A stretch of DNA of 64,000 bases from Streptomyces sp. CG1 (GTDB lineage: Bacteria; Actinomycetota; Actinomycetes; Streptomycetales; Streptomycetaceae): contig NZ_CP163518.1 of assembly GCF_041080625.1 (NCBI RefSeq), forward strand, positions 2,108,001 through 2,172,000. The letters are read 5' to 3'. A model generated the notes under the pieces. It saw nothing but the letters and a program-made list of their open reading frames with translations. It did no database searches and was not told the origin of the DNA. Made by a program: the position numbers and the translations under genes. Of this stretch, positions 1 through 64,000 are shown one piece after another; position 1 is the stretch's first letter, and the number at the start of each line of letters is the position of its first letter.

Positions 1-913
1 CGCGCGGGGCGGTGTGGTCGAGGGCCAGCCAGACGGCGGCGAGCAGGTCGACCGGGTCGTGCGCCTCGGCGTGCTGCTCGGCGACCACCGAGAAGCCCAG
101 CTCTATCAGCCGCAGCCGGAGATTGGCGACCGGCATGAAGTGCAGGTGCTGCGGCTGGAGCCAGGGCAGCCACCAGCGGCCGAGCAGCCGGGCGTAACCG
201 CTCTCGGGGTCCGGCACCTCGATGAGGAGGTGACCGCCCGGGCGTACGGCCTCGTGGGCGGCGCGCAGTTCGCGGTCCGGGTCGGTGCTGTGCTCCAGGT
301 AGTGGAACATGCTCACCACGTCGTAGCGGGCGGCGAGTTCGGGGGCGAGGGCCGGGAAGGCACCGCGGTAGGCGTGGTCCACGCGGCCCTCGCGGGCAGC
401 GAGTTCGACGCCGTCGGTGAAGTCGAGCCCGTCGAAGGAGGTGCCCGGCAGGACGGTGCGGGCGGTCGCGCAGAAGTGGCCGTGACCGGTGCCGACGTCC
501 AGCCAGGTCTTCGGGGCGGGGTCGTGCGGCAGCATCGCCTCGGCACGGCCCCGGTACATGGCGCCACGGCCGCCGAAGGTGCCGCTCATGCGCTGCTCGC
601 CGAGGCCGTCGTAGAAGTCCCGGTAGTAGAACTCCAGCCCCTCTTCGGTCAGTCGGGGGTTCTGGAAGGTGTGGCCGCAGTCGGCGCAGTGGTCGAGGGC
701 GAAACGGCCGGGCTTGTGCTGGAGCAGGTCGGTGGTGCGCAGGCGGGCGGCGATACGGGCCGAGCCGCACCAGGGGCAGTCGGGACGCGGGGTGGCGAAG
801 AAGCGGTCCGTGCCGGTGGCCAGGTCGTCCTGGTAGGCGGGGCGCAGGGCGGCGATGCGCGCTGCCCTGTCACTCTTGCCGGTCTTCTCGTTCTTTCCGC
901 TGTGGTCGCTCAT
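1..913 (-). CDS. class I SAM-dependent methyltransferase, C-terminus cut by window start
   Basis: The frame is open from the ATG at 913 to base 1 with no stop, so about 304 N-terminal residues are visible and the 3' end lies outside the window. Residues 46-49 (CPWC) and 76-79 (CADC) form a zinc-ribbon-like pair ahead of the Rossmann domain. The SAM-binding motif I is WLDVGTGHGHF at 137-147, and a later segment, HYLEHSTDP, fits the post-II region of class I methyltransferases. The ATG overlaps the TGA of the glycosyltransferase (ATGA at 910-913), so it is the last visible gene of the polyketide operon. I infer that it methylates the sugar or lipid product. N-terminal zinc-binding methyltransferases are common in sugar and polyketide tailoring, but the substrate cannot be read from the sequence. 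Confidence 0.85.
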   Translation of the reverse strand, partial: MSDHSGKNEKTGKSDRAARIAALRPAYQDDLATGTDRFFATPRPDCPWCGSARIAARLRTTDLLQHKPGRFALDHCADCGHTFQNPRLTEEGLEFYYRDFYDGLGEQRMSGTFGGRGAMYRGRAEAMLPHDPAPKTWLDVGTGHGHFCATARTVLPGTSFDGLDFTDGVELAAREGRVDHAYRGAFPALAPELAARYDVVSMFHYLEHSTDPDRELRAAHEAVRPGGHLLIEVPDPESGYARLLGRWWLPWLQPQHLHFMPVANLRLRLIELGFSVVAEQHAEAHDPVDLLAAVWLALDHTAPR

Positions 914-2100
914 CGGCTCTCCGCTGCGAGGTCTGCGAGGTCTGCGAGGTGGGCCGCCGCGGCCCGGGCGCCGCCCGCCGCGCGGAACGCGATGCGGATC
1001 CGGGCGGCGGCGGCCCGGTGGGCGGGGTCGGTGAGTACGGTGTCCAGGGCAGCGCCCAGCTGGGGAGCGCGGACCCGGCCGAAGCGGACCCGGACTCCGG
1101 CGCCCGCGTCCACGACCTGTCCGGCCACCACGGGCTGATCGTCACGGATGGGCGCGACGACGAGCGGCACGCCGTGCCACAGAGCCTCGCACACGGTGTT
1201 GTGCCCGGCGTGGCAGATGACCGCGTCCGCCCGCTCCAGCAGCGGGAGTTGGGGCACGGACGGGAGGACGAGGACGTCCTTGTCGTCGATTGGCACCGTG
1301 AGGAGGCCCCCGGGGTCGGCGATCACCGCCTGCACCCGGTCGGCGCGCTCACGCAGCGCGATGCGGCACTCGGCGAGGAACCGGCCTCCAGCGTCGGCAT
1401 TCGCCGTGCCCAGAGTCACCAGGACCTTCGCCCGGCCCTGGTCCAGTCGCTCCCACGGGAAGCCGGGACCCGTCGGGCGGTCGGCGAGGGAGGGGCCGAC
1501 GTAGTGGATGTGCGGAGCCAACGGCGCCTGGGGGCCGATGAGTTCGGGTGTGCTGAACACCAGCAGCAGATGCGGCGAGTACCGGGGGTCGGCGGTGCCG
1601 GACGGGTCGCCGATGCGGGCGCGCAGCTCGGTCAGGCGCCCGCTCAGCCAGGCGGCGACCTTCGGCAGGCCGTCGTAGGCGCCGCTGAACTCCGCCGAGG
1701 TGGTGGCCGAGGTGGCCCACGGCAGACCGAGGCGTTCGGCAACCAGCGCGCCGGCGAAGGCCTGTTGGTCGGCCACGACCACATCCGGGCGGAACGCCTC
1801 GGCCGCCGCGCGGACGCCCGGTGCCATGCCGTCGGCGAGCGGCAGCAGGTACCACTCCCACAGAAACCTCAGCGCCTCCGCGCCCCGCAGGTCCGGCGGT
1901 CGTACGACACCCTCGGCGCCCGGCACCGGGCCCGCGCAGCCGAACACCTCGGCATCCGCGCCCGCGAGCCGGCGCACCAGTGCCGGGTCCGCGCAGGCCC
2001 AGGCCACCCGGTGCCCGCGCGCGGCGAGCCGGGCGGCGACGCCGACGGCCGGGTTGACGTGCCCGGTCAGCGGCGGCACGACGAAGAGGAAGGCGCTCAT
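910..2100 (-). CDS. MGT/UGT-family glycosyltransferase (macrolide type)
   Basis: This 396-residue GT-B protein begins FLFVVPPLTGHVNP, the N-terminal loop typical of UGT enzymes. The C-terminal donor-binding signature is HAGHNTVCEALWHGVPLV, around residue 295, followed by PIRDDQP. The family moves an activated sugar from a nucleotide sugar to a hydrophobic acceptor, as in macrolide and glycolipid biosynthesis. Its start overlaps the stop of the upstream hydrolase (ATGA at 2097-2100), and its own stop overlaps the methyltransferase start, so it is tightly co-translated in the PKS operon. The likely acceptor is the product of the two PKS proteins (inference). No auxiliary P450-like activator gene is visible. 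Confidence 0.9.
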   Translation of the reverse strand: MSAFLFVVPPLTGHVNPAVGVAARLAARGHRVAWACADPALVRRLAGADAEVFGCAGPVPGAEGVVRPPDLRGAEALRFLWEWYLLPLADGMAPGVRAAAEAFRPDVVVADQQAFAGALVAERLGLPWATSATTSAEFSGAYDGLPKVAAWLSGRLTELRARIGDPSGTADPRYSPHLLLVFSTPELIGPQAPLAPHIHYVGPSLADRPTGPGFPWERLDQGRAKVLVTLGTANADAGGRFLAECRIALRERADRVQAVIADPGGLLTVPIDDKDVLVLPSVPQLPLLERADAVICHAGHNTVCEALWHGVPLVVAPIRDDQPVVAGQVVDAGAGVRVRFGRVRAPQLGAALDTVLTDPAHRAAAARIRIAFRAAGGARAAAAHLADLADLAAESR

Positions 2101-2897
2101 CCGACCCCCGCCCCGGCGCGGATCAGGTCCAGGATGTGCCCGCCGACGACGGCCGGCGCCTCCACCAGCACCGAGTGCTCGTACCCGGGCAGCACGACCG
2201 CCCGGTAGTCCGCCAGCAACTCCCGCTTCAGCGGCACCAGATCGGCGAGGTCCGACTCACCGCCGTACACGCCGAGGACCGGGCAGCGTACGGCTCTGAT
2301 CGCGTCCTCGGTCAGCACCCGGCTGGCGGGGATGTCCCGGCCGAGGGTGGTCTCGCGGGCGAGCCGGGCCGCACCCTTGGCCAGCCGGGCGGTGTTGTGC
2401 CCCCGGTGCGCGATGATCCAGGCGAGGGCGTCGGGCTCGTTGTGGGCGAGTTGGGTCATGACCCGGTCGAGGATGCGGCCCAGCTTCGCCGCCCAGGCGG
2501 CGGTCGCGGGTTCGGACTCGATCAGCGTCAGCGTGGCCGCGCGCTCCGGGTGGCGGGCGGCGAAACCGAAGGCGATGGTGCCACCGTAGGAGTTGCCGAC
2601 GAGGTGCACGGGCCCGGTGACCGCCAGCCGGTCGAGGAGCGTCTCCAGGTCGTCGATGTTCTGGTCGAGGGTGTAGCCGTGGGGCGGGCGCTCGCTGCGG
2701 CCGTGCCCGCGCAGGTCGTACATGACGACGTCGAGCCCGGCCACGGCGAAGGCGGGCGCGACGGTGAAGTAGTAGCTGGCCAGGCTGTCGGTGAGCAGCC
2801 CGTGCACCAGGACGACCGTGGCGTGCGGAACGCGGCCGTCGGCCGGGCCCGTGCGCTGGACGTGCAGCCGGATGCCGCCGGCGTCGACCATCGCCAT
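2097..2897 (-). CDS. alpha/beta-fold hydrolase
   Basis: This 266-residue protein has a typical alpha/beta hydrolase layout: the oxyanion region VLVHGLLTDS near residue 30, the strand DLRGHGRSE, the nucleophile elbow HLVGNSYGGTIAF (GNSYGG, Ser nucleophile), and the C-terminal LPGYEHSVLVEAP carrying the catalytic His. It starts 3 bases after the ACP stop and overlaps the glycosyltransferase start. In a PKS operon such enzymes act as release or editing thioesterases or as lipid esterases. Release of the acyl chain from the ACP is an inference. A second in-frame ATG two codons downstream (MVDAGG) is an equally possible start. Confidence 0.85.
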   Translation of the reverse strand: MAMVDAGGIRLHVQRTGPADGRVPHATVVLVHGLLTDSLASYYFTVAPAFAVAGLDVVMYDLRGHGRSERPPHGYTLDQNIDDLETLLDRLAVTGPVHLVGNSYGGTIAFGFAARHPERAATLTLIESEPATAAWAAKLGRILDRVMTQLAHNEPDALAWIIAHRGHNTARLAKGAARLARETTLGRDIPASRVLTEDAIRAVRCPVLGVYGGESDLADLVPLKRELLADYRAVVLPGYEHSVLVEAPAVVGGHILDLIRAGAGVG

Positions 2898-2900
2898 GGC

Positions 2901-3221
2901 TCAGCCCGCCTGCGTGGTCTTCAGGCTCCACACCACGTACTCGACGAGCCGGCCGACCGTCAGGCCGATGATCTCGTCGAACTCCATGCCGGCGAGGAAC
3001 TCGGCGAGGTTGACCCGCGGCCCGTACCGCTCCTCCAGCAGCCCGGCCAGGGTCACGAGGTCGATGCTCTCCAGTTCCAGGTCGCGGTTGAAGGTGGTGG
3101 ACATGCCGATCAGCACGTCGTCGTCGCCGTACTCCGCCAGCACCGTGCGGAGCATGCCGGCGACATCGGCGAGCACGGCGTCGACGGTGGGCTGCACCGG
3201 GGCCGGCTGGGTGGGGTTCAT
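2901..3221 (-). CDS. free-standing acyl carrier protein
   Basis: This is a 106-residue acidic protein whose ATG at 3221 overlaps the stop of the upstream PKS gene (ATGA at 3218-3221). The phosphopantetheine attachment site is the Ser in DLELESIDLVTL, around residue 52. Residues 15-95 give the expected four-helix ACP pattern, with FNRDLELESIDLV as helix II. It differs from the ACP embedded in the larger PKS (DLEADLSIDSIKRAE), so the system has two separate carriers. The discrete ACP may carry the starter unit or present the finished chain to the hydrolase and glycosyltransferase (inference). Confidence 0.92.
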   Translation of the reverse strand: MNPTQPAPVQPTVDAVLADVAGMLRTVLAEYGDDDVLIGMSTTFNRDLELESIDLVTLAGLLEERYGPRVNLAEFLAGMEFDEIIGLTVGRLVEYVVWSLKTTQAG

Positions 3222-6200
3222 CGGGGGGACTCCTCGGCTGCTTCGTGGGGGTGCGGGTCGTCGGCTGGTCCCTGTCGGGCTTGTCCTTCGTCGGCTCCGG
3301 GGCCGGTCGTCCATGCCACGACGTAGGTGCGGTCCGGCAGGGCGGGCGGATTGGCCACCGGGGCGCAGTGCACGGTGTAGACGCGTTCCAGGCGGCCGGA
3401 GACCAGGAGCCGGCTGCCGTCCGGGGTGGTCTCCAGTACGGCGAAGTCCCGTGGCCGGCCGCCGAGTCCGACGCCCTCGGCCTTGGCGACCGCCTCCTTG
3501 GCGGCCCAGAACCGGGTGAACCATTCGGCCTTTGTGCCGGTGCCGTCCGTCGACCGGGCGTGCAGCAGGCGCAGTTCGGACGGGCCGAGCGCAGTGGTGA
3601 GCGTGGCCGGTTCGCGCTCGGTGACCTCTTCGATGTCGATGCCGGGGCCGGGCTGCGGGGTGTGCGGCCGGACGATCGCCACGGCCGCCTCGGCGCGGTG
3701 GGCGAGGGAGACGTCCAGCAGGGGCAGGTCGCGACCGTGCGTGCCGGTGATGTAGGGGCGGCCCAACTCGTCGTTGTGGACGCGGAGTTCGGCCGGGAAG
3801 ACGGGGCCCTCGCCGTGCTGCCACAGCCACTGCCGTACGGCGTCCTTGACCGCGATACGGCCGAGCAGCCACTGCCGGCGGCCGCGCGGCGGGCGTGCGG
3901 CGTACTCGGCGCGTTCGGCGCCGCCGAGCGAGTTGCGCATGATCAGCTCGCGGGAGGCGAGGTCCGGCCAGCGCTCGTGCACCAGCGCCCAGGCGCCGGG
4001 CCTGGCCTCGGAGAGGGTGTGCCGCTCGGGGAAGCGTTCGACGGGCCGGGTGGTCGGGTCGTTGTCGAAGCGGCGGTCCTGCCAGCCGCCGATCACGGCC
4101 CACACCCGGCCGCCGACGCTGAGTTCCGCGTCGGCTTCCAGGACGGTGTCGGTGAGGGAGGTGATCCGCAGCACGCAGGCGACCTCGGTGCCGGGGGCCG
4201 GGTGGGGCCAGTGGAACCGCATGTGCCGTATCCGCACGGGGAAGACGACGGTGCGTTCGATGCGGGTCGCCATGATCCAGTAGCCGAGGAGCTGGCCCAC
4301 GTTGTCCAGCAGGGCACCCGGCGCGGCGGGGGTGGTGATCACACCCCGGATGTGCCGCTCGCCGAGCGCGGTGAGGTCGGTGAGGCCCTGGAATCCGGGG
4401 CCGTGGAACATCCAGCGCTCCCGGTAGATCTGGGCGGCGGCGTGCTCGGGGCGTCGCTCGGGCGCGTCGGGGAGCGGGCTGCGCGGGGGCGGTTCGGGGT
4501 GGTGCGGGGCGAGTTCGACCGTGGCGCGGGCCGTGGGGCCGAAAGCGACGGTGACGCGGTCCGGGCGGCCGGGGTCCGGGGTGACGGTGACCGGCACGTC
4601 GACGGGGGGTGTGGCGGTGAGCCAGCGGTCGAAGCGGGCCTCGTGCACGGCGACCGCCCGTAGCCCGGGGGCCGCCGCCTCCGCCGCGTCCATCAGATGC
4701 CGCACGATCGTGGTGGCCGGCACCACGGGCCAGCGGTCCTCGAGATCCGGCCAGCCGGGGCGTTGCGGGAAGAAGCAGTGGTCCAGGAGGTGGGGCATGG
4801 TGTGGGGGGAGACGTGGACGGTGGTGGCGGTCGGGGGCGGGGCGGTGAGGGCGGGTCCCGTGGAGGTGCGTTTGGTGGGAGTCGATCCGGCAGGGGCAGA
4901 TCCGGTGGGGATCGGGCCGACGGGGGCGGGCCCGGCAGAGATCGATGCCGTGCGAGGGGGCCCGGCAGGGACGGCTGCGGCACTTGTGGGCCCGCCAGGG
5001 GTCGGTGCGGTGCGAGGCGGCCCGAAGGCGGGCGCGGTGGTGACCGAAGTGCGGTGGCGGCCTGCGGCGATCAGTCGCGCCGCCGTGTCGGCGGTGTCCC
5101 GCAGCAGGGCGGTCAATTCGGCGGCGACCGGGGAGCGCGCGGTGAGGCCGTCCAGTTCGCCCAGGTCCAGACCGGCCGGTTCACCGAGTCTTGGATCGGT
5201 CGGCGCACCGAGGCCGCGGCTGTCCGGGCCGGGTGGGGACGCGGGAGACGCGAGGGACGACGGTCCGCTGCGGTGCGGGGGTGCCCCCGAGGGCTCAGCC
5301 GACGATGCCGGGCGCAATTCCGCGCGGAGTGCGTCGAGGGTCGGTCCCGCCAACGAGACGAGGGCGCCACCAAGGTCGAGGCGGACGGGCGAACGGCGGC
5401 CGTGGGCCCGCTCAGGCGCTGCGGCACGGGGCGGCAGTGCAGGGACTGTCGACGCTCCGGCCGTCCACAACGCCGTGGCCACGCGGCGCAGTTGGGACAT
5501 GCCGTCGCGCTCGGGGGTGTTGGCGGCGACGGTCAGGTGGTCGCGGTCGCCGAGGGTGTCGTCGATCAGGGAGGTGAGCCGGCCGGGGCCCGCCTGGACG
5601 AAGACGCGGTGACCGGCGTCGTACAGGGCCTCGGTCAGCTCGCGGAAGCGGACCGGTTCCAGCAGGTGCCGTACGAACAGCCGGCGTACCTCGGACTCGG
5701 CCTGCGGGAAGGGCGCCGCGGTCGTCCCGGACCACACCGGCACGGTCGGCGGGTGCAGCCGGAAGCGTTCGGCGGCCTGCTTGATGGGGGCGAGGTACGG
5801 CTCCAGCATCGGCGTGTGGAAGCCGGACCGGAAGGGCAGCACCTGGCAGATCACCCCCTGTGCGCGCAGGGACCGTACGAACTCCTCGATCTCCGTGCCG
5901 GGTCCGCAGACCATGGACTGGCGGGGCGCGTTGTCGTGGGAGAGCACGATCCCGGAGTCCGCCCAGGACTCGGCGAGCGCGGCACGGACCTGTGCGGCGG
6001 AGGTGCCGAGGGCGGCGAAGGCGAGACCGGGGACGGTGACCGCGTCCGGGTCGAACTCGGCCATGAACGCATCGACTTGGGCCTGCGCGTACAGCCCGGC
6101 CGCCGCCATGGCCGTCCACTCGCCGACGCTGTGCCCGGCGACCGCGTCCGGCACGACGCCCATGCGGCGCAGCGCCCGGTCCAGCAGACGGCCCACGCCG

Positions 6201-8074
6201 ACGACCCCGAAGCCGTGCCTCCCTACGTCGCCGACCTGGACGTCCGTGCCGGACAGCGGGGGCAGGCCGAAGTGGGCGGCGATGTCGTCCGTGCGAGGGG
6301 TGAAGTCGCCTTCCAGCCCGGGGAAGACGAACGCCGGCCCGCCCCCGGCCCGCCCGAGCAGCGGGCCCGGCCGGAACCACACATCGCTGCGCCCCTGCCA
6401 GGCGCGGCCCTTGGCGACCGCGCGACGCGCCAGGGCGAGCCGCTTGGCGGTCGGGGCGACGATCCCGAGCCGGACGGGACCGGCGCCGGAGTGCGGCCGG
6501 GCGGGGTCTAGCCCTGCGGCCGGCACGGCCGGGTCGTCGGTGTCGAGGAGGGCGGCCAGGCCGGCCACGCTGTCGGCGGCGAGCAGCAGGATCCGCTCGG
6601 GCTCGGCGACCTGCACGGAAGCGGGCGCCGAGTACGTACGTGGGACCGCGTGGGCGCCCGGTGCCTCCTCCAGCACCACATGGGCGTTGATCCCGCCGAA
6701 CCCGAAGGCGTTCACGGCGGCGCGGCGAACCGGCTGCCTGGCGTCGGTCTCCCAGGGCCGGGAACGCTCCAGGGTACGGAAGCGGGTGGCGGCCAGGGCG
6801 GGGTGCGGGTCCTCGCAGTGGAGGGTGGGCAGGAGGGTGGCGTGGTGGAGGGCGAGGGCGGCCTTGACCAGGCCCGCCACCCCGGCGGCCGGCATGGTGT
6901 GGCCGATCATCGATTTGACCGAGCCGAGGACCGGACGGAAGCCGGCACCATCGGATCGGCCGAACACCTCGGCCAGGGTGGCGAGTTCGGCCGCGTCACC
7001 GGCGGGGGTCGCGGTGCCGTGGGCCTCCAGCAGGCCGAGGGAGTCCGGTGCGGCGGGGTCGAGTCCGGCGGCCCGCCACGCCTGCCGCACGGCTCTGGCC
7101 TGCCCGCCGGGGTCGGGGGCGGCCAGACCCGCCGTACGGCCGTCGCTGGCGACGCCCGTGCCCCGGATCACCGCGTACACGCGGTCGCCGTCGCGTTCGG
7201 CGTCCGCGAGCCGCTTCAGTACGACGACACCCGTGCCCTCGCCGATGAGTATGCCGTCGGCGTCGCGGTGGAAGGGGCGGATGCGCTCGGTCGGGGACAG
7301 GGCGCGCAGCTGGGCGAAGACGCTCCAGAGGGTGATGTCGTGGCAGTGGTGCACTCCCCCGGCCAGCATCAGGTCGCAGCGGCCGGTGGTGAGTTCGGTG
7401 ACTGCCTGGTCCACGGCGACCAGAGAGGAGGCGCAGGCCGCGTCCACGGTGTAGGCGGGGCCGCGCAGGTCGAGCCGGTTGGCGATGCGGGAGGCGGCGA
7501 GGTTGGGGACCAGGCCGATCGCGGACTCCGGGCTGTCGGGGCCGAGCCGTTCGGTGAACGCGGCGTGGATGCGGGCGAGTTGACTGTCGGAGAGGTCGGG
7601 CAACAACTCGCCGAGGGTGCGGGTGAGTTGTCCGGCCGTGCGCACCCGCTGGTCGAGGCGGACCAGACCCGGGGTGAGATAGCCGCCGCGCCCCAGGGCC
7701 ACACCGATCCGGTCCCGGGCCGGCAGCCGTTCCGCGCCGCCCGCGTCGGCGAGCGCGGCGGAGGCCACATCGAGGGCGATCAGCTGGTCGGGCTCGGTGC
7801 CGGGCACCGAGGCGGGCATGATGCCGAACCGGGTGACGTCCACCTCGGCCAGACCGTCCACGAAGCCGCCGCGCCGGCAGTACACCTGGTCGGCGACGGC
7901 GGGCCCGGCGGCCGAGCCGGGCCGGTAGTAGTCGGCGTCCCAGCGGTCCGCGGGGACGTCGCGGATCGCGTCGACGCCGTCGCACAGGTTGCGCCAGTAC
8001 GCGCCGAGGCCGGGGGCGCCGGGCAGCAGCACCGCCATCCCGACGATGGCGACGGGAGTACGACGGATCGTCAT
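3218..8074 (-). CDS. PUFA-synthase-like PKS: KS-AT-DH-PPTase
   Basis: This 1618-residue multidomain protein has: ketosynthase at about 8-455 with catalytic Cys in VDAACASSLVAVD (~212), His in LEAHGTATPAGD and His in SMIGHTMPAAG; acyltransferase at about 560-880 with GHSVGEW (~647) and FRSGFHTPM; a long Ala/Pro/Thr/Gly-rich linker (~930-1085) with degenerate repeats; a hotdog dehydratase-like region from HLLDHCFF (~1097) to about 1400; and a C-terminal Sfp/AcpS-type phosphopantetheinyl transferase with GIDIEEV (~1479) and FWAAKEAVAKAEG (~1524). The DH-PPTase ending resembles enediyne PKS enzymes, while the KS types resemble PfaC/HglE. It starts one base after the upstream PKS stop. The fused PPTase probably activates both ACPs of the operon in cis. 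Confidence 0.9.
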   Translation of the reverse strand: MTIRRTPVAIVGMAVLLPGAPGLGAYWRNLCDGVDAIRDVPADRWDADYYRPGSAAGPAVADQVYCRRGGFVDGLAEVDVTRFGIMPASVPGTEPDQLIALDVASAALADAGGAERLPARDRIGVALGRGGYLTPGLVRLDQRVRTAGQLTRTLGELLPDLSDSQLARIHAAFTERLGPDSPESAIGLVPNLAASRIANRLDLRGPAYTVDAACASSLVAVDQAVTELTTGRCDLMLAGGVHHCHDITLWSVFAQLRALSPTERIRPFHRDADGILIGEGTGVVVLKRLADAERDGDRVYAVIRGTGVASDGRTAGLAAPDPGGQARAVRQAWRAAGLDPAAPDSLGLLEAHGTATPAGDAAELATLAEVFGRSDGAGFRPVLGSVKSMIGHTMPAAGVAGLVKAALALHHATLLPTLHCEDPHPALAATRFRTLERSRPWETDARQPVRRAAVNAFGFGGINAHVVLEEAPGAHAVPRTYSAPASVQVAEPERILLLAADSVAGLAALLDTDDPAVPAAGLDPARPHSGAGPVRLGIVAPTAKRLALARRAVAKGRAWQGRSDVWFRPGPLLGRAGGGPAFVFPGLEGDFTPRTDDIAAHFGLPPLSGTDVQVGDVGRHGFGVVGVGRLLDRALRRMGVVPDAVAGHSVGEWTAMAAAGLYAQAQVDAFMAEFDPDAVTVPGLAFAALGTSAAQVRAALAESWADSGIVLSHDNAPRQSMVCGPGTEIEEFVRSLRAQGVICQVLPFRSGFHTPMLEPYLAPIKQAAERFRLHPPTVPVWSGTTAAPFPQAESEVRRLFVRHLLEPVRFRELTEALYDAGHRVFVQAGPGRLTSLIDDTLGDRDHLTVAANTPERDGMSQLRRVATALWTAGASTVPALPPRAAAPERAHGRRSPVRLDLGGALVSLAGPTLDALRAELRPASSAEPSGAPPHRSGPSSLASPASPPGPDSRGLGAPTDPRLGEPAGLDLGELDGLTARSPVAAELTALLRDTADTAARLIAAGRHRTSVTTAPAFGPPRTAPTPGGPTSAAAVPAGPPRTASISAGPAPVGPIPTGSAPAGSTPTKRTSTGPALTAPPPTATTVHVSPHTMPHLLDHCFFPQRPGWPDLEDRWPVVPATTIVRHLMDAAEAAAPGLRAVAVHEARFDRWLTATPPVDVPVTVTPDPGRPDRVTVAFGPTARATVELAPHHPEPPPRSPLPDAPERRPEHAAAQIYRERWMFHGPGFQGLTDLTALGERHIRGVITTPAAPGALLDNVGQLLGYWIMATRIERTVVFPVRIRHMRFHWPHPAPGTEVACVLRITSLTDTVLEADAELSVGGRVWAVIGGWQDRRFDNDPTTRPVERFPERHTLSEARPGAWALVHERWPDLASRELIMRNSLGGAERAEYAARPPRGRRQWLLGRIAVKDAVRQWLWQHGEGPVFPAELRVHNDELGRPYITGTHGRDLPLLDVSLAHRAEAAVAIVRPHTPQPGPGIDIEEVTEREPATLTTALGPSELRLLHARSTDGTGTKAEWFTRFWAAKEAVAKAEGVGLGGRPRDFAVLETTPDGSRLLVSGRLERVYTVHCAPVANPPALPDRTYVVAWTTGPGADEGQARQGPADDPHPHEAAEESPR

Positions 8075-8075
8075 G

Positions 8076-11000
8076 TCACCAGCCCGACGCGGTGTAGACG
8101 ACGGCCCGGGCCGACGGCTCGCCCCAGGCGAGTTCCCGGAGCAGGGCCGCGGTGCCCTCGTCCGGGTCGATCAGCTCGATGCCGCGCCGGGCGTACTCGC
8201 GGCCGAGTTCCGCGCCGACCATGCCGCTGTGCCTGCCGGACGGCGCCCAGGGGCCCCAGTGGACGGTCAGCGCGCGAGTACCCGTGCGGGCGGCCCAGTC
8301 GGCGCCGAGCGTTTCGAGGGCGTCGTTGGCGGCGGCGTAGTCGGCCTGGCCGCGGTTGCCGAGGACGGCGGCGATGCTGCCGAACAGCACGGTGAACGCG
8401 GGCCTGCCGGGCAGGTCGTCCAGCGCGGCGAACAGCGCGCCGGCCCCGGCCGTCTTCGTGCCGTAGACCCGCCGGAAGGAGTCGGGGGTCTTGTCGGCGA
8501 TCAGCCGGTCCTCGATCACCCCGGCGGCGAAGACGACTCCGTCGAGACGGCCGTGTTCGGCGTGGATCTCCTTGACCGCCTGCAGGACGGCGTCCCGGTC
8601 CCGGAAGTCCACCGCCCGGTAGCGGGCCTCGCTGCCGAGTGCGCCGAGTTCCGCGAGGGTCGTGGTGATCTCCCGCTGGGCGAGGATCAGTTCGGCGCCC
8701 CGGTTGATCTCGGCGGGCCGGGGCGCAGCGGGCCCGGCGGCGAGCGCCGCGCGCAGCTCGACGGGGGTGCGGGCGGCGGCGGTGCGCGGGTCCTCGGGGG
8801 CGGTGGGCGCGGGGGTGCGGCCCAGCAGCTCGACGCGGCACCGGCAGGCGCCGGCCAGCGTGGCCGCGAACCTCGCGGTGATGCCCCGGGCCCCGCCGAC
8901 CAGCAGCACGACGGAGTCCCGGTCGAGGCCGAGCGCGGCCGCTTCGGTGGCACCGGGCCCGGCGGGTCCGGCACCGGTGGCGGCCAGCGGGCCCAGGGGT
9001 ACGGGTACCAGTTCCAGCCCCTGCCGGGCACCGGCCGCCGTCCGCAGGACCACCGGGGCCGGTTCGGGTGCGCGCAGCTCGGCGACCACAGCCTCGGCCA
9101 CGGCCGCCGGGCTGGTGTCCGCCACGGCGACGACCCGTCCGACCAGTCCCGGGTACTCGCGTCCGATGCTGCGGAACAGCCCGTCCAGGCCGGCCGCGCG
9201 CAGGGCATCGGCCGGGTCGGCGGCCCGCACGGCGAGCAGCGAGCGGGGGGCGCGGGCGAGCGCCGCCCGGAGCACGGGGAAGGCGTCCGGCAGCACCGGG
9301 AGGTCCGGGCCGGGCAACGCGCCGAGGTACACGACGCCGTCGACCGGGCCGTCGGCCCCGGTGAGAAGGTGGCCCCGGTCGAGGATCACGGTGCCGGCCC
9401 CGTGCGCCATGAGCCGCGCCGCGACCTCGGCGGCCACGCCCTCCCCGTCTCCCAGGAGGACGAAGCGCCGACCGGACAGCACGGGGTCCTGGCGGGGGTC
9501 CGGCTCCGGGTCCGGAAGCGGCACGGGCCGCAGCTCGCACCGCTGGGGGGCCACGCCGAGTACCGGGGTGTGCGAGGGCTGGGTCCGCTCCTCGGCCGTC
9601 CGCTGCCCACCCTCATCGCCGGTGGAAGACGCCTCGGCCTGCCCGCCCCCGTCACCGGTGGACGGTGCCTCGGCCCGCTCACCCACGTCACCGGTCTGCG
9701 CGCCCGCCCGCGCCATGAGCCACCCCGTCACCGCCGCCGCCGTACGCGCCTTGGCCAACTCCTCCAGTTCGGCGTCGGCCAGGACGTGGGCGCCGTCCGC
9801 GATGCCGAGGCGCTTGGCGAGTTCGCCCGCGATCTCGGCGCGTTTGATCGAGTCGATGCTGAGGTCCGCCTCCAGGTCGAGATCGGGCTCGATCATGTCG
9901 ACGGGGTAGCCGGTGCGCTCGCTGATGATCTGCAGGACGACCCGCTCCACGTCGTCCACCAGCTCCTCGCTGCCCGGACTGTCCAAACCGCCGGGTGCGG
10001 GCAACTCCGGCCGGACCTGCTGGAGTTCAGGGACGTGCACCGGAGCCGCCGGTACGGGCGCGACCGGAGCCGGTGGCGCGGTGGCGCCGAAGTAGGTGAG
10101 CAGGACATCGCGCTGGGCGGCGATCATCTCCCGGCTGGTGCGCAGGAATTCGGAGATGAGCGCGTCCCGGTCGGCCGGGGTGCCGTACGGCTGGTCGGTG
10201 GTCACGGTCGTCTCCATGACTCGTCGGGCCGGTGCGAGGGCACCGGGCAGGAGTGCTCCGCCGGCGGTGCGGACGAGCTGCCCGTCGACCGTCCAGCCGG
10301 GTGGTACGGGCGCCGGGGTGCGCAGCGCGTCGACGGCGTCGCGGCCCCGCAGGAGCCAGGCGGTGCGCACCGGCTGTCCGGCGACGGCGAGCCGGGCGAG
10401 GGCGTCGAGCCAGCCGCGCAGGCCGCTGTCGGCGTCCGGTTCGCAGGCGACCGTGCGGTGCGGGCGGTCGCCGAGGATCCGTCCGACCAGCCGGGTGAGA
10501 ACCGTGCCGGGGCCCGCCTCGACGAAGACGCGCGCACCGGCCTCGTACATCGCCTCGATCTGGGCGGCGAAGGCGACCGGGGCGCCGATCTGGGCGGCGA
10601 GTTCGGCACGCACCTCGTCGGGGTCGGGTGGGTAGGGCGCGGCGGTGCGGTTGGCCCAGACGGGGAACTCGGGCGCCCGTACCGTCTTGTCGGCCAGAAC
10701 CTTGGCGAACCGCTCCCCCGCCGCGGCGACGAGCGGGCTGTGGAAGGCGCAGGCCACGGGGATGCGCCGGGCCCCGAGGCCCGCGTCCCGCAGCAGCCGT
10801 ACGGCAGTCTCGATATCCTCCGTCGGCCCCGAAATCACCGTCTGATCGGGCGAGTTGAGGTTGGCGGCGACGACCGAGCCGGGTGCCCCGGCCCTGTGCA
10901 GGGTGCGTACGACGGTCTCGGCGGAGGCGCCGACGGCGGCCATGGTGCCCGGGTCGTCGCCCGCCGCCGCCAGGATCGCGCCGGCCCGCTCGGCGCTCAG

Positions 11001-14000
11001 CTCCAGCAGTGTCCCGGCGTCGAGGGCGCCGGCCGCGGCGAGGGCGGCCAGCTCGCCGTAGCTGTGCCCGGCGGCCTGCTCGGGACGGACCCCGGCCGAG
11101 GTGAGGAAGGCGTGGGCGGCGAGGCCCGTGACGCCGAGGGCGGGCTGGGCGACCCGGGTGTCGGTGAGGGCGGCCCGGCGGCGCTCGCGGGTGGTGTCGT
11201 CGAAGGCGGCCGGCGGGTGGACGGTGTCGGCGTGCGTGCGGCCGAGGTCCAGGTAGTGGCGCAGCTCGGGGAGGTGGACGAGGAGGTCGGCGAGCATGCC
11301 GGGGCGCTGGCTGCCCTGACCGGGGAAGAGGAAGGCGAGCGCACCTTCGACGGGGTCGGCGACATGGATTCCGGCGGCCGGATCGTGCTCCCCGGCGAGG
11401 AGCCGCCGTAGCTGCCCGGCGAGTTCCCCGGGGTCACGGGAGACGACTGCGGCCCGTACCGGGTCGTGCGAGGTGTCGGCGCGGTGAGCCGCGGCGAGGG
11501 CGAGGTCGCGCAGGCGCCACGGGCGGCCGTCGGCCTCGGCGGCCCGGAGGAGTTCCCCGGCCTGCCGGTGGGCCGCTGCCGTGTCCCGGCCGCGGAAGAG
11601 GAACAGCTCGGCGGGCCAGGCGTCCAGGGACTGCCGGGGCGGTACGGCGTCGGGGTGGGCGGCCAGTACCGCGTGGAAGTTGGTGCCGCCGAAGCCGAAC
11701 GCGGAGACTCCGGCGAGGCGTTCAGCGGCCGGTGTGGTCCAGGGCCGGGCGCGGGTGTGGAAGGCGAAGGGGCTGTCGTCCTCCGTCCAGGCCGGGTTGG
11801 GCCGCTGCAGGTGCAGGGTGGGCGGGGTGATCCCGGTGTACAGCGCGAGGGCGGTCTTGATCAGGCCGGCGAGTCCGGCGGCGCACTTGGTGTGCCCGAT
11901 CTGCGACTTGACCGAGCCGAGCGCACAGCCGCCCGCACCGGCACCGGCCTCGCTGAACACCTCGGCGAGTACGGCGAGTTCGGTGCGGTCGCCGACGACG
12001 GTCCCGGTGCCGTGCGCCTCGACGAGGCCGACGTCCGCGGGCGAGACACCGGCGTTGCGGTACGCACGCTCCAGGGCTGCCCGCTGGCCTTCGGGGCGGG
12101 GTGCGGTCAGGCCGAGGGAGCGGCCGTCGCTCGCGGAGCCGAGGCCCTTGACCACGCCGTAGATCCGGTCGCCGTCCCGTTCGGCGTCCGCGAGCCGCTT
12201 GAGGACCAGGCAGGCCACGCCCTCGCCCAGGGCGATGCCGTCGGCGGAGGCGTCGAAGGCGCGGGAGCGTCCGGTCGGGGAGAGCGCGTGGACGGAGGAG
12301 AACAGGACGAAGTCGTTGATGCCGTTGTGCAGGTCGGCGCCGCCGCACAGCACGAGGTCGCTGGTGCCCAAGACGAGTTCCTTGCAGGCCACGTCCAGGG
12401 CGGCGAGGGAGGACGCGCAGGCGGCGTCCACGGTGAAGTTGGCGCCGCCGAGGTCGAGCCGGTTGGCGATCCGGCCGGAGATGACGTTGGCGAGCATGCC
12501 GGGGAAGGAGTCCTCGGTCAGCCGGGGCAGTTGCTCCTCGATGCCGTCGGGGACCTTGCCGTAGTACGCGGGGAGGACGGCGCGCAGGGTGACGGCGTTG
12601 GACAGGTCGCTGCCCGCCTCGGCACCGAAGACGACGGAGGTCCGCGACCGGTCGAACTCCCGCCCCCGCTCGCCGTATCCGGCATCCTCCAGCGCCCGGT
12701 GGGCCGCCTCGAGGGACAGCAGCTGGACGGGCTCGATGCTGCCGAGGGAGGCGGGCGGGATGCCGTAGCTCAGCGGGTCGAACGGGATGCGGGGCAGGAA
12801 GCCGCCCCACTTGGACGCGGTGCTGCCGGCCGCGTGGTGCACGGCCGGGTCCCAGCGCTCGGGCGGCACCTCGGTGACGGCGTCGCGTCCGGCGACGATG
12901 CCGGCCCAGAAGGCGGCGAGGTCGGGGGCCTGGGGGAACATGCAGGCCATGCCGACGATCGCGATGTCGAGCGGCGCGGGCGGTGCCGGTTCGGGAGCGG
13001 AGGGCGGGCTCGGGTGGGCGGCCCGCCGGGTCAGGAAGTCGGCGGCGCCGTCGGTCACCGAGTGGTGCAGGTCCGCGAGGGTGCTGGTGGCCGAGCGCAG
13101 GACGGCGACCTCGCCGGCCATGAACATCCCGTCGGAGAGCTGCCGTTCCTCGCCCACGGCCGTCAATGCACCATCGGCATCGCGCTCGACGCCCTTGCTG
13201 GCGATGCGCAGCCGGCCCACGTTGAGCCGTTCCAGGCCCTCCCAGATCTCGCGGTCGGGCAGGCCCTGCGCCCGGAGCGCGGCCTCCCGCGCGCGGTAGT
13301 CGGCGGTGAAGGGGCTCGGCACGCAACGGGTGGCGTGGCCGGGGGCGGTCTCCAGCAGGGCGGTCGTGGTGGCGGCGAGGACCTGCCGCTGGAAGAGCGG
13401 CCGGATGGCACCGTGGGCCACGGCCTCCTCGGTGAACAGGTAGGCGGTGCCCATGAGGACACCGACGGCGGCGCCCCGGGCGGTGAGCGGCGCGGCCAGG
13501 GCCGCGACCATCGCCGCGGACCGCTCGTCGTGGATGCCTCCGGCGAAGAACACCTCCAGTTGCCGGGCCTGCGCGTCGTCGGTGCCGGCGTCGGTCAGGA
13601 AGTCCTCCAGCACGGCGAGCTGAGCCTCCCACAGCGGGAAGGAGGCCCGCGGTCCCACGTGGCCGCCGCACTCGGACCCCTCGAACACGAACCTGCGCAC
13701 ACCCGCCTCCAGGAACTGCCGCAGCAGCCCCGGCGAGGGCACGTGCAGGAACGTGTGGATCCCGGCCCGCTCCAGCGTCTCGGCCTGGGCGGGCCGTCCA
13801 CCCGCGACGATCGCGTGCGTGGGCCGCAGCTCCCGTACGGCGTCCAGCTGGGCGTTCCTGATGTCCTCGGGCGCGAAGCCGAGCACCCCGACGCCCCAGG
13901 GCCGCCCGTCCAGCACGGCCCGCGCCTCGGTGAGCATCGACCGGGTCCGCTCGCCGTCGGCGAGGGCCAGCGCGAGGAACGGCAGCGCCCCGTCCTCGGC

Positions 14001-15095
14001 GACGGCGGCGGCGAATCCGGCCTGGTCACTGACCCGGGTCATGGGCCCTTGCGCGAGGGGGAGCCGAGTTCCGAGCGCCCTGGTCATGGTCGATCCGGGG
14101 CGCAGGGCGGACGCGGGGCCCACGTCGGGCACGCCGTCCCTCGCCACCGGCCCCGGGGTCCCGGCGGCCATGCCGTCCCTCTCCGCCGGCACCGAGCCGT
14201 CCGCGGCCGCTTCACGCACCGCCGCCGGCCCAGAACCGCCGTCGGTGATTTCCCGCATCGCCCCCGACACCGCCCGCACCACCCGCCGTACATCCCCGTA
14301 CCGTTCGGCGAATCGGGCGGCCAGGAACCCGTCCTGGCCCACCGGCAGCAATTGGCCGCGCACATCCCCGGCGCCCAGCAGGGTCGCGACCGCCGCGGGG
14401 TCGTCGGCGGGTGGCTGTGGGGCGTCCGGGCCCCGGCGTCGCAGTACCCGGTGGCCGCCCAGCACCACGGTCTCCGAGCCGTCCAGGGGGCGCAGCACCG
14501 ATCGGACCGTCTCCGGCAGTGCCGATTCGGGGAGCAGCGCCAACTGGCTGTCGAGGACGACCCCGGTGGCACCGCCGGCCACGGCGGCCGCCGCCGTACG
14601 CGGCCCGATGCCGCCGCACGCCCAGACCGGGACGGAGCCCAACTCCTGGTCGGACAGCAGCTGTTGCAGCAGGACGAAGGTGCTCAGCTCGCCGACCCGG
14701 CCGCCGCTCTCGGCGCCCCGGGCGATCAGCCCGTGCGCACCGGCGTGTACGGCTGCGCGAGCCTGCCCGATGTCCGTGATCTCTGCCAACACCCGGCAGG
14801 ATGGCGGGAGTTCAGCTGGATTCCAGGTGGCGTCGGGGGTACGGACCACGGTGTCTGGAGCGTCACCGACATCGGCCGGAGACAGGGCGCAGCGCCCGGT
14901 CACCCGTATACCGAAGGGGCCGGGGGCGGCCCTTCTGAGTCGCGACAGCTCCTCGCGCGCTCTTCGGTCGCCGGTGCCGAGGTCGAGGACGCCGAGCGCG
15001 CCGGCGGCGCAGGCGGCGGCGGTGAGACCGGCGTCGGATTCTCCGAAAGGCGTGAGGCAGAGGACGAGGTCGTGGGCGCGCACAGGCGAGGTCAT
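8076..15095 (-). CDS. PUFA-synthase-like PKS: NMO/PfaD-like - KS - AT - ACP - KR
   Basis: The protein has about 2339 residues from the ATG at 15095. A GTG ten codons upstream is possible, but GGAG sits just before the ATG. Visible parts in order: a first TIM-barrel-like segment with VWACGGIGPRTAAAAVAGG (~160); a fuller nitronate-monooxygenase/PfaD-like domain at about 330-665 (PLAQGPMTRVSD, FEGSECGGHVG, FFAGGIHDERS); KS at about 705-1140 with VDAACASSLAALD and IGHTKCAAG; AT at about 1245-1550 with GHSYGELAALA and CAFHSP; one ACP with DLSIDSIKRAE (~1747); and KR at about 2060-2339 with LLVGGARGI and the Ser/Tyr pair in FGSIAAVLGNRGQADYAAAN. In PUFA synthases the PfaD reductase is a separate protein, so its N-terminal fusion here is notable. 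It is the first gene of the operon. Confidence 0.92.
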   Translation of the reverse strand: MTSPVRAHDLVLCLTPFGESDAGLTAAACAAGALGVLDLGTGDRRAREELSRLRRAAPGPFGIRVTGRCALSPADVGDAPDTVVRTPDATWNPAELPPSCRVLAEITDIGQARAAVHAGAHGLIARGAESGGRVGELSTFVLLQQLLSDQELGSVPVWACGGIGPRTAAAAVAGGATGVVLDSQLALLPESALPETVRSVLRPLDGSETVVLGGHRVLRRRGPDAPQPPADDPAAVATLLGAGDVRGQLLPVGQDGFLAARFAERYGDVRRVVRAVSGAMREITDGGSGPAAVREAAADGSVPAERDGMAAGTPGPVARDGVPDVGPASALRPGSTMTRALGTRLPLAQGPMTRVSDQAGFAAAVAEDGALPFLALALADGERTRSMLTEARAVLDGRPWGVGVLGFAPEDIRNAQLDAVRELRPTHAIVAGGRPAQAETLERAGIHTFLHVPSPGLLRQFLEAGVRRFVFEGSECGGHVGPRASFPLWEAQLAVLEDFLTDAGTDDAQARQLEVFFAGGIHDERSAAMVAALAAPLTARGAAVGVLMGTAYLFTEEAVAHGAIRPLFQRQVLAATTTALLETAPGHATRCVPSPFTADYRAREAALRAQGLPDREIWEGLERLNVGRLRIASKGVERDADGALTAVGEERQLSDGMFMAGEVAVLRSATSTLADLHHSVTDGAADFLTRRAAHPSPPSAPEPAPPAPLDIAIVGMACMFPQAPDLAAFWAGIVAGRDAVTEVPPERWDPAVHHAAGSTASKWGGFLPRIPFDPLSYGIPPASLGSIEPVQLLSLEAAHRALEDAGYGERGREFDRSRTSVVFGAEAGSDLSNAVTLRAVLPAYYGKVPDGIEEQLPRLTEDSFPGMLANVISGRIANRLDLGGANFTVDAACASSLAALDVACKELVLGTSDLVLCGGADLHNGINDFVLFSSVHALSPTGRSRAFDASADGIALGEGVACLVLKRLADAERDGDRIYGVVKGLGSASDGRSLGLTAPRPEGQRAALERAYRNAGVSPADVGLVEAHGTGTVVGDRTELAVLAEVFSEAGAGAGGCALGSVKSQIGHTKCAAGLAGLIKTALALYTGITPPTLHLQRPNPAWTEDDSPFAFHTRARPWTTPAAERLAGVSAFGFGGTNFHAVLAAHPDAVPPRQSLDAWPAELFLFRGRDTAAAHRQAGELLRAAEADGRPWRLRDLALAAAHRADTSHDPVRAAVVSRDPGELAGQLRRLLAGEHDPAAGIHVADPVEGALAFLFPGQGSQRPGMLADLLVHLPELRHYLDLGRTHADTVHPPAAFDDTTRERRRAALTDTRVAQPALGVTGLAAHAFLTSAGVRPEQAAGHSYGELAALAAAGALDAGTLLELSAERAGAILAAAGDDPGTMAAVGASAETVVRTLHRAGAPGSVVAANLNSPDQTVISGPTEDIETAVRLLRDAGLGARRIPVACAFHSPLVAAAGERFAKVLADKTVRAPEFPVWANRTAAPYPPDPDEVRAELAAQIGAPVAFAAQIEAMYEAGARVFVEAGPGTVLTRLVGRILGDRPHRTVACEPDADSGLRGWLDALARLAVAGQPVRTAWLLRGRDAVDALRTPAPVPPGWTVDGQLVRTAGGALLPGALAPARRVMETTVTTDQPYGTPADRDALISEFLRTSREMIAAQRDVLLTYFGATAPPAPVAPVPAAPVHVPELQQVRPELPAPGGLDSPGSEELVDDVERVVLQIISERTGYPVDMIEPDLDLEADLSIDSIKRAEIAGELAKRLGIADGAHVLADAELEELAKARTAAAVTGWLMARAGAQTGDVGERAEAPSTGDGGGQAEASSTGDEGGQRTAEERTQPSHTPVLGVAPQRCELRPVPLPDPEPDPRQDPVLSGRRFVLLGDGEGVAAEVAARLMAHGAGTVILDRGHLLTGADGPVDGVVYLGALPGPDLPVLPDAFPVLRAALARAPRSLLAVRAADPADALRAAGLDGLFRSIGREYPGLVGRVVAVADTSPAAVAEAVVAELRAPEPAPVVLRTAAGARQGLELVPVPLGPLAATGAGPAGPGATEAAALGLDRDSVVLLVGGARGITARFAATLAGACRCRVELLGRTPAPTAPEDPRTAAARTPVELRAALAAGPAAPRPAEINRGAELILAQREITTTLAELGALGSEARYRAVDFRDRDAVLQAVKEIHAEHGRLDGVVFAAGVIEDRLIADKTPDSFRRVYGTKTAGAGALFAALDDLPGRPAFTVLFGSIAAVLGNRGQADYAAANDALETLGADWAARTGTRALTVHWGPWAPSGRHSGMVGAELGREYARRGIELIDPDEGTAALLRELAWGEPSARAVVYTASGW

Positions 15096-15171
15096 GATGC
15101 TCCGGCACGATCGGCGAGACAGCACGGTGGGGGGTGTGCGGCGGCGGAACGCTCTGGTGCGAGGGCACCGG

Positions 15172-15200
15172 AACCTAGCCTCGGGTTACTCAGGGGTCAA
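15172..15200 (-). promoter_or_regulatory. sigma-70-type promoter of the PKS operon
   Basis: Read on the minus strand, a TTGACC -35 box (15200-15195) is followed after exactly 17 bases by TAGGTT (15177-15172). This is close to the Streptomyces HrdB consensus. Transcription would begin near 15165, leaving a leader of about 70 bases before the ATG at 15095. No other good promoter is seen between the PKS genes, consistent with one long transcript. Confidence 0.6.
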
Positions 15201-15243
15201 TAACGTCGAGCCCTTTTCACGGCCGGTGACATCGATTCGGCCA

Positions 15244-15261
15244 GCGGGGCGAATTCCCCGC
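15244..15261. terminator. GC hairpin between the lectin gene and the PKS operon
   Basis: GCGGGG - CGAATT - CCCCGC forms a short perfect hairpin about 225 bases past the lectin gene stop. There is no T-run, so it is only a possible terminator. The rest of 15201-15483 shows no gene. Confidence 0.35.
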
Positions 15262-15483
15262 AAGAACCGGAAAACACCCTCATTCCGCTCACGGGTGAGG
15301 GCGCGGGACCATCTGAGTCCGCGCGCCACACCACCACAACCCAGTCAAAGCGCCCGCCCGCTTCACCGTGCACTCACCCGGCCGCAACACGCCGGGGCAT
15401 TCCCTCGGAGTCTGTAAATTCCCCATGACTTCGGCGCTGTGGCTCGAACACGGTCGGGCGTCCGGGAGACAGCGCGCGGCACG

Positions 15484-17406
15484 TCAGCGCAGCAGTTTCC
15501 CCACGGTCGCCGGCATGGCGGCGACCGGGCCGGCAACGGGGTCGGCGACGGCCGGGAGGACGGCGTGTGCCGCCGCACGCACGGCCTCGACGGGCGACAC
15601 GGGACGGGGCCGCCGCCGCTCTTGCCCGGCGCGGACCTGCGCGATCCGGGTCTCGTCCGCCGCGCCCGCACCGCCCGGCCCGGCACCCTCGCCCTCCGGT
15701 TCCCCGCCCGAGATGCCCCTGGGCGGCACGCCGTCGCCGCCTGAAGCACCGCCAGCACCGTCAGTGCGGCCGGCACCACCGGCAACTGAACCAGCTGGAG
15801 CACCCGGCCCACCCGGCCCACCCGGCGCCGCATCAGGCCGCCGCACCCCGTCGGCTCCCGGCTCCAGCGCCCAGCGCTGCTCCGGCGAACCGTCGCGCGG
15901 CGCCAGGCCGACCCGGGAGGACGCACCACCGGAGCCGGAGCCGGAGCCAGAGCCGGAGCAGGGCGCGAGCGCGAGGCCCTCCTGCGCGCGGAGCAGGATC
16001 TCGCCCCGCACGGTGAAGTCGTACGTCACCTCCCCGGCGTGGACCACGCATCCGGCCAGCACGACGCCCTTCGTGCCGGGGTCGGCGGCGAGGCACAGGG
16101 ACGGGTCGGCGACGCTGCGCAGGAGTCCGTCGTCCTGGTACGACCACTGCTGCGTGGCGGCGGACGAGCACGGCGCGAGCCCGACGCCCGCGCCCGGCTC
16201 CATGGTGTCCCCTCGCACGTCCAGACAGCGGCCTGAGCCAAGACCCCGCAGGCTGCCATGGGCCAGCTCGACGGGATCGCCGGCCGAAGCGGCGGAGGAG
16301 GAGGCGGACCGGGCGCCGGTGCCGCCCGGCCGGGTGGCGCGGTCGGCGGGGGCGCCCCAGGTGGCGCCGGGTGTGGGGACACCGTTGTCATCGGACCAGC
16401 TTCTGACCACGAGGACGGTGGCGAGCAGCACGAGCGAGGTCAGTCCGACGCCGATGGCCAGAGCGGTGCGGTGGCGGCCGCCGGGCGCGGTGCGGTGTCT
16501 GCCGCCGGGTCCCGAAGCCGCCGGGTCCGGCGCTGCGGCGTAGGGCGTCGACGCGGGCGGCAGTTCCTCGGCGGCGCCGCGGCCGGGACGCGAGTCGAGA
16601 TAGCGGCGGGCTCCCCAGCCGAGCACGGTCTCGGCGAGCAGGAGGCCCAGGCCGTCGTCGAACAGCGCGAGGGTCTCGGCAGCGTACCGGCAGTACGCAC
16701 AGACCGTCAGGTGCTCCCGCACATCCGGCAGCAGGGCACCGCCACGGCGCATGGGGACGTCCAGCAACCGGTTGTAGAAACGGCATTCGCTGGTCGGCGC
16801 GAGTTCCCGGTGCGCGCGTACGCAACCCGCCCGGAATTGCTCGCGCGCCTGCACCAAGGCCGCCGACGCGGTGGTCGGGGCGATACCCAGCAGACCGGCA
16901 GGTATGTTTATGGGCTCGGCTTCGACCTCGGCGTGCCACAGAAGGCATTGCGAGGCGCCGGGAAGGGAGCGGAAAGCGCGTTCGGCGAGTTGTCGCCTTT
17001 CCGCCGTTCCGGGCTTTGTCGCACGCAGCCCGCGACCGCCGGCAGGCCTGCGCAATTCCGGCAGTGCCGCACAGGCTGTGTCGTCCGCCGCCCAGGCCCG
17101 GACGGTGTCGCGGACGGCGACGAGCAGTTGGGGACGCAGGGCGCCGCCGACCGCTCCGCCCTCCAGGCGGCCGAGAACCTCATGGAAGGCGGCGGTGGCC
17201 ACGAGGTGGGCGGTGGGACCGGCGGAGGCCAGGCAGACGATGGCGTGGTCGCGGGCGGCCCGCCAGTGGCGGGCCAGCAGCAGGGCGACGGCGTGATGGC
17301 GGACGTGGTGGGGACCGCCGAGCCCGGCGACGAGATTGCGGTCGGACTCCCCGGGCGAACCGGGCACGGGCGGATATGGCGGGCGTGGGGGGTATGGGGA
17401 CTGCAC
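15484..17406 (-). CDS. membrane protein with sigma-like N-terminus and ricin-type lectin domain
   Basis: The GTG at 17406 is chosen because AGGAAA sits 9 bases upstream; a start 11 codons earlier is possible. From the GTG the protein has 640 residues. The first ~250 residues resemble a degenerate sigma-factor region (RAFRSLPGASQCLLWHAEVEAE, then a region-4-like helix pair). An anti-sigma-like Cys/His patch, HLTVCAYCRYAAE, follows. One membrane segment (GVGLTSLVLLATVLVV) precedes a ricin B-type beta-trefoil repeat region (GSGRCLDVRG, QQWSYQDDG, CLAADPG, QRWALEPG). The C-terminus is Gly/Ala/Pro-rich. The lectin part would lie outside the membrane and bind glycans, while the sigma-like part stays cytoplasmic. 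This combination recurs in Streptomyces, but its role is not established. Confidence 0.8.
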   Translation of the reverse strand: MQSPYPPRPPYPPVPGSPGESDRNLVAGLGGPHHVRHHAVALLLARHWRAARDHAIVCLASAGPTAHLVATAAFHEVLGRLEGGAVGGALRPQLLVAVRDTVRAWAADDTACAALPELRRPAGGRGLRATKPGTAERRQLAERAFRSLPGASQCLLWHAEVEAEPINIPAGLLGIAPTTASAALVQAREQFRAGCVRAHRELAPTSECRFYNRLLDVPMRRGGALLPDVREHLTVCAYCRYAAETLALFDDGLGLLLAETVLGWGARRYLDSRPGRGAAEELPPASTPYAAAPDPAASGPGGRHRTAPGGRHRTALAIGVGLTSLVLLATVLVVRSWSDDNGVPTPGATWGAPADRATRPGGTGARSASSSAASAGDPVELAHGSLRGLGSGRCLDVRGDTMEPGAGVGLAPCSSAATQQWSYQDDGLLRSVADPSLCLAADPGTKGVVLAGCVVHAGEVTYDFTVRGEILLRAQEGLALAPCSGSGSGSGSGGASSRVGLAPRDGSPEQRWALEPGADGVRRPDAAPGGPGGPGAPAGSVAGGAGRTDGAGGASGGDGVPPRGISGGEPEGEGAGPGGAGAADETRIAQVRAGQERRRPRPVSPVEAVRAAAHAVLPAVADPVAGPVAAMPATVGKLLR

Positions 17407-17475
17407 GGAACCATTTCCTTTCCAGCCGCAGGACCGCACGTGAAATGCCGTCCTGTCGGAAAGCAGTGCCGATGT

Positions 17476-17506
17476 GGTGCATACCTAGATCTGGTACATA
17501 CCTAAA
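17476..17506. repeat. direct repeat GGTRCATACCTARA upstream of the lectin gene
   Basis: Two copies (17476-17489 and 17493-17506) lie 17 bases apart, about 70-100 bases before the lectin gene start. The copies read GGTGCATACCTAGA and GGTACATACCTAAA. The spacing and AT-rich character suggest a transcription-factor site or an ECF-type promoter region. The remainder of 17407-17711 contains no gene. Confidence 0.45.
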
Positions 17507-17711
17507 GGGCCGGCCGGGGCGCTCAACGCCTGCCTTGGCCCTCCCGCGGGGAGGCTCACCTTCGCACACGCGACTCACAGGAAACAAGAAGTTCGTTTGA
17601 CTCGGCATCAAAGTCGGCGAATTACACAACGGTTACCGACGGTATCGCTTCACAGCCTGCTCCCATGCTTCTCCGGGCGTGCTCTCATCCGCGTCCTCCA
17701 GCATGGGCCGC

Positions 17712-18665
17712 ATGACCGCCCCCCACTTCTCAGCGCCCCTCGCCGCCCGCCCCACGGTCCGCAAGGCGGTCGTACCCGCCGCCGGACTCGGCACCCGGTT
17801 CCTCCCCGCGACCAAGGCCACCCCGAAGGAGATGCTGCCGGTCGTCGACAAGCCGGCCATCCAGTACGTGGTCGAGGAGGCGGCCGCGGCCGGTCTGGAC
17901 GACATCCTGATGGTCACCGGCCGGCACAAGCGGGCCATCGAGGACCACTTCGACAACGCCTTCGAACTGGAGCAGGCGTTGGCGGCCAAGGGCGACACCG
18001 TACGGCTGGACGCGGTGCGCGATCCGGCGCGGCTCGCCGACATCCATCACATCCGCCAGGGCGACCCGCTCGGCCTCGGCCACGCCGTGCTGTGCGCCCG
18101 CCACCACGTCGGGAACCAGCCCTTCGCGGTCCTCCTCGGCGACGATCTCATCGACGCGCGCGAGACCTTGCTGAGCCGCATGCTGGAAGTCCGCGAGGCC
18201 CACGCGGGCAGCGTGGTGGCACTGATGGAGGTCGACCCGGAGCAGATCCACCTCTACGGCTGCGCGGCGGTGGAGCCGACGGACGAGGAGGGTGTCGTAC
18301 GGGTCACCGGCCTCGTGGAGAAGCCCGCACCCGGCACCGCGCCGAGCCGGTACGCGGTCATCGGCCGCTATGTCCTCGACCCGGTCGTCTTCGACGTCCT
18401 GGAGCGCACCCCGCCGGGTCGCGGCGGCGAGATCCAGCTGACCGACGCCCTGCAGGACCTGGCGGCGGGCGGCACCGTGCACGGGGTCGTCTTCGACGGT
18501 CTGCGCTACGACACCGGGGACAAGGCCGACTATCTGCGCACGGTGGTCCGCCTGGCCTGCGCACGCCCGGACCTCGGACCCGAATTCACCGACTGGCTCA
18601 AGGAGTTCGTGGCCGACCTGGAGGACGGCGAAGCCGACGGCCGGGACGGACGCCGGGCCGCCTGA
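17712..18665 (+). CDS. galU: UTP-glucose-1-phosphate uridylyltransferase
   Basis: The enzyme makes UDP-glucose from UTP and glucose 1-phosphate. The N-terminal nucleotidyltransferase signature AAGLGTRFLPATKATPKEM is intact, followed by VVDKPAIQYVVEEA. Further on are LVEKPAPGTAPSRYAVIGRY and GGEIQLTDALQDL, all typical of bacterial GalU, and the length of 317 residues is normal. The start MTAPHF at 17712 is favoured because family members begin shortly before the signature, but ATG 17703 and GTG 17679 are also in frame and no clear ribosome site separates them. The C-terminus carries a short acidic, Arg-rich tail. It stands alone. UDP-glucose could feed many pathways, possibly including the operon's glycosyltransferase. 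Confidence 0.93.
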   Translation: MTAPHFSAPLAARPTVRKAVVPAAGLGTRFLPATKATPKEMLPVVDKPAIQYVVEEAAAAGLDDILMVTGRHKRAIEDHFDNAFELEQALAAKGDTVRLDAVRDPARLADIHHIRQGDPLGLGHAVLCARHHVGNQPFAVLLGDDLIDARETLLSRMLEVREAHAGSVVALMEVDPEQIHLYGCAAVEPTDEEGVVRVTGLVEKPAPGTAPSRYAVIGRYVLDPVVFDVLERTPPGRGGEIQLTDALQDLAAGGTVHGVVFDGLRYDTGDKADYLRTVVRLACARPDLGPEFTDWLKEFVADLEDGEADGRDGRRAA

Positions 18666-19598
18666 GGCGACGTGCAGACGTGGACGTAACAGACATAGAC
18701 GTACAGAGATACGAGAGGGCCCCGGGCGGGGTCTGTCCCCATACGCCTCGGCGGCCGGGATGAAGGCCGCAGCCGCGTGTGCTTGCCCGGGCTGGCCCCT
18801 CCCAGGGTGGCTTGGTCGCATCCCGGTCCGGCCGTCGGTGCTGCGCCCTTGATACGGGACGGCCGAGAACCGAGGGGCAACGAAAGGGAACCGAGGGGAA
18901 ACGTAAAGGACGCGTGGTGCGCTGAGCCGCTTGGGGATCGCGTGACGGTTCGGCGGCCGTGGGCCGGCCGGGCCCGGTCATGCGGTTCCCCTACGTTCGA
19001 TGTGGCAAGTGATGCCACATTTCCTCAGGGTGGGGCATGAGAACTGCATACAGGGGCCGGCGACCGCGTCCGTCCGGACTGATGAAGAAGCGCGCCTGGG
19101 TGGCGTTGGGAGCGGTCGTCGCGGCAGGCGGCGGTCCGGCAGCACCACCGCGACCGCCTCCTCCGGGCGCGGGCCCGCGTAGTACAAGTCCCACTGAACG
19201 CGGCCGGCCGACGGCCGCGGGCCCTCCGGCGGCCACCAACGCAGGAGACAGCCCCAACTCGCCCCGTTCCAGGGCGAAGTGGAGCGCGTGGACCGACACC
19301 TTGCGCTTACGACGCATCGTCTCCACCGCCTCACAGCGCCGTCCGGCTCACGTCGCAGCGACTCCGGCACATCGCGCGCCAGGACCGGATCGTGCAGGCC
19401 GGCCAGAGGCCGGGCTGCCTTCGCCCCCTCCCCGAAGGGGGCACGCCCAGCAGCACCAAGCGGTCCTCCGCCGCAACTGCACGTCCCGCCCGCCGCTCCG
19501 GTGAACGCCAGGGGCTCTGAATCCGTACGCCACTGCGGCGGTACGGCGCACGACAGCCGATCGCCAGTTCCTCGATCGCTGCCCGACAAAGGGGTCCC
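18666..19598. other. gene-poor region of about 930 bases
   Basis: No reading frame here has convincing protein features or a good ribosome site. Visible structure: a tandem repeat of about 21 bases (18867-18887 and 18888-18909, both beginning GAACCGAGGGG) and a perfect inverted repeat ATGTGGCA-AGTGA-TGCCACAT at 19000-19020. The stretch around 19080-19500 is codon-like in several frames but has no recognisable domain, and may be decayed coding sequence. Confidence 0.5.
19000..19020. promoter_or_regulatory. perfect inverted repeat ATGTGGCA-N5-TGCCACAT
   Basis: Two 8-base arms are separated by AGTGA. The size and symmetry fit an operator for a dimeric regulator. It lies about 580 bases before the hydrolase at 19599, so the controlled gene is unclear. 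Confidence 0.35.
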
Positions 19599-20948
19599 AT
19601 GAAACACCGCCGTCCGCGCCACCGCCGCAGAGTGATCGCCCGAGCCGTCGGTACGGCGGGTACGCTGGCCATCGCTCTGGGTGCGGGGATGACGCCGGCG
19701 ATGGCCGCCACGAAGACGGCCGCCAAGCCCACCGCCACCGGGTTCTCGCCCGACCAGCCCGACCAGGACGACGCGCCCTGGGCGCCCCAGCACGACCAGG
19801 CGCCGCAGCAGCACAAGGCTGTCCGTCCGGAGGCCGCCACACCCCGCGCGGGCACGTCCGCCCTTCAGCTCAGTCTGCCCGCGCCGACCGGACGCCATGG
19901 CGTGGGCACGTTCAGCCTGCACCTCGTCGACAAGTCCCGCACGGACCCATACGTGCCCGGCAACAAGCCGCGCGAGCTGATGGTGTCGTTCTGGTACCCG
20001 GCCGCCTCCACCCGCGGTCACTACGCGGCGCCGTGGATGCCGTCAGTCTCCGGCGCCCACTTCCTCGCCTCCCAGGGCCTGACGCCACAACAGGTGACGT
20101 TGCCGAAGACCGCAGGCCATGTCCTCGCCCCCGTCGACACCAAGCTCGGCAAACTGCCCGTCCTGCTGTACTCCAGCGGGCTGCACTCGGACCGCGCGAG
20201 GGGCACCGTGCTCGCCGAGGACCTCGCCAGCCGCGGCTACCTCGTCGTCACCGTCGACCACACCCACGACGCCAACGAGGTGGAGTTCCCGGGCGGACGT
20301 CTCGAGGTCAACACCATGCCGGCCGGCGCGCACTCCTCCGACACGCTCAACGTGCGCGCCGCCGACATCCACTTCGTCATCAACCAGCTCGCCGCGATCG
20401 ACAAAGGCGCCAACCCGGACGTCGACCACGCCAGGCTCCCCACCGGGCTGTCGCACGCCGTGGACATGTCCCGCATCGGGATGTTCGGTGCTTCGCTGGG
20501 CGGCGGGGCGGTCGACACCGCCATGCAACTCGACCACCGGATCCGCGCCGGCGCGGACCTGGACGGCCAGTTCTTCGGCTCGGCGCCGAGGAAGAACCTG
20601 GACCGCCCCTTCATGCTCTTCAGCTCCGGCACCCACAACCGCAACAACGACGGTTCGTGGCGCACGCTGTGGTCGCATCTGAAGGGATACCGGGTCGACA
20701 TCCAGCTCCACGGCGCGGCGCACGTGTCGTTCATCGACGACGAGGCGCTGGCACCCCAGGAGGCGAGCCTGCTCAGGCTCACCCCGGCCCAGCTCCAGCA
20801 GGTGTACGGCACGATCGACCCCAACCGCGCGATCGAGATCCAGCGCGTCTACCTCGCCGCCTTCTTCGACCAGGAACTGCGCCACCGGCACGGCACCCTG
20901 CTCGACGGGCCCGACAAGAAATACCCGGAGATCTCCTTCGTCCGCTGA
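19599..20948 (+). CDS. secreted PAF-acetylhydrolase-like alpha/beta hydrolase
   Basis: The protein has 449 residues. The N-terminus is an Arg-rich export signal (HRRPRHRRRVIARAVG, hydrophobic core, cleavage likely after TPAMA). The mature part matches the PAF-acetylhydrolase/lipase type: LMVSFWYPA, then LPVLLYSSGLHSDRARGTVLAED, the nucleophile elbow GMFGASLGGGAVD (Ser in GASLGG, ~residue 293), the acid region AGADLDGQFFG, and a C-terminal His in LHGAAHVSFIDD. The family cleaves short or oxidised acyl chains from phospholipids or related esters outside the cell. AAAGGGG lies about 6 bases before the ATG. It is followed at once by a strong 30-base palindrome, so it is a single-gene unit. Confidence 0.85.
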   Translation: MKHRRPRHRRRVIARAVGTAGTLAIALGAGMTPAMAATKTAAKPTATGFSPDQPDQDDAPWAPQHDQAPQQHKAVRPEAATPRAGTSALQLSLPAPTGRHGVGTFSLHLVDKSRTDPYVPGNKPRELMVSFWYPAASTRGHYAAPWMPSVSGAHFLASQGLTPQQVTLPKTAGHVLAPVDTKLGKLPVLLYSSGLHSDRARGTVLAEDLASRGYLVVTVDHTHDANEVEFPGGRLEVNTMPAGAHSSDTLNVRAADIHFVINQLAAIDKGANPDVDHARLPTGLSHAVDMSRIGMFGASLGGGAVDTAMQLDHRIRAGADLDGQFFGSAPRKNLDRPFMLFSSGTHNRNNDGSWRTLWSHLKGYRVDIQLHGAAHVSFIDDEALAPQEASLLRLTPAQLQQVYGTIDPNRAIEIQRVYLAAFFDQELRHRHGTLLDGPDKKYPEISFVR

Positions 20949-20952
20949 CCCG

Positions 20953-20982
20953 GGCATCCGAAGGGCCGGCCCTTCGGATGCC
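20953..20982. terminator. 30-base perfect palindrome after the PAF-acetylhydrolase gene
   Basis: GGCATCCGAAGGGCC is followed directly by its exact reverse complement. It begins 5 bases after the stop at 20948 and can act as a bidirectional terminator, separating this gene from the convergent thioesterase gene. No T-run is present, as is common in Streptomyces. Nothing else is seen in 20983-21113. Confidence 0.7.
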
Positions 20983-21113
20983 ACCGGCCTCTGGAACTCC
21001 TCGTCACATGCCACGACCCGGAGGACGACCCCCCGCACGACCTGCCAGGCCCGGACCGGGCGGCCCGCAACAGGTCTTCGGGGCTTCGGGCCTCCGGCAG
21101 CTCTCGTGAGCCC

Positions 21114-21566
21114 TCAACCATTCAGCCGCAAGGTCCATACAACCGTCATCTCACCAGTGACGGCCCCGTCCTCGCGCTGAATGGCGATACTGACCGGAAA
21201 CTCCGGCCGCCCGCCTGCGTCAAGCTCGGCAACGACCTCCGCCGCCGGGCGGCCCAGGGTCGCCGTGGCCGTCACCGGCCCCATGGCCAGCTTCTTGTAA
21301 CCGATCTCGGCCCGTACCGCGAGCGGCACCGCGCGCGAAAGCTGATCACCGAAGGCGGTGAGCACGATGGCCCCACTGGCAGACTCGGCCAGAGTGAACA
21401 TGGCGCCGGCGTGGGGGCCGCCGATGTGATTGTGGAAGTCCGGCTGGTCCGGCAGCCGGAGCACGGCACGCTCCGCAGTCACCTCGACGAACTCCAGGTT
21501 CAGGGTGCGCACCATCGGAACCGCGGTGGCCAGCATTTCGCCCATCGAGGGGCTCTCAGTAGTCAT
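21114..21566 (-). CDS. DUF4442 / PaaI-type hotdog thioesterase
   Basis: This 150-residue protein has the hotdog-fold pattern of DUF4442 and PaaI-like acyl-CoA thioesterases. The segment FHNHIGGPHAGAMFTLAESASGAIV contains the helix-start motif with the conserved His and Gly. A later strand, EIGYKKLAMGPVTATATL, and the C-terminal GEMTVVWTLRLNG also fit. ATG 21566 (MTTESPS) is preferred over a longer in-frame start at 21611, whose extra residues are unlike the family. Predicted function is hydrolysis of a small acyl-CoA. It stands alone and convergent to the preceding gene. Nothing is seen in 21567-21722. Confidence 0.75.
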   Translation of the reverse strand: MTTESPSMGEMLATAVPMVRTLNLEFVEVTAERAVLRLPDQPDFHNHIGGPHAGAMFTLAESASGAIVLTAFGDQLSRAVPLAVRAEIGYKKLAMGPVTATATLGRPAAEVVAELDAGGRPEFPVSIAIQREDGAVTGEMTVVWTLRLNG

Positions 21567-21722
21567 GGACCGGATGTTACCGGTGAGTAGTTTCGCTGAC
21601 CAGCCCCGCACGCCCCACCCGCCGTTCCACCACCGCGGAAGCCACCCCCGGAGGCCGGCAGCCAGGCGGTCGCCGTGCGGGTCCTCCCTCGAGGACCGGC
21701 GTCGGGATCGATCGGCGTGCCG

Positions 21723-24700
21723 TTACGACGTGCCGGTGGCCACGGTGTCGATCGTGTCCGGGACGTTGGGATGTTCACAGGGCGGGGTGTACCTCTCGGA
21801 GGGCACATACTTCTGCCACTCCTCCCGATTGATCACATCGCCGACGGCCGTGCACAGTTGGCGCTCGTCGTCTTCGGGTTCGGCGCTCCACACGTCCACC
21901 GACCCGGAGATCGTGGCGACCAGGAAGTGCCCGGTGGGGCTGAAGGCGACGGTTCCCGAGAGGCTGAGCGAGTCCTGGTATGCCATTCCCCCCTGGGGGA
22001 CGGGAGCCCGCGGATCGGTGACGTCCCACAGCGCCACACGCCCGCGGCCGTCCTCCGGACCGACGACGTTGCCCGAGTCGCCTTCCTCCACGAAGGCGAG
22101 GGTGCGTCCGTCGGGGCTGAACGACGCGGCGGCCGAACCGGCTCCAGGCGACCGGATGATGCTGGTGGTGCGGGTGATCCGGTCACCGTCCACTTTCCAC
22201 AGCCGGATCGTGCCGCTGGCGTCACCGACCGCGATCCACCGGCCGTCGGGACGGAACACAGTAGCCGATGTCAGGCCGCCCGGTGTCAGAGGGTAGGTCG
22301 GCCGGACGGCGGGGTGGCGGGGATCGGAGATGTTCCACGACAGCAGTGCGTCGGCGGTGTTCGCGGTGAGCAGACGGCCGTCGGGCGAGACCGCGACCTG
22401 AAACGCGTCGGCGGGCAGTCGGGCGATCCGCTGCGGGTGGGCCCGGTCGTGCACGTCGAACAGCTTCACCGACGGCCCGGCAGGGTAGTGGCCGCCCGCG
22501 TAGTCGTTGTTGTCGGCCACGGCCATGGTCCGGCCGTCCGGGCTGAAGGCCACGCTGACCGCACCCCGGTCGATGGTGTCGATGGTGGCGAGCACGGGAG
22601 CGCCCGCACGAGTCGTGTCGCGCAGTCGGAGAACCGGCTTCCCGGTGGCGGTGTGCTCACTGTCGGCCAGAACCGTGCTGTCGGGCGTGAATGCGGCAGC
22701 CGACGCTCCGACATCACCGCCCGGCAGGCCGGCCAGCACATGGTGACCTCTGCTGCCGGTGAGGTCGGTGAGCTGCCCGAAGTCCCCGCCGACCACGGCG
22801 AGCAGCCTCCTCCGTCCGCCGCTGATCACGGCCTTTCCCTCGAAGCCGTTCGGTACCTGGCCGTAACTGCCGTCGGCACCCGGCTGGTAGGGGTCGCCGA
22901 CGTCCCACTGCTGGACACCGTTGCTGGTCGCGTGCAGCACTACATCGCTGCGGGGCTCGAACAGCGCGGGGCCGTTGTGCGCGTACTGGACACCCGGCAG
23001 TTGGTGGACGGGTACCACGTGTGCCATGTCGTGTGCCTGCCAGAGTGCCAGTGACCCGGTGTCGGCATTGCAGACCGTGGCGAAGACACGTCCGTCTCCG
23101 TTGAAGGAGACCGACTGAAGACCCTTGCGGCAGTCATCGCCGACAGGACCCATCGTCGCCACATCGGCGTCGGGGGCGGCGAGCAGACGCGGCTGGGAAG
23201 GGGCCTTGACGCTCCACAGCCGGACCGCGCTGTGCGCGTCACCCGGCCCGGCCAGGACCGTCCCGTCAGGGCTGAACGCGATCGGGTGGGCCATCGGCCG
23301 ATACGTCGAGTAAGTGTCGACCTCGATCTGGTCCTTGCCCGGGATGGCTTCGGCTCGTGGCGGGTGCGTGGGCTCGCCCAGATCCCACAGCCGTACCAGG
23401 TGGTCGGTTCCGTGACTGGCCAGCAGGCGGCGGGACGGGGAGAACGCCAGAGAGTCGATGCTTCCGCGGTGGCCGGTCAAGGACGGGAGCGGCCGTGGCG
23501 TGGCGGGTGCCGAGATGTCCCAGAGCCGGATGGCACCGTCCGGGCCGCCTGCGGCGACCAGCCGCGCGTCCGCGCTGACGGCGACGGCGGCGACGCCCCG
23601 TGCTCCAGCCGGAAGGGTGGCGAGCGGCGCTGGGCGCGTCCGATCAGCCAGGGACCAGAGCCTTACGGAGCCGCTCCGCGTGCCTGCCGCGAGCACCAGT
23701 CCGTCCCGGCTGACCGCCAGCGGGCCCGCCGCGACGCCCGTGATGCGGCCGATCTGGCCACCGGAAGCGTTCCAGACGGCGATGTCCGTGCCGGTGGACA
23801 GGAGCAGGGTGCGGGCGTCGCCGGTGACGGCCAGATCGAGCGCGGGGTCGGAGCGGTCGAAAATCCCCGGCGCCTCCAGTGCGGCGAGCATGCCGGCGGT
23901 GCCGACGGCCGGGTCCATTCGGTAGGCGGCGATGGCGAGTTGCTTGGCCAGGCCGGGCTGGGATCTGAGCAGGCTCTGTGCCTCGGCGGCGACCGTCCGG
24001 GCGCGAGCGCTGCGACCTTGTGCGAGGGCCTGGCCGCGCTCGACGAAGGCGGCGACCGCGGTGCCGGAGGCGATGAGTGCCAGGACCATCACCAACGCCA
24101 CCCCGACGCGGCGCAGTCGGCGGCGCCGGGTCTCGGCGGCGTGCGACAGGCTGAGGAACACGGCGATGTCGGCGGGCAGCCCGCGCCGCGCGGACCACGA
24201 CATGCCCTCGGCGAGGTCGGTGCCGTCCAGCAGGTCGGCCGGGCGCCCGGACCCGCTCCACACCGCATGCTGTTCGCGGGCGCGGCGCAGCCAGTCCTGG
24301 AACTGGCGGTCGTCAGCGACCCAATCGCGCAGCTTTCCCCATTCGCGGATGAGCGCGTCGTGGATGAGTTCGGCCACCACCGGCTGTTCGGGGTCGTTCT
24401 CCGGCCGGCCCGGAAGACGCACCGCGCGGGTGGTGACGATGCGGTGCCGGGTGAGGGCGGACAGCGTGTCGTCCGCACGTGTGAGCTGTTCGTCATCCGG
24501 GACGTCGGTCATCGTGGCGACGGCAAGCTCGCGCAGTGTCAGCACCGGAACCTGCTGGCGCACGGCCGGGATGTCGTGGGCCTCGTCCGCAGGCCGCACC
24601 AGTGCCGTCAGGATCCGCTGCGCGACAGGCCGCCGCTCGGCGGGCAGGCCACGGACGGCGTCGTCGCACCAGGAGGCCAGGCTGCCGGTGACCTGGCCGA

Positions 24701-26165
24701 TGGCCTGGTAGGCATCGTGCGTGAGGTATCCGTCAACGCGTCGCTGCCACAACTGGCTCAGCGTGAGCTCCAGGAGTGGCAGCACGGTGACCGGCGCCCG
24801 CAGGCTCGCGGAGCCCTCGCTTCCGGAAGCCAGAATGTCGGCGACGATCCGCTCCGGGAGCCCTTCTTCGAGGTGCGCGCCCGCCGCTCGGGCAGGCAGC
24901 GTGATCATGGCGTTGAGGTCCTGGGCGTCCAGCGTCGCGGGAACGTTCACCAGTCCCGGCGCCACGGCGTCGAGCAGTCCGGGGGCGAGCGCGGCCAGCC
25001 TCGGATAGAAGTCGTCCCTCATGACCAGCAGCACACCCAGCGCGGCGGACGAGGTGAGCGCGGTGGTGAGCTGTCGCAGTGCCGTCAGGTGGCGGTCGCC
25101 GGAGGGCCCCTTGGCGATGGCGTGCGTCAGCAGCTCCTCGAACTGGTCGATGACCAGCAGGACCCGGTCGGAGCCGGGTTCCGCGGTGAGCAGGCGGTCC
25201 ACGGCAGCGACGATCCCGTCGTCGGCCGAGCCGACCAGCCCGGCCCGTTCGATCTCAGCCGGCAGATCCTGCTCCGGGCGCACCACGACGGGCAGCCATC
25301 GGTCACTGCCCGGCAGACGGCCCGCGGCCAGCGCCGGGAGCACCCCGGCCTGGACCAGGGAGGACTTGCCCGCGCCGGACGGCCCGAGCAGCAGCACAGC
25401 GCGGCGCTGCCCGGCCAGGGCTGCCAGCACCCGCTCGACAGCGGCATCCCGGCCGTGGAACCAAGCGGCGTGCTCGGCGGTGAACGGCTCCAGTTCCCGG
25501 TAGGGATGTACGTCGTCGCGTACGGCCAGCTGCGGCCAAACCTCCCGCAGCACCTCGGTGGGGGTGGCGTAGGCGATGCCGAGGCCCTTCAGGTGCGCAT
25601 CGGGAGCTGTGATGGCGGTGACCATGCCGAGGACCCGGCCGGTCTGCTCGTCGAGCACCGGTGCACCGCTGAAGCCGGTTGTCAGGTCGTTGGCGTCGGT
25701 CAGCTGCAGCAGCAAACTGCCGCCCTCGTCGGCGTCGACGGAACCGGGCGCCAGCAGATGACCAGCCGTACCGTAGCCGTGATGACCGCCGGGCGGCGCC
25801 TGGCTGGGGAAGCCGAATGAACGCACACGGTGCCCCTGGCAGCCTTCAGCAGAACCCAGTGGCAGCGGTGCAACGCCTGAGGGCCCCTGCGCAAGGCGTA
25901 TCACCGCAACGTCCTCGGCGGCGGGGGCGCGCCACGGCTCGGCGAGCACCTGACCCTGTGCGCGCGGTACGCCGGGGGCCTGTGGGAAGGCGACATGCAA
26001 GGTGCCGTCCGGGCCGCTTCGGGCGGCGGCGACTACGTGGGCACAGGTGACCACGATTGCATCCGCGACGAGGAAGCCCGCGCCGGCCACCGCGCCTTCC
26101 GAGTCGAGGATCTGGGCGACTGCGGCGGACAGCTGACTGTCAGTCACCGATCTGCCGGCGTCCAC
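21723..26165 (-). CDS. trypsin-like protease / STAND NTPase / WD40 protein (conflict-system effector-sensor)
   Basis: This 1480-residue protein carries, in order: a trypsin-like domain at ~20-215 with His in VTCAHVV (43), Asp in AEDVAVI (85) and Ser in TGFSGAPV (166), so the triad is complete; a STAND-type P-loop NTPase with FHGRD, Walker A GPSGAGKSS (261-269) and Walker B VLLVIDQFEEL (~335-345); one membrane-like segment at ~685-705; and about a dozen WD40 repeats from ~780 to 1450 (VAFSPDGRTMAV, LWDVTDP and similar). The GTG start follows GGAAGG by 8 bases and lies 4 bases after the stop of the trypsin-co-occurring gene, so they form one operon. Such architectures are known in bacterial conflict systems. 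The trigger and target here are unknown. Confidence 0.9.
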   Translation of the reverse strand: MDAGRSVTDSQLSAAVAQILDSEGAVAGAGFLVADAIVVTCAHVVAAARSGPDGTLHVAFPQAPGVPRAQGQVLAEPWRAPAAEDVAVIRLAQGPSGVAPLPLGSAEGCQGHRVRSFGFPSQAPPGGHHGYGTAGHLLAPGSVDADEGGSLLLQLTDANDLTTGFSGAPVLDEQTGRVLGMVTAITAPDAHLKGLGIAYATPTEVLREVWPQLAVRDDVHPYRELEPFTAEHAAWFHGRDAAVERVLAALAGQRRAVLLLGPSGAGKSSLVQAGVLPALAAGRLPGSDRWLPVVVRPEQDLPAEIERAGLVGSADDGIVAAVDRLLTAEPGSDRVLLVIDQFEELLTHAIAKGPSGDRHLTALRQLTTALTSSAALGVLLVMRDDFYPRLAALAPGLLDAVAPGLVNVPATLDAQDLNAMITLPARAAGAHLEEGLPERIVADILASGSEGSASLRAPVTVLPLLELTLSQLWQRRVDGYLTHDAYQAIGQVTGSLASWCDDAVRGLPAERRPVAQRILTALVRPADEAHDIPAVRQQVPVLTLRELAVATMTDVPDDEQLTRADDTLSALTRHRIVTTRAVRLPGRPENDPEQPVVAELIHDALIREWGKLRDWVADDRQFQDWLRRAREQHAVWSGSGRPADLLDGTDLAEGMSWSARRGLPADIAVFLSLSHAAETRRRRLRRVGVALVMVLALIASGTAVAAFVERGQALAQGRSARARTVAAEAQSLLRSQPGLAKQLAIAAYRMDPAVGTAGMLAALEAPGIFDRSDPALDLAVTGDARTLLLSTGTDIAVWNASGGQIGRITGVAAGPLAVSRDGLVLAAGTRSGSVRLWSLADRTRPAPLATLPAGARGVAAVAVSADARLVAAGGPDGAIRLWDISAPATPRPLPSLTGHRGSIDSLAFSPSRRLLASHGTDHLVRLWDLGEPTHPPRAEAIPGKDQIEVDTYSTYRPMAHPIAFSPDGTVLAGPGDAHSAVRLWSVKAPSQPRLLAAPDADVATMGPVGDDCRKGLQSVSFNGDGRVFATVCNADTGSLALWQAHDMAHVVPVHQLPGVQYAHNGPALFEPRSDVVLHATSNGVQQWDVGDPYQPGADGSYGQVPNGFEGKAVISGGRRRLLAVVGGDFGQLTDLTGSRGHHVLAGLPGGDVGASAAAFTPDSTVLADSEHTATGKPVLRLRDTTRAGAPVLATIDTIDRGAVSVAFSPDGRTMAVADNNDYAGGHYPAGPSVKLFDVHDRAHPQRIARLPADAFQVAVSPDGRLLTANTADALLSWNISDPRHPAVRPTYPLTPGGLTSATVFRPDGRWIAVGDASGTIRLWKVDGDRITRTTSIIRSPGAGSAAASFSPDGRTLAFVEEGDSGNVVGPEDGRGRVALWDVTDPRAPVPQGGMAYQDSLSLSGTVAFSPTGHFLVATISGSVDVWSAEPEDDERQLCTAVGDVINREEWQKYVPSERYTPPCEHPNVPDTIDTVATGTS

Positions 26166-26169
26166 GGAG

Positions 26170-26511
26170 TCAGCCTTCCGTACCGGTGTCCGACTCGGCG
26201 CGCCGCCATGTCGCCTTGATCCTGAGGTGGCACGCGGTCTCGCCCTTGGTGATCACGACGCCGGCCTGGCAGGACAGATCAACGCCGAACTCCACCTCGA
26301 CTTCGGCGGGCCCGGCTCTGCGTAACTGCTCCAACGCTGCCCGAGCGGTCTCAGTGACGGGGCCAAGGGCCGCCTGCAGGCTCGTCGGCAGATCATGGAT
26401 GGCGTCGCCGATCCTGCCGGCCTTCACCGGCCCGTCCGAGTCCACCCCGACCGCCGTCTCGACCAAGACCGATCCGCCGTCGTCCAACGCCATGCGAGCA
26501 AGAACAGCCAC
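26170..26511 (-). CDS. trypsin-co-occurring domain (CU044_2847-type) protein
   Basis: This small protein of 113 residues begins at the GTG at 26511, chosen because GGAGGG lies 6 bases upstream; longer readings run into non-coding sequence. It resembles the CU044_2847/trypsin-co-occurring family: LDDGGSVLVETAV at the start, VEVEFGVDLSCQAGVVITKGE in the middle and HLRIKATWRR at the end, giving a beta-rich domain around one helix. Family members are regularly encoded next to trypsin-STAND proteins, as here, where the next start lies 4 bases after its stop. It probably regulates or is a substrate of the protease. The family call is from memory of the motif pattern; the operon linkage is direct. 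Confidence 0.75.
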   Translation of the reverse strand: MAVLARMALDDGGSVLVETAVGVDSDGPVKAGRIGDAIHDLPTSLQAALGPVTETARAALEQLRRAGPAEVEVEFGVDLSCQAGVVITKGETACHLRIKATWRRAESDTGTEG

Positions 26512-27016
26512 GCACTTCCCTCCGCCCCACGCCGCCTCTCCATTTGCAAGCGAACATGACCCTAGCCGAGCGATCCGCCGACTTGCACCTGTTTCACAAC
26601 TCCCCTTCCAGGGGCAACGGCCGCCCCTATAAGGGTAGTTGAGGATCCGGCAGCCCTCCAGGACCAGGGCGAGCCGGTTCAACTGCTCGGCGAAGCGGGC
26701 GGCGTGCAGGTCGCCGCGTGGCCGATGCTCTGGAACGGGCGCGTACGTCTGGGCCAACGGCGGGTTCGCCGTTCTCCCGAAGTGATGGACGGCAGGGCCC
26801 ACCGCGCGGCTGATGAACTCCCGCGCTCCGGGGTGACCTCGACCCACTCCAGAACCGGAATATTCAGTTCGTCATCCGGTCTGCGCTCACGCCGTGCACG
26901 TTACTCGCAAGTAGCAGAAACTGACCCGTACCCGTTGCCGCCCATCCCGCTTCGCTACCACCCTGACGAGGGCCGGTGACCGAATCGTGTCCCTGACAGC
27001 ACTAGGGTTACTGGCC
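26512..27016. other. intergenic region with possible decayed coding sequence
   Basis: About 500 bases between divergent genes. On the minus strand, 26640-26860 reads as a fairly coding-like stretch (FISRAVGPAVHHFG, HAARFAEQLNRLALVLEG) but has no proper start or recognised family and needs a frame change at its upstream end. It may be a gene remnant. The part next to 26511 should hold the promoter of the conflict operon; I cannot assign one firmly. Confidence 0.35.
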
Positions 27017-28087
27017 ATGTGGCCAGATCAGCAGCCGCCAGGGGGCGCGCCAAACCCGCAGAACAACCCGCAGGGCAACCCGCAGGGCAACCCGTATCAG
27101 CAGCCGGGTTACCAACAGTCGGGTTACCAGCAGCCGGGCAACCAGCAGCAGAACCCGTACCAGCAGCCCGGGTACCAGCAGTATCCGCAGGCCGGGCAGT
27201 ACGGTCAGCAGCCGCAGTGGGGGCCGCAGCAGCCGCCCACCGTGCCCGTCCCGCAGGCCCCGCAGGGCGGCGGCCGCACGAAGCTGATCGCGATCGTCGC
27301 GGCCGCGGCGGTCGTGGTCGCCGCCGGCGTGACCGGATATCTCGTCCTCGGCAAGAAGGGCGACAAGAACGACCAGGCCGACGGCGGCAAGGGCGGACAG
27401 CATGCGAGCCAGTCGCCCGCCCCCCAGCCGACACCCACCTCGTCGGTGACCGACGACCCGCGCGGCACCCAGTCGGAGAAGCCGACCGTCCCCGGCTGGA
27501 AGGTCGTGGTGAACCCCCGGTGGGGCGTCGCCTACGACGTGCCCGCGGACTGGCAGATCCAGTCCCCGGGCCTCGACATCGGCTTCGACCTCCCGAAGAC
27601 GAAGACCGGGAAGGCCGACAACATCATCCAGTCGGGCACCGCCGAGGACCAGCCGAAGTGGTGCACCTCCGACGACAACAAGGACGGCCGCACCGAGGAC
27701 ACTCCCCTGGCCGTCGTGGGCTCCAAGGGCGCGAGCGGCGCCAAGAGCACGGACGAGATCGCGATCAACACGCCGGCCTGGTGGGTCTACGGCGGCTACA
27801 CCCAGCCCGACAAGAAGAGCATCACCTTCGACAAGAAGGCCACCCCCTTCAAGACCAATTCGGGCATCCAGGGCAGCTACGCGTGGGCTCAGTCGGCCCA
27901 TACGCCCCAGAAGGGCAAGTGCGTCAGCGACGGCAAGGCGCTCACCTTCGGCTTCCAGAACTCGGTCCACGACTACGTGTCGTTCAACTTCTACGGGGCC
28001 AAGGGCGTGAAGGGCGAGGTACCCGAAGCCACCATCATGAAGATCCTCAGCACGGTCCGGCTGCACGGGGACCCCACGAACCAATAA
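27017..28087 (+). CDS. single-pass membrane protein with Pro/Gln/Gly-rich cytoplasmic tail
   Basis: The protein has 356 residues from ATG 27017; a GTG at 26987 is also in frame. The first ~85 residues are low-complexity (repeats of NPQG and YQQPGYQQ), followed by one membrane helix (LIAIVAAAAVVVAAGVTGYLV). A linker rich in Lys, Gly, Ser and Pro leads to a soluble extracellular domain of ~200 residues starting GWKVVVNPRWGVAYDVPADW. That domain has two likely disulphide Cys (PKWCTSDD, KGKCVSD). The layout is common in actinobacterial envelope proteins. I do not recognise the outer domain and give no function. Confidence 0.75.
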   Translation: MWPDQQPPGGAPNPQNNPQGNPQGNPYQQPGYQQSGYQQPGNQQQNPYQQPGYQQYPQAGQYGQQPQWGPQQPPTVPVPQAPQGGGRTKLIAIVAAAAVVVAAGVTGYLVLGKKGDKNDQADGGKGGQHASQSPAPQPTPTSSVTDDPRGTQSEKPTVPGWKVVVNPRWGVAYDVPADWQIQSPGLDIGFDLPKTKTGKADNIIQSGTAEDQPKWCTSDDNKDGRTEDTPLAVVGSKGASGAKSTDEIAINTPAWWVYGGYTQPDKKSITFDKKATPFKTNSGIQGSYAWAQSAHTPQKGKCVSDGKALTFGFQNSVHDYVSFNFYGAKGVKGEVPEATIMKILSTVRLHGDPTNQ

Positions 28088-28129
28088 GCCCGCGGGCCGG
28101 TCAAATAGACGGCCGGCACGGCCCGCGCA

Positions 28130-28605
28130 GACCCACCTGGGCGGACCGCAACCACTCCCTGCTGACCACCGCGGCCGTCGTGACCAGCCTGGGTGCGACG
28201 CGGGAGGCGACGGCGGGGACGTGGAAACTCGTCGCCGCCACGCGCACCCTGCCGCTGGTGGTGTTCCTGCTCATCGGCGGCGCCCTCGCGGACCGGCTGC
28301 CCCGGCACCGGATGATGGTCGCCGCCAACGCTCTCAACTGCCTCTCGCAGGGCACCTTCGCCGTGCCGTGCCGGCCGGCAAGCCCCGGCGGCTGTGGCAG
28401 ACGGTGCTGCCGTCCCCGCTGGGCGGCACCGGTCAGGCCTTCTTCGGCCCGGCGGCCGAGGGCATGCTGCAGTCCTCCGTGGAGGGCGAGCAGGCGGGCC
28501 GGGCGTTCGCCGTCTTCCGCATGGCCACGCAGGGAGCGGCCCTCGGCGGCGCGACTCTCGGCGGCACCTTGCGCTCCCTCCTCGCCGGGAGGTCATGCCC
28601 GTGCT
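28130..28605 (+). pseudogene. 5' remnant of an MFS transporter gene
   Basis: One frame encodes an MFS N-terminal piece with LVAATRTLPLVVFLLIGGAL and the loop ADRLPRHRMMVAANALN, matching VLAGGVIADRMPRSRLMVMADVL in the intact transporter that follows. The coding sense then moves to another frame (LPSPLGGTGQAFFGPAAEGML, VFRMATQGAALGGATLGGTL), so at least one frameshift is present. The first helix and a start are missing. The rest, to 28876, has no convincing gene. Confidence 0.7.
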
Positions 28606-28876
28606 CACCGCAGTCGGCTACCGGGAGTCTTCGGAGTGGACAGCCATGACGACCCGCGAGAGCAAATCCAGCGGCAGACGAATCCTGGCGGCTGCATTCG
28701 CCGAGGTGCTGCGCGGTCATCCGGTGCTCGCCCCCACCGCGAACCGTTCCGCGCGTTCGGCAGCGACGCTCGAAGGCGCATGCCTGCCTCTGCACCCCTG
28801 ACGAACCGAAAGCCTCCCTGTTCACCGTGGCTGGTTCTGGGCATGCGTCGGTCTGGCTCTCATATGGTGCCTGACC

Positions 28877-30163
28877 GTGACAGTGTCCACGGTCGGGGCG
28901 CCGCTGTGGCGCCACCGGCAGTTCGTCCTGCTCGTCTCCGCACGGGTCATTTCCGTGCTGGGCAACGGCTTTGCGCGGGTGGCGCTGGCTTTCGCGGTGC
29001 TCGCTCTGCCGGAGGCCGGCGAGGGGCGGCTGTCGCTGGTGCTGGCCTGCCAGGCCTTGCCGCAGTTGGTGTTCGTCTTGGCGGGCGGGGTGATTGCGGA
29101 CCGTATGCCGCGATCCCGGCTGATGGTGATGGCCGATGTGCTGGGAGCTGGGGCATATACGGCTCTGGCCGCCATGGTGCTGACGCGTCATGCGCCGCTG
29201 GCAGCGATGTGCCTGCTGGCGGTGGCAGCCGGAACAGCGACGGCTCTGTTCGCCCCGGCCATGGATGGACTCGTGCCACTGGTCGTGCCCGCAGACCGCT
29301 TGCAACGGGCCAACGGGCTGCTGCGTGTGGGCACCAATGGCTCCCTCTTGTTGGGCCTGGCGCTGTCCGGGGTGACCGTGGCGCTGGTGGGCGCCGGCTG
29401 GGCACTCGCGCTCAACGCGGCGTCGTTCATCGTCAGTGCGGCGCTGACGAGTCGCCTGGGCGTGGTCGCGCGGCCGCGCAAGAGAGCGTCGGGCTGGGCC
29501 GACCTCCGTGAGGGCTGGCACGAGTTCGCTTCCCGGGAGTGGCTGTGGGTCGTCGTCGCTCAATACGCGGTGGTCGTTGCCGCACTCAATGCCAACGTCG
29601 GAGTCCTGGGTCCGCTGACGGCCGAGCGGCATCTTGGCGGTGCGCGGGCGTGGTCGACCATCGTGGCGGCTCAGGCCCTGGGCACCGTCGTTGGCGCGGG
29701 ACTCGCCGCCCGTGTGCGGGTGAACCGTCCCATTCTGGCGGCCGTGCTGTGCACCTTTCCGGCCGCCGTACCGATCGCTCTCCTCAGCGCTGAAGCTCCC
29801 GTATGGCTGATCGCCACAGCCATGTTCGCCGCCGGTATCGCGAGCGATGTCTTCGGTGTTCTGTGGTCCACCACCGTCCAGCGGGAGGTCCCTGAGCAGG
29901 TACTGTCACGCGTCAGTTCCTACGACTGGTTCGGTTCCCTGGCCTTCGCCCCGCTCGGACTGCTGATCGCCGGACCCATCGCCGCTGCCGTGGGCACCGG
30001 CCGGGCCTTGGCCGGCTGTGCAGCCCTGGTCGTCCTGGCGACCACGGCCGCCCTCCTCGCGCCACAGGTGCGCACCCTGCGTGCCAGGGCTGACGGACTT
30101 TCCGGCGCAGCATCTTCGGCTGAGGCGGTGGAGCATCAGACTGGCAGGGAAGCGTCGGGGTGA
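28877..30163 (+). CDS. MFS transporter, probable small-molecule exporter
   Basis: This 428-residue protein has about twelve predicted membrane helices. The motif-A-like loop after helix 2 is GGVIADRMPRSRLMVMAD, a helix-4/5 region reads FAPAMDGLVPLVVPADRLQRANGL, and the C-terminal half has QREVPEQVLSRVSSYDWFG. This pattern matches the enterobactin-exporter/MFS_3-like group, which expels hydrophobic compounds by proton antiport. The GTG at 28877 is the best start seen because the first helix begins shortly after. It lies between two fragments of related MFS genes, suggesting duplication or recombination. No dedicated regulator is adjacent. Confidence 0.85.
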   Translation: MTVSTVGAPLWRHRQFVLLVSARVISVLGNGFARVALAFAVLALPEAGEGRLSLVLACQALPQLVFVLAGGVIADRMPRSRLMVMADVLGAGAYTALAAMVLTRHAPLAAMCLLAVAAGTATALFAPAMDGLVPLVVPADRLQRANGLLRVGTNGSLLLGLALSGVTVALVGAGWALALNAASFIVSAALTSRLGVVARPRKRASGWADLREGWHEFASREWLWVVVAQYAVVVAALNANVGVLGPLTAERHLGGARAWSTIVAAQALGTVVGAGLAARVRVNRPILAAVLCTFPAAVPIALLSAEAPVWLIATAMFAAGIASDVFGVLWSTTVQREVPEQVLSRVSSYDWFGSLAFAPLGLLIAGPIAAAVGTGRALAGCAALVVLATTAALLAPQVRTLRARADGLSGAASSAEAVEHQTGREASG

Positions 30164-30181
30164 GTTACCCGATGACCACCC

Positions 30182-30420
30182 CGGCTGGGAGATCCCCGAG
30201 GAGAAGCACTCCCGGCTCTCGGCGTACGACTGGTTCGGTTCGGTCGCGCCCATGCCTCTGGCCAGGGCGCCGGCCGGCTCCGCCGAGACCGCCTTCGGCC
30301 GGACGGCCGTGCCCGGGGCTGCGCCGGCCTGGTCGTCCTGGTCTCCGCGCTGGTGCTGCTGGTCCCGGACGTCCGCACCCTGCCCCGCCGTGCCCAGCCG
30401 GCCGCCGCCCCCGGGGCCGC
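30182..30420 (+). pseudogene. 3' remnant of an MFS transporter gene
   Basis: The sequence reads EEKHSRLSAYDWFGSVA, then after frame changes LVVLVSALVLLVPDVRTLPRR. These match SRVSSYDWFGSLAFAPLG and LVVLATTAALLAPQVRTLRAR at the end of the intact MFS protein just upstream. Internal frameshifts and deletion of a membrane helix make it non-functional. Confidence 0.7.
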
Positions 30421-30421
30421 G

Positions 30422-31267
30422 TCAGCCGATGCCGAACGCCCCGTCGGGGGGCTCGGGTGACGGCACGGCGTCGGCGTCCTCCACGGGCCGTGCGCCGGCG
30501 ATGAACTCCCGCACCGCCGCCCCGTGTTCGACCCGCGCCGGAAACGCGTCCGCCGCGGCACGACGGGCCAGGGCGGCGGTGTCGAGAGGCCGGTGCGAGG
30601 CGACGAGCACCGCGTTCCCGAACCGCCGGCCGCGCAGCACCCCCGGCTCGGCGATCAGCGCCAGCTCCGCGAAGTACTCGGCGAACGTGGCCAGCTGGGA
30701 GCGCAGAAAGCCGAACGGGGCCGCGTCGGCGAGGTTGGCCAGATAGACCCCGCCGGGCCGGAGCACCCGCTCGGCCTCGCGGGCGTAGGCGAGCGTGGTC
30801 AGATGGGCCGGCACCCGGGACCCGCCGAACACGTCCGCGATCACTACGTCGGCCGAGTCGTCCGGCGCTGCCTCCAGCCAGGCCCGGGCGTCGGCGGCGT
30901 GCAGCGCGACACCCGAGCCCGCCGGCAGCGGCAGATGCTCGACGACCAGCTCCAGCAGCCCGGCATCGGCCTCGACGACATCCTGCCGCGATCCGGGCCG
31001 GGTGGCCGCCACGTACCGCGGCAGCGTCAGCGCCCCTCCCCCGAGGTGCACCACATCCAGCGTCCGCGCGGCCTCGGCCACGACATCCAGCACATGGCCG
31101 AGCCTCCGCGCGTACTCGAACTCCAGATGCGTCGGCTCATCGAGATCGACGTACGACTGCGGCGCCCCGTCGACCGTGAGCAACCAGGCACGCTCCCGAT
31201 CCACATCGGGCATCAGCTTGGCGATGCCGTGATCGACGGTCCTGCTGACGGGTATCGATTCGTTCAC
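30422..31267 (-). CDS. spermidine synthase-like SAM-fold protein
   Basis: The protein has 281 residues from the GTG at 31267 (MNESIPVSRTVDHG). It shows the spermidine-synthase-like Rossmann pattern: HLEFEYARRLGHVLD, the nucleotide loop VVHLGGGALTLPRYVAATRPG, the acidic residue in DVVEADAGLLELV, and DSADVVIADVFGGSRVPAHL. A C-terminal strand set includes VLRPGGVYLANLAD. Proteins of this kind sit near tuf3 in Streptomyces and are usually annotated as spermidine-synthase-like; true polyamine synthesis is doubtful. The longer in-frame extension to 31402 has no family-like sequence. It follows tuf3 in the same direction after 85 bases. Confidence 0.8.
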   Translation of the reverse strand: MNESIPVSRTVDHGIAKLMPDVDRERAWLLTVDGAPQSYVDLDEPTHLEFEYARRLGHVLDVVAEAARTLDVVHLGGGALTLPRYVAATRPGSRQDVVEADAGLLELVVEHLPLPAGSGVALHAADARAWLEAAPDDSADVVIADVFGGSRVPAHLTTLAYAREAERVLRPGGVYLANLADAAPFGFLRSQLATFAEYFAELALIAEPGVLRGRRFGNAVLVASHRPLDTAALARRAAADAFPARVEHGAAVREFIAGARPVEDADAVPSPEPPDGAFGIG

Positions 31268-31352
31268 CCATCCATTGTGGGCGACCGCAACGCCCCGGGG
31301 CGCGAGGAGCTGTGCGAGCAAACGCAACGCACCCACAGCTCCCCACGAGGGT

Positions 31353-32525
31353 TCATCCCACGGCGATGACGGTCCCCGCTCCGACGGTCCGCCCGCCCTC
31401 ACGGATGGCGAACCCCAGCCCGGGCTCCAAGGGAACCTCCCGTCCCAGCTCGACAGTCATCTCCACGGTGTCTCCCGGCCGGGCCACGCCCACCGGACCG
31501 AGGTCGACGTCCCCCACCACATCCGCCGTACGGATGTAGAACTGCGGCCGATACCCGGTCGCGACCGGCGTCGTACGACCGCCCTCCCGCGCGGAGAGCA
31601 CGTACACCTGCGCGGTGAACCGCCGACGCGGCACCACGCTGCCGGGCACGGCCACGACATGGCCGCGGCGGACGGCGTCCCTCGGGACGCCTCGCAGCAG
31701 CAGCGCCACGTTGTCCCCGGCCTGCGCCTCCTCCATCGGCTTGCCGAAGGTCTCGACGCCGGTGACGACCGTCTCGAGCTCCGCGCCGAGCACCTCGACC
31801 CGGTCACCGACCCGAACCGTGCCACGTTCGACGGCCCCGGTGACGACCGTCCCCCGCCCGGTGATGGTGAGCACGTTCTCGACGGACAACAGGAACGGCG
31901 CGTCCAGATACCGCTCCGGCATCGGCACGTACGTGTCCACCGCGTCGAGCAGCGCCTCGATGGACGCCGCCCAGCGCGGGTCGCCCTCCAGCGCCCCGAG
32001 GCCCGAGACCCGTACGACCGGTACGGAGTCGCCGGGGTAGCCCTGGGCGGTGAGCAGGTCGCGGACCTCCAGCTCGACGAGGTCGATGAGTTCCTCGTCG
32101 TCCGTGCCGTCGGCCTTGTTGAGGGCGACGACGATGTGGTCCACGCCCACCTGCCGCGCGAGCAGCACATGTTCGGCGGTCTGCGGCATGATCCCGTCGA
32201 GCGCGGAGACGACGAGGATCGCCCCGTCGAGCTGCGCGGCTCCGGTGACCATGTTCTTGACGTAGTCGGCGTGGCCCGGCATGTCCACGTGGGCGTAGTG
32301 CCGGGTGTCGGTCTCGTACTCGACGTGCGCGATGTTGATGGTGATGCCGCGGGCGGCCTCCTCCGGGGCCCGGTCGATGCGGTCGAACGGCACGAACGTG
32401 CCGTTGCCGCGCTCGGCGAGGACCTTGGTGATGGCGGCGGTCAGGGTGGTCTTGCCGTGGTCGACGTGACCCATGGTGCCGATGTTCAGGTGCGGCTTGG
32501 TGCGCACGTAGGCCGTTTTGGACAT
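31353..32525 (-). CDS. tuf3: elongation factor Tu, divergent EF-Tu3 type
   Basis: This GTPase of 390 residues brings aminoacyl-tRNA to the ribosome. All three EF-Tu domains are present: GHVDHGKTT (P-loop), [14 protein letters not shown] (switch I), [14 protein letters not shown] (switch II) and NKAD (G4). The usual DCPGHADY and NKCD are replaced by DMPGHADY and NKAD, and many positions differ from the housekeeping protein, as in the minor EF-Tu3 of streptomycetes. Known EF-Tu3 proteins are poorly expressed in normal growth, linked to stress or stringent response, and at least one has been reported to resist EF-Tu antibiotics. It is monocistronic here, away from the str operon. GAGGT precedes the ATG. 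The leader contains a GGACCCC/GGGGTCC hairpin near 32570-32610. Confidence 0.92.
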
Positions 32526-32814
32526 GGCTGTACCTCGAAGCCTCTCAGCCGTAAGGAGAAACGCGGGACCCCGAGGACTGGCCGACCCTCCCCCTGCGGG
32601 GTCCGCCGGACGTTCCGGAGAGGGTCAGCTTCGGGCGCCGTCGACGGCGGCCACGAGGAGCGGGACGGCAGCCTTCGGCGCATCCGCGACGGCGGATGCT
32701 GCGAGGAGGAAGGCGTACCGGAACATGACGTCGATCATCGCGGAGGGCATGTCCGGCGTCGAATGATTTTTCGCGGTACGCGAGTCGGGCCGCGGTGAGC
32801 GACCGGGGCCGGGT

Positions 32815-33537
32815 TCAGGCACCGATGTTCTTCAGCGCCTCCCGCACGGTCAGCGGGGCGAACCGGCCCCGCTCCCGCGCCAGGAAGGCCCGTACGGCCT
32901 CGGGGTCGGTCTTCGCGTACTCGCGCAGCGCCCAGCCGATCGCCTTGCGGATGAAGAAGTCGGGGTGCCCGGACTGGAGCAGGCAGTAGGTGAACAGCCG
33001 CTCGGGGTCGGTGCGTTCCTTGTAGGGCAGCTGGTGGAGCAGGGCCGTGCGGGCCACCCACAGGTTGCCGTCGCCGATCCAGCTGTCCATGTCGGCGGTG
33101 AGCCCGGGGTCGGCGGTGACCAGGCGGCCGACCACGTGCGCGGCGAGCAGGTCGACGGTGTCCCACCAGGGGATGGTCGTGACGAGGTGCCGGGCCACCG
33201 GCAGGAAGCCGGAGGAGCAGCGGGCCACGTGCCGGCGCAGGAAGTCCACCGCGAAGTAGTGGTACTCACGCTCGGGCAGCGCCCAGCAGCGCAGCGCGAT
33301 CGCCGTGCAGTCGGCCTCGTCGGGGCGGGGCGTGCCCGCGAGGACGGTGCGGGACAGGGCGCGGCGCTCCGGGGTGGGAATGCCGAGGAAGGGCGCCACG
33401 TCCTTCATGTACGTCCGCATCGCGCCGGCCCGCTCGGGGCCGGCGGCGGTCGGGAACACGGCCGTCACCCGTTCCAGCACGGTGTCGGCGAGCGCACTGC
33501 GCGGCAGGTCCGGCGGGGTCGCGCCGGGGGCGGTCAT
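32815..33537 (-). CDS. AlkD-like DNA alkylation repair protein
   Basis: This all-helical HEAT-like protein of 240 residues matches the AlkC/AlkD DNA glycosylase group, which excises alkylated bases. Features seen: VAPFLGIPTPERRAL near the start, YFAVDFLRRHVAR, TTIPWWDTVDLLAAHVVG containing the Trp and catalytic-type Asp, DSWIGDGNLWVARTALLHQL, and the closing FIRKAIGWALREYAKTDPEAVRAFL. ATG 33537 (MTAPGATP) is chosen, because the longer reading adds a repetitive Arg/Ala/Gly extension made by a tandem DNA repeat. It probably acts alone; no ada or alkA gene is adjacent. Confidence 0.85.
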   Translation of the reverse strand: MTAPGATPPDLPRSALADTVLERVTAVFPTAAGPERAGAMRTYMKDVAPFLGIPTPERRALSRTVLAGTPRPDEADCTAIALRCWALPEREYHYFAVDFLRRHVARCSSGFLPVARHLVTTIPWWDTVDLLAAHVVGRLVTADPGLTADMDSWIGDGNLWVARTALLHQLPYKERTDPERLFTYCLLQSGHPDFFIRKAIGWALREYAKTDPEAVRAFLARERGRFAPLTVREALKNIGA

Positions 33538-33585
33538 GAGGCGAACCATGATGTCGAATATACGTTCGCAAACCGGCCGCCCGCC

Positions 33586-33663
33586 ACGACGCGCCACCTT
33601 CGCCCCACGGCGCGCCACCTCTGCTCCACGGCGCTCCGCCTCCGCTCTACCGCGCTCCGCCGC
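33586..33663. repeat. imperfect tandem repeat, 21-base unit, about 3.7 copies
   Basis: Units begin at 33586, 33607, 33628 and 33649, each near ACGGCGCGCCACCTCTGCTCC. The unit length is a multiple of three, so it stays open in frame and creates the false N-terminal extension of the AlkD-like gene and an artificial plus-strand extension. Confidence 0.75.
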
Positions 33664-33836
33664 CACCCGACGGGGCTTGCAACCCCTTCCGTACCGGCGT
33701 TACCTGGAAGTACCGGCGGTGATGCGGGCGCATGGGGCCACGGCACAGTCCGAGGGCCCGCGCTTTCGTGTGCGTCCCCTCCGCAGCGGCCCTTCCGTGC
33801 CGCCGTCGTCCAACGCTGGACGCGGAGGTGACACAG

Positions 33837-34988
33837 GTGAAAGCCGTCGTCTATGAAGAGCCTTTCAGTGTGGTCGTGAAGGACGTCCAGGATCCTCGGA
33901 TCCAGCACCCCAACGATGTGCTCGTACGCGTCACGTCGACCGCCATATGCGGCTCGGACCTGCACATGTACGAGGGCCGTACCGCGGCCGAGTCGGGCAT
34001 CGTCTTCGGACACGAGAACCTCGGCATCGTCGAGGAGGTCGGCAGCGGCGTGACCTCCCTGGCCAAGGGTGACCGCGTCGTGATGCCTTTCAACGTCGCC
34101 TGCGGATTCTGCAAGAACTGCCTCGCGGGAAAGACCGGCTTCTGTCTGACGGTCAATCCCGGATTCGCCGGCGGGGCCTACGGCTACGTGGCGATGGGCC
34201 CGTACAAGGGTGGCCAGGCCGAGCTGCTGCGGGTGCCGTTCGCCGACTTCAACTGCCTGAAACTGCCGCCGGGGGAAGAGTTCGAGACCGACTTCGTGTT
34301 GCTCGCCGACATCTTCCCGACGGGCTACCACGGGTGCGAACTCGCCCAGGTGGCCCCCGGTGAGAGCGTGGCCGTCTACGGCGCCGGCCCGGTGGGTCTG
34401 ATGGCCGCCTACTCCGCGCTGCTGCGCGGTGCCGCGAAGGTCTTCTCCGTCGACCGGGTGCCCGAGCGGCTCGCCAAGGCAGCGGAGATCGGAGCCATCC
34501 CGATCGACTTCACCAAGGGCGACCCGGCGGCGCAGATCAAGGAACAGACCGGAGGTGAGGGCACCGACAAGGGCGTCGACGCGGTCGGCTACCAGGCCCA
34601 GGCACACGACGCCAGCCACGAGGAACCCGCCATCGTCCTCAACGAACTGGTCGAGACGGTACGGCCGACGGGCATGCTCGGCGTACCGGGTCTGTACGTG
34701 CCCTCGGACCCGGGCGGTCCCGACGAGCACGCCAAGCACGGCCAACTGCTGGTCTCCATCGGCCGGATGTTCGAGAAGGGCCAGCAGATGGGCACCGGTC
34801 AGTGCAACGTCAAGCGGTACAACCGCCAGCTGCGCGACCTGATCATCGCCGGGCGGGCCAAGCCCAGTTTCGTGGTCTCCCACGAGCTGCCGCTGGACCA
34901 GGCACCGCTGGCGTACGAGAAGTTCGACAAGCGGATCGAGGGCTACACCAAGGTCGTCCTGCACCCTGGTCACGCGCTCGCCGCGTGA
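33837..34988 (+). CDS. glutathione-independent formaldehyde dehydrogenase-type zinc alcohol dehydrogenase
   Basis: The protein has 383 residues from GTG 33837, supported by GGAGG 8 bases upstream. It is a medium-chain dehydrogenase: catalytic zinc ligands in AICGSDLHMYEG and FGHENLG, structural zinc Cys cluster CGFCKNCLAGKTGFC, and NAD-binding loop YGAGPVGLMAAYSA. The insertion CLTVNPGFAGGAYGY and the C-terminal GTGQCNVKRYNRQLRDLI match the glutathione-independent formaldehyde dehydrogenase (FdhA) group, which oxidises formaldehyde or other aldehydes with tightly bound NAD. It is a single-gene unit. The exact substrate cannot be read from the sequence. Confidence 0.88.
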   Translation: MKAVVYEEPFSVVVKDVQDPRIQHPNDVLVRVTSTAICGSDLHMYEGRTAAESGIVFGHENLGIVEEVGSGVTSLAKGDRVVMPFNVACGFCKNCLAGKTGFCLTVNPGFAGGAYGYVAMGPYKGGQAELLRVPFADFNCLKLPPGEEFETDFVLLADIFPTGYHGCELAQVAPGESVAVYGAGPVGLMAAYSALLRGAAKVFSVDRVPERLAKAAEIGAIPIDFTKGDPAAQIKEQTGGEGTDKGVDAVGYQAQAHDASHEEPAIVLNELVETVRPTGMLGVPGLYVPSDPGGPDEHAKHGQLLVSIGRMFEKGQQMGTGQCNVKRYNRQLRDLIIAGRAKPSFVVSHELPLDQAPLAYEKFDKRIEGYTKVVLHPGHALAA

Positions 34989-35038
34989 CGGGACACCCTT
35001 GGCAGCGATCACCGGTGTGCGTGGGTTAGTGTCACCGG

Positions 35039-35812
35039 ATGCTCGATGCCACCAACCGCTCTGGGGGCACCGTCACGGCCTCTCCCCGAGTCGCCGCCAC
35101 GGAGTGCGCCGTACCCGCGTCACCCCTGTCCGGCGCGGGGTTCGCCGGCCGCTGCACGCGCGCGGTGCGGTCCCCCTACGCCCGGCTCTCGCTGCTGCTC
35201 GCCCTGCTGGCCGGTGCCGCCGCGGGCGTGCTGGTCTTCGAGCCGCAGCGGCTGCTGACCCACGGCTGGCCGCCGCAGCTCGGCGGGGCCGCGGCGGCCG
35301 TGGTGTTCGCGGTGGCGTACGGGCTGTGCACGGTGGCGTTCGTGCCGCGGCCGCTGCTCAACCTGGCCGCGGGCGCGCTGTTCGGCTCACAGCTGGGGAT
35401 CGCGGCCTCGCTGGCGGGCACGGTGCTCGGGGCGGGCGTGGCGTTCGGGCTCGGCCGGATGCTCGGGCAGGACGCGCTGCGCCCGCTGCTGCGGGGCCGC
35501 TGGCTGAAGGCGGCCGACGAGCAGCTGAGCCGGCACGGGTTCCGGTCCATGCTGGCGGCCCGGCTCTTTCCCGGCGTGCCGTTCTGGGCGGCGAACTACT
35601 GCGCGGCCGTGTCCCGGATGCGCTGGTGGCCGTTCCTGCTGGCCACGGCCGTGGGGTCGGTCCCGAACACCGCGGCCTACGCGGTCGCCGGCGCCCGTGC
35701 CTCGACGCCGACGTCCCCCGCCTTCCTGATCGCGATGGCCGGCATCGCCGTACCGGCGCTGCTGGGCACGGTGGTGGCCTGGCGCAAGCGCCACCACTTG
35801 CGCGGCCGGTAA
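35039..35812 (+). CDS. TVP38/TMEM64 (SNARE-associated, DedA-like) membrane protein
   Basis: This 257-residue multi-pass membrane protein has helices around LSLLLALLAGAAAGVLVF, AAAVVFAVAYGLCTVAFVP, and a C-terminal helix ending LGTVVAWRKRH. The family core is clear: PRPLLNLAAGALFGSQLG, the re-entrant segment with FGLGRMLG, and RLFPGVPFWAANYCAA. Members are proposed lipid scramblases or transporters. The ATG lies within GGATGCTC with no obvious ribosome site, so it may be translated leaderless. It converges with the thiolase gene. Confidence 0.85.
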   Translation: MLDATNRSGGTVTASPRVAATECAVPASPLSGAGFAGRCTRAVRSPYARLSLLLALLAGAAAGVLVFEPQRLLTHGWPPQLGGAAAAVVFAVAYGLCTVAFVPRPLLNLAAGALFGSQLGIAASLAGTVLGAGVAFGLGRMLGQDALRPLLRGRWLKAADEQLSRHGFRSMLAARLFPGVPFWAANYCAAVSRMRWWPFLLATAVGSVPNTAAYAVAGARASTPTSPAFLIAMAGIAVPALLGTVVAWRKRHHLRGR

Positions 35813-35825
35813 GGACCGGCAGCTG

Positions 35826-36995
35826 TCAGACGCCCTCCAGGATCATCGCGTTGGCCAGTCCGCCCGCCTCGCACATGGTCTGCAGGGCGTAGCGGGCGCC
35901 GCGCTCGCGCATGGCGTGGACCAGCGTGGTGGTCAGCCGGGTGCCGCTGGCGCCGAGCGGGTGGCCGAGGGCGATGGCTCCGCCGTGCACGTTGACCCTG
36001 GCGAGGTCGGCGCCGGTCTCCTGCTGCCAGGCGAGGACCACACTGGAGAAGGCCTCGTTGACCTCGAAGAGGTCGATGTCGGCCACGCTCAGACCGGCCT
36101 TGTGCAGCACCTTCTCGGTCGCCGGGATGACCCCGGTGAGCATCAGCAGCGGGTCGGAGCCGGTGACGGCGAAGCTGTGCAGCCGGGCGAGCGGGCGCAG
36201 GCCCAGGCGGGCGGCGGTCTCGCTGGAGGTGATCAGCACGGCGGAGGCACCGTCGTTGACGGGGCTCGCGTTGCCCGCCGTGACGTTCCACTCGATCTGC
36301 GGGAAGCGCTCGCCGAAGCCGGGGTCGTAGTAGGCCGGCTTGAGGCCGGCGAGGACCTCCGGGGTGCTGCCGGGGCGGACGCTCTCGTCGCGGGCGACAC
36401 CGTCCAGCGGGGCGACCTCGGCGTCGAAGAGTCCGGCCTGCCACGCCGCGGCCGCCTTCCGGTGCGAGGAGACGGCGAACTCGTCCATCCGCGCACGCGT
36501 GAGGGACCATTTGGCGGCGATCAGCTCGGCGCTGATCCCCTGCGGGACCAGGCCCTCGGGGTAGCGCTCGGCGACGCCGGGCCCGAACGGGTCCTTGCCG
36601 GCGGGCACGTTGGACCACATCGGCACCCGGCTCATCGACTCCACACCGCAGGCGATCACGAGATCGTAGGCGCCGGAGATCACGCCCTGTGCGGCGAAGT
36701 GCACGGCTTGCTGGGAGGAGCCGCACTGGCGGTCCACGGTGGTCGCGGGGACCGTGTCGGGGAAGCCGGCGGCGAGGACGGCGTACCGGGTGGTGTTCAT
36801 GGCCTGCTCGCCGACCTGGTCGACGGTGCCGCCGATGACGTCGTCGATCAGCACAGGGTCGACGCCGGAGCGCTCGACCAGGGTGCGCAGGGTGTGGGCG
36901 AGCAGCTGCACGGGGTGGACGTGGGCGAGGGAGCCGTTCGGCTTCCCCTTGCCGATGGGGGTGCGTACGGCTTCGACGATCACTGCGTCGCGCAT
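35826..36995 (-). CDS. acetyl-CoA C-acyltransferase (thiolase)
   Basis: The enzyme breaks 3-ketoacyl-CoA into acetyl-CoA plus a shortened acyl-CoA. The nucleophilic Cys is in VDRQCGSSQQAVH (~residue 90). Other catalytic motifs are VNEAFSSV, GGAIALGHPLGASGTR, and the second Cys in MCEAGGLANAMI. At 389 residues it is full length. It is divergent from an HxlR regulator at 37121, with a perfect palindromic operator and a half site between them, so it is probably controlled by that regulator. No hydratase/dehydrogenase partner is adjacent, which suggests a dedicated catabolic or supply role rather than a full beta-oxidation operon. Confidence 0.93.
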   Translation of the reverse strand: MRDAVIVEAVRTPIGKGKPNGSLAHVHPVQLLAHTLRTLVERSGVDPVLIDDVIGGTVDQVGEQAMNTTRYAVLAAGFPDTVPATTVDRQCGSSQQAVHFAAQGVISGAYDLVIACGVESMSRVPMWSNVPAGKDPFGPGVAERYPEGLVPQGISAELIAAKWSLTRARMDEFAVSSHRKAAAAWQAGLFDAEVAPLDGVARDESVRPGSTPEVLAGLKPAYYDPGFGERFPQIEWNVTAGNASPVNDGASAVLITSSETAARLGLRPLARLHSFAVTGSDPLLMLTGVIPATEKVLHKAGLSVADIDLFEVNEAFSSVVLAWQQETGADLARVNVHGGAIALGHPLGASGTRLTTTLVHAMRERGARYALQTMCEAGGLANAMILEGV

Positions 36996-37060
36996 GGCGC
37001 GGGCCTCCTTGGCCGCCTGGCTGTCCGCAGCGGGCTACGGCAGCTACCAGTGAGTAGGAA

Positions 37061-37102
37061 ATCCAAACCCACTGTAGCTCGCCGGGTTTGAAAATCAAAC
37101 CC
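37061..37102. promoter_or_regulatory. HxlR operator: perfect palindrome plus upstream half site
   Basis: GGGTTTGA-AAA-TCAAACCC at 37084-37102 is a perfect 19-base dyad. A half site, ATCCAAACCC, lies at 37061-37070. Both lie in the 125-base gap between the divergent thiolase and HxlR genes, so one bound regulator could control both promoters. Confidence 0.7.
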
Positions 37103-37120
37103 TCCTCTAGACTGGCCTCC

Positions 37121-37597
37121 ATGGCCGCAAGGAAGTCCACACAAGACCCGCGCCCCTGCTCGATCGCCGACGCCCTCGCGCTGGTCGGCGAGAAGTACTC
37201 CCTGCTCGTCCTGCGCGAGGTATGCCTGGGCAACAGCCGCTTCGACCAGCTCGTACGCAACATCGGCGCCCCGCGCGACATCCTGGCCGCCCGGCTGCGC
37301 CGACTCGTGGACGCCGGGATCCTCACCAAGCGCGCCTACAGCGAGCGTCCGCAGCGCTTCGAGTACCGGGCCACCCAGGCGGGCCTGGAGCTGGAGCCGG
37401 TCCTGATGACGCTGAAGGAATGGGGCGACCGCCACATCCGCAAGGGCGCCGACCTTCCCATGGCCGTCGAGCACACCTGCGGCCACGAGCTGGTCCCGGT
37501 CATCACCTGCCGGGCCTGCGGCGCCGAGGTACGCCACGAGGACCTCACGGCCCACCCGCAGGCCCCGGGCTGGACGATCACGGGCCCGGCCGCGTAG
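37121..37597 (+). CDS. HxlR-family transcriptional regulator
   Basis: This 158-residue winged-helix protein has PCSIADALALVGEKYSLLVL, then NSRFDQLVRNIGAPRDILAARL (recognition helix region) and LVDAGILTKRAYSERPQRFEY (wing), the standard HxlR order. The C-terminus adds a CGHEL...CRACGAEV cluster that may bind metal. ATG 37121 is chosen, because the longer in-frame start at 37088 lies inside the operator palindrome. It shares its promoter region with the divergent thiolase gene and probably represses both itself and the thiolase (inference). Ligand unknown. Confidence 0.88.
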   Translation: MAARKSTQDPRPCSIADALALVGEKYSLLVLREVCLGNSRFDQLVRNIGAPRDILAARLRRLVDAGILTKRAYSERPQRFEYRATQAGLELEPVLMTLKEWGDRHIRKGADLPMAVEHTCGHELVPVITCRACGAEVRHEDLTAHPQAPGWTITGPAA

Positions 37598-37765
37598 GAC
37601 TCCGCCGAGGGGGCCGAGACAGGAAGCACCGCGGCAGGGCCGTCGACCGGCTGCGGGCCCCCGGCCGCCCCTCAGCCGCCATTTCCCCGCTGTCACCCCC
37701 GCCCGCTACTCTGCCCTCGGCATTTGGTCACTTCTTTACCCGACAGCACTGGACGCCCTGCCTTC

Positions 37766-38641
37766 ATGTCTTGGTTTGAATCCCTCGTCCTCGGACTCGT
37801 CCAGGGGCTGACGGAGTTCCTGCCCGTCTCCTCGAGCGCGCATCTGCGGCTGACCGCCGCGTTCTCGGGCTGGGAGGACCCTGGCGCGGCCTTCACGGCG
37901 ATCACGCAGATCGGCACGGAGACCGCGGTGCTGATCTACTTCCGCCGGGACATCGGCCGGATCCTCTCGGCCTGGTTCCGCTCGCTCTTCGACAAGGCGA
38001 TGCGGCAGGACCACGACGCCCAGATGGGCTGGCTGGTGATCGTCGGCTCGATACCGATCGGCGTGCTGGGCGTGACGCTGAAGGACCAGATCGAGGGGCC
38101 GTTCCGCGATCTGCGGGTCACCGCCACCATGCTCATCGTCGTCGGGCTGGTCATCGGCGTCGCCGACCGCCTGGCGGCCCGCGACGAGACCGGCGGCCGG
38201 CACCGCGCGCCCAAGCAGCGCAAGACGCTGGAGAATCTGGGCGTCAAAGACGGCCTGATCTACGGCCTGTGCCAGGCCTGCGCGCTCGTCCCGGGCGTCT
38301 CCCGCTCCGGTGCCACCATCAGCGGCGGCCTGTTCATGGGCTACAAGCGGGAGTCCGCGGCCCGCTACTCCTTCCTGCTCGCCATCCCGGCGGTGCTCGC
38401 CTCGGGCGCGTTCGAGGTGAAGGACTCGATGAGCGAGGGCCATGTGGCCTGGGGCCCGACCCTGTGCGCGACGGCCATCGCGTTCGCCTCGGGATACGCG
38501 GTCATCGCGTGGTTCATGAAGTGGATCTCCCACAAGAGCTTCATGCCGTTCGTGTGGTATCGCGTGGCCCTCGGCATCGCCATCATCACCCTGGTCTCGG
38601 CGGACGTCCTGAGCCCCCACGCGGCGGAATCGGCGAGCTGA
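37766..38641 (+). CDS. uppP: undecaprenyl-diphosphatase
   Basis: This integral membrane enzyme of 291 residues recycles undecaprenyl pyrophosphate for cell-wall synthesis, and overexpression gives bacitracin resistance. The two catalytic loops are intact: GLVQGLTEFLPVSSSAHLRL near the N-terminus and CALVPGVSRSGATISGG in the second half. Membrane helices are spread along the length. The start at ATG 37766 (MSWFESLVLG) matches the family; the upstream in-frame GTG would add non-family residues. It stands alone between the HxlR gene and a small conserved gene. Confidence 0.95.
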   Translation: MSWFESLVLGLVQGLTEFLPVSSSAHLRLTAAFSGWEDPGAAFTAITQIGTETAVLIYFRRDIGRILSAWFRSLFDKAMRQDHDAQMGWLVIVGSIPIGVLGVTLKDQIEGPFRDLRVTATMLIVVGLVIGVADRLAARDETGGRHRAPKQRKTLENLGVKDGLIYGLCQACALVPGVSRSGATISGGLFMGYKRESAARYSFLLAIPAVLASGAFEVKDSMSEGHVAWGPTLCATAIAFASGYAVIAWFMKWISHKSFMPFVWYRVALGIAIITLVSADVLSPHAAESAS

Positions 38642-38876
38642 GGCCATCGCAGCCACCCTGAACTCCCCGGCACTCAGGACGAGTTCGCCACCCGCTTCCT
38701 GCCCACCGTCGCTGTTTCGGACAACTCCCGCGCCCTGCACGAACTCCGCCCGACCGGAATATGCCCGGTGGCCTGGATCGACTGCGGACGCGACCGCCGG
38801 TGGCGGTGACCAACCCCATACCTACGCTGTAGCCGGGCGGTAGCGCAGTGTCAGTGCTTGCCCCTAGGCTGTCCGC

Positions 38877-39056
38877 ATGTCCCCCGATTCCCTGCCCTCT
38901 GGTTCCGTGCGGTCTGCCGCCGAGGTGAACGAGCAGATCCGGGCGCTGTGGCTGCGTGCGGGCGGCACCCTGTCGGCCCAGGAACGCGCGGAGTACGAGC
39001 TGTTGGTGGTCGAGTGGGCCGCGGCGATCCGCAGCGCGGTGATCGAGGCGGCCTGA
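38877..39056 (+). CDS. small conserved Streptomyces protein of unknown function (59 aa)
   Basis: An ATG at 38877 opens a 59-residue frame ending TGA at 39054-39056. The protein begins MSPDSLPSGSVRSAAEVNEQ, then IRALWLRAGGTLSAQERAEY and ELLVVEWAAAIRSAVIEAA. The composition is helical and acidic/amphipathic, with strong third-position GC bias. The pattern AAEVNEQIRALW...ERAEYELLVVEWAAA is familiar as a short conserved Streptomyces protein, but no function is known to me. It directly precedes the split DUF4291 gene in the native chromosome order. Confidence 0.7.
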   Translation: MSPDSLPSGSVRSAAEVNEQIRALWLRAGGTLSAQERAEYELLVVEWAAAIRSAVIEAA

Positions 39057-39099
39057 CCTCGCCGGGCCGCACGAAGACCGGACGCCCCGGGCCCGGAGG

Positions 39100-39648
39100 C
39101 TACGCCCGCAGATGCGCGAGCACCGCGTCCCCGATCGGAAACGGCCGCTCCACGGGCAACAGCCCACTCGCGCCCTCCAGTTCACCGGCCCGCACGAGCG
39201 CGTGGACCTCGGTTGCCAGCGGGGTCACGTCCTCGATGCCCACGATCCACTCATCGGCGTACCGGGCCGCCGCCTCCCCCGCGAGGCCGAGCTGCAACGA
39301 CCGGTACGCCAGCGCGTGGTGGTGCAGATCGCGCTCGGGGTCCCACTGGACACGCGCCGGAGCCTCCCTCAACTGCCGCTTCCAGGAGGCCTGGTCCCCG
39401 TGCAGGCCCGGGACGTAGTGCGACAGACAGGCGTTGCGCAGGGCCCACTCGAAGCCGGTGCGATCGATCTCGACGGCGAGTACGGTCTCCTGACCCGCCT
39501 TGGTGCCCCAGCCACAGCGGTACATCATCCACAGGAAGGATGGCTTGATCCACGTCAAGCCGCGTTCGTAGACCGTTTCCGCTGATCGCCACAGAGATCG
39601 CCCCGTGGGCCCAATTCGGTTACTGCGGTCTGGGGACGGTTGGGTCAC
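39100..39648 (-). pseudogene. DUF4291 gene, C-terminal part, fused to ICE sequence
   Basis: From about 39557 downward the frame encodes DUF4291 sequence: LTWIKPSFLWMMYRCGWGT, then VLAVEIDRTGFEWALRNACL and ARVQWDPERDLHHHALAYRS. The family's N-terminal part is missing here and is found 20 kb away at 59.46-59.64 kb. The first ~31 residues of the open frame (from MTQPSPDRSN) are element-encoded and unrelated to the family. The gene was therefore cut by integration of the ICE. The chimeric frame could still be translated, but lacks the usual N-terminal strand region (RIRARYTDATVTVYQAY). Confidence 0.85.
39542..39557. other. left attachment junction of the ICE (att core)
   Basis: GGCTTGATCCACGTCA occurs here, and GGCTTGGTCCACGTCA at 59455-59470 differs by one base. 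The ATC (Ile) codon of DUF4291's TWIKPSF lies to the left of the crossover, so strand exchange falls within TCCACGTCA (39549-39557). Confidence 0.8.
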
Positions 39649-39707
39649 GACCTCGAAGGACCGAGCCTCTCAGCCGGTCCCTTGTGGCAGAGAGGGGCCC
39701 TTCGTCA

Positions 39708-40391
39708 TCAACTCGACGCTGGCTGCGGGGCAGCGCCAACTGGGGCGTCGGTTACGTCGGCATCGGCTGGATCGTCCTGCGTGAAGCGGAGGCTTCGCAG
39801 GACGGTGGCCATGATCGGTGCGTAGCACTTCTCCCAGTGAGTGATCTGGGGCGTGGAGAAGGCCAGCAGGCACATGTGCTGCCCGTGTCCACCCGCCTGA
39901 GGCGGAATGGGGACGATCGCGTGGAACTGGGCCGTGAGCACCTCGATTTCCTCGCCGCTCGGCGAGAACACCGGAGGAAGGACATAGCTCTGACCACCGG
40001 TGAAGACGGCAGTCTGCCCGCACGGAGCATCGATCACCGATGCGGTCCAGCCCTCTCCCCGCGAGTCGAGGATGCCTCGCAGGGTTCCCCTGACAGCTGT
40101 CGCGGCATCGTCGCCATAGGAGAAGTCCACGACTGCGACGGCGAGCGAACCGAGCGAGAGCTCGCCCTCGAAGGAGTGCAAGCAGTTCGCCGCGTACACA
40201 ACGCCGGCTTGCTGTAGGAAGCGCGAAATCCGCTGCAATGTGCGAGCCATTTCCACCCGCTGCTGCTCGGCATCCGGTGCCAGGGACTCACACGCGCTTC
40301 GGGTGTTCACCTCTGCCCATGCGGTGTCGAAGTCCATGCCCAGAGGCACCTCTTCGAACTCGGCGGGGACCGAGAAATCGACGCGTATCAC
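39708..40391 (-). CDS. soluble protein of the WXG100-type cargo operon, function unknown
   Basis: The protein has 227 residues from GTG 40391, whose codon overlaps the TGA of the preceding gene (GTGA). Sequence runs from MIRVDFSVPAEFEEVPLG through a helical stretch (EQQRVEMARTLQRISRFLQQ) to beta-rich segments (SLAVAVVDFSYG, EEIEVLTAQFHAIVPIPPQ) and a closing SFSTPQ-like strand with LRSLRFTQ. I see no signal peptide or membrane helix. Similar proteins accompany WXG100 genes in Streptomyces, where a chaperone-like role for secreted partners has been suggested. Here that is only inference. It is the last gene of the operon, ending 150 bases before the left element junction. Confidence 0.7.
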   Translation of the reverse strand: MIRVDFSVPAEFEEVPLGMDFDTAWAEVNTRSACESLAPDAEQQRVEMARTLQRISRFLQQAGVVYAANCLHSFEGELSLGSLAVAVVDFSYGDDAATAVRGTLRGILDSRGEGWTASVIDAPCGQTAVFTGGQSYVLPPVFSPSGEEIEVLTAQFHAIVPIPPQAGGHGQHMCLLAFSTPQITHWEKCYAPIMATVLRSLRFTQDDPADADVTDAPVGAAPQPASS

Positions 40392-41044
40392 TGCCCGCCC
40401 CCATCGCCGGGGTGCCGGGGACCGGAGAGCCCGGGAAGCGGTGGGGGCGGCGGGGGCTCCACAAAGCCCGCCCGCTCTTGGTCGTAGAGATCCACCAGCC
40501 GCCGGTTCTTCTCGTACCAGCGCTTCATCCACTTCGGAGTCAAGGCCGCGGCAACGGCCAGGGGAATACCCAAAACGACCACCACGGCCAGGGCAGCACC
40601 CGGCCTGTCGCGGAGCACCCAGGCGAGGACAAAGCATCCGACGCTGAGTACAGCGATGAACGCGGCAAATTTCTTGGACCCATTGGCCTCGTAGGCAGCG
40701 AGTCCCCGCCGTTTTGACGCCATCTCGGCGGCCGTGACCGGCATGGTTATCCCGGGTTTCGCAGCGGGGGCTGCCCACGTCTGCAGGAGCGGGCCGCCTG
40801 CGCGAAGTCGGTCTTGGGACTGCTGGGCGCGTAGGCGAGCCGTCGGCGAGTCGTTCCGCACGAAGATCAGACGGATCGTGCTCTTGCTGGGCATCTCGGT
40901 CGTCTGGAGGTCGTAGCCGAGTTCGTAGCCGATCGCCGTGATCTGGTCGGACTGTCTTCCCTCGAAGCCTCCGAGAAGGAACTCGGCTTGGCCCCGCCCA
41001 TCGAAGTGGGCCAGGATCTCTGCGTCTTTCATCGTGCGGCTCAC
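40388..41044 (-). CDS. two-helix membrane protein of the WXG100-type cargo operon
   Basis: The protein has 218 residues. The N-terminal ~100 residues are soluble (ILAHFDGRGQAEFLLGGFEG, then IRLIFVRNDSPTARL). Two membrane helices follow (FAAFIAVLSVGCFVLAWVL and AALAVVVVLGIPLAVAAAL), then a charged tail (KWMKRWYEKNRRLVDLYDQ) ending in a Pro-rich stretch. It begins 5 bases after the stop of the WXG-fold protein upstream and overlaps the next gene, so it is part of the same transcript. I do not recognise the family. The helices and tail suggest a membrane anchor or docking protein for the secreted partners. Confidence 0.7.
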   Translation of the reverse strand: MSRTMKDAEILAHFDGRGQAEFLLGGFEGRQSDQITAIGYELGYDLQTTEMPSKSTIRLIFVRNDSPTARLRAQQSQDRLRAGGPLLQTWAAPAAKPGITMPVTAAEMASKRRGLAAYEANGSKKFAAFIAVLSVGCFVLAWVLRDRPGAALAVVVVLGIPLAVAAALTPKWMKRWYEKNRRLVDLYDQERAGFVEPPPPPPLPGLSGPRHPGDGGGQ

Positions 41045-41049
41045 TTTCC

Positions 41050-42315
41050 CTACTGGGCTGCCTTGTCCTTGTCGCTGCCAGTTTTCCAGGCGTTCTCGAA
41101 CGCCACGAGGAGATCACCGCCCGGCAGTGCCGCTTCGACGGCTTGTCGGTCGTTCTTCGGGGCGAAGTACCCGAGCGCGGTCGGATCGGCGATGAAGGAA
41201 GCGACGGTGTCCACCAGACCGAAGTTGGCTGTCGCGTCCGCCGCACGGCTGGCTGCGACCACTCGCGAGACGCCCTTGAAGGCACCGCCGAATGGCAGCG
41301 CGCCGAGAACGTCCTGGACCAATGTCCGGTTGGAGACCACGGATTCTCCTCCGACGGCCCGGGCGACGCCGTGCAACCCCAGTGCGCCGATGGCGAAGGC
41401 GCCTGAGGCGACACCGACAGCTGCCGCCGCTGCCGCGAACTCGGGAGCCAACGGACCTGTTACCGGGGCGACAAGGAGGATCACCAGCGAAATCGCGCCC
41501 AGCGCGCCACTCACGGTCGCGAGGACATCGCCGAGGGCCGCGATGGCGTTCGCATGCGCCTTGAGCCACTTGACAGCATCGGCCACGGCTGCGCTGACGG
41601 CCGCCGCGACCATGTCGTCGATCTTGCTCAAGGCTTTGCCGATGCTGACGAACGCATCACCCAGCCTCTTCATCAGGCCCGGCTCGTGCGGCGCGATGTC
41701 CATCGCCTTGTCGAGTCGTCTCGCGACCGTCCGGCCTTCGAGGTCGTAGTCGGTGGCCAACTTGTGTGCCTCGGCGCGGATCCGGTCGAGGTCCGACTGC
41801 GCCGTGGCGGCCGCCAGCTCCGCGGCGGATCTGTCCTTCTCGGTCTTCTCCCGCTTGCGCTCTTCGGCATCGTCCTTGGATGGGAGGTCCAGCATCGGCT
41901 TGGGAGGCAGACCGGCCAGCTTCCCCTTCGCCGCGTGCAGTGCGTCCTTGGCGTCCTGCGCCTGCCTCTCCAGGACTTCCGCTCTGCTCTGCCAGGCCGG
42001 CATCGCGTCAGCCCAGTCCGTCAACGCCCTCCCGGCCTTACTGAAGGACTTTTTCGCCTTATCGACCTTGGGGCGGAAGTTGTCGTCGAACTGCTCGCGA
42101 AACGCGTCTGCGTGGCGCCCCTTCCAGTCGCCCTCGCCCGTGCCATGCAGGACGTCGGATATCTCGTGCAGAGCCTTGGCCGTGCGCTGCACGATGCCCG
42201 CCACATGTTTGGCGGTGTGAGGGTCACCTGGGCACGGGACGAATTCCAGAGCCGGGTACCGGTCCTTCAAGGGTGAGGTCTGCGTGGGCGATACCCACGA
42301 GAAGACATCGCTCAC
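41050..42315 (-). CDS. large WXG100-like (putative type VII-secreted) protein
   Basis: The protein has 421 residues from GTG 42315, whose codon overlaps the WXG100 gene stop (GTGA) and is preceded by GGAGGGG. Residues ~30-130 form a WXG-like helical hairpin: GTGEGDWKGRHADAFREQF and ALTDWADAMPAWQSRAEVLE. A charged coiled-coil follows (DDAEERKREKTEKDRSAAEL), then a hydrophobic region with two membrane-like segments (LGAISLVILLVAPVTGPLA and VGVASGAFAIGALGLHG). A typical toxin domain is not seen at the C-terminus. Members of this class are exported by ESX-like systems or act as polymorphic-toxin carriers. No EccC-type ATPase lies on the element, so export would need the host's system. Confidence 0.8.
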   Translation of the reverse strand: MSDVFSWVSPTQTSPLKDRYPALEFVPCPGDPHTAKHVAGIVQRTAKALHEISDVLHGTGEGDWKGRHADAFREQFDDNFRPKVDKAKKSFSKAGRALTDWADAMPAWQSRAEVLERQAQDAKDALHAAKGKLAGLPPKPMLDLPSKDDAEERKREKTEKDRSAAELAAATAQSDLDRIRAEAHKLATDYDLEGRTVARRLDKAMDIAPHEPGLMKRLGDAFVSIGKALSKIDDMVAAAVSAAVADAVKWLKAHANAIAALGDVLATVSGALGAISLVILLVAPVTGPLAPEFAAAAAAVGVASGAFAIGALGLHGVARAVGGESVVSNRTLVQDVLGALPFGGAFKGVSRVVAASRAADATANFGLVDTVASFIADPTALGYFAPKNDRQAVEAALPGGDLLVAFENAWKTGSDKDKAAQ

Positions 42316-42614
42316 GCGCACCCCTCCTGGGCCTTCCGCAATTCTTGAGCCAACTCGTCGTCGAAATCCTCGAATGCCTTCTTCATCTTGTCGAGGGTCT
42401 TGACGGCTGCACCGGAGAACTTCTTGATCTGCTTGATCCCGTAGGACCACTCGTCCCCGAAGTCGTTCATACGTGACGCAAGCATGCTCACGCCCATGCA
42501 ATCGCCGTCGACCTCATCCATCTCTCGGCCAGGTCGCTCCATGATCTCGCCGATGTTCTTGATGTCACTGCGCACGCGGTTGAGCACATCGATGTCGACG
42601 TAGATGTCGCTCAT
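42312..42614 (-). CDS. WXG100-family protein
   Basis: This 100-residue all-helical protein has the WXG100 hairpin: helix one around VLNRVRSDIKNIGEIMERP, the turn DFGDEWSYGIKQ (a WSYG variant of the W-x-G turn), and helix two KFSGAAVKTLDKMKKAFEDF. Small size, no signal peptide, and placement beside a larger WXG-like protein are typical of ESX substrates that dimerise with partners. ATG 42614 is 20 bases after the upstream gene's stop; the downstream gene overlaps its stop. Function in host competition or signalling is an inference. Confidence 0.85.
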   Translation of the reverse strand: MSDIYVDIDVLNRVRSDIKNIGEIMERPGREMDEVDGDCMGVSMLASRMNDFGDEWSYGIKQIKKFSGAAVKTLDKMKKAFEDFDDELAQELRKAQEGCA

Positions 42615-42634
42615 CGTTTCCCCTGTTCCGTGAT

Positions 42635-43687
42635 CTACCGGTTGACGGCCTGGATCTCCTGGACCACGACGTTCTGGTCGGCGCCGAACGTGCCGTCCGG
42701 GAGGCCGCCGCCCTGCCCGGTTGTGCTCGTCCAGCTGATCTTCCAGGTGATGGTTGCCTGGAGCTTGTACGAGCCGTCGCCGGAGGATCGCAGATACTTC
42801 ACTCCGCAGGGCGGGGTCTCGTCGGCCTTGCCTTTCACATAGGGTTCGCCGATCTGTCCGCCGTGGATCTCGCACTGGCCGGAGGCCGGATAGGTGACCG
42901 CGTCGTCCGTGCCCGGCTTGATCGTCAGCGAGACGGGCTCGGCGGTGGTCGTCGCACTGAGATTGAGCAGCGGCACGGAAGCGGTGACGGAGACTGGCTT
43001 GAAGTGCGTGGTGTCCAGCCACGCCCAGGTCGGCAGGTTCACCTTCGTTGTGCCGTCGGGGGCCAGACTGACCTTGGTCGACGGGACGCGGATCTCGGCG
43101 TAGGCAAGCTGGGCGAGCATCTCCGGCGTGATGGCCTGCGAGACGTCAGCTGGCGGTGCGGCCCCCTTGTCGACCCAGAAGGGCTGCTTGTCACAGTCCT
43201 GAGCCGCCGGGTCCGCCTCCCTACCCTTGGTGATGTAGGAGTCCCACCAGTAGCCCTTGCCCGTCTTGTCCTTGTTGAACTCCTTGTACGGGTGACCGTT
43301 GACGAAGTAGTTCTGGCTCTGCAGGCTCCACTCGGGGCTCGGCGCGCTGCTCTCCCACACCTGCCGCATCTGCGACTCGAGTGCCTTGGGCGTGTACTTC
43401 GGCGCGTAGTAGCAGGCGGGTGGGGTCCACGAAGTCGTGGGCGTGACGGCGCCGGCGGAGGGGCCGCTGCCGTTCTTCGAGCGGTCGAAGACGACGCCGC
43501 CCGCGGAGGCGAAGACCGTTGCGCCGTCGGCTCCGCCCGAGGAGCTGGTGTTCGAACCTGACCCCGACCCTCCACCGAACGTACCCCCTCCGGGGGGAGT
43601 CTTGTTGGCGAAGGCGCTGGGCATCGAGCACAGCCAGAGTGACCCCGCGGCGATGGCGACCGCGGAGAGGCGGAGAAGTCTGGTCAC
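42635..43687 (-). CDS. secreted protein of the WXG100-type cargo operon
   Basis: The protein has 350 residues from GTG 43687, whose codon overlaps the lipoprotein stop (GTGA). A clear Sec signal peptide (LLRLSAVAIAAGSLWLCSMP, cleavage after AFA) leads to a Gly/Ser-rich spacer. A beta-rich domain then has two or more Cys pairs (PPACYYAPKY, AAQDCDKQPF, SGQCEIHGG, PPCGVKYL) that suggest disulphides. The segment YWWDSYITKGREADP and the C-terminal VVVQEIQAVNR are not motifs I can name. It sits between a lipoprotein and a WXG100 gene, so an extracytoplasmic partner role is likely. Confidence 0.75.
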   Translation of the reverse strand: MTRLLRLSAVAIAAGSLWLCSMPSAFANKTPPGGGTFGGGSGSGSNTSSSGGADGATVFASAGGVVFDRSKNGSGPSAGAVTPTTSWTPPACYYAPKYTPKALESQMRQVWESSAPSPEWSLQSQNYFVNGHPYKEFNKDKTGKGYWWDSYITKGREADPAAQDCDKQPFWVDKGAAPPADVSQAITPEMLAQLAYAEIRVPSTKVSLAPDGTTKVNLPTWAWLDTTHFKPVSVTASVPLLNLSATTTAEPVSLTIKPGTDDAVTYPASGQCEIHGGQIGEPYVKGKADETPPCGVKYLRSSGDGSYKLQATITWKISWTSTTGQGGGLPDGTFGADQNVVVQEIQAVNR

Positions 43688-44337
43688 GGCTGGCACCCGG
43701 CGGCGCCACGGGTAGACGTGATTTTCACGAGCTGCCAGATTCCCTGCTTGTTCTTGGCGGCCTCGGCGCTGTAGGCGACGTAGCTGTCCTTGGTCACCTT
43801 CGTGCCTTGGACTTGACCGGTCTTGATGATCTTGCTGTATGCCTTGCTTTCGTCGGCGCAGTATCCGATCGCGGCGCTGGTCTGAGACTTCACCTTCACG
43901 GCGCGGTTGAAGTACCGCGTCGTACCCGTTACCGTCCAGCCCACTTTCGTGAAGCTCTGGACCCACTGCTGAGCGGCCACAGCGCCCTCGCCGTCTGTGT
44001 AGAAGGCCAAGGCTGGGAGTCGAGGATTCTGAGCAACGATCGCCGCGTCGAGCGCACGGATGAGTTCCGCGTTGTCCCGCAGGATCGCGTCCTTCACGGA
44101 GTCGCCGGTTTCCTCTGGCGTGAAGGTGTCATTGACGTCCGACGGCAGCTTGATCTCAGGTCGTCCGGCCGTGTCCGACGGGCCGGCGCTGGGCGACGTG
44201 GAGCTCTTGCCGCCCGCGTCGGCACCCGAGATCTTGTTGTCGTCGGATCCGCCACCTCCTCCCGAGCTGCATGCGGTCAGCAGCAGGGCCGCAGATGCGG
44301 TGAGCACGGCTGTCACGAGCCGGGCGGGGCGGTTCAC
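43684..44337 (-). CDS. lipoprotein, first gene of the WXG100-type cargo operon
   Basis: The protein has 217 residues with a type II signal peptide: RLVTAVLTASAALLLTAC, with the lipidated Cys in the LLTAC lipobox followed by a Ser/Gly spacer. The remaining ~150 residues form an alpha/beta domain (ILRDNAELIRALDAAIVAQN, QQWVQSFTKVGWTVTG, YCADESKAYSKIIKTG, GIWQLVKITS), resembling small NTF2-like folds in Streptomyces lipoproteins. It heads a six-gene operon and would be anchored on the outer face of the membrane, with the secreted protein encoded next as the natural partner. Confidence 0.8.
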   Translation of the reverse strand: MNRPARLVTAVLTASAALLLTACSSGGGGGSDDNKISGADAGGKSSTSPSAGPSDTAGRPEIKLPSDVNDTFTPEETGDSVKDAILRDNAELIRALDAAIVAQNPRLPALAFYTDGEGAVAAQQWVQSFTKVGWTVTGTTRYFNRAVKVKSQTSAAIGYCADESKAYSKIIKTGQVQGTKVTKDSYVAYSAEAAKNKQGIWQLVKITSTRGAAGCQP

Positions 44338-44963
44338 TGTGGACTCCCGTGGAGGTGGGGGGATAGGTCAATCGAACTGACGCTACCCATGGGGCGAGTG
44401 GTGTCACCAGCCGGGTTTGCGTCAAGATCACGTAAATCGACGTCAGATACGGGCGAATTCACGCATAGACACCAACACGGCTTCCCCCTGCGCCGGAGAG
44501 TGCGGAGCAGCACCCTTTGAGGATGCTTCTCGCCTCGGAAGGTCGAGTTGCCCTATCGCCTCGATACCCTGTCCCCTCCAGGAGTGCCTTCGGCACCGTC
44601 TCGGACGCCGCTGCCGGGCCCTGGACGTTCCCCGCACATCGTTTCCGAAGTGGTGTGGGTCTGAGGGCTCGTTCCAGGTCTGTGAGTAACTACCTGGCCT
44701 TGAGCCTCTTTCCCTGCTGGGGGAGGGGTTCGTTGGCATGTGGTGGCATGTGAGGCCGTGAGCCTGACTGTTAGCCCTCAACGCCCTCAACGCAGCCGAG
44801 TTACAACCTTCTCTACTCGATCAAGGCGGCTCGCTCCGCTCACCGCGCGCGGCCCGGCCCCCGGCCGGGCCTGCGCTCCTGTCTCCGCCCCGCTCCAGCC
44901 CGGCCGGCGCCCGTGCCGCGCTCATAGCAATCAGCCGCTTGCTGTAGAAGGGGTGCGTCGTGG
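44338..44963. other. intergenic region upstream of the WXG100-type operon
   Basis: No convincing gene. The first 100 bases should carry the operon's promoter; I see no clear consensus. CCATGGGGCGAGTG at 44388-44401 matches 14 bases of an arm of the hairpin at 52.9 kb, without a partner arm nearby. Confidence 0.4.
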
Positions 44964-45140
44964 CTAGGGCGGTCGGCTCCACGGCTTTACGGAGCCACTT
45001 TGGCGCGAGCCTCGAAGATCATGGCCCCAACGTCGTGCTTTACCGGGCAGGTCCACAGACTGCCCGACGCGCCGCAAGCTTACGGGGCCATGATCACTCG
45101 CGCCAAAGCAGCGCCACCCCAAAGCCGCTCCACCGACCTC
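44964..45140 (+). ncRNA. long imperfect hairpin, copy A of a paired structured element
   Basis: Core stem 1: GGCGCGAG 45002-45009 with CTCGCGCC 45097-45104. Then a bulge CCTCGAA 45010-45016 opposite a single A (45096). Stem 2: GATCATGGCCCC 45017-45028 with GGGGCCATGATC 45084-45095. The apical hairpin is CGGGCAG 45044-45050, loop GTCCACAGA, CTGCCCG 45060-45066. Outside the core, GGTCGG and GGCTTT on the left pair with AAAGCC and CCGACC on the right, extending it to about 45140. A second copy with the same bulge and near-identical loop, but changed stems, lies on the other strand at 52.9 kb. It lies just beyond the 3' end of a minus-strand gene, so a terminator role is the simplest alternative. 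RNA versus single-stranded DNA function is undecided. Confidence 0.6.
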
Positions 45141-45154
45141 TCACTTTCCCGTCC

Positions 45155-45880
45155 TCAGTCGAATCTGCGTGTTGTCATGCCGAAGTAATCCATGGCGAAT
45201 TGAAGGAATTGCAATCGCGCGCCTTCGTCAACTACTTCCCCCTGGAGGAAGTATCGCCCTTCTAGGCGTCGCGAGAGATTTACCATGGCCTCCAGTTTAA
45301 TCCATCCGCCCATTCGGCTATCCGAGAGAACTTCGGGCACAAAATCACCGAAGAGTGTTACAGCTAGCGGATTGTAGTCGATAGAAAATGATCCGGAGCT
45401 GTCATTCCAATAGAAGTCATAATTGTCGAGCGGGCCAAGGTAGTCAATGGTCCCTTTCAAAAACCACCAACAGACTTCCTGGTAGTCTTCGCACTCCTCT
45501 AGGGTCGGCGGCTCAGCTCCATCATGTTCTACGGCATTGCGAAGACGCCTGAGACGACGGAGTGAGCGCTGGAGGATTACGCCCCAGGTTTCCAGAAGGC
45601 CGAGCCAGCCAATACTCTTCGAATCTGAGTATTGACCAAAATTGTATATCCGGTTCAGGTGTTCAAGGCGTGCATCGACAGCACGCTTAAGAGCGAGAAC
45701 CGCATCAATTCGGTCATACTTGCCATGATGATTGGAAAGCCGGTACGCCGCATGATGAAATGACGCTTCGGCGCGCGCGATCATCATTCGATCGTAATCG
45801 TCAATGCCGCCTTTTCCGTGGCCATTCTCCGTAAATTCATGCAGGCCGTTTTCCAACCACCAATCCAAGGTGCTCTCCAT
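45155..45880 (-). CDS. HEPN-like protein, low-GC cargo gene
   Basis: The protein has 241 residues from ATG 45880; a TTG at 45901 directly after a stop is the longest possibility. It is largely helical with many aromatic residues. LRRLRNAVEHDGAEPP contains RNxxxH, the usual catalytic signature of HEPN RNases and of MNT-associated HEPN proteins. Before it are helices FHHAAYRLSNHHGKYDRIDA and KRAVDARLEHLNRIYNFG, which fit an N-terminal HEPN bundle. The GC content is visibly lower than the flanking DNA, pointing to recent transfer. HEPN proteins often act in phage defence or toxin systems; here there is no paired nucleotidyltransferase. Confidence 0.55.
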   Translation of the reverse strand: MESTLDWWLENGLHEFTENGHGKGGIDDYDRMMIARAEASFHHAAYRLSNHHGKYDRIDAVLALKRAVDARLEHLNRIYNFGQYSDSKSIGWLGLLETWGVILQRSLRRLRRLRNAVEHDGAEPPTLEECEDYQEVCWWFLKGTIDYLGPLDNYDFYWNDSSGSFSIDYNPLAVTLFGDFVPEVLSDSRMGGWIKLEAMVNLSRRLEGRYFLQGEVVDEGARLQFLQFAMDYFGMTTRRFD

Positions 45881-46019
45881 GCAGTCATGGACGCCAAACA
45901 ATTATTGGAACACGTCGCTTTCGCGGGGCATCGAGTCGCGTGTCGGCTTGGGGACACCGCAGGCAGCTGCCCTGACCGGCGCCTCAACCTTCATCTCTTC
46001 TCTTCACCTTGCAAGCGCC

Positions 46020-46784
46020 CTATTCAGCAGAATTCCGCTCCCAATATTCATCCATTCCTTCAAGATCGGCATTACCTAAATGACGAGCCGCCTCTATCGC
46101 CAGTGCGCTCAATCGCTGCGAGACCTCCTTAGGTAGGGCAATTGAGCCAATGAAAATACCAGTATAAAGAATCACGCTGCGGCCTATTTCATTCAGAGAG
46201 ATCAAGAGGCCTATTTCACTGTAAAGGCCTCCCGCTGCGGGCGGCCCATCAGGCATGAAATGTTGCGGTCTGTGGCCAGGGTGGGCCCCGTATCCGCTCA
46301 GCTTCGAGTACCTGATTTGGCCAGTCGGAACCCCCCAGCCTCCCTGCTCCAGTCGCATCCGAACCTGGACCGCAGAGTACTTGCGCCGACGATCCTTTTC
46401 GTCTGCACATCTCCATTCGGCCAGCGTCGCTGGATCATAGAGGAACAGGGATACCAGATTCACTCTCTCTGCGATTGAGCGAGACAGCGTAAGGGCCTCA
46501 TCATAAAAGCCCATGTGCATTAGACGTATAGCGGCGCGAGCCGCGTTGCAGACACCCCCAGTCAAGTGCTCAATCGCGTGATCGCCGCCTTGGCAACCCC
46601 AATAGCAGCTTGAGGATCTATCCAGGATAGATAGCAAGGTCCCGAGAGCCTTGTGCAATTTAGGCGCTTTTTCACCAAGGGAAGGAAGCCTCTCTGTTGA
46701 TAATGCGTCACAGGAGTCCTCAAGACTCCTCATGGCGGTATAGAAGCCATCCTCTTCAAAATCACCTTCGGTCAATCCAGGCAC
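46020..46784 (-). CDS. helical protein of unknown function, low-GC cargo gene
   Basis: The protein has 254 residues from GTG 46784, supported by a strong GGAGGAGG ribosome site 5 bases upstream. Sequence is all-helical: HKALGTLLSILDRSSSCYWG, then GGVCNAARAAIRLMHMGFYD, EALTLSRSIAERVNLVSLFL and EIGLLISLNEIGRSVILYTG. The helix IRLMHMGFYDEALTLSRSIAERV resembles DUF5677-type proteins of unknown function, but the match is weak. Low GC and position beside the HEPN-like gene (140 bases apart, same strand) suggest the two arrived together as an accessory, perhaps defence, pair. Confidence 0.55.
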   Translation of the reverse strand: MPGLTEGDFEEDGFYTAMRSLEDSCDALSTERLPSLGEKAPKLHKALGTLLSILDRSSSCYWGCQGGDHAIEHLTGGVCNAARAAIRLMHMGFYDEALTLSRSIAERVNLVSLFLYDPATLAEWRCADEKDRRRKYSAVQVRMRLEQGGWGVPTGQIRYSKLSGYGAHPGHRPQHFMPDGPPAAGGLYSEIGLLISLNEIGRSVILYTGIFIGSIALPKEVSQRLSALAIEAARHLGNADLEGMDEYWERNSAE

Positions 46785-46943
46785 GAGTCCTCCTCCTTAC
46801 TCGCAATACCTACGCGTCGAAAGCGCACCTCACTACGGTTCTGAGCGACGACGCTGCACCTGTGGTCAGTATCAGCTCTGCAAGGACAGAGTCTGCCGCT
46901 GTAGGTACACTCAAGTCACCTGCTGACCCACGTAGTTCGGAAC

Positions 46944-47019
46944 AGAGATCGGTGCTGACCAGGCAACCAGGTGCTATGAGCGAGGGCGCCAGTAGCCCCT
47001 GGTGCCCACACCGATCTCT
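46944..47019 (+). promoter_or_regulatory. 76-base leader hairpin before the small membrane-protein gene
   Basis: AGAGATCGGTG (46944-46954) pairs perfectly with CACCGATCTCT (47009-47019). An inner stem, CCAGGTGCTA with TAGCCCCTGG, has one mismatch. It ends 17 bases before the ATG at 47036, just upstream of AAAGGGG. It could control translation or termination. Confidence 0.55.
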
Positions 47020-47035
47020 CTTCGAAAGGGGCTAC

Positions 47036-47200
47036 ATGGAACTGGCGGGATGGGTGACGGTCGGAACCGCAGCGGTCGTCGGAGGGTTCACTGTCGTGGG
47101 ACACCTCTTCGACCAGGTGCCGGCTCTCTCCCAAAAGTTGATCACTGTGATTCGGTCTGTTCGCGCAGTGCGTGATGAGGTACGGGCTGACCGCAGGTGA
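47036..47200 (+). CDS. small membrane protein (54 aa)
   Basis: ATG 47036 follows AAAGGGG by 4 bases. The protein has 54 residues: a hydrophobic segment WVTVGTAAVVGGFTVVGHLF, then an amphipathic, basic tail (SQKLITVIRSVRAVRDEVRA). It is preceded by a long hairpin leader and followed by a strong terminator hairpin, so it looks like a self-contained expression unit. Small proteins of this form include type I toxins, holin-like proteins and conjugation regulators. I recognise no family, and the direct evidence is only the good ribosome site and framing. Confidence 0.5.
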   Translation: MELAGWVTVGTAAVVGGFTVVGHLFDQVPALSQKLITVIRSVRAVRDEVRADRR

Positions 47201-47206
47201 TCAACT

Positions 47207-47244
47207 GGCCTCACCTGCGGGAGCTCTCTCCCGAAGGTGAGGCC
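47207..47244 (+). terminator. strong hairpin after the small membrane-protein gene
   Basis: GGCCTCACCT (47207-47216) pairs with AGGTGAGGCC (47235-47244), with an inner CGGGAG-CTCT-CTCCCG hairpin. It begins 6 bases after the stop at 47200. A long GC stem without a T-run is typical of Streptomyces terminators. Confidence 0.7.
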
Positions 47245-47392
47245 GGCTCTCCTGCCGACACGTTCGTGGTCGTGCCAGAAGCGTGCCAGGTCGCACGGGG
47301 AACCACGGGGAACAGCGGGGTATGACGGAGCCGCCCACGACTCACCAAGTCCCCTTTGCCGCAGCTCAGCCAAGTAGCGAGCGTTACATCGC

Positions 47393-47411
47393 CTCAGCTT
47401 CCCAAGCTGAG
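47393..47411 (+). other. tRNA-anticodon-arm-like site (possible old att site)
   Basis: CTCAGC-TTCCCAA-GCTGAG is a perfect 6-bp stem with a seven-base loop reading anticodon CCC. AGCTTCCCAAGCTGA (47396-47410) recurs at 49056-49070. The rest of a tRNA is absent. Upstream of both copies are GTGCCAG-type arm sequences common beside tyrosine-integrase attP sites. Confidence 0.45.
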
Positions 47412-47517
47412 AGCCTCGACGCTGCCAGCACCGGCTAGCTCTGCAACTTGGTCTGGTCGGAGCGTAGTGCGGTCGAAACCCCATGCTTGACGTGGCGCTT
47501 CGCACTAGTCTCCGACC

Positions 47518-48210
47518 ATGGCGAGCACGACATGCGGATGGTGTGGACGGTTGGCTCACATGAGGCCTGCCAGCAGAGCTGAGGTAGTCCTCGATCACAA
47601 CAGCCGTCTCAACGTAGGGTTCCAGACTTACCAGTGTGCCAACTGCCATCGGCTGCTTCTCGCTCACGGATGGACAGACTTCCAGCCTACGAACGATTGG
47701 GACGAGGCTCCCTCTGATCTCTGGAACCACCCCCAAGCCGGGGAGCCACAATGGCTTCCTCCCGCGATGTCCAACAGGACGTTCCCAGATGTTCCGCCGG
47801 CCATCGAGTCGCTCGCAGTTGAAGCGCACGATTGCCTGACGATCAAGGCCGACCGAGCTGCCGTCACACTCGCGCGCGCCGTGGTCGAGGCATCCGCGAA
47901 GGAAAGAGGGGTCATCAAAGGGAGCTTGATCGCAAAGATTGATGAGCTTCACAAGCTGGGGCTACTGCGCGGACACATCAAGGAAGCAGCCCACGAAGTG
48001 CGCTTCGGCGGTAACGAGGCAGCGCATGGCGATCTCACCCCAGTTGATCATGAGGCGGCCGAAGAGATCTTGACGCTCATGGATGAGGTGCTGAACGACC
48101 TGTTTCAGTCCCCAGCTCGCGTGACACGTGCCCAGCAGCGGCGCCTAGAGCGTTCCCAGGCTCTCCCGGGGCCAGCTAACGCTGCTGTGTCAGAGGGTAC
48201 GGCCGAATAG
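47518..48210 (+). CDS. DUF4145 (HEPN-like) domain protein with N-terminal zinc ribbon
   Basis: The protein has 230 residues. The N-terminus holds two Cys pairs, CGWCGRL and YQCANCHRL, a probable zinc ribbon. Residues ~95-200 are a DUF4145 domain: DRAAVTLARAVVEASAKERG, SLIAKIDELHKLGLLRGHIK, EAAHEVRFGGNEAAHGDLTP, and EEILTLMDEVLNDLFQSPAR. The R...N-x3-H arrangement matches the HEPN-type core of this family. DUF4145 proteins often accompany restriction or other defence genes. No other defence gene is in the same operon here. It lies between two copies of a tRNA-like direct repeat, suggesting separate acquisition. Confidence 0.8.
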   Translation: MASTTCGWCGRLAHMRPASRAEVVLDHNSRLNVGFQTYQCANCHRLLLAHGWTDFQPTNDWDEAPSDLWNHPQAGEPQWLPPAMSNRTFPDVPPAIESLAVEAHDCLTIKADRAAVTLARAVVEASAKERGVIKGSLIAKIDELHKLGLLRGHIKEAAHEVRFGGNEAAHGDLTPVDHEAAEEILTLMDEVLNDLFQSPARVTRAQQRRLERSQALPGPANAAVSEGTAE

Positions 48211-49196
48211 TTGAAGCCCCGATGGCGTGCCCACGGCGATACCCACACTTCGGCGAGACACGGCAACGAGTGAGTGTCTAACTGCGTGACAACGCCGACG
48301 AACGTTGGCGGACAACCACGTACGCTTACGGACCATCACAGCAGCTCGGCGGGCCACCATCCCAAGGCTGAGCCCCCTCCCAAGTTGCTTCGGGACGAAG
48401 AGGTCATCGCCCAATGGCCCGCTACCCCGCTTCTGCTGGCGCGGCTTGCTCTGACGGACGCCATCGCGCAGCGTGGCAAAGGCTCCGTGGTGGTTGCTCT
48501 GACACACGCGCGCCTGATCGTTCGACGCAGCCGCCATCGTGGTTGACGATCGTCGGCTGAGACGCAGACGTCCAAGGCCCAGCCTCCGGGGACGGCGAGG
48601 GCAAGAAGCAGCGTGTGTCGACGACCGCGTAATTCCCCAGCTGCGACGCCACTTTCCCCAGGCAAGCGTTCGAACGCGCGGTGAGCCTGAGGGCGGCCCG
48701 CCCGCCTGGGTAGTGTCGCGGGTCCTGGCGGCCGGTCAAGGACGCCTTCGGCGCCGCTACCGCGGTGAGCTGCGCTCATCCTTGACAGCCCACCACGACC
48801 CACAAGATCTGGCAGCTGTCGGGCGGGCCGGGGACGAGCGGCGTCCCCCTGGTCGCGCAGGCGCAGCGCCGGGATCCCCATGGGGAATTTTCTGGCGCCG
48901 CGGCTGGGGAATATCGCCGTCGTTCACAGCGTGCCATTCGCGTGCCAGAACCAGCGGGGACTCAGGGAGAACAACGGGGAATCGACCGCGTACCGCCATG
49001 GGACGGAGCACAGTTCAACGGCAGGTCAGCACGGTAGGGGCACCCAGAAGACCCAAGCTTCCCAAGCTGATGGCCCCCCTCTCGCTGAGACCGTCATCCC
49101 CTGGGTACCGTCATGCTCGTGTCCGGTGCGCGCCGGGTTGGTCACCCGTGGGCGTGCGCTGGTTGATCGCGCGCGACTAGGGGAGCTGGTTCGGGC
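48211..49196. other. gene-poor segment with possible remnant and second tRNA-like repeat
   Basis: About 985 bases without a convincing gene. 48355-48545 (+) is weakly coding-like (PKLLRDEEVIAQWPATPLLL) without a good start. GTCAAGGA near 48733 and TCCTTGAC near 48778 form a long-loop inverted repeat. 48930-49070 resembles 47265-47410 (GTGCCAG motifs, GGGGA runs, GACGGAG) and ends with the second AGCTTCCCAAGCTGA at 49056-49070. Confidence 0.45.
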
Positions 49197-50111
49197 ATGG
49201 CGGTTGACGCTGCTCGCACGGAAGAGGGGTTCACGTCGGCGAGGGCTGCGCGGGTGATGGCTGCCGCGTGCCGGGCTGCGGGGCTCGATGACAGAGGCGC
49301 GGAGTTGATCCGTCTCGGGGAGAACGCGCTGTTTCGGCTGGCATCCGTGCCGGTGATCGTGCGCGTAGCTCGGGGCGAAGAGTGGCTGCCCAAAGCCCGC
49401 ACCGAGGTGGCCGTGTCCCGGTGGCTGGCGGAGGAACGGTTCCCGGCGGCTCGAATCGTCGAGGATATGGAGCAGCCGTTCTTGATCGATGGCCACCCGG
49501 TGACCTTCTGGCATCTGATCGTCGAGGGTGACCGCAAGGCGACGTACGGGGAGCTGGGCGGGATCCTGCGGGATCTGCACTCGCTGACCGTGCCGGACGG
49601 GCTTTCCCTGCCGTCGTACGATCCCTTCGACAAGCAAGCGCTGCGGCTCGATCGGGCGGTGATCCCGGACGATGACAAGGTCTTCTTGCGGAAGCGCTGG
49701 CGCGAACTGCAGGGTAAGTATGCCGAGTTGCGGTTCGAGACGCCCAAGGGGCCAGTGCACGGGGATGCCCACGTGCAGAACCTCATGGTGGACGACCAAG
49801 GCCGCGTGATCCTGATCGACTTCGAGATGTTCTGCTACGACCATCCCGAGTGGGATCTCATGGTTACGGCCGTGGAGCACCACAGCCTTGGTTGGCAGAC
49901 CGACGAACAGTACGCCGACTTCGTGGCTGCGTACGGGCGAGACCTGTACGACTGGCCGGGGTACGAGACGCTGCGGGGCATCCAAGAGTTCGGCATGACG
50001 ACGTGGCTTATGCAGAACGTGCAGGAGGACGAGAAGACCGCGGCCGAGTACCGCCGGCGCATCGCTGGCCTACGCAATGACGATGCACCTCGGGACTGGC
50101 GGCCCTGGTAG
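49197..50111 (+). CDS. aminoglycoside phosphotransferase-family (APH) kinase
   Basis: The protein has 304 residues of the APH/choline-kinase fold. The catalytic loop is PVHGDAHVQNLMVDDQG (HGD with the base Asp and Asn, ~residue 187) and the metal-binding motif is VILIDFEMFC (~206). An ATP-binding N-lobe is suggested by LGENALFRLASVPVIVRVA. The family phosphorylates aminoglycosides, macrolides, sugars or other small molecules; the substrate cannot be inferred here. Its stop is 3 bases from the convergent end of the TPR regulator. It may be element cargo conferring resistance or a metabolic role. Confidence 0.85.
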   Translation: MAVDAARTEEGFTSARAARVMAAACRAAGLDDRGAELIRLGENALFRLASVPVIVRVARGEEWLPKARTEVAVSRWLAEERFPAARIVEDMEQPFLIDGHPVTFWHLIVEGDRKATYGELGGILRDLHSLTVPDGLSLPSYDPFDKQALRLDRAVIPDDDKVFLRKRWRELQGKYAELRFETPKGPVHGDAHVQNLMVDDQGRVILIDFEMFCYDHPEWDLMVTAVEHHSLGWQTDEQYADFVAAYGRDLYDWPGYETLRGIQEFGMTTWLMQNVQEDEKTAAEYRRRIAGLRNDDAPRDWRPW

Positions 50112-50114
50112 CTG

Positions 50115-51491
50115 CTACTCGTCGTCCTCGTCCAGGCGGGTGAGTGCGTCGTGAACCTTCTCGTTGAAGGCGGCCACGGCAGGGTTCGCCGCGTGCACGC
50201 TGACCTCTGTCTGGAAGTCGGTCACGTAGCGCTGGAAGCGGGTCGACTGGAGGGAGTCGCCGCCGTCGACTGCGAGGCTCGCGGTGGTGACGGCGGCTTC
50301 CAACTCGCCGTTGAGTAGCTGGCTCTGGGCGAGAACCATGCGGCAGAAGCCCAGGGTGCGGGCGTACTTCGGGTCGGTGCTGTCTACGGCGCGCTGGGCC
50401 TGGTCGACGGCTTCCCGGCGCATCTTGAGGTCACGGAAGCAGTGGCAGAGTTCGCCCATGAGTTCTGCTTCGTCGAAGTAGCTCAGCCACGCAGGGTCGT
50501 CGCCTGTGTCGGCGCGTTCGAAGTGGCGTTCTGCCTCCGTCATCGCGCGGGCTGCCGCGATTCCGTCGCCCGTGTTGGAGAGCGCGCGGGCCTCCATGGC
50601 CGAGTAGTTCGCCATGGCGCGCGGGGTGGCCCGGCTCTTGGCGCCCTCGACGGCGGCGCGGGCTAGCTGGATGGCTTGGGCGTGGTTGCCCAGGTAGTTG
50701 GCCTGGTGGCTGAGGTTGCCGAGGATACGGGCGCCGAACATGCGGTCATCAGTGACCTGGGACAGGCGCAGCGTGGAAGTCAGGTAGCGGTGCGCAAGCC
50801 GGTGGTTGCCGACGTCGTACGCGGTCCATGCGAGCAACTGGGAGATCTCGGCGGCGGCGCCGAACAACGCGGTGCCCACCTTCTCGCTGTAGCTCGCGTC
50901 CAGCAACGGCAACACGTCTTCGCGGAAGTAGTGGCGAAGAGCCTTGTGGCCATGGCCCCCGCCGTACTTGAAGTCGAGTTGCATGAACAGGCTGGCGGCT
51001 TCCCTGATCGCGCGAACGTCGCGCATGCCGACTCGTCGGTGAGCGGGCTTGTCGACTTGGATGCCATCGGGGCGGGCAATCATCCATGACAGGACAGCGG
51101 AGCTTAGGTCGGCGTCCGCGACCATCAGTTGGTCCGGCGCAGGGGCATCGGCGCGCTCGTGGGTGAGTCCGTCGAGCATGGACAGCGCGTCGGGAAGAGT
51201 ACTCGGGTAGCCGATCGGCTCGGGAGCCGTCGACTTGGTGTGGTCGAAGAAACCGAGATCGCCCGGCGTGATCCGGCGCCCGAGTTTCTCCGAGAGAACG
51301 TCCGCCATGATCGCGGCTGCCTCCGGCCTGATGCCGAAGCCGTCCCGCCAGCGCCCAACAGCGATGTGCGTTGTCCGCAGGTCAAGGCCGCGCTGAGCCC
51401 CCAAGTCCTTCATACGTTTCGCAAGGCCCTTGTTCGAGACCATTGCCTCGCCCATGACAGCGATCAACTGCGCGTTCGGCTCTCGGCTCAT
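50115..51491 (-). CDS. XRE-like regulator with TPR repeats (NsdA/NsdB-like)
   Basis: The protein has 458 residues. Residues ~10-75 form a helix-turn-helix region (GLAKRMKDLGAQRGLDLR, HIAVGRWRDGFGIRPEAAA). The rest is a run of tetratricopeptide-type helical pairs: HRLAHRYLTSTLRLSQVTDD, FGARILGNLSHQANYLGNHA, MANYSAMEARALSNTGDG and MRREAVDQAQRAVDSTDP. This arrangement occurs in Streptomyces regulators of development and in plasmid-borne paralogues, which may respond to a peptide or protein partner. It is divergent from an ATPase gene, with palindromic sites between them. Its target is probably that intergenic region (inference). Confidence 0.8.
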   Translation of the reverse strand: MSREPNAQLIAVMGEAMVSNKGLAKRMKDLGAQRGLDLRTTHIAVGRWRDGFGIRPEAAAIMADVLSEKLGRRITPGDLGFFDHTKSTAPEPIGYPSTLPDALSMLDGLTHERADAPAPDQLMVADADLSSAVLSWMIARPDGIQVDKPAHRRVGMRDVRAIREAASLFMQLDFKYGGGHGHKALRHYFREDVLPLLDASYSEKVGTALFGAAAEISQLLAWTAYDVGNHRLAHRYLTSTLRLSQVTDDRMFGARILGNLSHQANYLGNHAQAIQLARAAVEGAKSRATPRAMANYSAMEARALSNTGDGIAAARAMTEAERHFERADTGDDPAWLSYFDEAELMGELCHCFRDLKMRREAVDQAQRAVDSTDPKYARTLGFCRMVLAQSQLLNGELEAAVTTASLAVDGGDSLQSTRFQRYVTDFQTEVSVHAANPAVAAFNEKVHDALTRLDEDDE

Positions 51492-51552
51492 GCTCCCCTG
51501 CCAACCCGAGAATTACGGCGAGTGTTCATCGTGTCACAGCAATCTGGCTCTG

Positions 51553-51613
51553 GGGGGTTCATTACTGAACCCCCTTCGTCTTTGCCGGTGTTCACGTGAA
51601 CCCCCTAGTGAAC
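51553..51613. promoter_or_regulatory. GTTCA-type palindromic operators between regulator and ATPase genes
   Basis: GGGGGTTCA-TTAC-TGAACCCCC at 51553-51574, the 12-base perfect palindrome GTTCACGTGAAC at 51590-51601, and a further half site TAGTGAAC at 51606-51613 share a GTTCA/TGAAC core. They lie between divergent starts at 51491 and 51699, so one factor could control both genes. Confidence 0.65.
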
Positions 51614-51698
51614 GCTCCCGGCCAAGCCTGCCGCGCCGTTCACTGGTCACCACAGATCGGCGAGTCATGGGGCTCGCCAGTGCTCGGGAGGGAACGCG

Positions 51699-52256
51699 GT
51701 GGAAGCGCGCCAGAGCAAACACACAGCGAACGCCCCGACGGTGGGCGCTCCGCACCCCTCGGTGCATGACCCTTCCAGCGGCCACTTCCGGGCGCTGACG
51801 GTCTACGCCGAGGACCCGGACTGCGTGAAGGCTGCGCGGGACATGGTCGGCTCCTACCTCACGACCTGGAGCTTGGGATACGTGGTCGATGACGCGAAGC
51901 TCGTCGTGTCAGAACTGGTCGGCAACGTCGTCCACCACGCCGTACCGGATGAGCGCCTGGCGATGCCCGGTGCGAAGCGGCGCATCGACGTATGGCTGAT
52001 CAACTGGCCGGGACTGCTCGGGATCGGCGTCCTCGACGAGGACTCGAATCCGCCCGACCTCCCGGCGGGTGAGTTCCTCTCGCCGGAACTGGCAGGTGAC
52101 TTCGTTGAGGCTCTGGTACCGGACCGGGGGCGCGGGCTGCTGATCGTTCAGCGTCTGGCTGATGCAGTGTGGTGGTCGCCGGGGCTCAAGGGCGCTGGCA
52201 AGTCGGTGTGGTGCCGGTTTGACCTTGATCGAGTCTGGGCCGAGTCCTCGGCCTGA
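51699..52256 (+). CDS. histidine-kinase-type ATP-binding protein (anti-sigma-like)
   Basis: The protein has 185 residues from GTG 51699, with GGGAGG 6 bases upstream. It is a single GHKL ATPase domain: N box LVVSELVGNVVHHAVP, G1 region IGVLDEDSNPPDLP, and G2 region RGRGLLIVQRLADAVWWSP. The form matches the many RsbW-like Streptomyces proteins that bind anti-anti-sigma factors or regulate other proteins by phosphorylation. No cognate sigma or anti-anti-sigma gene is adjacent. It is divergent from the TPR regulator, sharing the palindromic control region, as often seen for such pairs on Streptomyces genomic islands. Confidence 0.85.
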   Translation: MEARQSKHTANAPTVGAPHPSVHDPSSGHFRALTVYAEDPDCVKAARDMVGSYLTTWSLGYVVDDAKLVVSELVGNVVHHAVPDERLAMPGAKRRIDVWLINWPGLLGIGVLDEDSNPPDLPAGEFLSPELAGDFVEALVPDRGRGLLIVQRLADAVWWSPGLKGAGKSVWCRFDLDRVWAESSA

Positions 52257-52581
52257 CAGACGCCGGGTCGCCACCCTTGCTCTGCTCCCTCGCGATCGGG
52301 GGCGGGGCCGGCGACTCGGTCACTGGCCGGAGTCTGACCACTTCGGCTGAAGGGGCGCGGCTTCTCGGACGGTCCGGGAGCTCCCCTCCCGAGCGAGGGG
52401 CCGCGCTTCACATCCCCACATAGGCCGGGCCACCCCGTCAGCCCTGGAAAGCGAAGGGTGGCCCGGCTGGGAACGCGACGGTTCCCGGTGCCTGATGGTA
52501 CCGGGGCCGTCGTGCTGCGTTTCGGCCCTGGTCCAAGGAAGTTGACGATCCGTTACCTAGATCAGGGCAGAGGTGGGCAAG
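52257..52581. other. intergenic region, about 325 bases
   Basis: No gene is supported. GC-rich inverted segments around 52350-52440 (GAGCTCCCCTCCCGAGCGAGG) could terminate the ATPase transcript. Confidence 0.4.
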
Positions 52582-52878
52582 GTGACTGGCTCCGGTGAGG
52601 ACTGGCTGAATGACGGTCTCGACGCGACGGGCGCGGACTCCGGTCTCTGGGTGTCCGGCGTCGACTACATCGCGGGGTGGCGTGAGGCGCGCGAAGCTGC
52701 CGACCGGGTGAACCGGGCGCTCTTGGGCGCGAGCTTCGAGCTGTCCGCCGTGCGGGCCGTGGCCTCGACGAACGAGGACGGTGACGGCGTCGTCCGTCTG
52801 GTGGGCTGGCCGAACGTCATGGACCAGCTCGCCCGGCTCCTGGAGGCACACGCGGATGGCGACAGTGGTGCAGCATGA
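52582..52878 (+). CDS. small acidic protein of unknown function
   Basis: The protein has 98 residues from GTG 52582 (MTGSGEDWLNDGLDATG), chosen because GAGG lies 8 bases upstream; GTG 52573 is in frame too. The sequence is acidic and partly helical: WREAREAADRVNRALLGASF and WPNVMDQLARLLEAHADG, with a beta strand FELSAVRAVAS between. I see no signal peptide, membrane helix or known motif. It lies just upstream of structured element B on the ICE. Coding sense is supported by codon bias and the ribosome site only. Confidence 0.55.
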   Translation: MTGSGEDWLNDGLDATGADSGLWVSGVDYIAGWREAREAADRVNRALLGASFELSAVRAVASTNEDGDGVVRLVGWPNVMDQLARLLEAHADGDSGAA

Positions 52879-52925
52879 GGCGCCTTTTCGCTGGTGAGCG
52901 GTGGACGTGGGCACGTCGCCGGCCG

Positions 52926-53077
52926 GAGAGACTTTGGGCTGGAGCTGCCATGGGGCGAGTGAACAGGGGGCCTTACGCTCGCCAGCGGATCGGGCAGTCT
53001 TTGGAGCTGCCCGCAATAGCCCGATCGGCCCCCTGTTCTTCGAGGCTCGCCCCATGGTGGCTGCCTAAAGTCTCGGA
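52926..53077 (-). ncRNA. long imperfect hairpin, copy B of a paired structured element
   Basis: Read on the minus strand: stem 1 CATGGGGCGAG 53056-53046 with CTCGCCCCATG 52959-52949; bulge CCTCGAA 53045-53039 opposite one A (52960); stem 2 GAACAGGGGGCC 53038-53027 with GGCCCCCTGTTC 52972-52961; apical hairpin CGGGCAG, loop CTCCAAAGA (53006-52998), CTGCCCG. Outside, GAGACTTT pairs with AAAGTCTC. Compared with copy A, the bulge and hairpin stem are identical and the loop differs at two positions, while four base pairs of stem 2 and one of stem 1 have changed on both sides. It lies in the convergent gap between a small plus-strand gene and the GntR regulator. Confidence 0.6.
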
Positions 53078-53285
53078 GGCTGGCGACCCCCAGCCCATCA
53101 CGCCCCGGCTTGTGATGGCCGGTCGCCGCCTCGACTCCTCGGGCGTGCTGCGGGCGGGGGCGTCGGCCGACCGGACGGGACCGGCGGCCACGCCGCACGC
53201 CCGGCCGGGGCGGCAGGGCGCCCCGGCGCGCCGTAGGCGCGCCCTTGAGGAAGTGAAGGCTGTTTCGACCGATGCTCTTCCCTGC

Positions 53286-54065
53286 TCAGGTGCGGGTGCG
53301 TCGCGCGGTCTGCTTGTCGGCGGTGATCCGGTAGGCGAGTTCGGCACGGTCCGCGCCGAAGCGCAGCTCTTCGAGGATCAGCGGGCGGTCGTCGGTTCCG
53401 TGCGCGACGCGGGCCACGTGCAGGATCGGTGTCGCGTCCGGCAGGCGGAGGGTCGCCCGCTCGTCCGGCAGGGGCATGTGTGCCCGTACGGTCTCGGTCC
53501 AGGACAGTTTGTGTCCGGCCTGGGTGAGGACCCAGTAGAGGGCCGCGGGTGGCTTGCACGGCTCCTTGCCGAGCATGGGTACGGCGTCGGCGACCTCGAA
53601 GGGGATGAGGGTCCGGTGCATGGCGCGCGTGCCGGTGCTGGGGTCGATCAGCAGTCGGTCACAGCCGAACAGCGCTTCCTCTTCGCCGAGTTGGAGGAGT
53701 CGGCCGGTGTCTTTCGTGGTGTGGCTGCGGTAGGTGCTCGGTTCCTCGGCTTCTTGCCAGATGTCGCCGTTGGGCATGACGAACTTGTCGTCCGGGGTGC
53801 GGCTGATGCGTCGTTCGAGGGTGAGGGTGGGCTGTCCGCTGGAGCGTACGAAGCTGCCCTTGCCGTGCCGGACGTCGATGAGGCCCTCGGCCCGCAGAGC
53901 CGCGATGGCGTTACGGACCGTCGGGCGAGAGACGCCGTACTTCTCCATGAGCTGGGCTTCGGACGGCAAGAGGGAGTCCGGGGCGAACTCGCCGGACAGG
54001 ATTGCTTCGCGGATCGCTGCGGCCACCTGCTGGTAGAGGGCTCCTGGGCGCTGGATCTCCGACAT
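53286..54065 (-). CDS. GntR-family regulator, KorSA-like
   Basis: The protein has 259 residues. The N-terminal winged helix is complete: LYQQVAAAIREAILSGEFAP, LLPSEAQLMEKYGVSRPTVR, NAIAALRAEGLIDVRHGKGS. The effector (UTRA) domain follows, from ~100 (EPSTYRSHTTKDTGRLLQLG) to the end, with a closing EELRFGADRAELAYRITAD. In pSAM2-type elements KorSA represses transfer and replication activator genes. This gene is divergent from the transfer operon starting at 54230, with two 16-base operator-like sites between, so it probably represses both itself and the tra operon. Ligand unknown. Confidence 0.88.
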   Translation of the reverse strand: MSEIQRPGALYQQVAAAIREAILSGEFAPDSLLPSEAQLMEKYGVSRPTVRNAIAALRAEGLIDVRHGKGSFVRSSGQPTLTLERRISRTPDDKFVMPNGDIWQEAEEPSTYRSHTTKDTGRLLQLGEEEALFGCDRLLIDPSTGTRAMHRTLIPFEVADAVPMLGKEPCKPPAALYWVLTQAGHKLSWTETVRAHMPLPDERATLRLPDATPILHVARVAHGTDDRPLILEELRFGADRAELAYRITADKQTARRTRT

Positions 54066-54113
54066 GTCGGCATCTCCGGTCTGAGGTCATAGTTACGTCG
54101 CACGCGCGACATC

Positions 54114-54181
54114 ACTCGTCAGCATAAGTACTTGCGCTCTCGCCGTACAGAGCTCCATAGTCATAACTCGTAAGGACAAGT
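54114..54181. promoter_or_regulatory. two KorSA-type operator sites
   Basis: ACTCGTCAGCATAAGT (54114-54129) and ACTCGTAAGGACAAGT (54166-54181) share an ACTNGT...ACNAGT-like dyad and lie 52 bases apart, about five helical turns. They sit between the GntR gene and the first tra-operon gene. Confidence 0.65.
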
Positions 54182-54229
54182 GACGTCAGGATGTCTTGGC
54201 GTCCCGACTGGCCAAGGAGGCCAAACAGA

Positions 54230-54577
54230 ATGCAGTCCATTCCCGTGGACACGACGCGACTGGGCGTGCTGCGGTGCGCCATCGCGCCGGAAGCAAAGCT
54301 CACCAACCCCGAGACGCAGGAGGTGAAGAGGGACCGGGACGGCAACCCGGTCTGGACCGTGGCCGTCACCGTGCGGCAGGACAGGCGGCGGATCTCCGTC
54401 ATCGAGATCGCCGTGAGCGGACAGCCGAAGGGCATCGAGGAAGGGCAGATCGTCAAGGTCACCGGCCTGACGGCGTTCACCTGGTCGATGGGCGACCGGC
54501 ACGGCGTCAGCTTCCGCGCCGACGCGATCACCCCCGTGTCCGGCGCTCCGGCGCACGTCAAGGGCGGTGACGCCTGA
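54230..54577 (+). CDS. SCO3933-like AICE regulatory protein
   Basis: The protein has 115 residues from ATG 54230, with AGGAGG 9 bases upstream. It resembles the SCO3933 family encoded next to the translocase in pSAM2-type elements: LGVLRCAIAPEAKLTNPETQ, EVKRDRDGNPVWTVAVTVRQ and EGQIVKVTGLTAFTWSMGDR. The fold appears beta-rich, OB-like. Its function is unproven; it may bind DNA or the translocase. It is the first gene of the transfer operon, and its stop overlaps the TraB start by one base. Confidence 0.75.
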   Translation: MQSIPVDTTRLGVLRCAIAPEAKLTNPETQEVKRDRDGNPVWTVAVTVRQDRRRISVIEIAVSGQPKGIEEGQIVKVTGLTAFTWSMGDRHGVSFRADAITPVSGAPAHVKGGDA

Positions 54578-55878
54578 TGGCACCGATCCTGTTCGTGCTC
54601 GTCATCGCCGTGCTGGCGTGGGTGTTCGTCGTCGGTGACCTGGTCCGCCGGCACCGTCCGTCCTGGCACTGGTACCTGGTCGGCTACCCGGCGACCGCTT
54701 GCCGGGCGGTGTTCACCTGGCGGAAGGTCGCCCAGCTCAACGACCTTGCCGTAGCCAAGCGACCGCCGCGCGGGCTCCTCGGGGACCTGGTCGTCAAGGG
54801 TGACCCCCTGCGGCCGGTGCCTCCCCGGATCTCCTTCCCGCGGGCCACCCGCACGGGCCTGACCGTGGTGGTGCGGCTGCACGCGGGCCAGACCCCGGCC
54901 ACCTTCCTGAAAGCGGCGGATGCGCTGGTGCACGCGTGGAAGGTCCACGCGGTGCGTGTCACCTCCCCGGAACGCGGACTCGTGCTGCTGACCGCGACAG
55001 CCACGGATCCGCTCCAGCGGCCCGGCTTAGCCTCGGCCCCCGCCGAGCTGCTGTCCGCTCTCATCGGCGTCCTGGAGACCGGCGGCGCCTGGGTGATGAA
55101 CCTGCGGCTCGTGCCCCACTGGCTCATCGTCGGGGCCACCCGCTCGGGCAAGTCCACGCTGCTGGCCCGGCTGATCACCCAGCTCGCTCCTCAGCCGGTC
55201 GCCCTGGTCGGCATCGACTGCAAAGGCGGCATGGAACTGGGCCTGTTCGCCCGCAGGTTGAGCGCGCTGGCCACCTGTCGGCGTGAAGCGGTCGCCGTGC
55301 TCTCGGCACTCGTGGTCGACATGCAGGACCGGATGAGCGCCTGCCGCGCGGCCGGAGTGCGCTCCATCTGGGAACTGCCGGACAAGGTGCGGCCGGTGCC
55401 GGTCGTCGTGATCGTGGACGAGATCGCGGAACTGTACCTGTCCGACGGCACCCGCGAGAGCAAGGCGGAAGCCGAACAGTGCTCCACGCTCCTGCTCAGG
55501 ATCGGGCAGCTCGGGGCCGCGCTCGGGCTGCACCTGGTCGTGGCCGGACAGCGGGTCGGCTCCGACCTCGGCCCCGGTGTCACCGCTCTGCGTGCCCAGC
55601 TCGGCGGACGGATCTGCCACCGGGTCAACGACCCCGGCACCGCCGAGATGACTCTCGGCGACCTGAACAAGGACGCGGTGGCCGTGGCCCAGTCGATCAC
55701 GGCGGAGGAACGCGGTGTGGCCGTCTGCACCGGCCCGGACGGTGGCTGGAGCCGTGCCCGCTCCCACCTCACCGCGACCGACGAGGCCGTGTTCACGTCC
55801 CGGAAGTACGCCGCAACGACCCCGGAGCTGCCCGCCATCGGCCGCGCTCTCGCCGGTCTGGAAGGAGACGCCAAGTGA
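54577..55878 (+). CDS. TraB/FtsK-type DNA translocase (conjugal transfer)
   Basis: The protein has 433 residues. An N-terminal membrane segment (PILFVLVIAVLAWVFVVGDL) leads to a FtsK/SpoIIIE motor with Walker A VGATRSGKSTLLA (~186-194) and Walker B PVVVIVDEIAELYL (~277-287), plus LHLVVAGQRVGSDL in the sensor region. In actinomycete conjugation this single protein moves double-stranded DNA between hyphae. The length and gene position match the Tra of pSAM2-like elements. It is followed by a GTGA overlap with the Spd-like gene. Confidence 0.92.
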   Translation: MAPILFVLVIAVLAWVFVVGDLVRRHRPSWHWYLVGYPATACRAVFTWRKVAQLNDLAVAKRPPRGLLGDLVVKGDPLRPVPPRISFPRATRTGLTVVVRLHAGQTPATFLKAADALVHAWKVHAVRVTSPERGLVLLTATATDPLQRPGLASAPAELLSALIGVLETGGAWVMNLRLVPHWLIVGATRSGKSTLLARLITQLAPQPVALVGIDCKGGMELGLFARRLSALATCRREAVAVLSALVVDMQDRMSACRAAGVRSIWELPDKVRPVPVVVIVDEIAELYLSDGTRESKAEAEQCSTLLLRIGQLGAALGLHLVVAGQRVGSDLGPGVTALRAQLGGRICHRVNDPGTAEMTLGDLNKDAVAVAQSITAEERGVAVCTGPDGGWSRARSHLTATDEAVFTSRKYAATTPELPAIGRALAGLEGDAK

Positions 55879-56072
55879 TCAGCACCGGTACGGCCGTGTC
55901 CCTCGTCGTGGTCTTCGGGATCATCAGCTTCCTCCTCGTCCGCTCCCGCGACGTGCGGATCTGGGAAGCGGCCTGCATCGCCCTGTTCGGCATGTACCTG
56001 GGCGAGACACCCGTGGCCCTGACGGTCAACGGCTTCCTCACCTGGTTCCTCAGCGGCTTCCACCACTTCTGA
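55875..56072 (+). CDS. small membrane protein, Spd-like (spread function)
   Basis: GTG 55875 overlaps the TraB stop (GTGA). The protein has 65 residues with two membrane helices: GTAVSLVVVFGIISFLLVRS and EAACIALFGMYLGETPVAL, ending TWFLSGFHHF. Small hydrophobic Spd proteins follow tra in Streptomyces plasmids and aid intramycelial spread of the transferred DNA. Assignment rests on position, size and topology. Confidence 0.75.
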   Translation: MISTGTAVSLVVVFGIISFLLVRSRDVRIWEAACIALFGMYLGETPVALTVNGFLTWFLSGFHHF

Positions 56073-56092
56073 TCAGGAAGGACACAACGCGC

Positions 56093-56206
56093 ATGCCCAT
56101 GCCTCGCGTCAGGTGCCCCCACTGCAAGGGCGACGGAGCCCGCAAGACCTGGACCGGACGGACGCGCCGCTGCCGCGTCTGCCGGGGCACCGGAGCCATC
56201 CGCTGA
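56093..56206 (+). CDS. tiny zinc-ribbon protein (37 aa)
   Basis: ATG 56093 opens 37 residues: MPMPRVRCPHCKGDGARKTW, then TGRTRRCRVCRGTGAIR, ending TGA at 56204. Two CxxCxGxG-like motifs (CPHCKGDG and CRVCRGTG) are of the DnaJ zinc-finger type. AGGAAGG lies 11 bases upstream. Small proteins of this kind recur between spd and rep in AICEs. A role in DNA or RNA binding is likely but unproven. Confidence 0.65.
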   Translation: MPMPRVRCPHCKGDGARKTWTGRTRRCRVCRGTGAIR

Positions 56207-56244
56207 GCCCCCACACCACCCGACCACCAACGGAGGTGATCCCC

Positions 56245-57728
56245 ATGAACACCGGCGCCCAACTCACCACCACCCGTGCCGCTTCGGCGGCCCACCCTGG
56301 AAGGTCACCACCATCACCCCGGATATCACCTCGGCTGACCGGCGCGCCGCTCTCGACCGCGCGGCGCGCCTGCGTCAGCTCCCCGAAGCAGACCGCGACG
56401 CCATCCGCCTCGCACAAGACCCGAAGTTTCCCCGCCTGCTGGAGCAGATCACCGCCACCGGCGGCTGCGCCCACCCCGTCCACCTCTCCGGCTCCACCAC
56501 CACAGTGGACGGCACCACTGGCGAGATCCTCCACCACTACGACACCCGCACCGAGCCCGGCGAACGCCTCCTCGTCCGCTGCCGCAACCGCCGCGCAACC
56601 GTCTGCCCGGCCTGCTCCCGCCTTCACGCCGGAGACACCTACCACCTGGTCCGTGCGGGTCTCCTCGGCGGCAAGAATGTCCCGGCGACCGTGCGGCACC
56701 GGCCCCGGCTCTTCGTCACCCTGACCGCCCCGTCCTTCGGCCCCGTCCACCGTGCCGGGGAGCTGTGCCGCCCTCGACGCGACGGCGGCACCTGCGAACA
56801 CGGCCGTCCCCTGGGCTGCGGCGCCGTCCACGCCCCGGACACGCCGGTCATCGGCCAACCGCTGTGCCCCGACTGCTACGACTACAGCGCGCACGTCCTC
56901 TGGCACGCACACGCCTCCAAGCTCTGGGACCGCTTTGTCATCGACGTCCGGCGCCGCCTCGCCTCCTCGGTCGGCCTCGTACAGTCCGGCTTCGCCAGGC
57001 ACGCCCGGCTCTCCTTCGCCCGCGTCGCCGAGTACCAGCGGCGGGCGGCGGTCCACGTGCACGCCGTCATCCGCCTCGACGGCCCCAACGGACCCGACGA
57101 CGAACCCCCGGCCTGGGCTACTGCGGAACTCCTCATCGATGCCGTACGTGCCTCCGCCCGGCGGGTCCTGGTCCGCACGGTCTACAGCCCGGCCGCAGGA
57201 GAGCTGGCCTTGCGCTGGGGCGCCCAGGTCGACGCCCGGTCTCTGGACGCCGGCGGCGCCGGACCCGACGATGACGCCGTGGCCGCGTACGTGGCCAAGT
57301 ACGTCACCAAGGGAGCCAGCGACACGGGCGCCGGCACCGACCACCCACTCACCACCTGGGCGGATATCGAGTCGGCTCCCGTCAACGGCCACGTCCGCGC
57401 CCTCATACGCACGTGCTGGCGCCTCGGCAGCCTCCCCGAGTACGAACCCCTCCGCCTCCGCGCCTGGGCCCACACCCTCGGCTACAGGGGCCACATCCTC
57501 ACCAAGTCGCGCGCCTACTCGACGACATACGCGGCACTCCGCGCCGAACGTGCCCACCACATGGGCCACCCCGACATGCCCGACGCGGTCACCGAACGGC
57601 AATGGCGCTACGTCGGCTCTGGCCACACCCCTGGCGCCGCCCTCCTCTCCACCGGAATCGCGGACGATCTGGCGCGCAACCGCGAGATCGCCCGCGAAGA
57701 GCTCCACTGGGCCGGGGTGAGCCGTTGA
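56245..57728 (+). CDS. AICE replication initiator (RepSA-like) with 5'-end frameshift
   Basis: A canonical site, CGGAGGTGATCCCC, leads into ATG 56245, but that frame soon ceases to look coding. The Rep sequence continues in the frame starting 56247: RFGGPPWKVTTITPDITSAD, ATGGCAHPVHLSGSTTTVDG, then VCPACSRLHAGDTYHL, FVTLTAPSFGPVHR, and the histidines of AAVHVHAVIRLDG. The C-terminal region includes VAAYVAKYVTKGA, typical of rolling-circle initiators of this family. A one-base deletion between about 56245 and 56285 would explain the shift; the uninterrupted frame from GTG 56505 gives only 407 residues. It may be a true lesion, a programmed shift or a sequencing error. Confidence 0.8.
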
Positions 57729-57865
57729 CGAGACAGGACCGCGAATCGGAAAGGGCTCGCCACCTGGACAGAGTCTGTCGGACGTTCTCCACCAAGATCG
57801 GCCCGGAGTCAGCAAAGCGTCTGGCTCGCCTCCTGGAACGTCAGCCTGGGGGAAAGATCGAATGA
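57725..57865 (+). CDS. small basic protein after rep (46 aa)
   Basis: A TTG start at 57725 overlaps the Rep stop (TTGA). The protein has 46 residues, highly charged: MTRQDRESERARHLDRVCRT, then FSTKIGPESAKRLARLLERQ. It is basic and probably helical. A strong terminator follows 7 bases after its stop. It could be a DNA-binding accessory, such as a directionality factor for the serine integrase, but no family is recognised. Confidence 0.5.
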   Translation: MTRQDRESERARHLDRVCRTFSTKIGPESAKRLARLLERQPGGKIE

Positions 57866-57872
57866 GACAGCG

Positions 57873-57900
57873 AAAGGGGCCTCTTACGAGGCCCCTTTTT
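57873..57900. terminator. bidirectional intrinsic terminator between rep operon and integrase
   Basis: AAAGGGGCCTC-TTAC-GAGGCCCCTTT followed by TT is a classical GC stem with an A-run on one side and T-run on the other, serving both the plus-strand rep operon and the minus-strand integrase gene. Confidence 0.9.
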
Positions 57901-57914
57901 GTGTCGTTTGCGCG

Positions 57915-59435
57915 TCAGGTCCAGATGGGGTTCTGCTCGATGTCGATCCTGCCGTAGTCGAACTGCCTCCCCTTCCGCGTCGCCTCTTTAATCTTGACTG
58001 CCGCGAACAGGAAGCGCATGACGGCGTTCATCCGCTGGTAGTCCTCCGCCTTCTTCAGCGCTTCCCAGCTCTCCCGCGCGTGCGGGCCAACAAGACCGTC
58101 CAGAACCTCAGCGGTCGGACGAACGATCATCTTGCGCTCTACTTCAGCGATGCGCGCCTCAACCGTCTTGCGCATCTCGCGGTACTCCCGCGTCTTCAAC
58201 TCCTGGTTCTCCCACATGTCTTTGAGCTCGTCGAGTTCGCGCCGGTCCGCCTCGATTGCTGCTCGGTCCTCTTCCGACAGTTCCGAGGGCGCCGGCGCTT
58301 CTGTCAGGTCGAGACGCTCAAGGAGATTGATCGTGGCTTCGCTCACGAACTCTTCGAGGATGGGCGCCGAGATGACCCTGTTGCAGCGTGGGACATCAAG
58401 CTTGTGCGTGTTGCGACCGCAGACGTACTTGGCGCCGCTTCCCCCTGATCCGCCCATGATCCCGCCGCACCCCGTGCAGGTGACCACGCCACGCAGCAGA
58501 TAGAACCTGCTCGGTCGCTTGCCGTTCGCCAACTTCGCGGCACGGTAGGCCCGGCGCTCCCGTACTTCACGCCACATTCCCCGGTCGATGATCGCGGGCC
58601 ACTCACCATCCCCGATCTCCTCGCCCCGGAAGACCCGGATTCCGGCGACATGGCGACTGTCGAGAACGTCCCGCACCCGCGGGGCACTCCAGTTGCGCCC
58701 CTCGGCGGTCTTCTCGCCACGCTCGTACAACTCCTTGGCCAGTTGAACCGGGCTCACACCGTCGAGGTAGCGAGTGAAGATCTCCCGCACGATGGCGGCT
58801 TCTTCGGGGATGATTACCGTGCCGGTCTTGTCGTAGCCGTAGCGTCGCCTGCCGGTGTGCGGCCGTCCGTCCTGGGCACGGTCGATCATGGAGTCGATCA
58901 GGCGGCGCGACGTGTCGTCACTGGACCGGCACGCGTGGGCCACCTCGATGCGCAGGAAGAACCGGTCATCGGGGTCCGCGAGATCGCGCCGGTTCGCCTG
59001 GCCGTGCAGCGTGATGTCGTGATCGTCGGCGATCTGCAACAGCTCTTCGAGATCGCGCGGCTGTCGCATCAGCCGGTCCGGGTGGTAGGTGAGGACGTGA
59101 CGGACACGGCCCTCGCCGGCCTCGGTGAGAAGCGCGTCCCACCCCGGCCGCTTGCGCTTCCGCTGCCATGCCGAGCGGTTGTTGTCCACGAAGACTTGAT
59201 CTTCGGCGACGATGAGTCCGAGACGCTCGGCCACATCGCGGCAGATGCGCTCCTGGCGCTCCACGCCCGTCTGGTCGTCGTCGTTCACGTGGGAGATACG
59301 GCAGTAGATCGCCGCTGACTCCCCCGTCCAGTCGGACCGGTGCTTCTTCGCCCTCTGCGTACCGGCTGCCTTCCTGGCCCGGAGCGCTCGCTGTAACTGG
59401 GCGTCCGTCTGCTGGTTCCTGTCGTCTTCGGCCAT
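57915..59435 (-). CDS. large serine recombinase (integrase)
   Basis: The protein has 506 residues. The catalytic domain shows the nucleophile Ser in AIYCRISHVN (S48), then GVERQERICRDVAERLG, and the arginines of VLTYHPDRLMRQPRDLEELL. A recombinase domain follows (RRRYGYDKTG, EAAIVREIFTRYLDGVSPVQ), then a zinc ribbon (VTCTGCGGIMGG, YVCGRNTHK, VPRCNRVIS) and a coiled coil (EEDRAAIEADRRELDELKDM). The layout and length are those of phage and ICE integrases that recombine short attP and attB sites without host factors. Its start lies about 20 bases from the right junction, so it is encoded next to its own attachment site. Confidence 0.93.
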   Translation of the reverse strand: MAEDDRNQQTDAQLQRALRARKAAGTQRAKKHRSDWTGESAAIYCRISHVNDDDQTGVERQERICRDVAERLGLIVAEDQVFVDNNRSAWQRKRKRPGWDALLTEAGEGRVRHVLTYHPDRLMRQPRDLEELLQIADDHDITLHGQANRRDLADPDDRFFLRIEVAHACRSSDDTSRRLIDSMIDRAQDGRPHTGRRRYGYDKTGTVIIPEEAAIVREIFTRYLDGVSPVQLAKELYERGEKTAEGRNWSAPRVRDVLDSRHVAGIRVFRGEEIGDGEWPAIIDRGMWREVRERRAYRAAKLANGKRPSRFYLLRGVVTCTGCGGIMGGSGGSGAKYVCGRNTHKLDVPRCNRVISAPILEEFVSEATINLLERLDLTEAPAPSELSEEDRAAIEADRRELDELKDMWENQELKTREYREMRKTVEARIAEVERKMIVRPTAEVLDGLVGPHARESWEALKKAEDYQRMNAVMRFLFAAVKIKEATRKGRQFDYGRIDIEQNPIWT

Positions 59436-59444
59436 GGAAAGAGG

Positions 59445-59639
59445 TTATGAGCGCGGCTTGGTCCACGTCATCCGATCCCGCTTCCAGCACGACGGAAAAC
59501 GTCCGGTCCGGGCCGCCGGGCGGCCGATCTCCGGGCGGTAGGCCTGGTAGACGGTGACCGTGGCGTCCGTGTACCGGGCCCGGATGCGGAACTTCGGTTC
59601 GGGCTCGGCGGATCGGGGCTCACGGAAATGATCGTTCAT
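59445..59639 (-). pseudogene. DUF4291 gene, N-terminal part
   Basis: ATG 59639 opens 64 residues: MNDHFREPRSAEPEPKFRIR, then ARYTDATVTVYQAYRPEIGR and KRDRMTW, the normal start of DUF4291 proteins. After TW the frame enters the element and stops within a few codons (TKPRS). The C-terminal part, beginning IKPSFLWMMYRCGW, is at 39.1-39.55 kb. The two parts join exactly at the shared TCCACGTCA. Confidence 0.88.
59455..59470. other. right attachment junction of the ICE (att core)
   Basis: GGCTTGGTCCACGTCA is the partner of 39542-39557. Left of TCCACGTCA (59462-59470) the sequence belongs to the element (arm AGCGCGGCTTG); to the right it is DUF4291. Confidence 0.8.
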
Positions 59640-59749
59640 GGGGACAGAGTCGGCTCTCGGCCATGTCCCGCACCACCGAATTTGCCCGCACGGCCGAATA
59701 TCCGTCCGCGCCCCTTGGCTCCGCGCCCGTCATGCCCAACACTGTGCCG

Positions 59750-60226
59750 ATGACGCAGCGTACCGAGCTGGCGACCGTGCTGGACCGGCTTGCCGTGGAC
59801 GAGCTGATCACCGCGTACGCGGTGGCGGTGGACGACGGCGACTGGACGGCGTACCGAAGGCTGTTCACGGCGGACGGACGGGCCGACTACCGTTCGGCCG
59901 GCGGCATAGAGGGCGACGCCGGGCGGATCGCCGAATGGCTCACCGAGAGCCTTGCTCTGTTCGCCATGCGCCAGCACCTGATCGTCAACCGCCGGGTCCG
60001 CTTCGGCATCCTCGACCATGACACCGGCGACACGGCATCAGTACGAGCCGACTACCTCAACCCGATGCGCTTCACGACCACCGACGGCCCCACGGCCCCG
60101 GACCTGATCTGCGGCGGCCGCTACGACTTCGCGCTGCTGAGGACACCGGAGGGCTGGCGCCTGCGAGAGGTGGTTGTCAAGGAAAAATGGCGCAGCCTCT
60201 CAGCCGAGGGAGCTGCAACCCCCTAG
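59750..60226 (+). CDS. SnoaL-like (NTF2-fold) protein
   Basis: The protein has 158 residues from ATG 59750 (MTQRTELATVLDRLAVDELI); earlier in-frame ATGs at 59732 and 59663 would add up to 29 residues without family character. The pattern VDELITAYAVAVDDGDWTAY, RRLFTADGRADYRSAGG, HLIVNRRVRFGI, YDFALLRTPEGWRLREVVV is that of small NTF2-like SnoaL proteins, which act as cyclases, isomerases or binding proteins. It is divergent from the split DUF4291 gene and starts close to that gene's start. No partner enzyme is adjacent. Confidence 0.75.
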   Translation: MTQRTELATVLDRLAVDELITAYAVAVDDGDWTAYRRLFTADGRADYRSAGGIEGDAGRIAEWLTESLALFAMRQHLIVNRRVRFGILDHDTGDTASVRADYLNPMRFTTTDGPTAPDLICGGRYDFALLRTPEGWRLREVVVKEKWRSLSAEGAATP

Positions 60227-60335
60227 GACGACAGCAACAGCCGAGCCCCACCGCGCATGCTTTCCGCACACCCTGGAGAAGATCGCTCCCAACGCGCACA
60301 CTGGAATCAGCGCTAGGTAGGGAGGGTGGGTCCAT

Positions 60336-61901
60336 ATGAGGACGATCAACCACTGGCTCACCTCCCCCTGGCGCCGCTCCGGCATCGCCGCCCTCGCCGG
60401 TGCCCTGCCCGTGCTCGCATTCCCCGCCCCCTCCCTGTGGTGGTTCGCGTACGTCGCTCTCGTCCCCTGGATCCTGCTGGCCCGCTCGTCCCCGACCGGC
60501 CGACGGGCCGCGTACGACGGCTGGAGCGGCGGCTTCGGCTTCCTGCTGGCGGTGCACCACTGGCTGCTGCCCAGCCTGCACGTGTTCATCTTCCTGATCG
60601 CCGCCCTGCTGGGCGCGCTCTGGGCGCCCTGGGGCTGGCTGGTGCGCCGCTACCTCGGCGAGCAGCCGTCGCCGGGCCGGGGCGCCGTCGCGCTGCTGGT
60701 GCTGCCGTCGGCCTGGCTGATGGTGGAGCTGGTGCGGTCCTGGCAGGGGCTCGGCGGGCCGTGGGGCATGCTGGGCGCCAGCCAGTGGCAGGTGTCGCCC
60801 GCGCTGCGGCTGGCCTCGGTCGGCGGGGTGTGGCTGCTCAGCTTCCTGATCGTGGCCGTGAACGTGGCGGCGGCCGTACTGATCTCCGTGCGTGAGGCGC
60901 GGGTACCGGCCGTGGCCTCGCTGGTCGCCACGGCCGCCGCGACCTCGGCCGCGTGGGCCTGGGCGCCGCGCCCGGAGGCGGACGGGAGGGTCCGGATCGC
61001 CGTCGTGCAGCCGGGGATCATGGACGGTGGCCTGAGGCGGTTCGACCGCGAGGAGCAGCTGACCCGGCAGCTCGTCGGGCAACACCTCGACCTGGTCGTA
61101 TGGGGCGAGTCCAGCGTCGGCTTCGATCTGGGCGACCGGCCCGATCTGACCCGGCGGATCGCCGCGCTGTCCCGCGAGACCGGCGCCGATGTGCTGGTGA
61201 ACGTGGACGCCCGCCGCTCCGACCTGCCCGGCATCTACAAGAGCTCGGTGCTGGTCGGCCCGAACGGCCTGACCCGCTACCGGTACGACAAGATGCGGCT
61301 CGTGCCCTTCGGCGAGTACATACCCGCCCGCTCGCTGCTCGGCTGGGCCACCTCGGTCGGCAAGGCCGCAGGCGAGGACCGCAGGCGGGGCACCGAGCAG
61401 GTCGTGATGAACGTCGGGCACGGGCTGCGGATCGGCCCGCTGATCTGCTTCGAGACTGCGTTCCCGGACATGAGCCGGCATCTGGCGGAGGACGGCGCCG
61501 ATGTCCTGCTCGGCCAGTCCGCCACGTCCACCTTCCAGGGCAGCTGGGCGCCGGAGCAGCACGCCTCGCTGGCCGCGCTGCGGGCCGCCGAGACCGGCCG
61601 CCCGATGGTGCACGCGACCCTCACCGGTGTCTCGGCCGTGTACGGGCCGGGCGGGCAGCGGCTCGGGCCGTGGCTCGGCACCGACGCGAACACCGCCCGG
61701 GTGTACGACGTACCGCTCGCGCACGGCATCACGCCCTACGTCCGCTACGGCGACTGGCCGGTGCAGGGCGCGCTGCTGGTGCTCGCCGCGCTGTGCGCCA
61801 CGGAGGGCGTACGGACACTCAGGCTGCGGCGCAGCGGTCCCGAACCGCTCGTACCACCCGCTCGCACAGTTCATGGGTCGCCAGCGCGTCCCGGGCGCTG
61901 A
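60336..61901 (+). CDS. lnt: apolipoprotein N-acyltransferase
   Basis: The protein has 521 residues. N-terminal membrane helices (residues ~15-200) lead to a nitrilase-type domain with the catalytic triad visible: Glu in LVVWGESSVGFDLG (~256), Lys in YRYDKMRLVPFGEYI (~317), and Cys in IGPLICFETAFPDM (~370). The enzyme adds a third acyl chain to lipoprotein N-termini at the membrane; Streptomyces carries active Lnt proteins. AGGGAGGG lies upstream of ATG 60336. Its 3' end overlaps the convergent oxidoreductase gene by 83 bases, an unusual arrangement. Confidence 0.92.
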   Translation: MRTINHWLTSPWRRSGIAALAGALPVLAFPAPSLWWFAYVALVPWILLARSSPTGRRAAYDGWSGGFGFLLAVHHWLLPSLHVFIFLIAALLGALWAPWGWLVRRYLGEQPSPGRGAVALLVLPSAWLMVELVRSWQGLGGPWGMLGASQWQVSPALRLASVGGVWLLSFLIVAVNVAAAVLISVREARVPAVASLVATAAATSAAWAWAPRPEADGRVRIAVVQPGIMDGGLRRFDREEQLTRQLVGQHLDLVVWGESSVGFDLGDRPDLTRRIAALSRETGADVLVNVDARRSDLPGIYKSSVLVGPNGLTRYRYDKMRLVPFGEYIPARSLLGWATSVGKAAGEDRRRGTEQVVMNVGHGLRIGPLICFETAFPDMSRHLAEDGADVLLGQSATSTFQGSWAPEQHASLAALRAAETGRPMVHATLTGVSAVYGPGGQRLGPWLGTDANTARVYDVPLAHGITPYVRYGDWPVQGALLVLAALCATEGVRTLRLRRSGPEPLVPPARTVHGSPARPGR

Positions 61902-62730
61902 GTACCTTCCCGGCGCGCACGGCGTCGAGGAAGGCGAGGACCGTCTGCTCGATGCCGCGCTGCCGGGCCACCGGCACCCAGTCGCCGCGGCGGCGCACGG
62001 TCGGCTGGCCTTTGTGGTCGATCACCTCGGCGAGGTTGAGCACCTGACGCTTGGTGTCCTGCCCGGAGACCTCCAGGATCTCCTCCGTGGAACCGCTGAG
62101 CCGGTTCATCACACCGAGCGCGGTGAAGCCGTCGCCGCCGAGCTGGAGCACGACGTGGTGCAGCAGTCCGTCCACGACGCGGGCGCGCACGGTCACGTCG
62201 TCGACCGGTCCTGGCACCAGGAACCGCAGGGTGTCGACGACATGGATGAAGTCGTCCAGGATCATCGAGCGCGGTTCCTCGGGCAACCCGATCCGGTTCT
62301 TCTGCATGAGGATCAGCTCGCGCGGGTGGTCCAGGCACTGCGCGTACCCGGGGGCGTACCGGCGGTTGAAGCCGACGAAGAGGGAGACCCCGCGCTGCTC
62401 GGCGAGACGCACCAGCCGTTCGGAGTCGGCGAGTTCGTAGGCGAGCGGCTTGTCCACGTACGTCGGTACGCCTGCCTGGAGCAGCCGGGTGACGATCTCG
62501 GGGTGGACGGCGGTCGGCGCGTGCACGAAGGCCGCGTCGAGGCCCGCCGCGAGCAGGGAGTCGAGCGTGGTGTGCCGCCGGCCGGCGGGCAGGTGCAGGG
62601 TGTCCGCGACCCGGTCGAGGGTGGCGGGCGTCCGGGTCTGCAGATGCAGGTCGACCCCCGGCTGCGTGCCCAGCACCGGCAGGTATGCCTTCTGCGCGAT
62701 GTCCCCGAGTCCGATGCAGCCGACCTTCAC
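61819..62730 (-). CDS. Gfo/Idh/MocA-family oxidoreductase
   Basis: The protein has 303 residues from GTG 62730, with GGGAG 5 bases upstream. The N-terminal Rossmann motif is VGCIGLGDIAQKAYLPVL, and the family's second motif is PTYVDKPLAYELADSERL (EKP-like). A later segment is GVSLFVGFNRRYAPGY. The C-terminal alpha/beta domain begins MILDDFIHVVDTLRFLV. The family oxidises or reduces sugars and related compounds with NAD(P). It precedes no obvious sugar cluster, and it starts 10 bases after the FAD monooxygenase stop, so the two may share a transcript. Confidence 0.88.
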   Translation of the reverse strand: MKVGCIGLGDIAQKAYLPVLGTQPGVDLHLQTRTPATLDRVADTLHLPAGRRHTTLDSLLAAGLDAAFVHAPTAVHPEIVTRLLQAGVPTYVDKPLAYELADSERLVRLAEQRGVSLFVGFNRRYAPGYAQCLDHPRELILMQKNRIGLPEEPRSMILDDFIHVVDTLRFLVPGPVDDVTVRARVVDGLLHHVVLQLGGDGFTALGVMNRLSGSTEEILEVSGQDTKRQVLNLAEVIDHKGQPTVRRRGDWVPVARQRGIEQTVLAFLDAVRAGKVLSARDALATHELCERVVRAVRDRCAAA

Positions 62731-62740
62731 GTGCTCTCCC

Positions 62741-63916
62741 CTACGGCTTTCCGGCGATGGTCTTCCCGGCAGCATAAGGGGGCCGCCAGTCGGCGATGCC
62801 GTCGAAACCACGCAGGAAGAGCGCGGGTCCGGCCTTCGACAGGGCCGCGACGACGATGTCGCGTACGGCGACGGCGGCGGGGTTGCCGGCCATGTTCAGG
62901 CGGGCGACCCTGACGGCCTGGCGGGCGATCGCGGTGGTGCGCGGGAGGCGGGCGGCGGTGTACGCGGCCAGGTCGTCGCCGTGGTGGGCGAGTACGATCG
63001 CGTCCTCGATGGCCTGGTTGCCGCCCTGGCCGAGGGTCGGCGGCATGGCGTGGGCGGCGTCCCCGAGCAGGGCGACCCGGCCCAAGTGGTGGGCGGGCAG
63101 GGGCGTGGCGATGTGGTGGACGTCGTGCCGGAGCACATCCTCGGGACGGGCGGCGGCGAGGACGGCCGGGACGGGGTCGTGCCAGTCGCCGAACCGGCGC
63201 AGGAGTTCGGCCTTCTCGTCGTCCGGCGGCCGCTCGCCCGCCGGGGTCGTGGCGGCCGCGTAGGCGTAGACACGGCCGTCCTTGAGCGGGTGTGTGCCCC
63301 AGATGCGGCCCCGCCCCCAGGTCTCGTGCGAGGCGAACTCCACGCCGGGCACCGGGATGAGCACCCGCCAGGTGGTGAACCCCGCGTACACCGGGCCGGG
63401 GTGGAGCGGGAAAAGAACCCTGCGGACACGGGAGTTGATGCCGTCCGCGCCGACCACCAGCTCGGCCTCCAGCTCCTGCCCGCCGACGCTCACCCGGGCG
63501 GGCCGTCGGCTGTCCCCGGGGCCGTCGAGGGTCGCGGCTGCCGCGGTGCGGACGGCGCCGGGCGGGAGCAGGGCGGCGAGCCGGTCGATCAGGGTGGCGC
63601 GGGGCAGCAGGACCAGTGGCCCGCCGAAGCGGGCGGCGGCGGCCTCGGCGCTGGAACGCGACAGCCAGCGCCCACCCGGAGTGCGCAGCCCACCGTCTCC
63701 CTGCCAGGCGGCGAGGTCGCGGATCTCGTCGCCGATGCCGAGCACGTCCAGGGCGCGCAGGGCGTTGGGGGCCAGGGAGATGGCCGCGCCGACCGGTTCC
63801 AGGGAGGGGGCTCGCTCCAGCACGGTCACGTCCCAGCCTCTGCCGTGCAGGGCCGCCGCCGCGGTCAGGCCTCCGATTCCGCCGCCGATGACGATCGCGC
63901 GCGCCGACTGTGGCAT
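62741..63916 (-). CDS. FAD-dependent aromatic-type monooxygenase
   Basis: The protein has 391 residues. The FAD-binding motifs are complete: GxGxxG in AIVIGGGIGGLTAAAALHG, the DG motif in ELVVGADGINSRVRRVLF, and GD motif in LLGDAAHAMPPTLGQGGNQA. Ring-type segments (WRVLIPVPGVEF and HDPVPAVLAAARPEDVLRHD) match salicylate/PHBH-like hydroxylases. The enzyme hydroxylates an aromatic or polyketide substrate with NAD(P)H and O2. It is preceded by three palindromic operators, suggesting control by a TetR-like regulator encoded just right of the window. Confidence 0.9.
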   Translation of the reverse strand: MPQSARAIVIGGGIGGLTAAAALHGRGWDVTVLERAPSLEPVGAAISLAPNALRALDVLGIGDEIRDLAAWQGDGGLRTPGGRWLSRSSAEAAAARFGGPLVLLPRATLIDRLAALLPPGAVRTAAAATLDGPGDSRRPARVSVGGQELEAELVVGADGINSRVRRVLFPLHPGPVYAGFTTWRVLIPVPGVEFASHETWGRGRIWGTHPLKDGRVYAYAAATTPAGERPPDDEKAELLRRFGDWHDPVPAVLAAARPEDVLRHDVHHIATPLPAHHLGRVALLGDAAHAMPPTLGQGGNQAIEDAIVLAHHGDDLAAYTAARLPRTTAIARQAVRVARLNMAGNPAAVAVRDIVVAALSKAGPALFLRGFDGIADWRPPYAAGKTIAGKP

Positions 63917-63932
63917 GGCTCCTCCCGGATCC

Positions 63933-63997
63933 GTGTACTACGGCTGTAGTACACACAACTCTACTACAGCCGTAGTACACGCACTACAGTCGTAGTG
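63933..63997. promoter_or_regulatory. three copies of a palindromic operator upstream of the monooxygenase
   Basis: GTGTACTAC-GGCT-GTAGTACAC (63933-63954), TACTAC-AGCC-GTAGTA (63962-63977) and CACTAC-AGTC-GTAGTG (63982-63997) share ACTAC-N4-GTAGT. Centres lie about 26 and 20 bases apart. The array begins 17 bases before the monooxygenase start. Confidence 0.7.
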
Positions 63998-64000
63998 ACG

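Follow-up and report, generated by a model that had tools for sequence, protein, structure and literature searches.

Rolling-circle replication has long been known for AICEs such as pSAM2, and in rolling-circle plasmids it is usually the Rep-sense strand that is displaced. The single-strand origins (sso) of Firmicute rolling-circle plasmids, namely ssoA, ssoT, ssoU and ssoW, are unrelated hairpin families that are interchangeable and act on one strand, with ssoA carrying the CS-6 motif TAGCGT. For AICEs, no lagging-strand origin is named in the open literature that was searched. In Streptomyces, the sti locus of pIJ101 is the sso of a rolling-circle conjugative plasmid, according to the accessible part of PMC4170104; the available excerpts of two further papers describe sti as lying downstream of rep and serving second-strand synthesis (PMC11985553), and as being active in its natural orientation (PMC9761944).

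Two copies of one hairpin in the window

The window considered here, a stretch of 64,000 nucleotides from Streptomyces sp. CG1, contains two long hairpins that a first-pass annotation had placed at 44964-45140 (+) and 52926-53077 (-). Both are found there with the parts that had been described, namely a bulge CCTCGAA facing a single A, a 12-bp stem and an apical CGGGCAG/CTGCCCG hairpin. The elements and their predicted parts are given below on the inferred functional strand.

44984-45126, minus strand: copy A, whole element, a probable orphan (156.5 bits with model R1, on the other strand)
52930-53071, plus strand, which is RepSA-sense: copy B, whole element (models R1 and R2; strand from the mismatch bias)
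52931-52939, plus strand: copy B outer stem, 5' arm, pairing with 53063-53071 in the fold
52943-52959, plus strand: copy B second stem, 5' arm, pairing with 53046-53062 in the fold
52961-52972, plus strand: copy B inner 12-bp stem, 5' arm, pairing with 53027-53038 in the fold
52973-52978, plus strand: unpaired motif (G/T)TA(A/C)GC, immediately following the inner arm (placed from alignment A6)
52991-53013, plus strand: apical hairpin CGGGCAG/CTGCCCG, seven pairs, each standard in at least 35 of 37 rows
53039-53045, plus strand: seven-base bulge TTCGAGG, separating the inner stem from the second stem; CCTCGAA on the opposite strand

Copy B, which was included in the training set of both models, scores 158.3 bits with R1 on the other strand and 153.5 bits with R2 on the plus strand, and the two copies align with a mean column identity of 82%. 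Between the copies, the inner 12-bp stem has four changed pairs, all of them compensated, just as had been reported; for the next 12-bp stem a single compensated difference had been counted, whereas our reading gives three (CTTTGGCGCGAG versus CCATGGGGCGAG, with matching 3' arms). When folded as RNA on the strand of the first-pass annotation, the two hairpins reach -91.5 kcal/mol (z -5.59) and -108.6 kcal/mol (z -7.07), and none of 200 shuffles is as stable as either of them. Folded as DNA, the RepSA-sense strand of copy B has a z value of -8.10, and the same strand of copy A one of -7.60.

A large family with covarying pairs

The first-pass annotation had staked its claim on the existence of further homologues with covariation, and these are indeed found: model R1 matches the family, here called type I, in 106 of 150 Streptomyces genomes. 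Over 81 distinct copies, standard pairs occupy 95.5% of the pair cells and 253 cells are changed on both arms, far above the controls with slid pairing partners (31-43% standard pairs and at most 43 double-changed cells), although these statistics, which were controlled by sliding or shuffling the partners, still contain the relatedness among the copies. The covariation is strong and indicates that the structure is under selection. Thanks to the breadth of the R1 matches and to these pair statistics, a chance origin is excluded: the two hairpins are copies of one structured element, and type I is a large structured family that is common on mobile elements of Streptomyces. It is non-coding, as any given reading frame stays uninterrupted in at most 84 of 148 copies.

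Several details are conserved beyond the standard pairs. The outer stem contains a G.T pair that is kept in 37 of 37 rows, and the second stem holds a tandem T.G/G.T, both pairs of which are wobbles, each in 33 of 37 rows. The motif (G/T)TA(A/C)GC occurs somewhere in 139 of 148 distinct copies, and the bulge, as read on the other strand in the same 148, is CCTCGAA in 108 and CCTCTAA in 34. That no named family was known for the element agrees with a search of the Rfam families, which gives no match at the gathering score within the window; copy B is likewise without a match in the phage collection. One full-length copy (locus L010) lies some 2 kb from a linear plasmid's end, and other matches are also located near record ends. 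A link to linear plasmid ends was considered and set aside; the one short near-end match examined is on a circular record, so that its distance from the end is meaningless.

The probable folding strand

In a palindromic element the comparison of G.T with A.C mismatches offers a simple test of the folding strand, and here it speaks against the strand chosen by the first-pass annotation, which is probably wrong. On that strand, the two anchored 12-bp stems of 148 distinct copies contain 7 G.T and 45 A.C mismatches; the bias persists over 58 distinct arm sets (7 versus 40) and over distinct events of column and type (6 versus 19), with sign tests of 7e-8, 1e-6 and 0.015 for the three ways of counting. 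Three further positions, A.C on that strand in most of the 81 rows (72, 68 and 66), become G.T on the other. Since the mismatches are G.T rather than A.C on the opposite strand, it is this opposite strand that seems to fold. The bias is absent when all consensus pairs of alignment A6 are counted (27 G.T and 39 A.C), a count that is confounded by A.C cells sitting in apical pairs taken as not real, and part of the bias could stem from strand-biased mutation. Folding energy is a poorer guide: the RepSA-sense strand folds more stably in 148 of 148 copies, but shuffled copies favour the same strand (out of 444, 430 as RNA and 376 as DNA), so this greater stability mostly reflects base composition, even though a margin beyond the shuffles remains (-13.9 versus -9.1, and -6.7 versus -2.3 kcal/mol).

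Relation to RepSA and to the resident ICE

The genes of the resident ICE that matter for the comparison are the following.

53286-54065, minus strand: GntR-family regulator, KorSA/KorA-like (PF00392 and UTRA), 214 bp from copy B
54577-55878, plus strand: FtsK/SpoIIIE-type transfer protein, TraB/TraSA-like (PF01580)
56427-57728, plus strand: RepSA, rolling-circle replication initiator (PF20199, 474 bits for 56505-57728); the genome-level match starts at 56427, with the start codon not settled
57915-59435, minus strand: serine recombinase, presumably of the ICE (PF00239, PF07508 and PF13408)

Across the family, the folding strand is the RepSA sense strand in 67 of the 68 type I elements that have RepSA on the fetched stretch, out of 209 distinct element places, many of whose stretches span 3-8 kb, and RepSA lies 0.5-9.5 kb away from the element. 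As is the case for an sso, these copies are thus carried by replicons with a rolling-circle initiator; RepSA matches the Pfam families RepSA and REP_ORF2-G2P, and PF20199 is present on the window's ICE and on three plasmids. Well-kept copies go with RepSA, as 43 of 54 copies scoring at least 110 bits are associated with it and only 1 of 15 below that score. Co-occurrence at the genome level is uninformative, because RepSA is present in most genomes (134 of 150, with the element in 106). The constant orientation may be partly inherited; the 61 RepSA proteins form 44 clusters at 90% identity and only 6 at 70%.

The sole exception among the 68 is copy A. Because it lies on the other strand with respect to the resident RepSA, and because its flanks resemble those of a copy elsewhere, copies A and B probably do not belong to a single working ICE, contrary to what had first been supposed. 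The 342 bp around copy A are 89% like that other copy in the genome (locus L042), near which RepSA and TraB have no match, and copy A is probably an orphan, left over from another element. Copy B fits the resident ICE.

Other hairpins in the same place

Only 3 of 20 loci chosen by RepSA are matched by model R2. Further hairpins, types II to IV, which are diverged or unrelated in sequence, share the side and the strand that type I takes with respect to RepSA, and once types III and IV are added, 7 of 72 RepSA loci are still without any hairpin. By blast over RepSA-bearing loci, the strand agrees with RepSA in 45 of 48 cases for type I, 13 of 13 for type II, 7 of 7 for type III and 3 of 3 for type IV; a degenerate copy (L093) and a 46-base piece (L051) lie on the other strand. 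Whole-genome lists give agreement in 38 of 39 cases for type I and 37 of 37 for type III; in all of these agreeing cases (38 and 37) RepSA lies downstream. When 150 RepSA places are cross-listed, 38 have type I, 37 have type III and none has both (9.4 expected), while one locus outside that list (L065) carries the two together.

Type III has no visible sequence relation to type I and is kept apart from it by blast. It occurs on plasmid pMR2 of Micromonospora rosaria, with a shorter match on a pIJ101-like plasmid of S. longwoodensis, and on both it resembles type I in lying on the Rep strand, in its similar length and in its position with respect to the replication and transfer genes. The order on the pIJ101-like plasmid is rep, an spdA2-like frame, the type III-like hairpin and korA. 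As spdA lies between rep and sso in rolling-circle plasmids, according to the text available from PMC4170104, the type III relative occupies the place where an sso is expected. No name for any of the four types was met in the searchable literature.

Judged by their sequences and positions, the four types would be several unrelated hairpins with sso-like interchangeability. We lean towards a picture in which AICEs carry a swappable sso slot, filled from at least four families of hairpins, all with one side and one strand relative to RepSA, nearly always one per element; recombination would then swap the origin while keeping its strand, and orphans such as copy A would mark lost elements.

Possible functions

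The hairpins are probably interchangeable single-strand origins of RepSA elements and thereby candidate priming sites, a reading that draws on the computed covariation, the strand bias of the mismatches, the constant strand relation to RepSA and the presence of other hairpins at the same place and strand. Among the roles that the first-pass annotation had listed, the plasmid-type single-strand origin is thus the best, and the complex terminator is not supported. In single-stranded DNA, this non-coding element is predicted to fold into a long imperfect hairpin. According to this model, the excised ICE would replicate by rolling circle, and the RepSA-sense strand, by analogy with plasmids, would be displaced as single-stranded DNA. 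The element on that strand would fold into a long, nearly unbroken hairpin comprising the outer, second and inner stems with their conserved G.T pairs, the seven-base bulge, the apical hairpin and (G/T)TA(A/C)GC. The hairpin would presumably be the site at which host factors prime synthesis of the complementary strand, the priming enzyme being a guess, and copy B would serve the resident ICE, with copy A as a left-over. If true, this would provide concrete, strand-assigned sso candidates, with type I alone in 106 of 150 sampled genomes, and explain a common non-coding structure; it would also allow AICEs and their remnants to be located and oriented, and offer natural variants for studying the priming of single-stranded DNA in actinobacteria.

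It is rather unlikely that transcription of the RepSA-sense strand instead makes the element a structured RNA of the AICE, be it a small RNA or a cis-regulatory one. Selection on RNA would produce covariation and conserved unpaired motifs, and tolerance of G.U suits RNA as well as DNA; however, the genes next to the element differ in kind and direction (GntR-type regulators in the same or opposite direction, serine or tyrosine recombinases) whereas the strand relation to RepSA is nearly fixed, hairpins of other sequence occupy the same place, and there is neither an Rfam match nor a terminator-like end. Less probable still is a transfer, segregation or excision site that needs a fixed direction, for instance one for partition or for recognition by TraB. 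Since TraB is usually co-directional with RepSA, the strand relation alone cannot separate such a site from an sso, but loci L053, L044, L098 and L094 have RepSA and no TraB match, and TraB recognises 8-bp repeats and moves double-stranded DNA, as stated in the accessible text of PMC4170104, properties that would not account for a single-strand fold. A transcription terminator or insulator is highly improbable: in the window, both copies do sit past the 3' ends of minus-strand frames, as had been pointed out, but no T-run follows either end on either strand, and an element of some 140 bases whose bulge and loops are conserved, on a strand tied to RepSA, does not suit such a role.

Comparison with known sso systems

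The pIJ101 record contains no type I match, either by R1 (filters off, best E 2.5) or by R2 (E up to 0.01), and sti was not placed in that record: two stretches folded in the search for it are no more structured than shuffles, and a Pfam search of conceptual pIJ101 frames, which were poorly chosen, returned no Rep family. The CS-6 motif of ssoA, in the form given above, is present on the inferred functional strand of none of the 148 copies. Unlike sti of pIJ101, type I sits on integrative elements with RepSA. The likeness to the sso of Firmicute plasmids lies in the arrangement, with unrelated families of hairpins that would take each other's place and act on a single strand.

The hairpins of the window

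Both long hairpins that the first-pass annotation placed on the integrative conjugative element (ICE) are present, and their cores, given on the strand that we take to fold, are as follows:

44984-45126, minus strand: copy A, a type I hairpin
52930-53071, plus strand: copy B, a type I hairpin

The copies share a mean column identity of 82% in their pair alignment, and both are far more stable than shuffled sequence, whether folded as RNA or as DNA. The compensated stem changes described earlier are borne out by direct reading, all seven pairs that differ in the two 12-bp stems being compensated, and an Rfam search of the window returned no family matches. The predicted covariation extends to homologues: in 81 distinct copies, 95.5% of cells are standard pairs and both sides have changed in 22 of 49 pairs (253 cells, against at most 43 in slid controls). 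With a hand-written structure for 37 copies taken on the other strand, 98.2% of cells pair and both-side changes affect 17 of 45 pairs (138 cells; controls at most 24). None of 500 shuffles reached the observed values in either set, although cells are not independent events, since the copies are related.

Distribution of the type I hairpin

A blastn search places type I six times in the genome that holds the window and, with E up to 1, gives matches in 20 plasmid records. Eighteen of these are Streptomyces, one is filed as Kutzneria and described as Streptomyces sp. NL15-2K, and a Pantoea plasmid match (E 0.6) is probably due to chance. Two covariance models were built, R1 from ten copies and R2 from 37 copies taken on the opposite strand. 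Both also give weak matches to the mirror strand (for R1, about 30-55 bits), so that the per-genome counts include mirror matches: R1 matched 106/150 genomes of the genus, confirming the expectation of further homologues, and in the order 154/245 genomes and 2/8 genera, while R2 matched 30 of 394 genomes and 2 of 137 genera in the class, 29 of the 30 belonging to the window's own genus. A pattern scan of named genomes gave at least 119 loci, and all 80 titles among the matches listed are Streptomyces.

Several individual occurrences may be mentioned. Half-length matches (H11-H18) lie on large Streptomyces plasmids, and a full copy (8000-8142 of locus L010) lies about 2 kb from a linear plasmid end with no RepSA nearby. 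Two diverged copies, 1.8 kb apart (7837-7985 and 9647-9794 of locus L263), come from a different actinobacterial family (genome G418), on a contig stretch where tblastn gave no RepSA or TraB match. Finally, a 27.8-kb S. formicae plasmid record (L007) contains tandem copies of one AICE (actinomycete integrative and conjugative element), with two type I elements in the stretch examined.

Relation to RepSA

The window ICE encodes RepSA (PF20199, 474 bits), its rolling-circle initiator, together with an FtsK-type transfer protein, a GntR regulator and a serine recombinase. RepSA was found on the fetched stretch at 68 of 209 distinct element places, and the folding strand is the RepSA sense strand in 67 of these 68, the sole exception being copy A. 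Clustering of the 61 longer RepSA proteins gives 44 groups at 90% identity and 6 at 70%, and regulator and recombinase modules vary in kind and direction among the RepSA-bearing elements. The hairpin lies 0.5 to 9.5 kb from RepSA, on the same side except in the tandem plasmid record L007. With four RepSA queries only, and with both windows' copies and second copies counted, RepSA is near 43/54 copies scoring 110 bits or more and 1/15 below.

Copy A lies 12 kb from the window RepSA, on the strand opposite to its sense, and its flanks are 89% like those of another copy in the same genome, itself without RepSA or TraB matches; for these reasons, copy A is best seen as an orphan. Close by, 139 bp at 44599-44737 resemble two repeats flanking an AICE in the same genome near 3.71 Mb (locus L045) and are possibly attachment-site DNA, and a frame at 41050-42501, left of copy A, carries a putative T7SS secretion-signal domain (PF21725).

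Other hairpins in the same slot

R2 also found a divergent group, type II, of about 158 bases, with other stem sequences and a plan similar to that of type I: the outer stem ends in TAAAGC, the long stem is bulged on its 3' arm, and a GTACGC motif and a CGGGCAG hairpin are also present. In locus L267 (4505-12970), three type II elements lie within 8.5 kb with tyrosine-integrase matches between and after them, an array like stacked AICE remnants. In a sample of 20 loci taken from high in the RepSA list, R2 matched 3, all on the RepSA strand, and folding of segments across these loci revealed at least two other recurrent long hairpins:

L301, L302, L304 and others of loci L286-L305; 1720180-1720331 of G082:C1 (genome G082): type III hairpin, about 150 bases
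L287, L291 and L296: type IV hairpin, upstream of RepSA, same strand

By blast, 72 RepSA loci, most of them picked for carrying type I or II, hold type I alone (42), II alone (13), III alone (6), IV alone (3), I and III together (1) or none (7). The strand is that of RepSA for 45/48 type I matches, 13/13 of type II, 7/7 of type III and 3/3 of type IV, the type I exceptions being copy A, a degenerate second copy in locus L093 and a 46-base piece in locus L051.

Type III matches, some partial, occur in 82 of 150 Streptomyces genomes. A cross-list of the same 150 genomes, covering types I and III, comprises 150 RepSA, 142 type I and 110 type III places among the matches listed; within 12 kb, 38/39 type I and 37/37 type III of those listed lie upstream of RepSA and on its strand. 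Of the 150 listed RepSA places, 38 are accompanied by type I, 37 by type III and 75 by neither; no listed place has both, against 9.4 expected.

The strand that folds

Hairpins tolerate G.T better than A.C mismatches, and the two swap on strand reversal. The two 12-bp stems were placed by an anchor and by Watson-Crick matches alone, a procedure that favours neither kind of mismatch. On the strand chosen in the first-pass annotation, 148 distinct copies show 7 G.T, 45 A.C and 19 other mismatches, which speaks against that choice; sign-tested counts were 7 G.T versus 40 A.C for 58 distinct arm sets and 6 versus 19 for distinct column and type events. At the annotated 2x2 internal loop and at one outer mismatch, 66-72 of 81 copies have A.C; these positions are conserved G.T pairs on the other strand, where the outer part of the hairpin is thus nearly continuous. 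Contrary to the 12-bp-stem count, all consensus pairs of the 37-row set show no bias (27 G.T, 39 A.C), the A.C cells coming from apical columns that look unpaired. On the RepSA-sense strand, type II has 7 G.T and 1 A.C (15 rows, L263 left out) and type III 21 and 9 (35 rows).

The other strand is also more stable in 148/148 copies, but shuffled copies favour it too (430/444 as RNA, 376/444 as DNA), so the gap mostly reflects base composition, and weight attaches only to the margin. Part of the mismatch signal could stem from strand-biased mutation of single-stranded DNA; such mutation, too, would mark the same strand as the one becoming single-stranded.

A candidate single-strand origin

Computation supports the hairpin structure, its bias toward one strand, its fixed relation to RepSA and its exchange for other hairpins. 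The most economical reading is that type I is a candidate single-strand origin (sso): the RepSA-sense strand would be displaced as a single strand and fold into the hairpin, a host enzyme would presumably prime there, and the complementary strand would then be synthesised. Under this single-strand-origin reading, copy B would belong to the resident ICE. The openly readable literature on single-strand origins in connection with AICEs, pSAM2, RepSA and Streptomyces apparently describes no such AICE element, and 'sso' is absent from the main text of two AICE surveys. The hairpin is therefore treated as a candidate sso, a kind of element already known.

Comparison with known single-strand origins

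Type III also occurs, at 81% identity, on pMR2 of Micromonospora rosaria, which has RepSA (PF20199) and which a figure legend of PMC3364876 labels as an AICE. An S. longwoodensis plasmid of 9.9 kb carries a 46-base type III match. This plasmid is 69-81% identical to pIJ101 over its korA-like, spdB and tra stretches, and its Rep gives a Rep_1 match just under the family cut-off. At 1741-1900, between an spdA2-like frame and korA, this plasmid has a hairpin of -68.2 kcal/mol on the rep strand and -59.4 on the other. The start of the frame resembles a pIJ101 frame that we take to be spdA2.

The sti element of pIJ101 is its sso according to PMC4170104, which also, citing others, describes pSN22 priming as RNA-polymerase-independent; PMC11985553 and PMC9761944 describe sti as a second-strand synthesis site downstream of rep and as having a natural orientation, respectively. 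According to PMC4170104, spdA lies between rep and sso on rolling-circle plasmids; together with the placement of the 1741-1900 hairpin, this order puts type III where an sso is expected, and type I, judged by sequence, would replace type III on AICEs.
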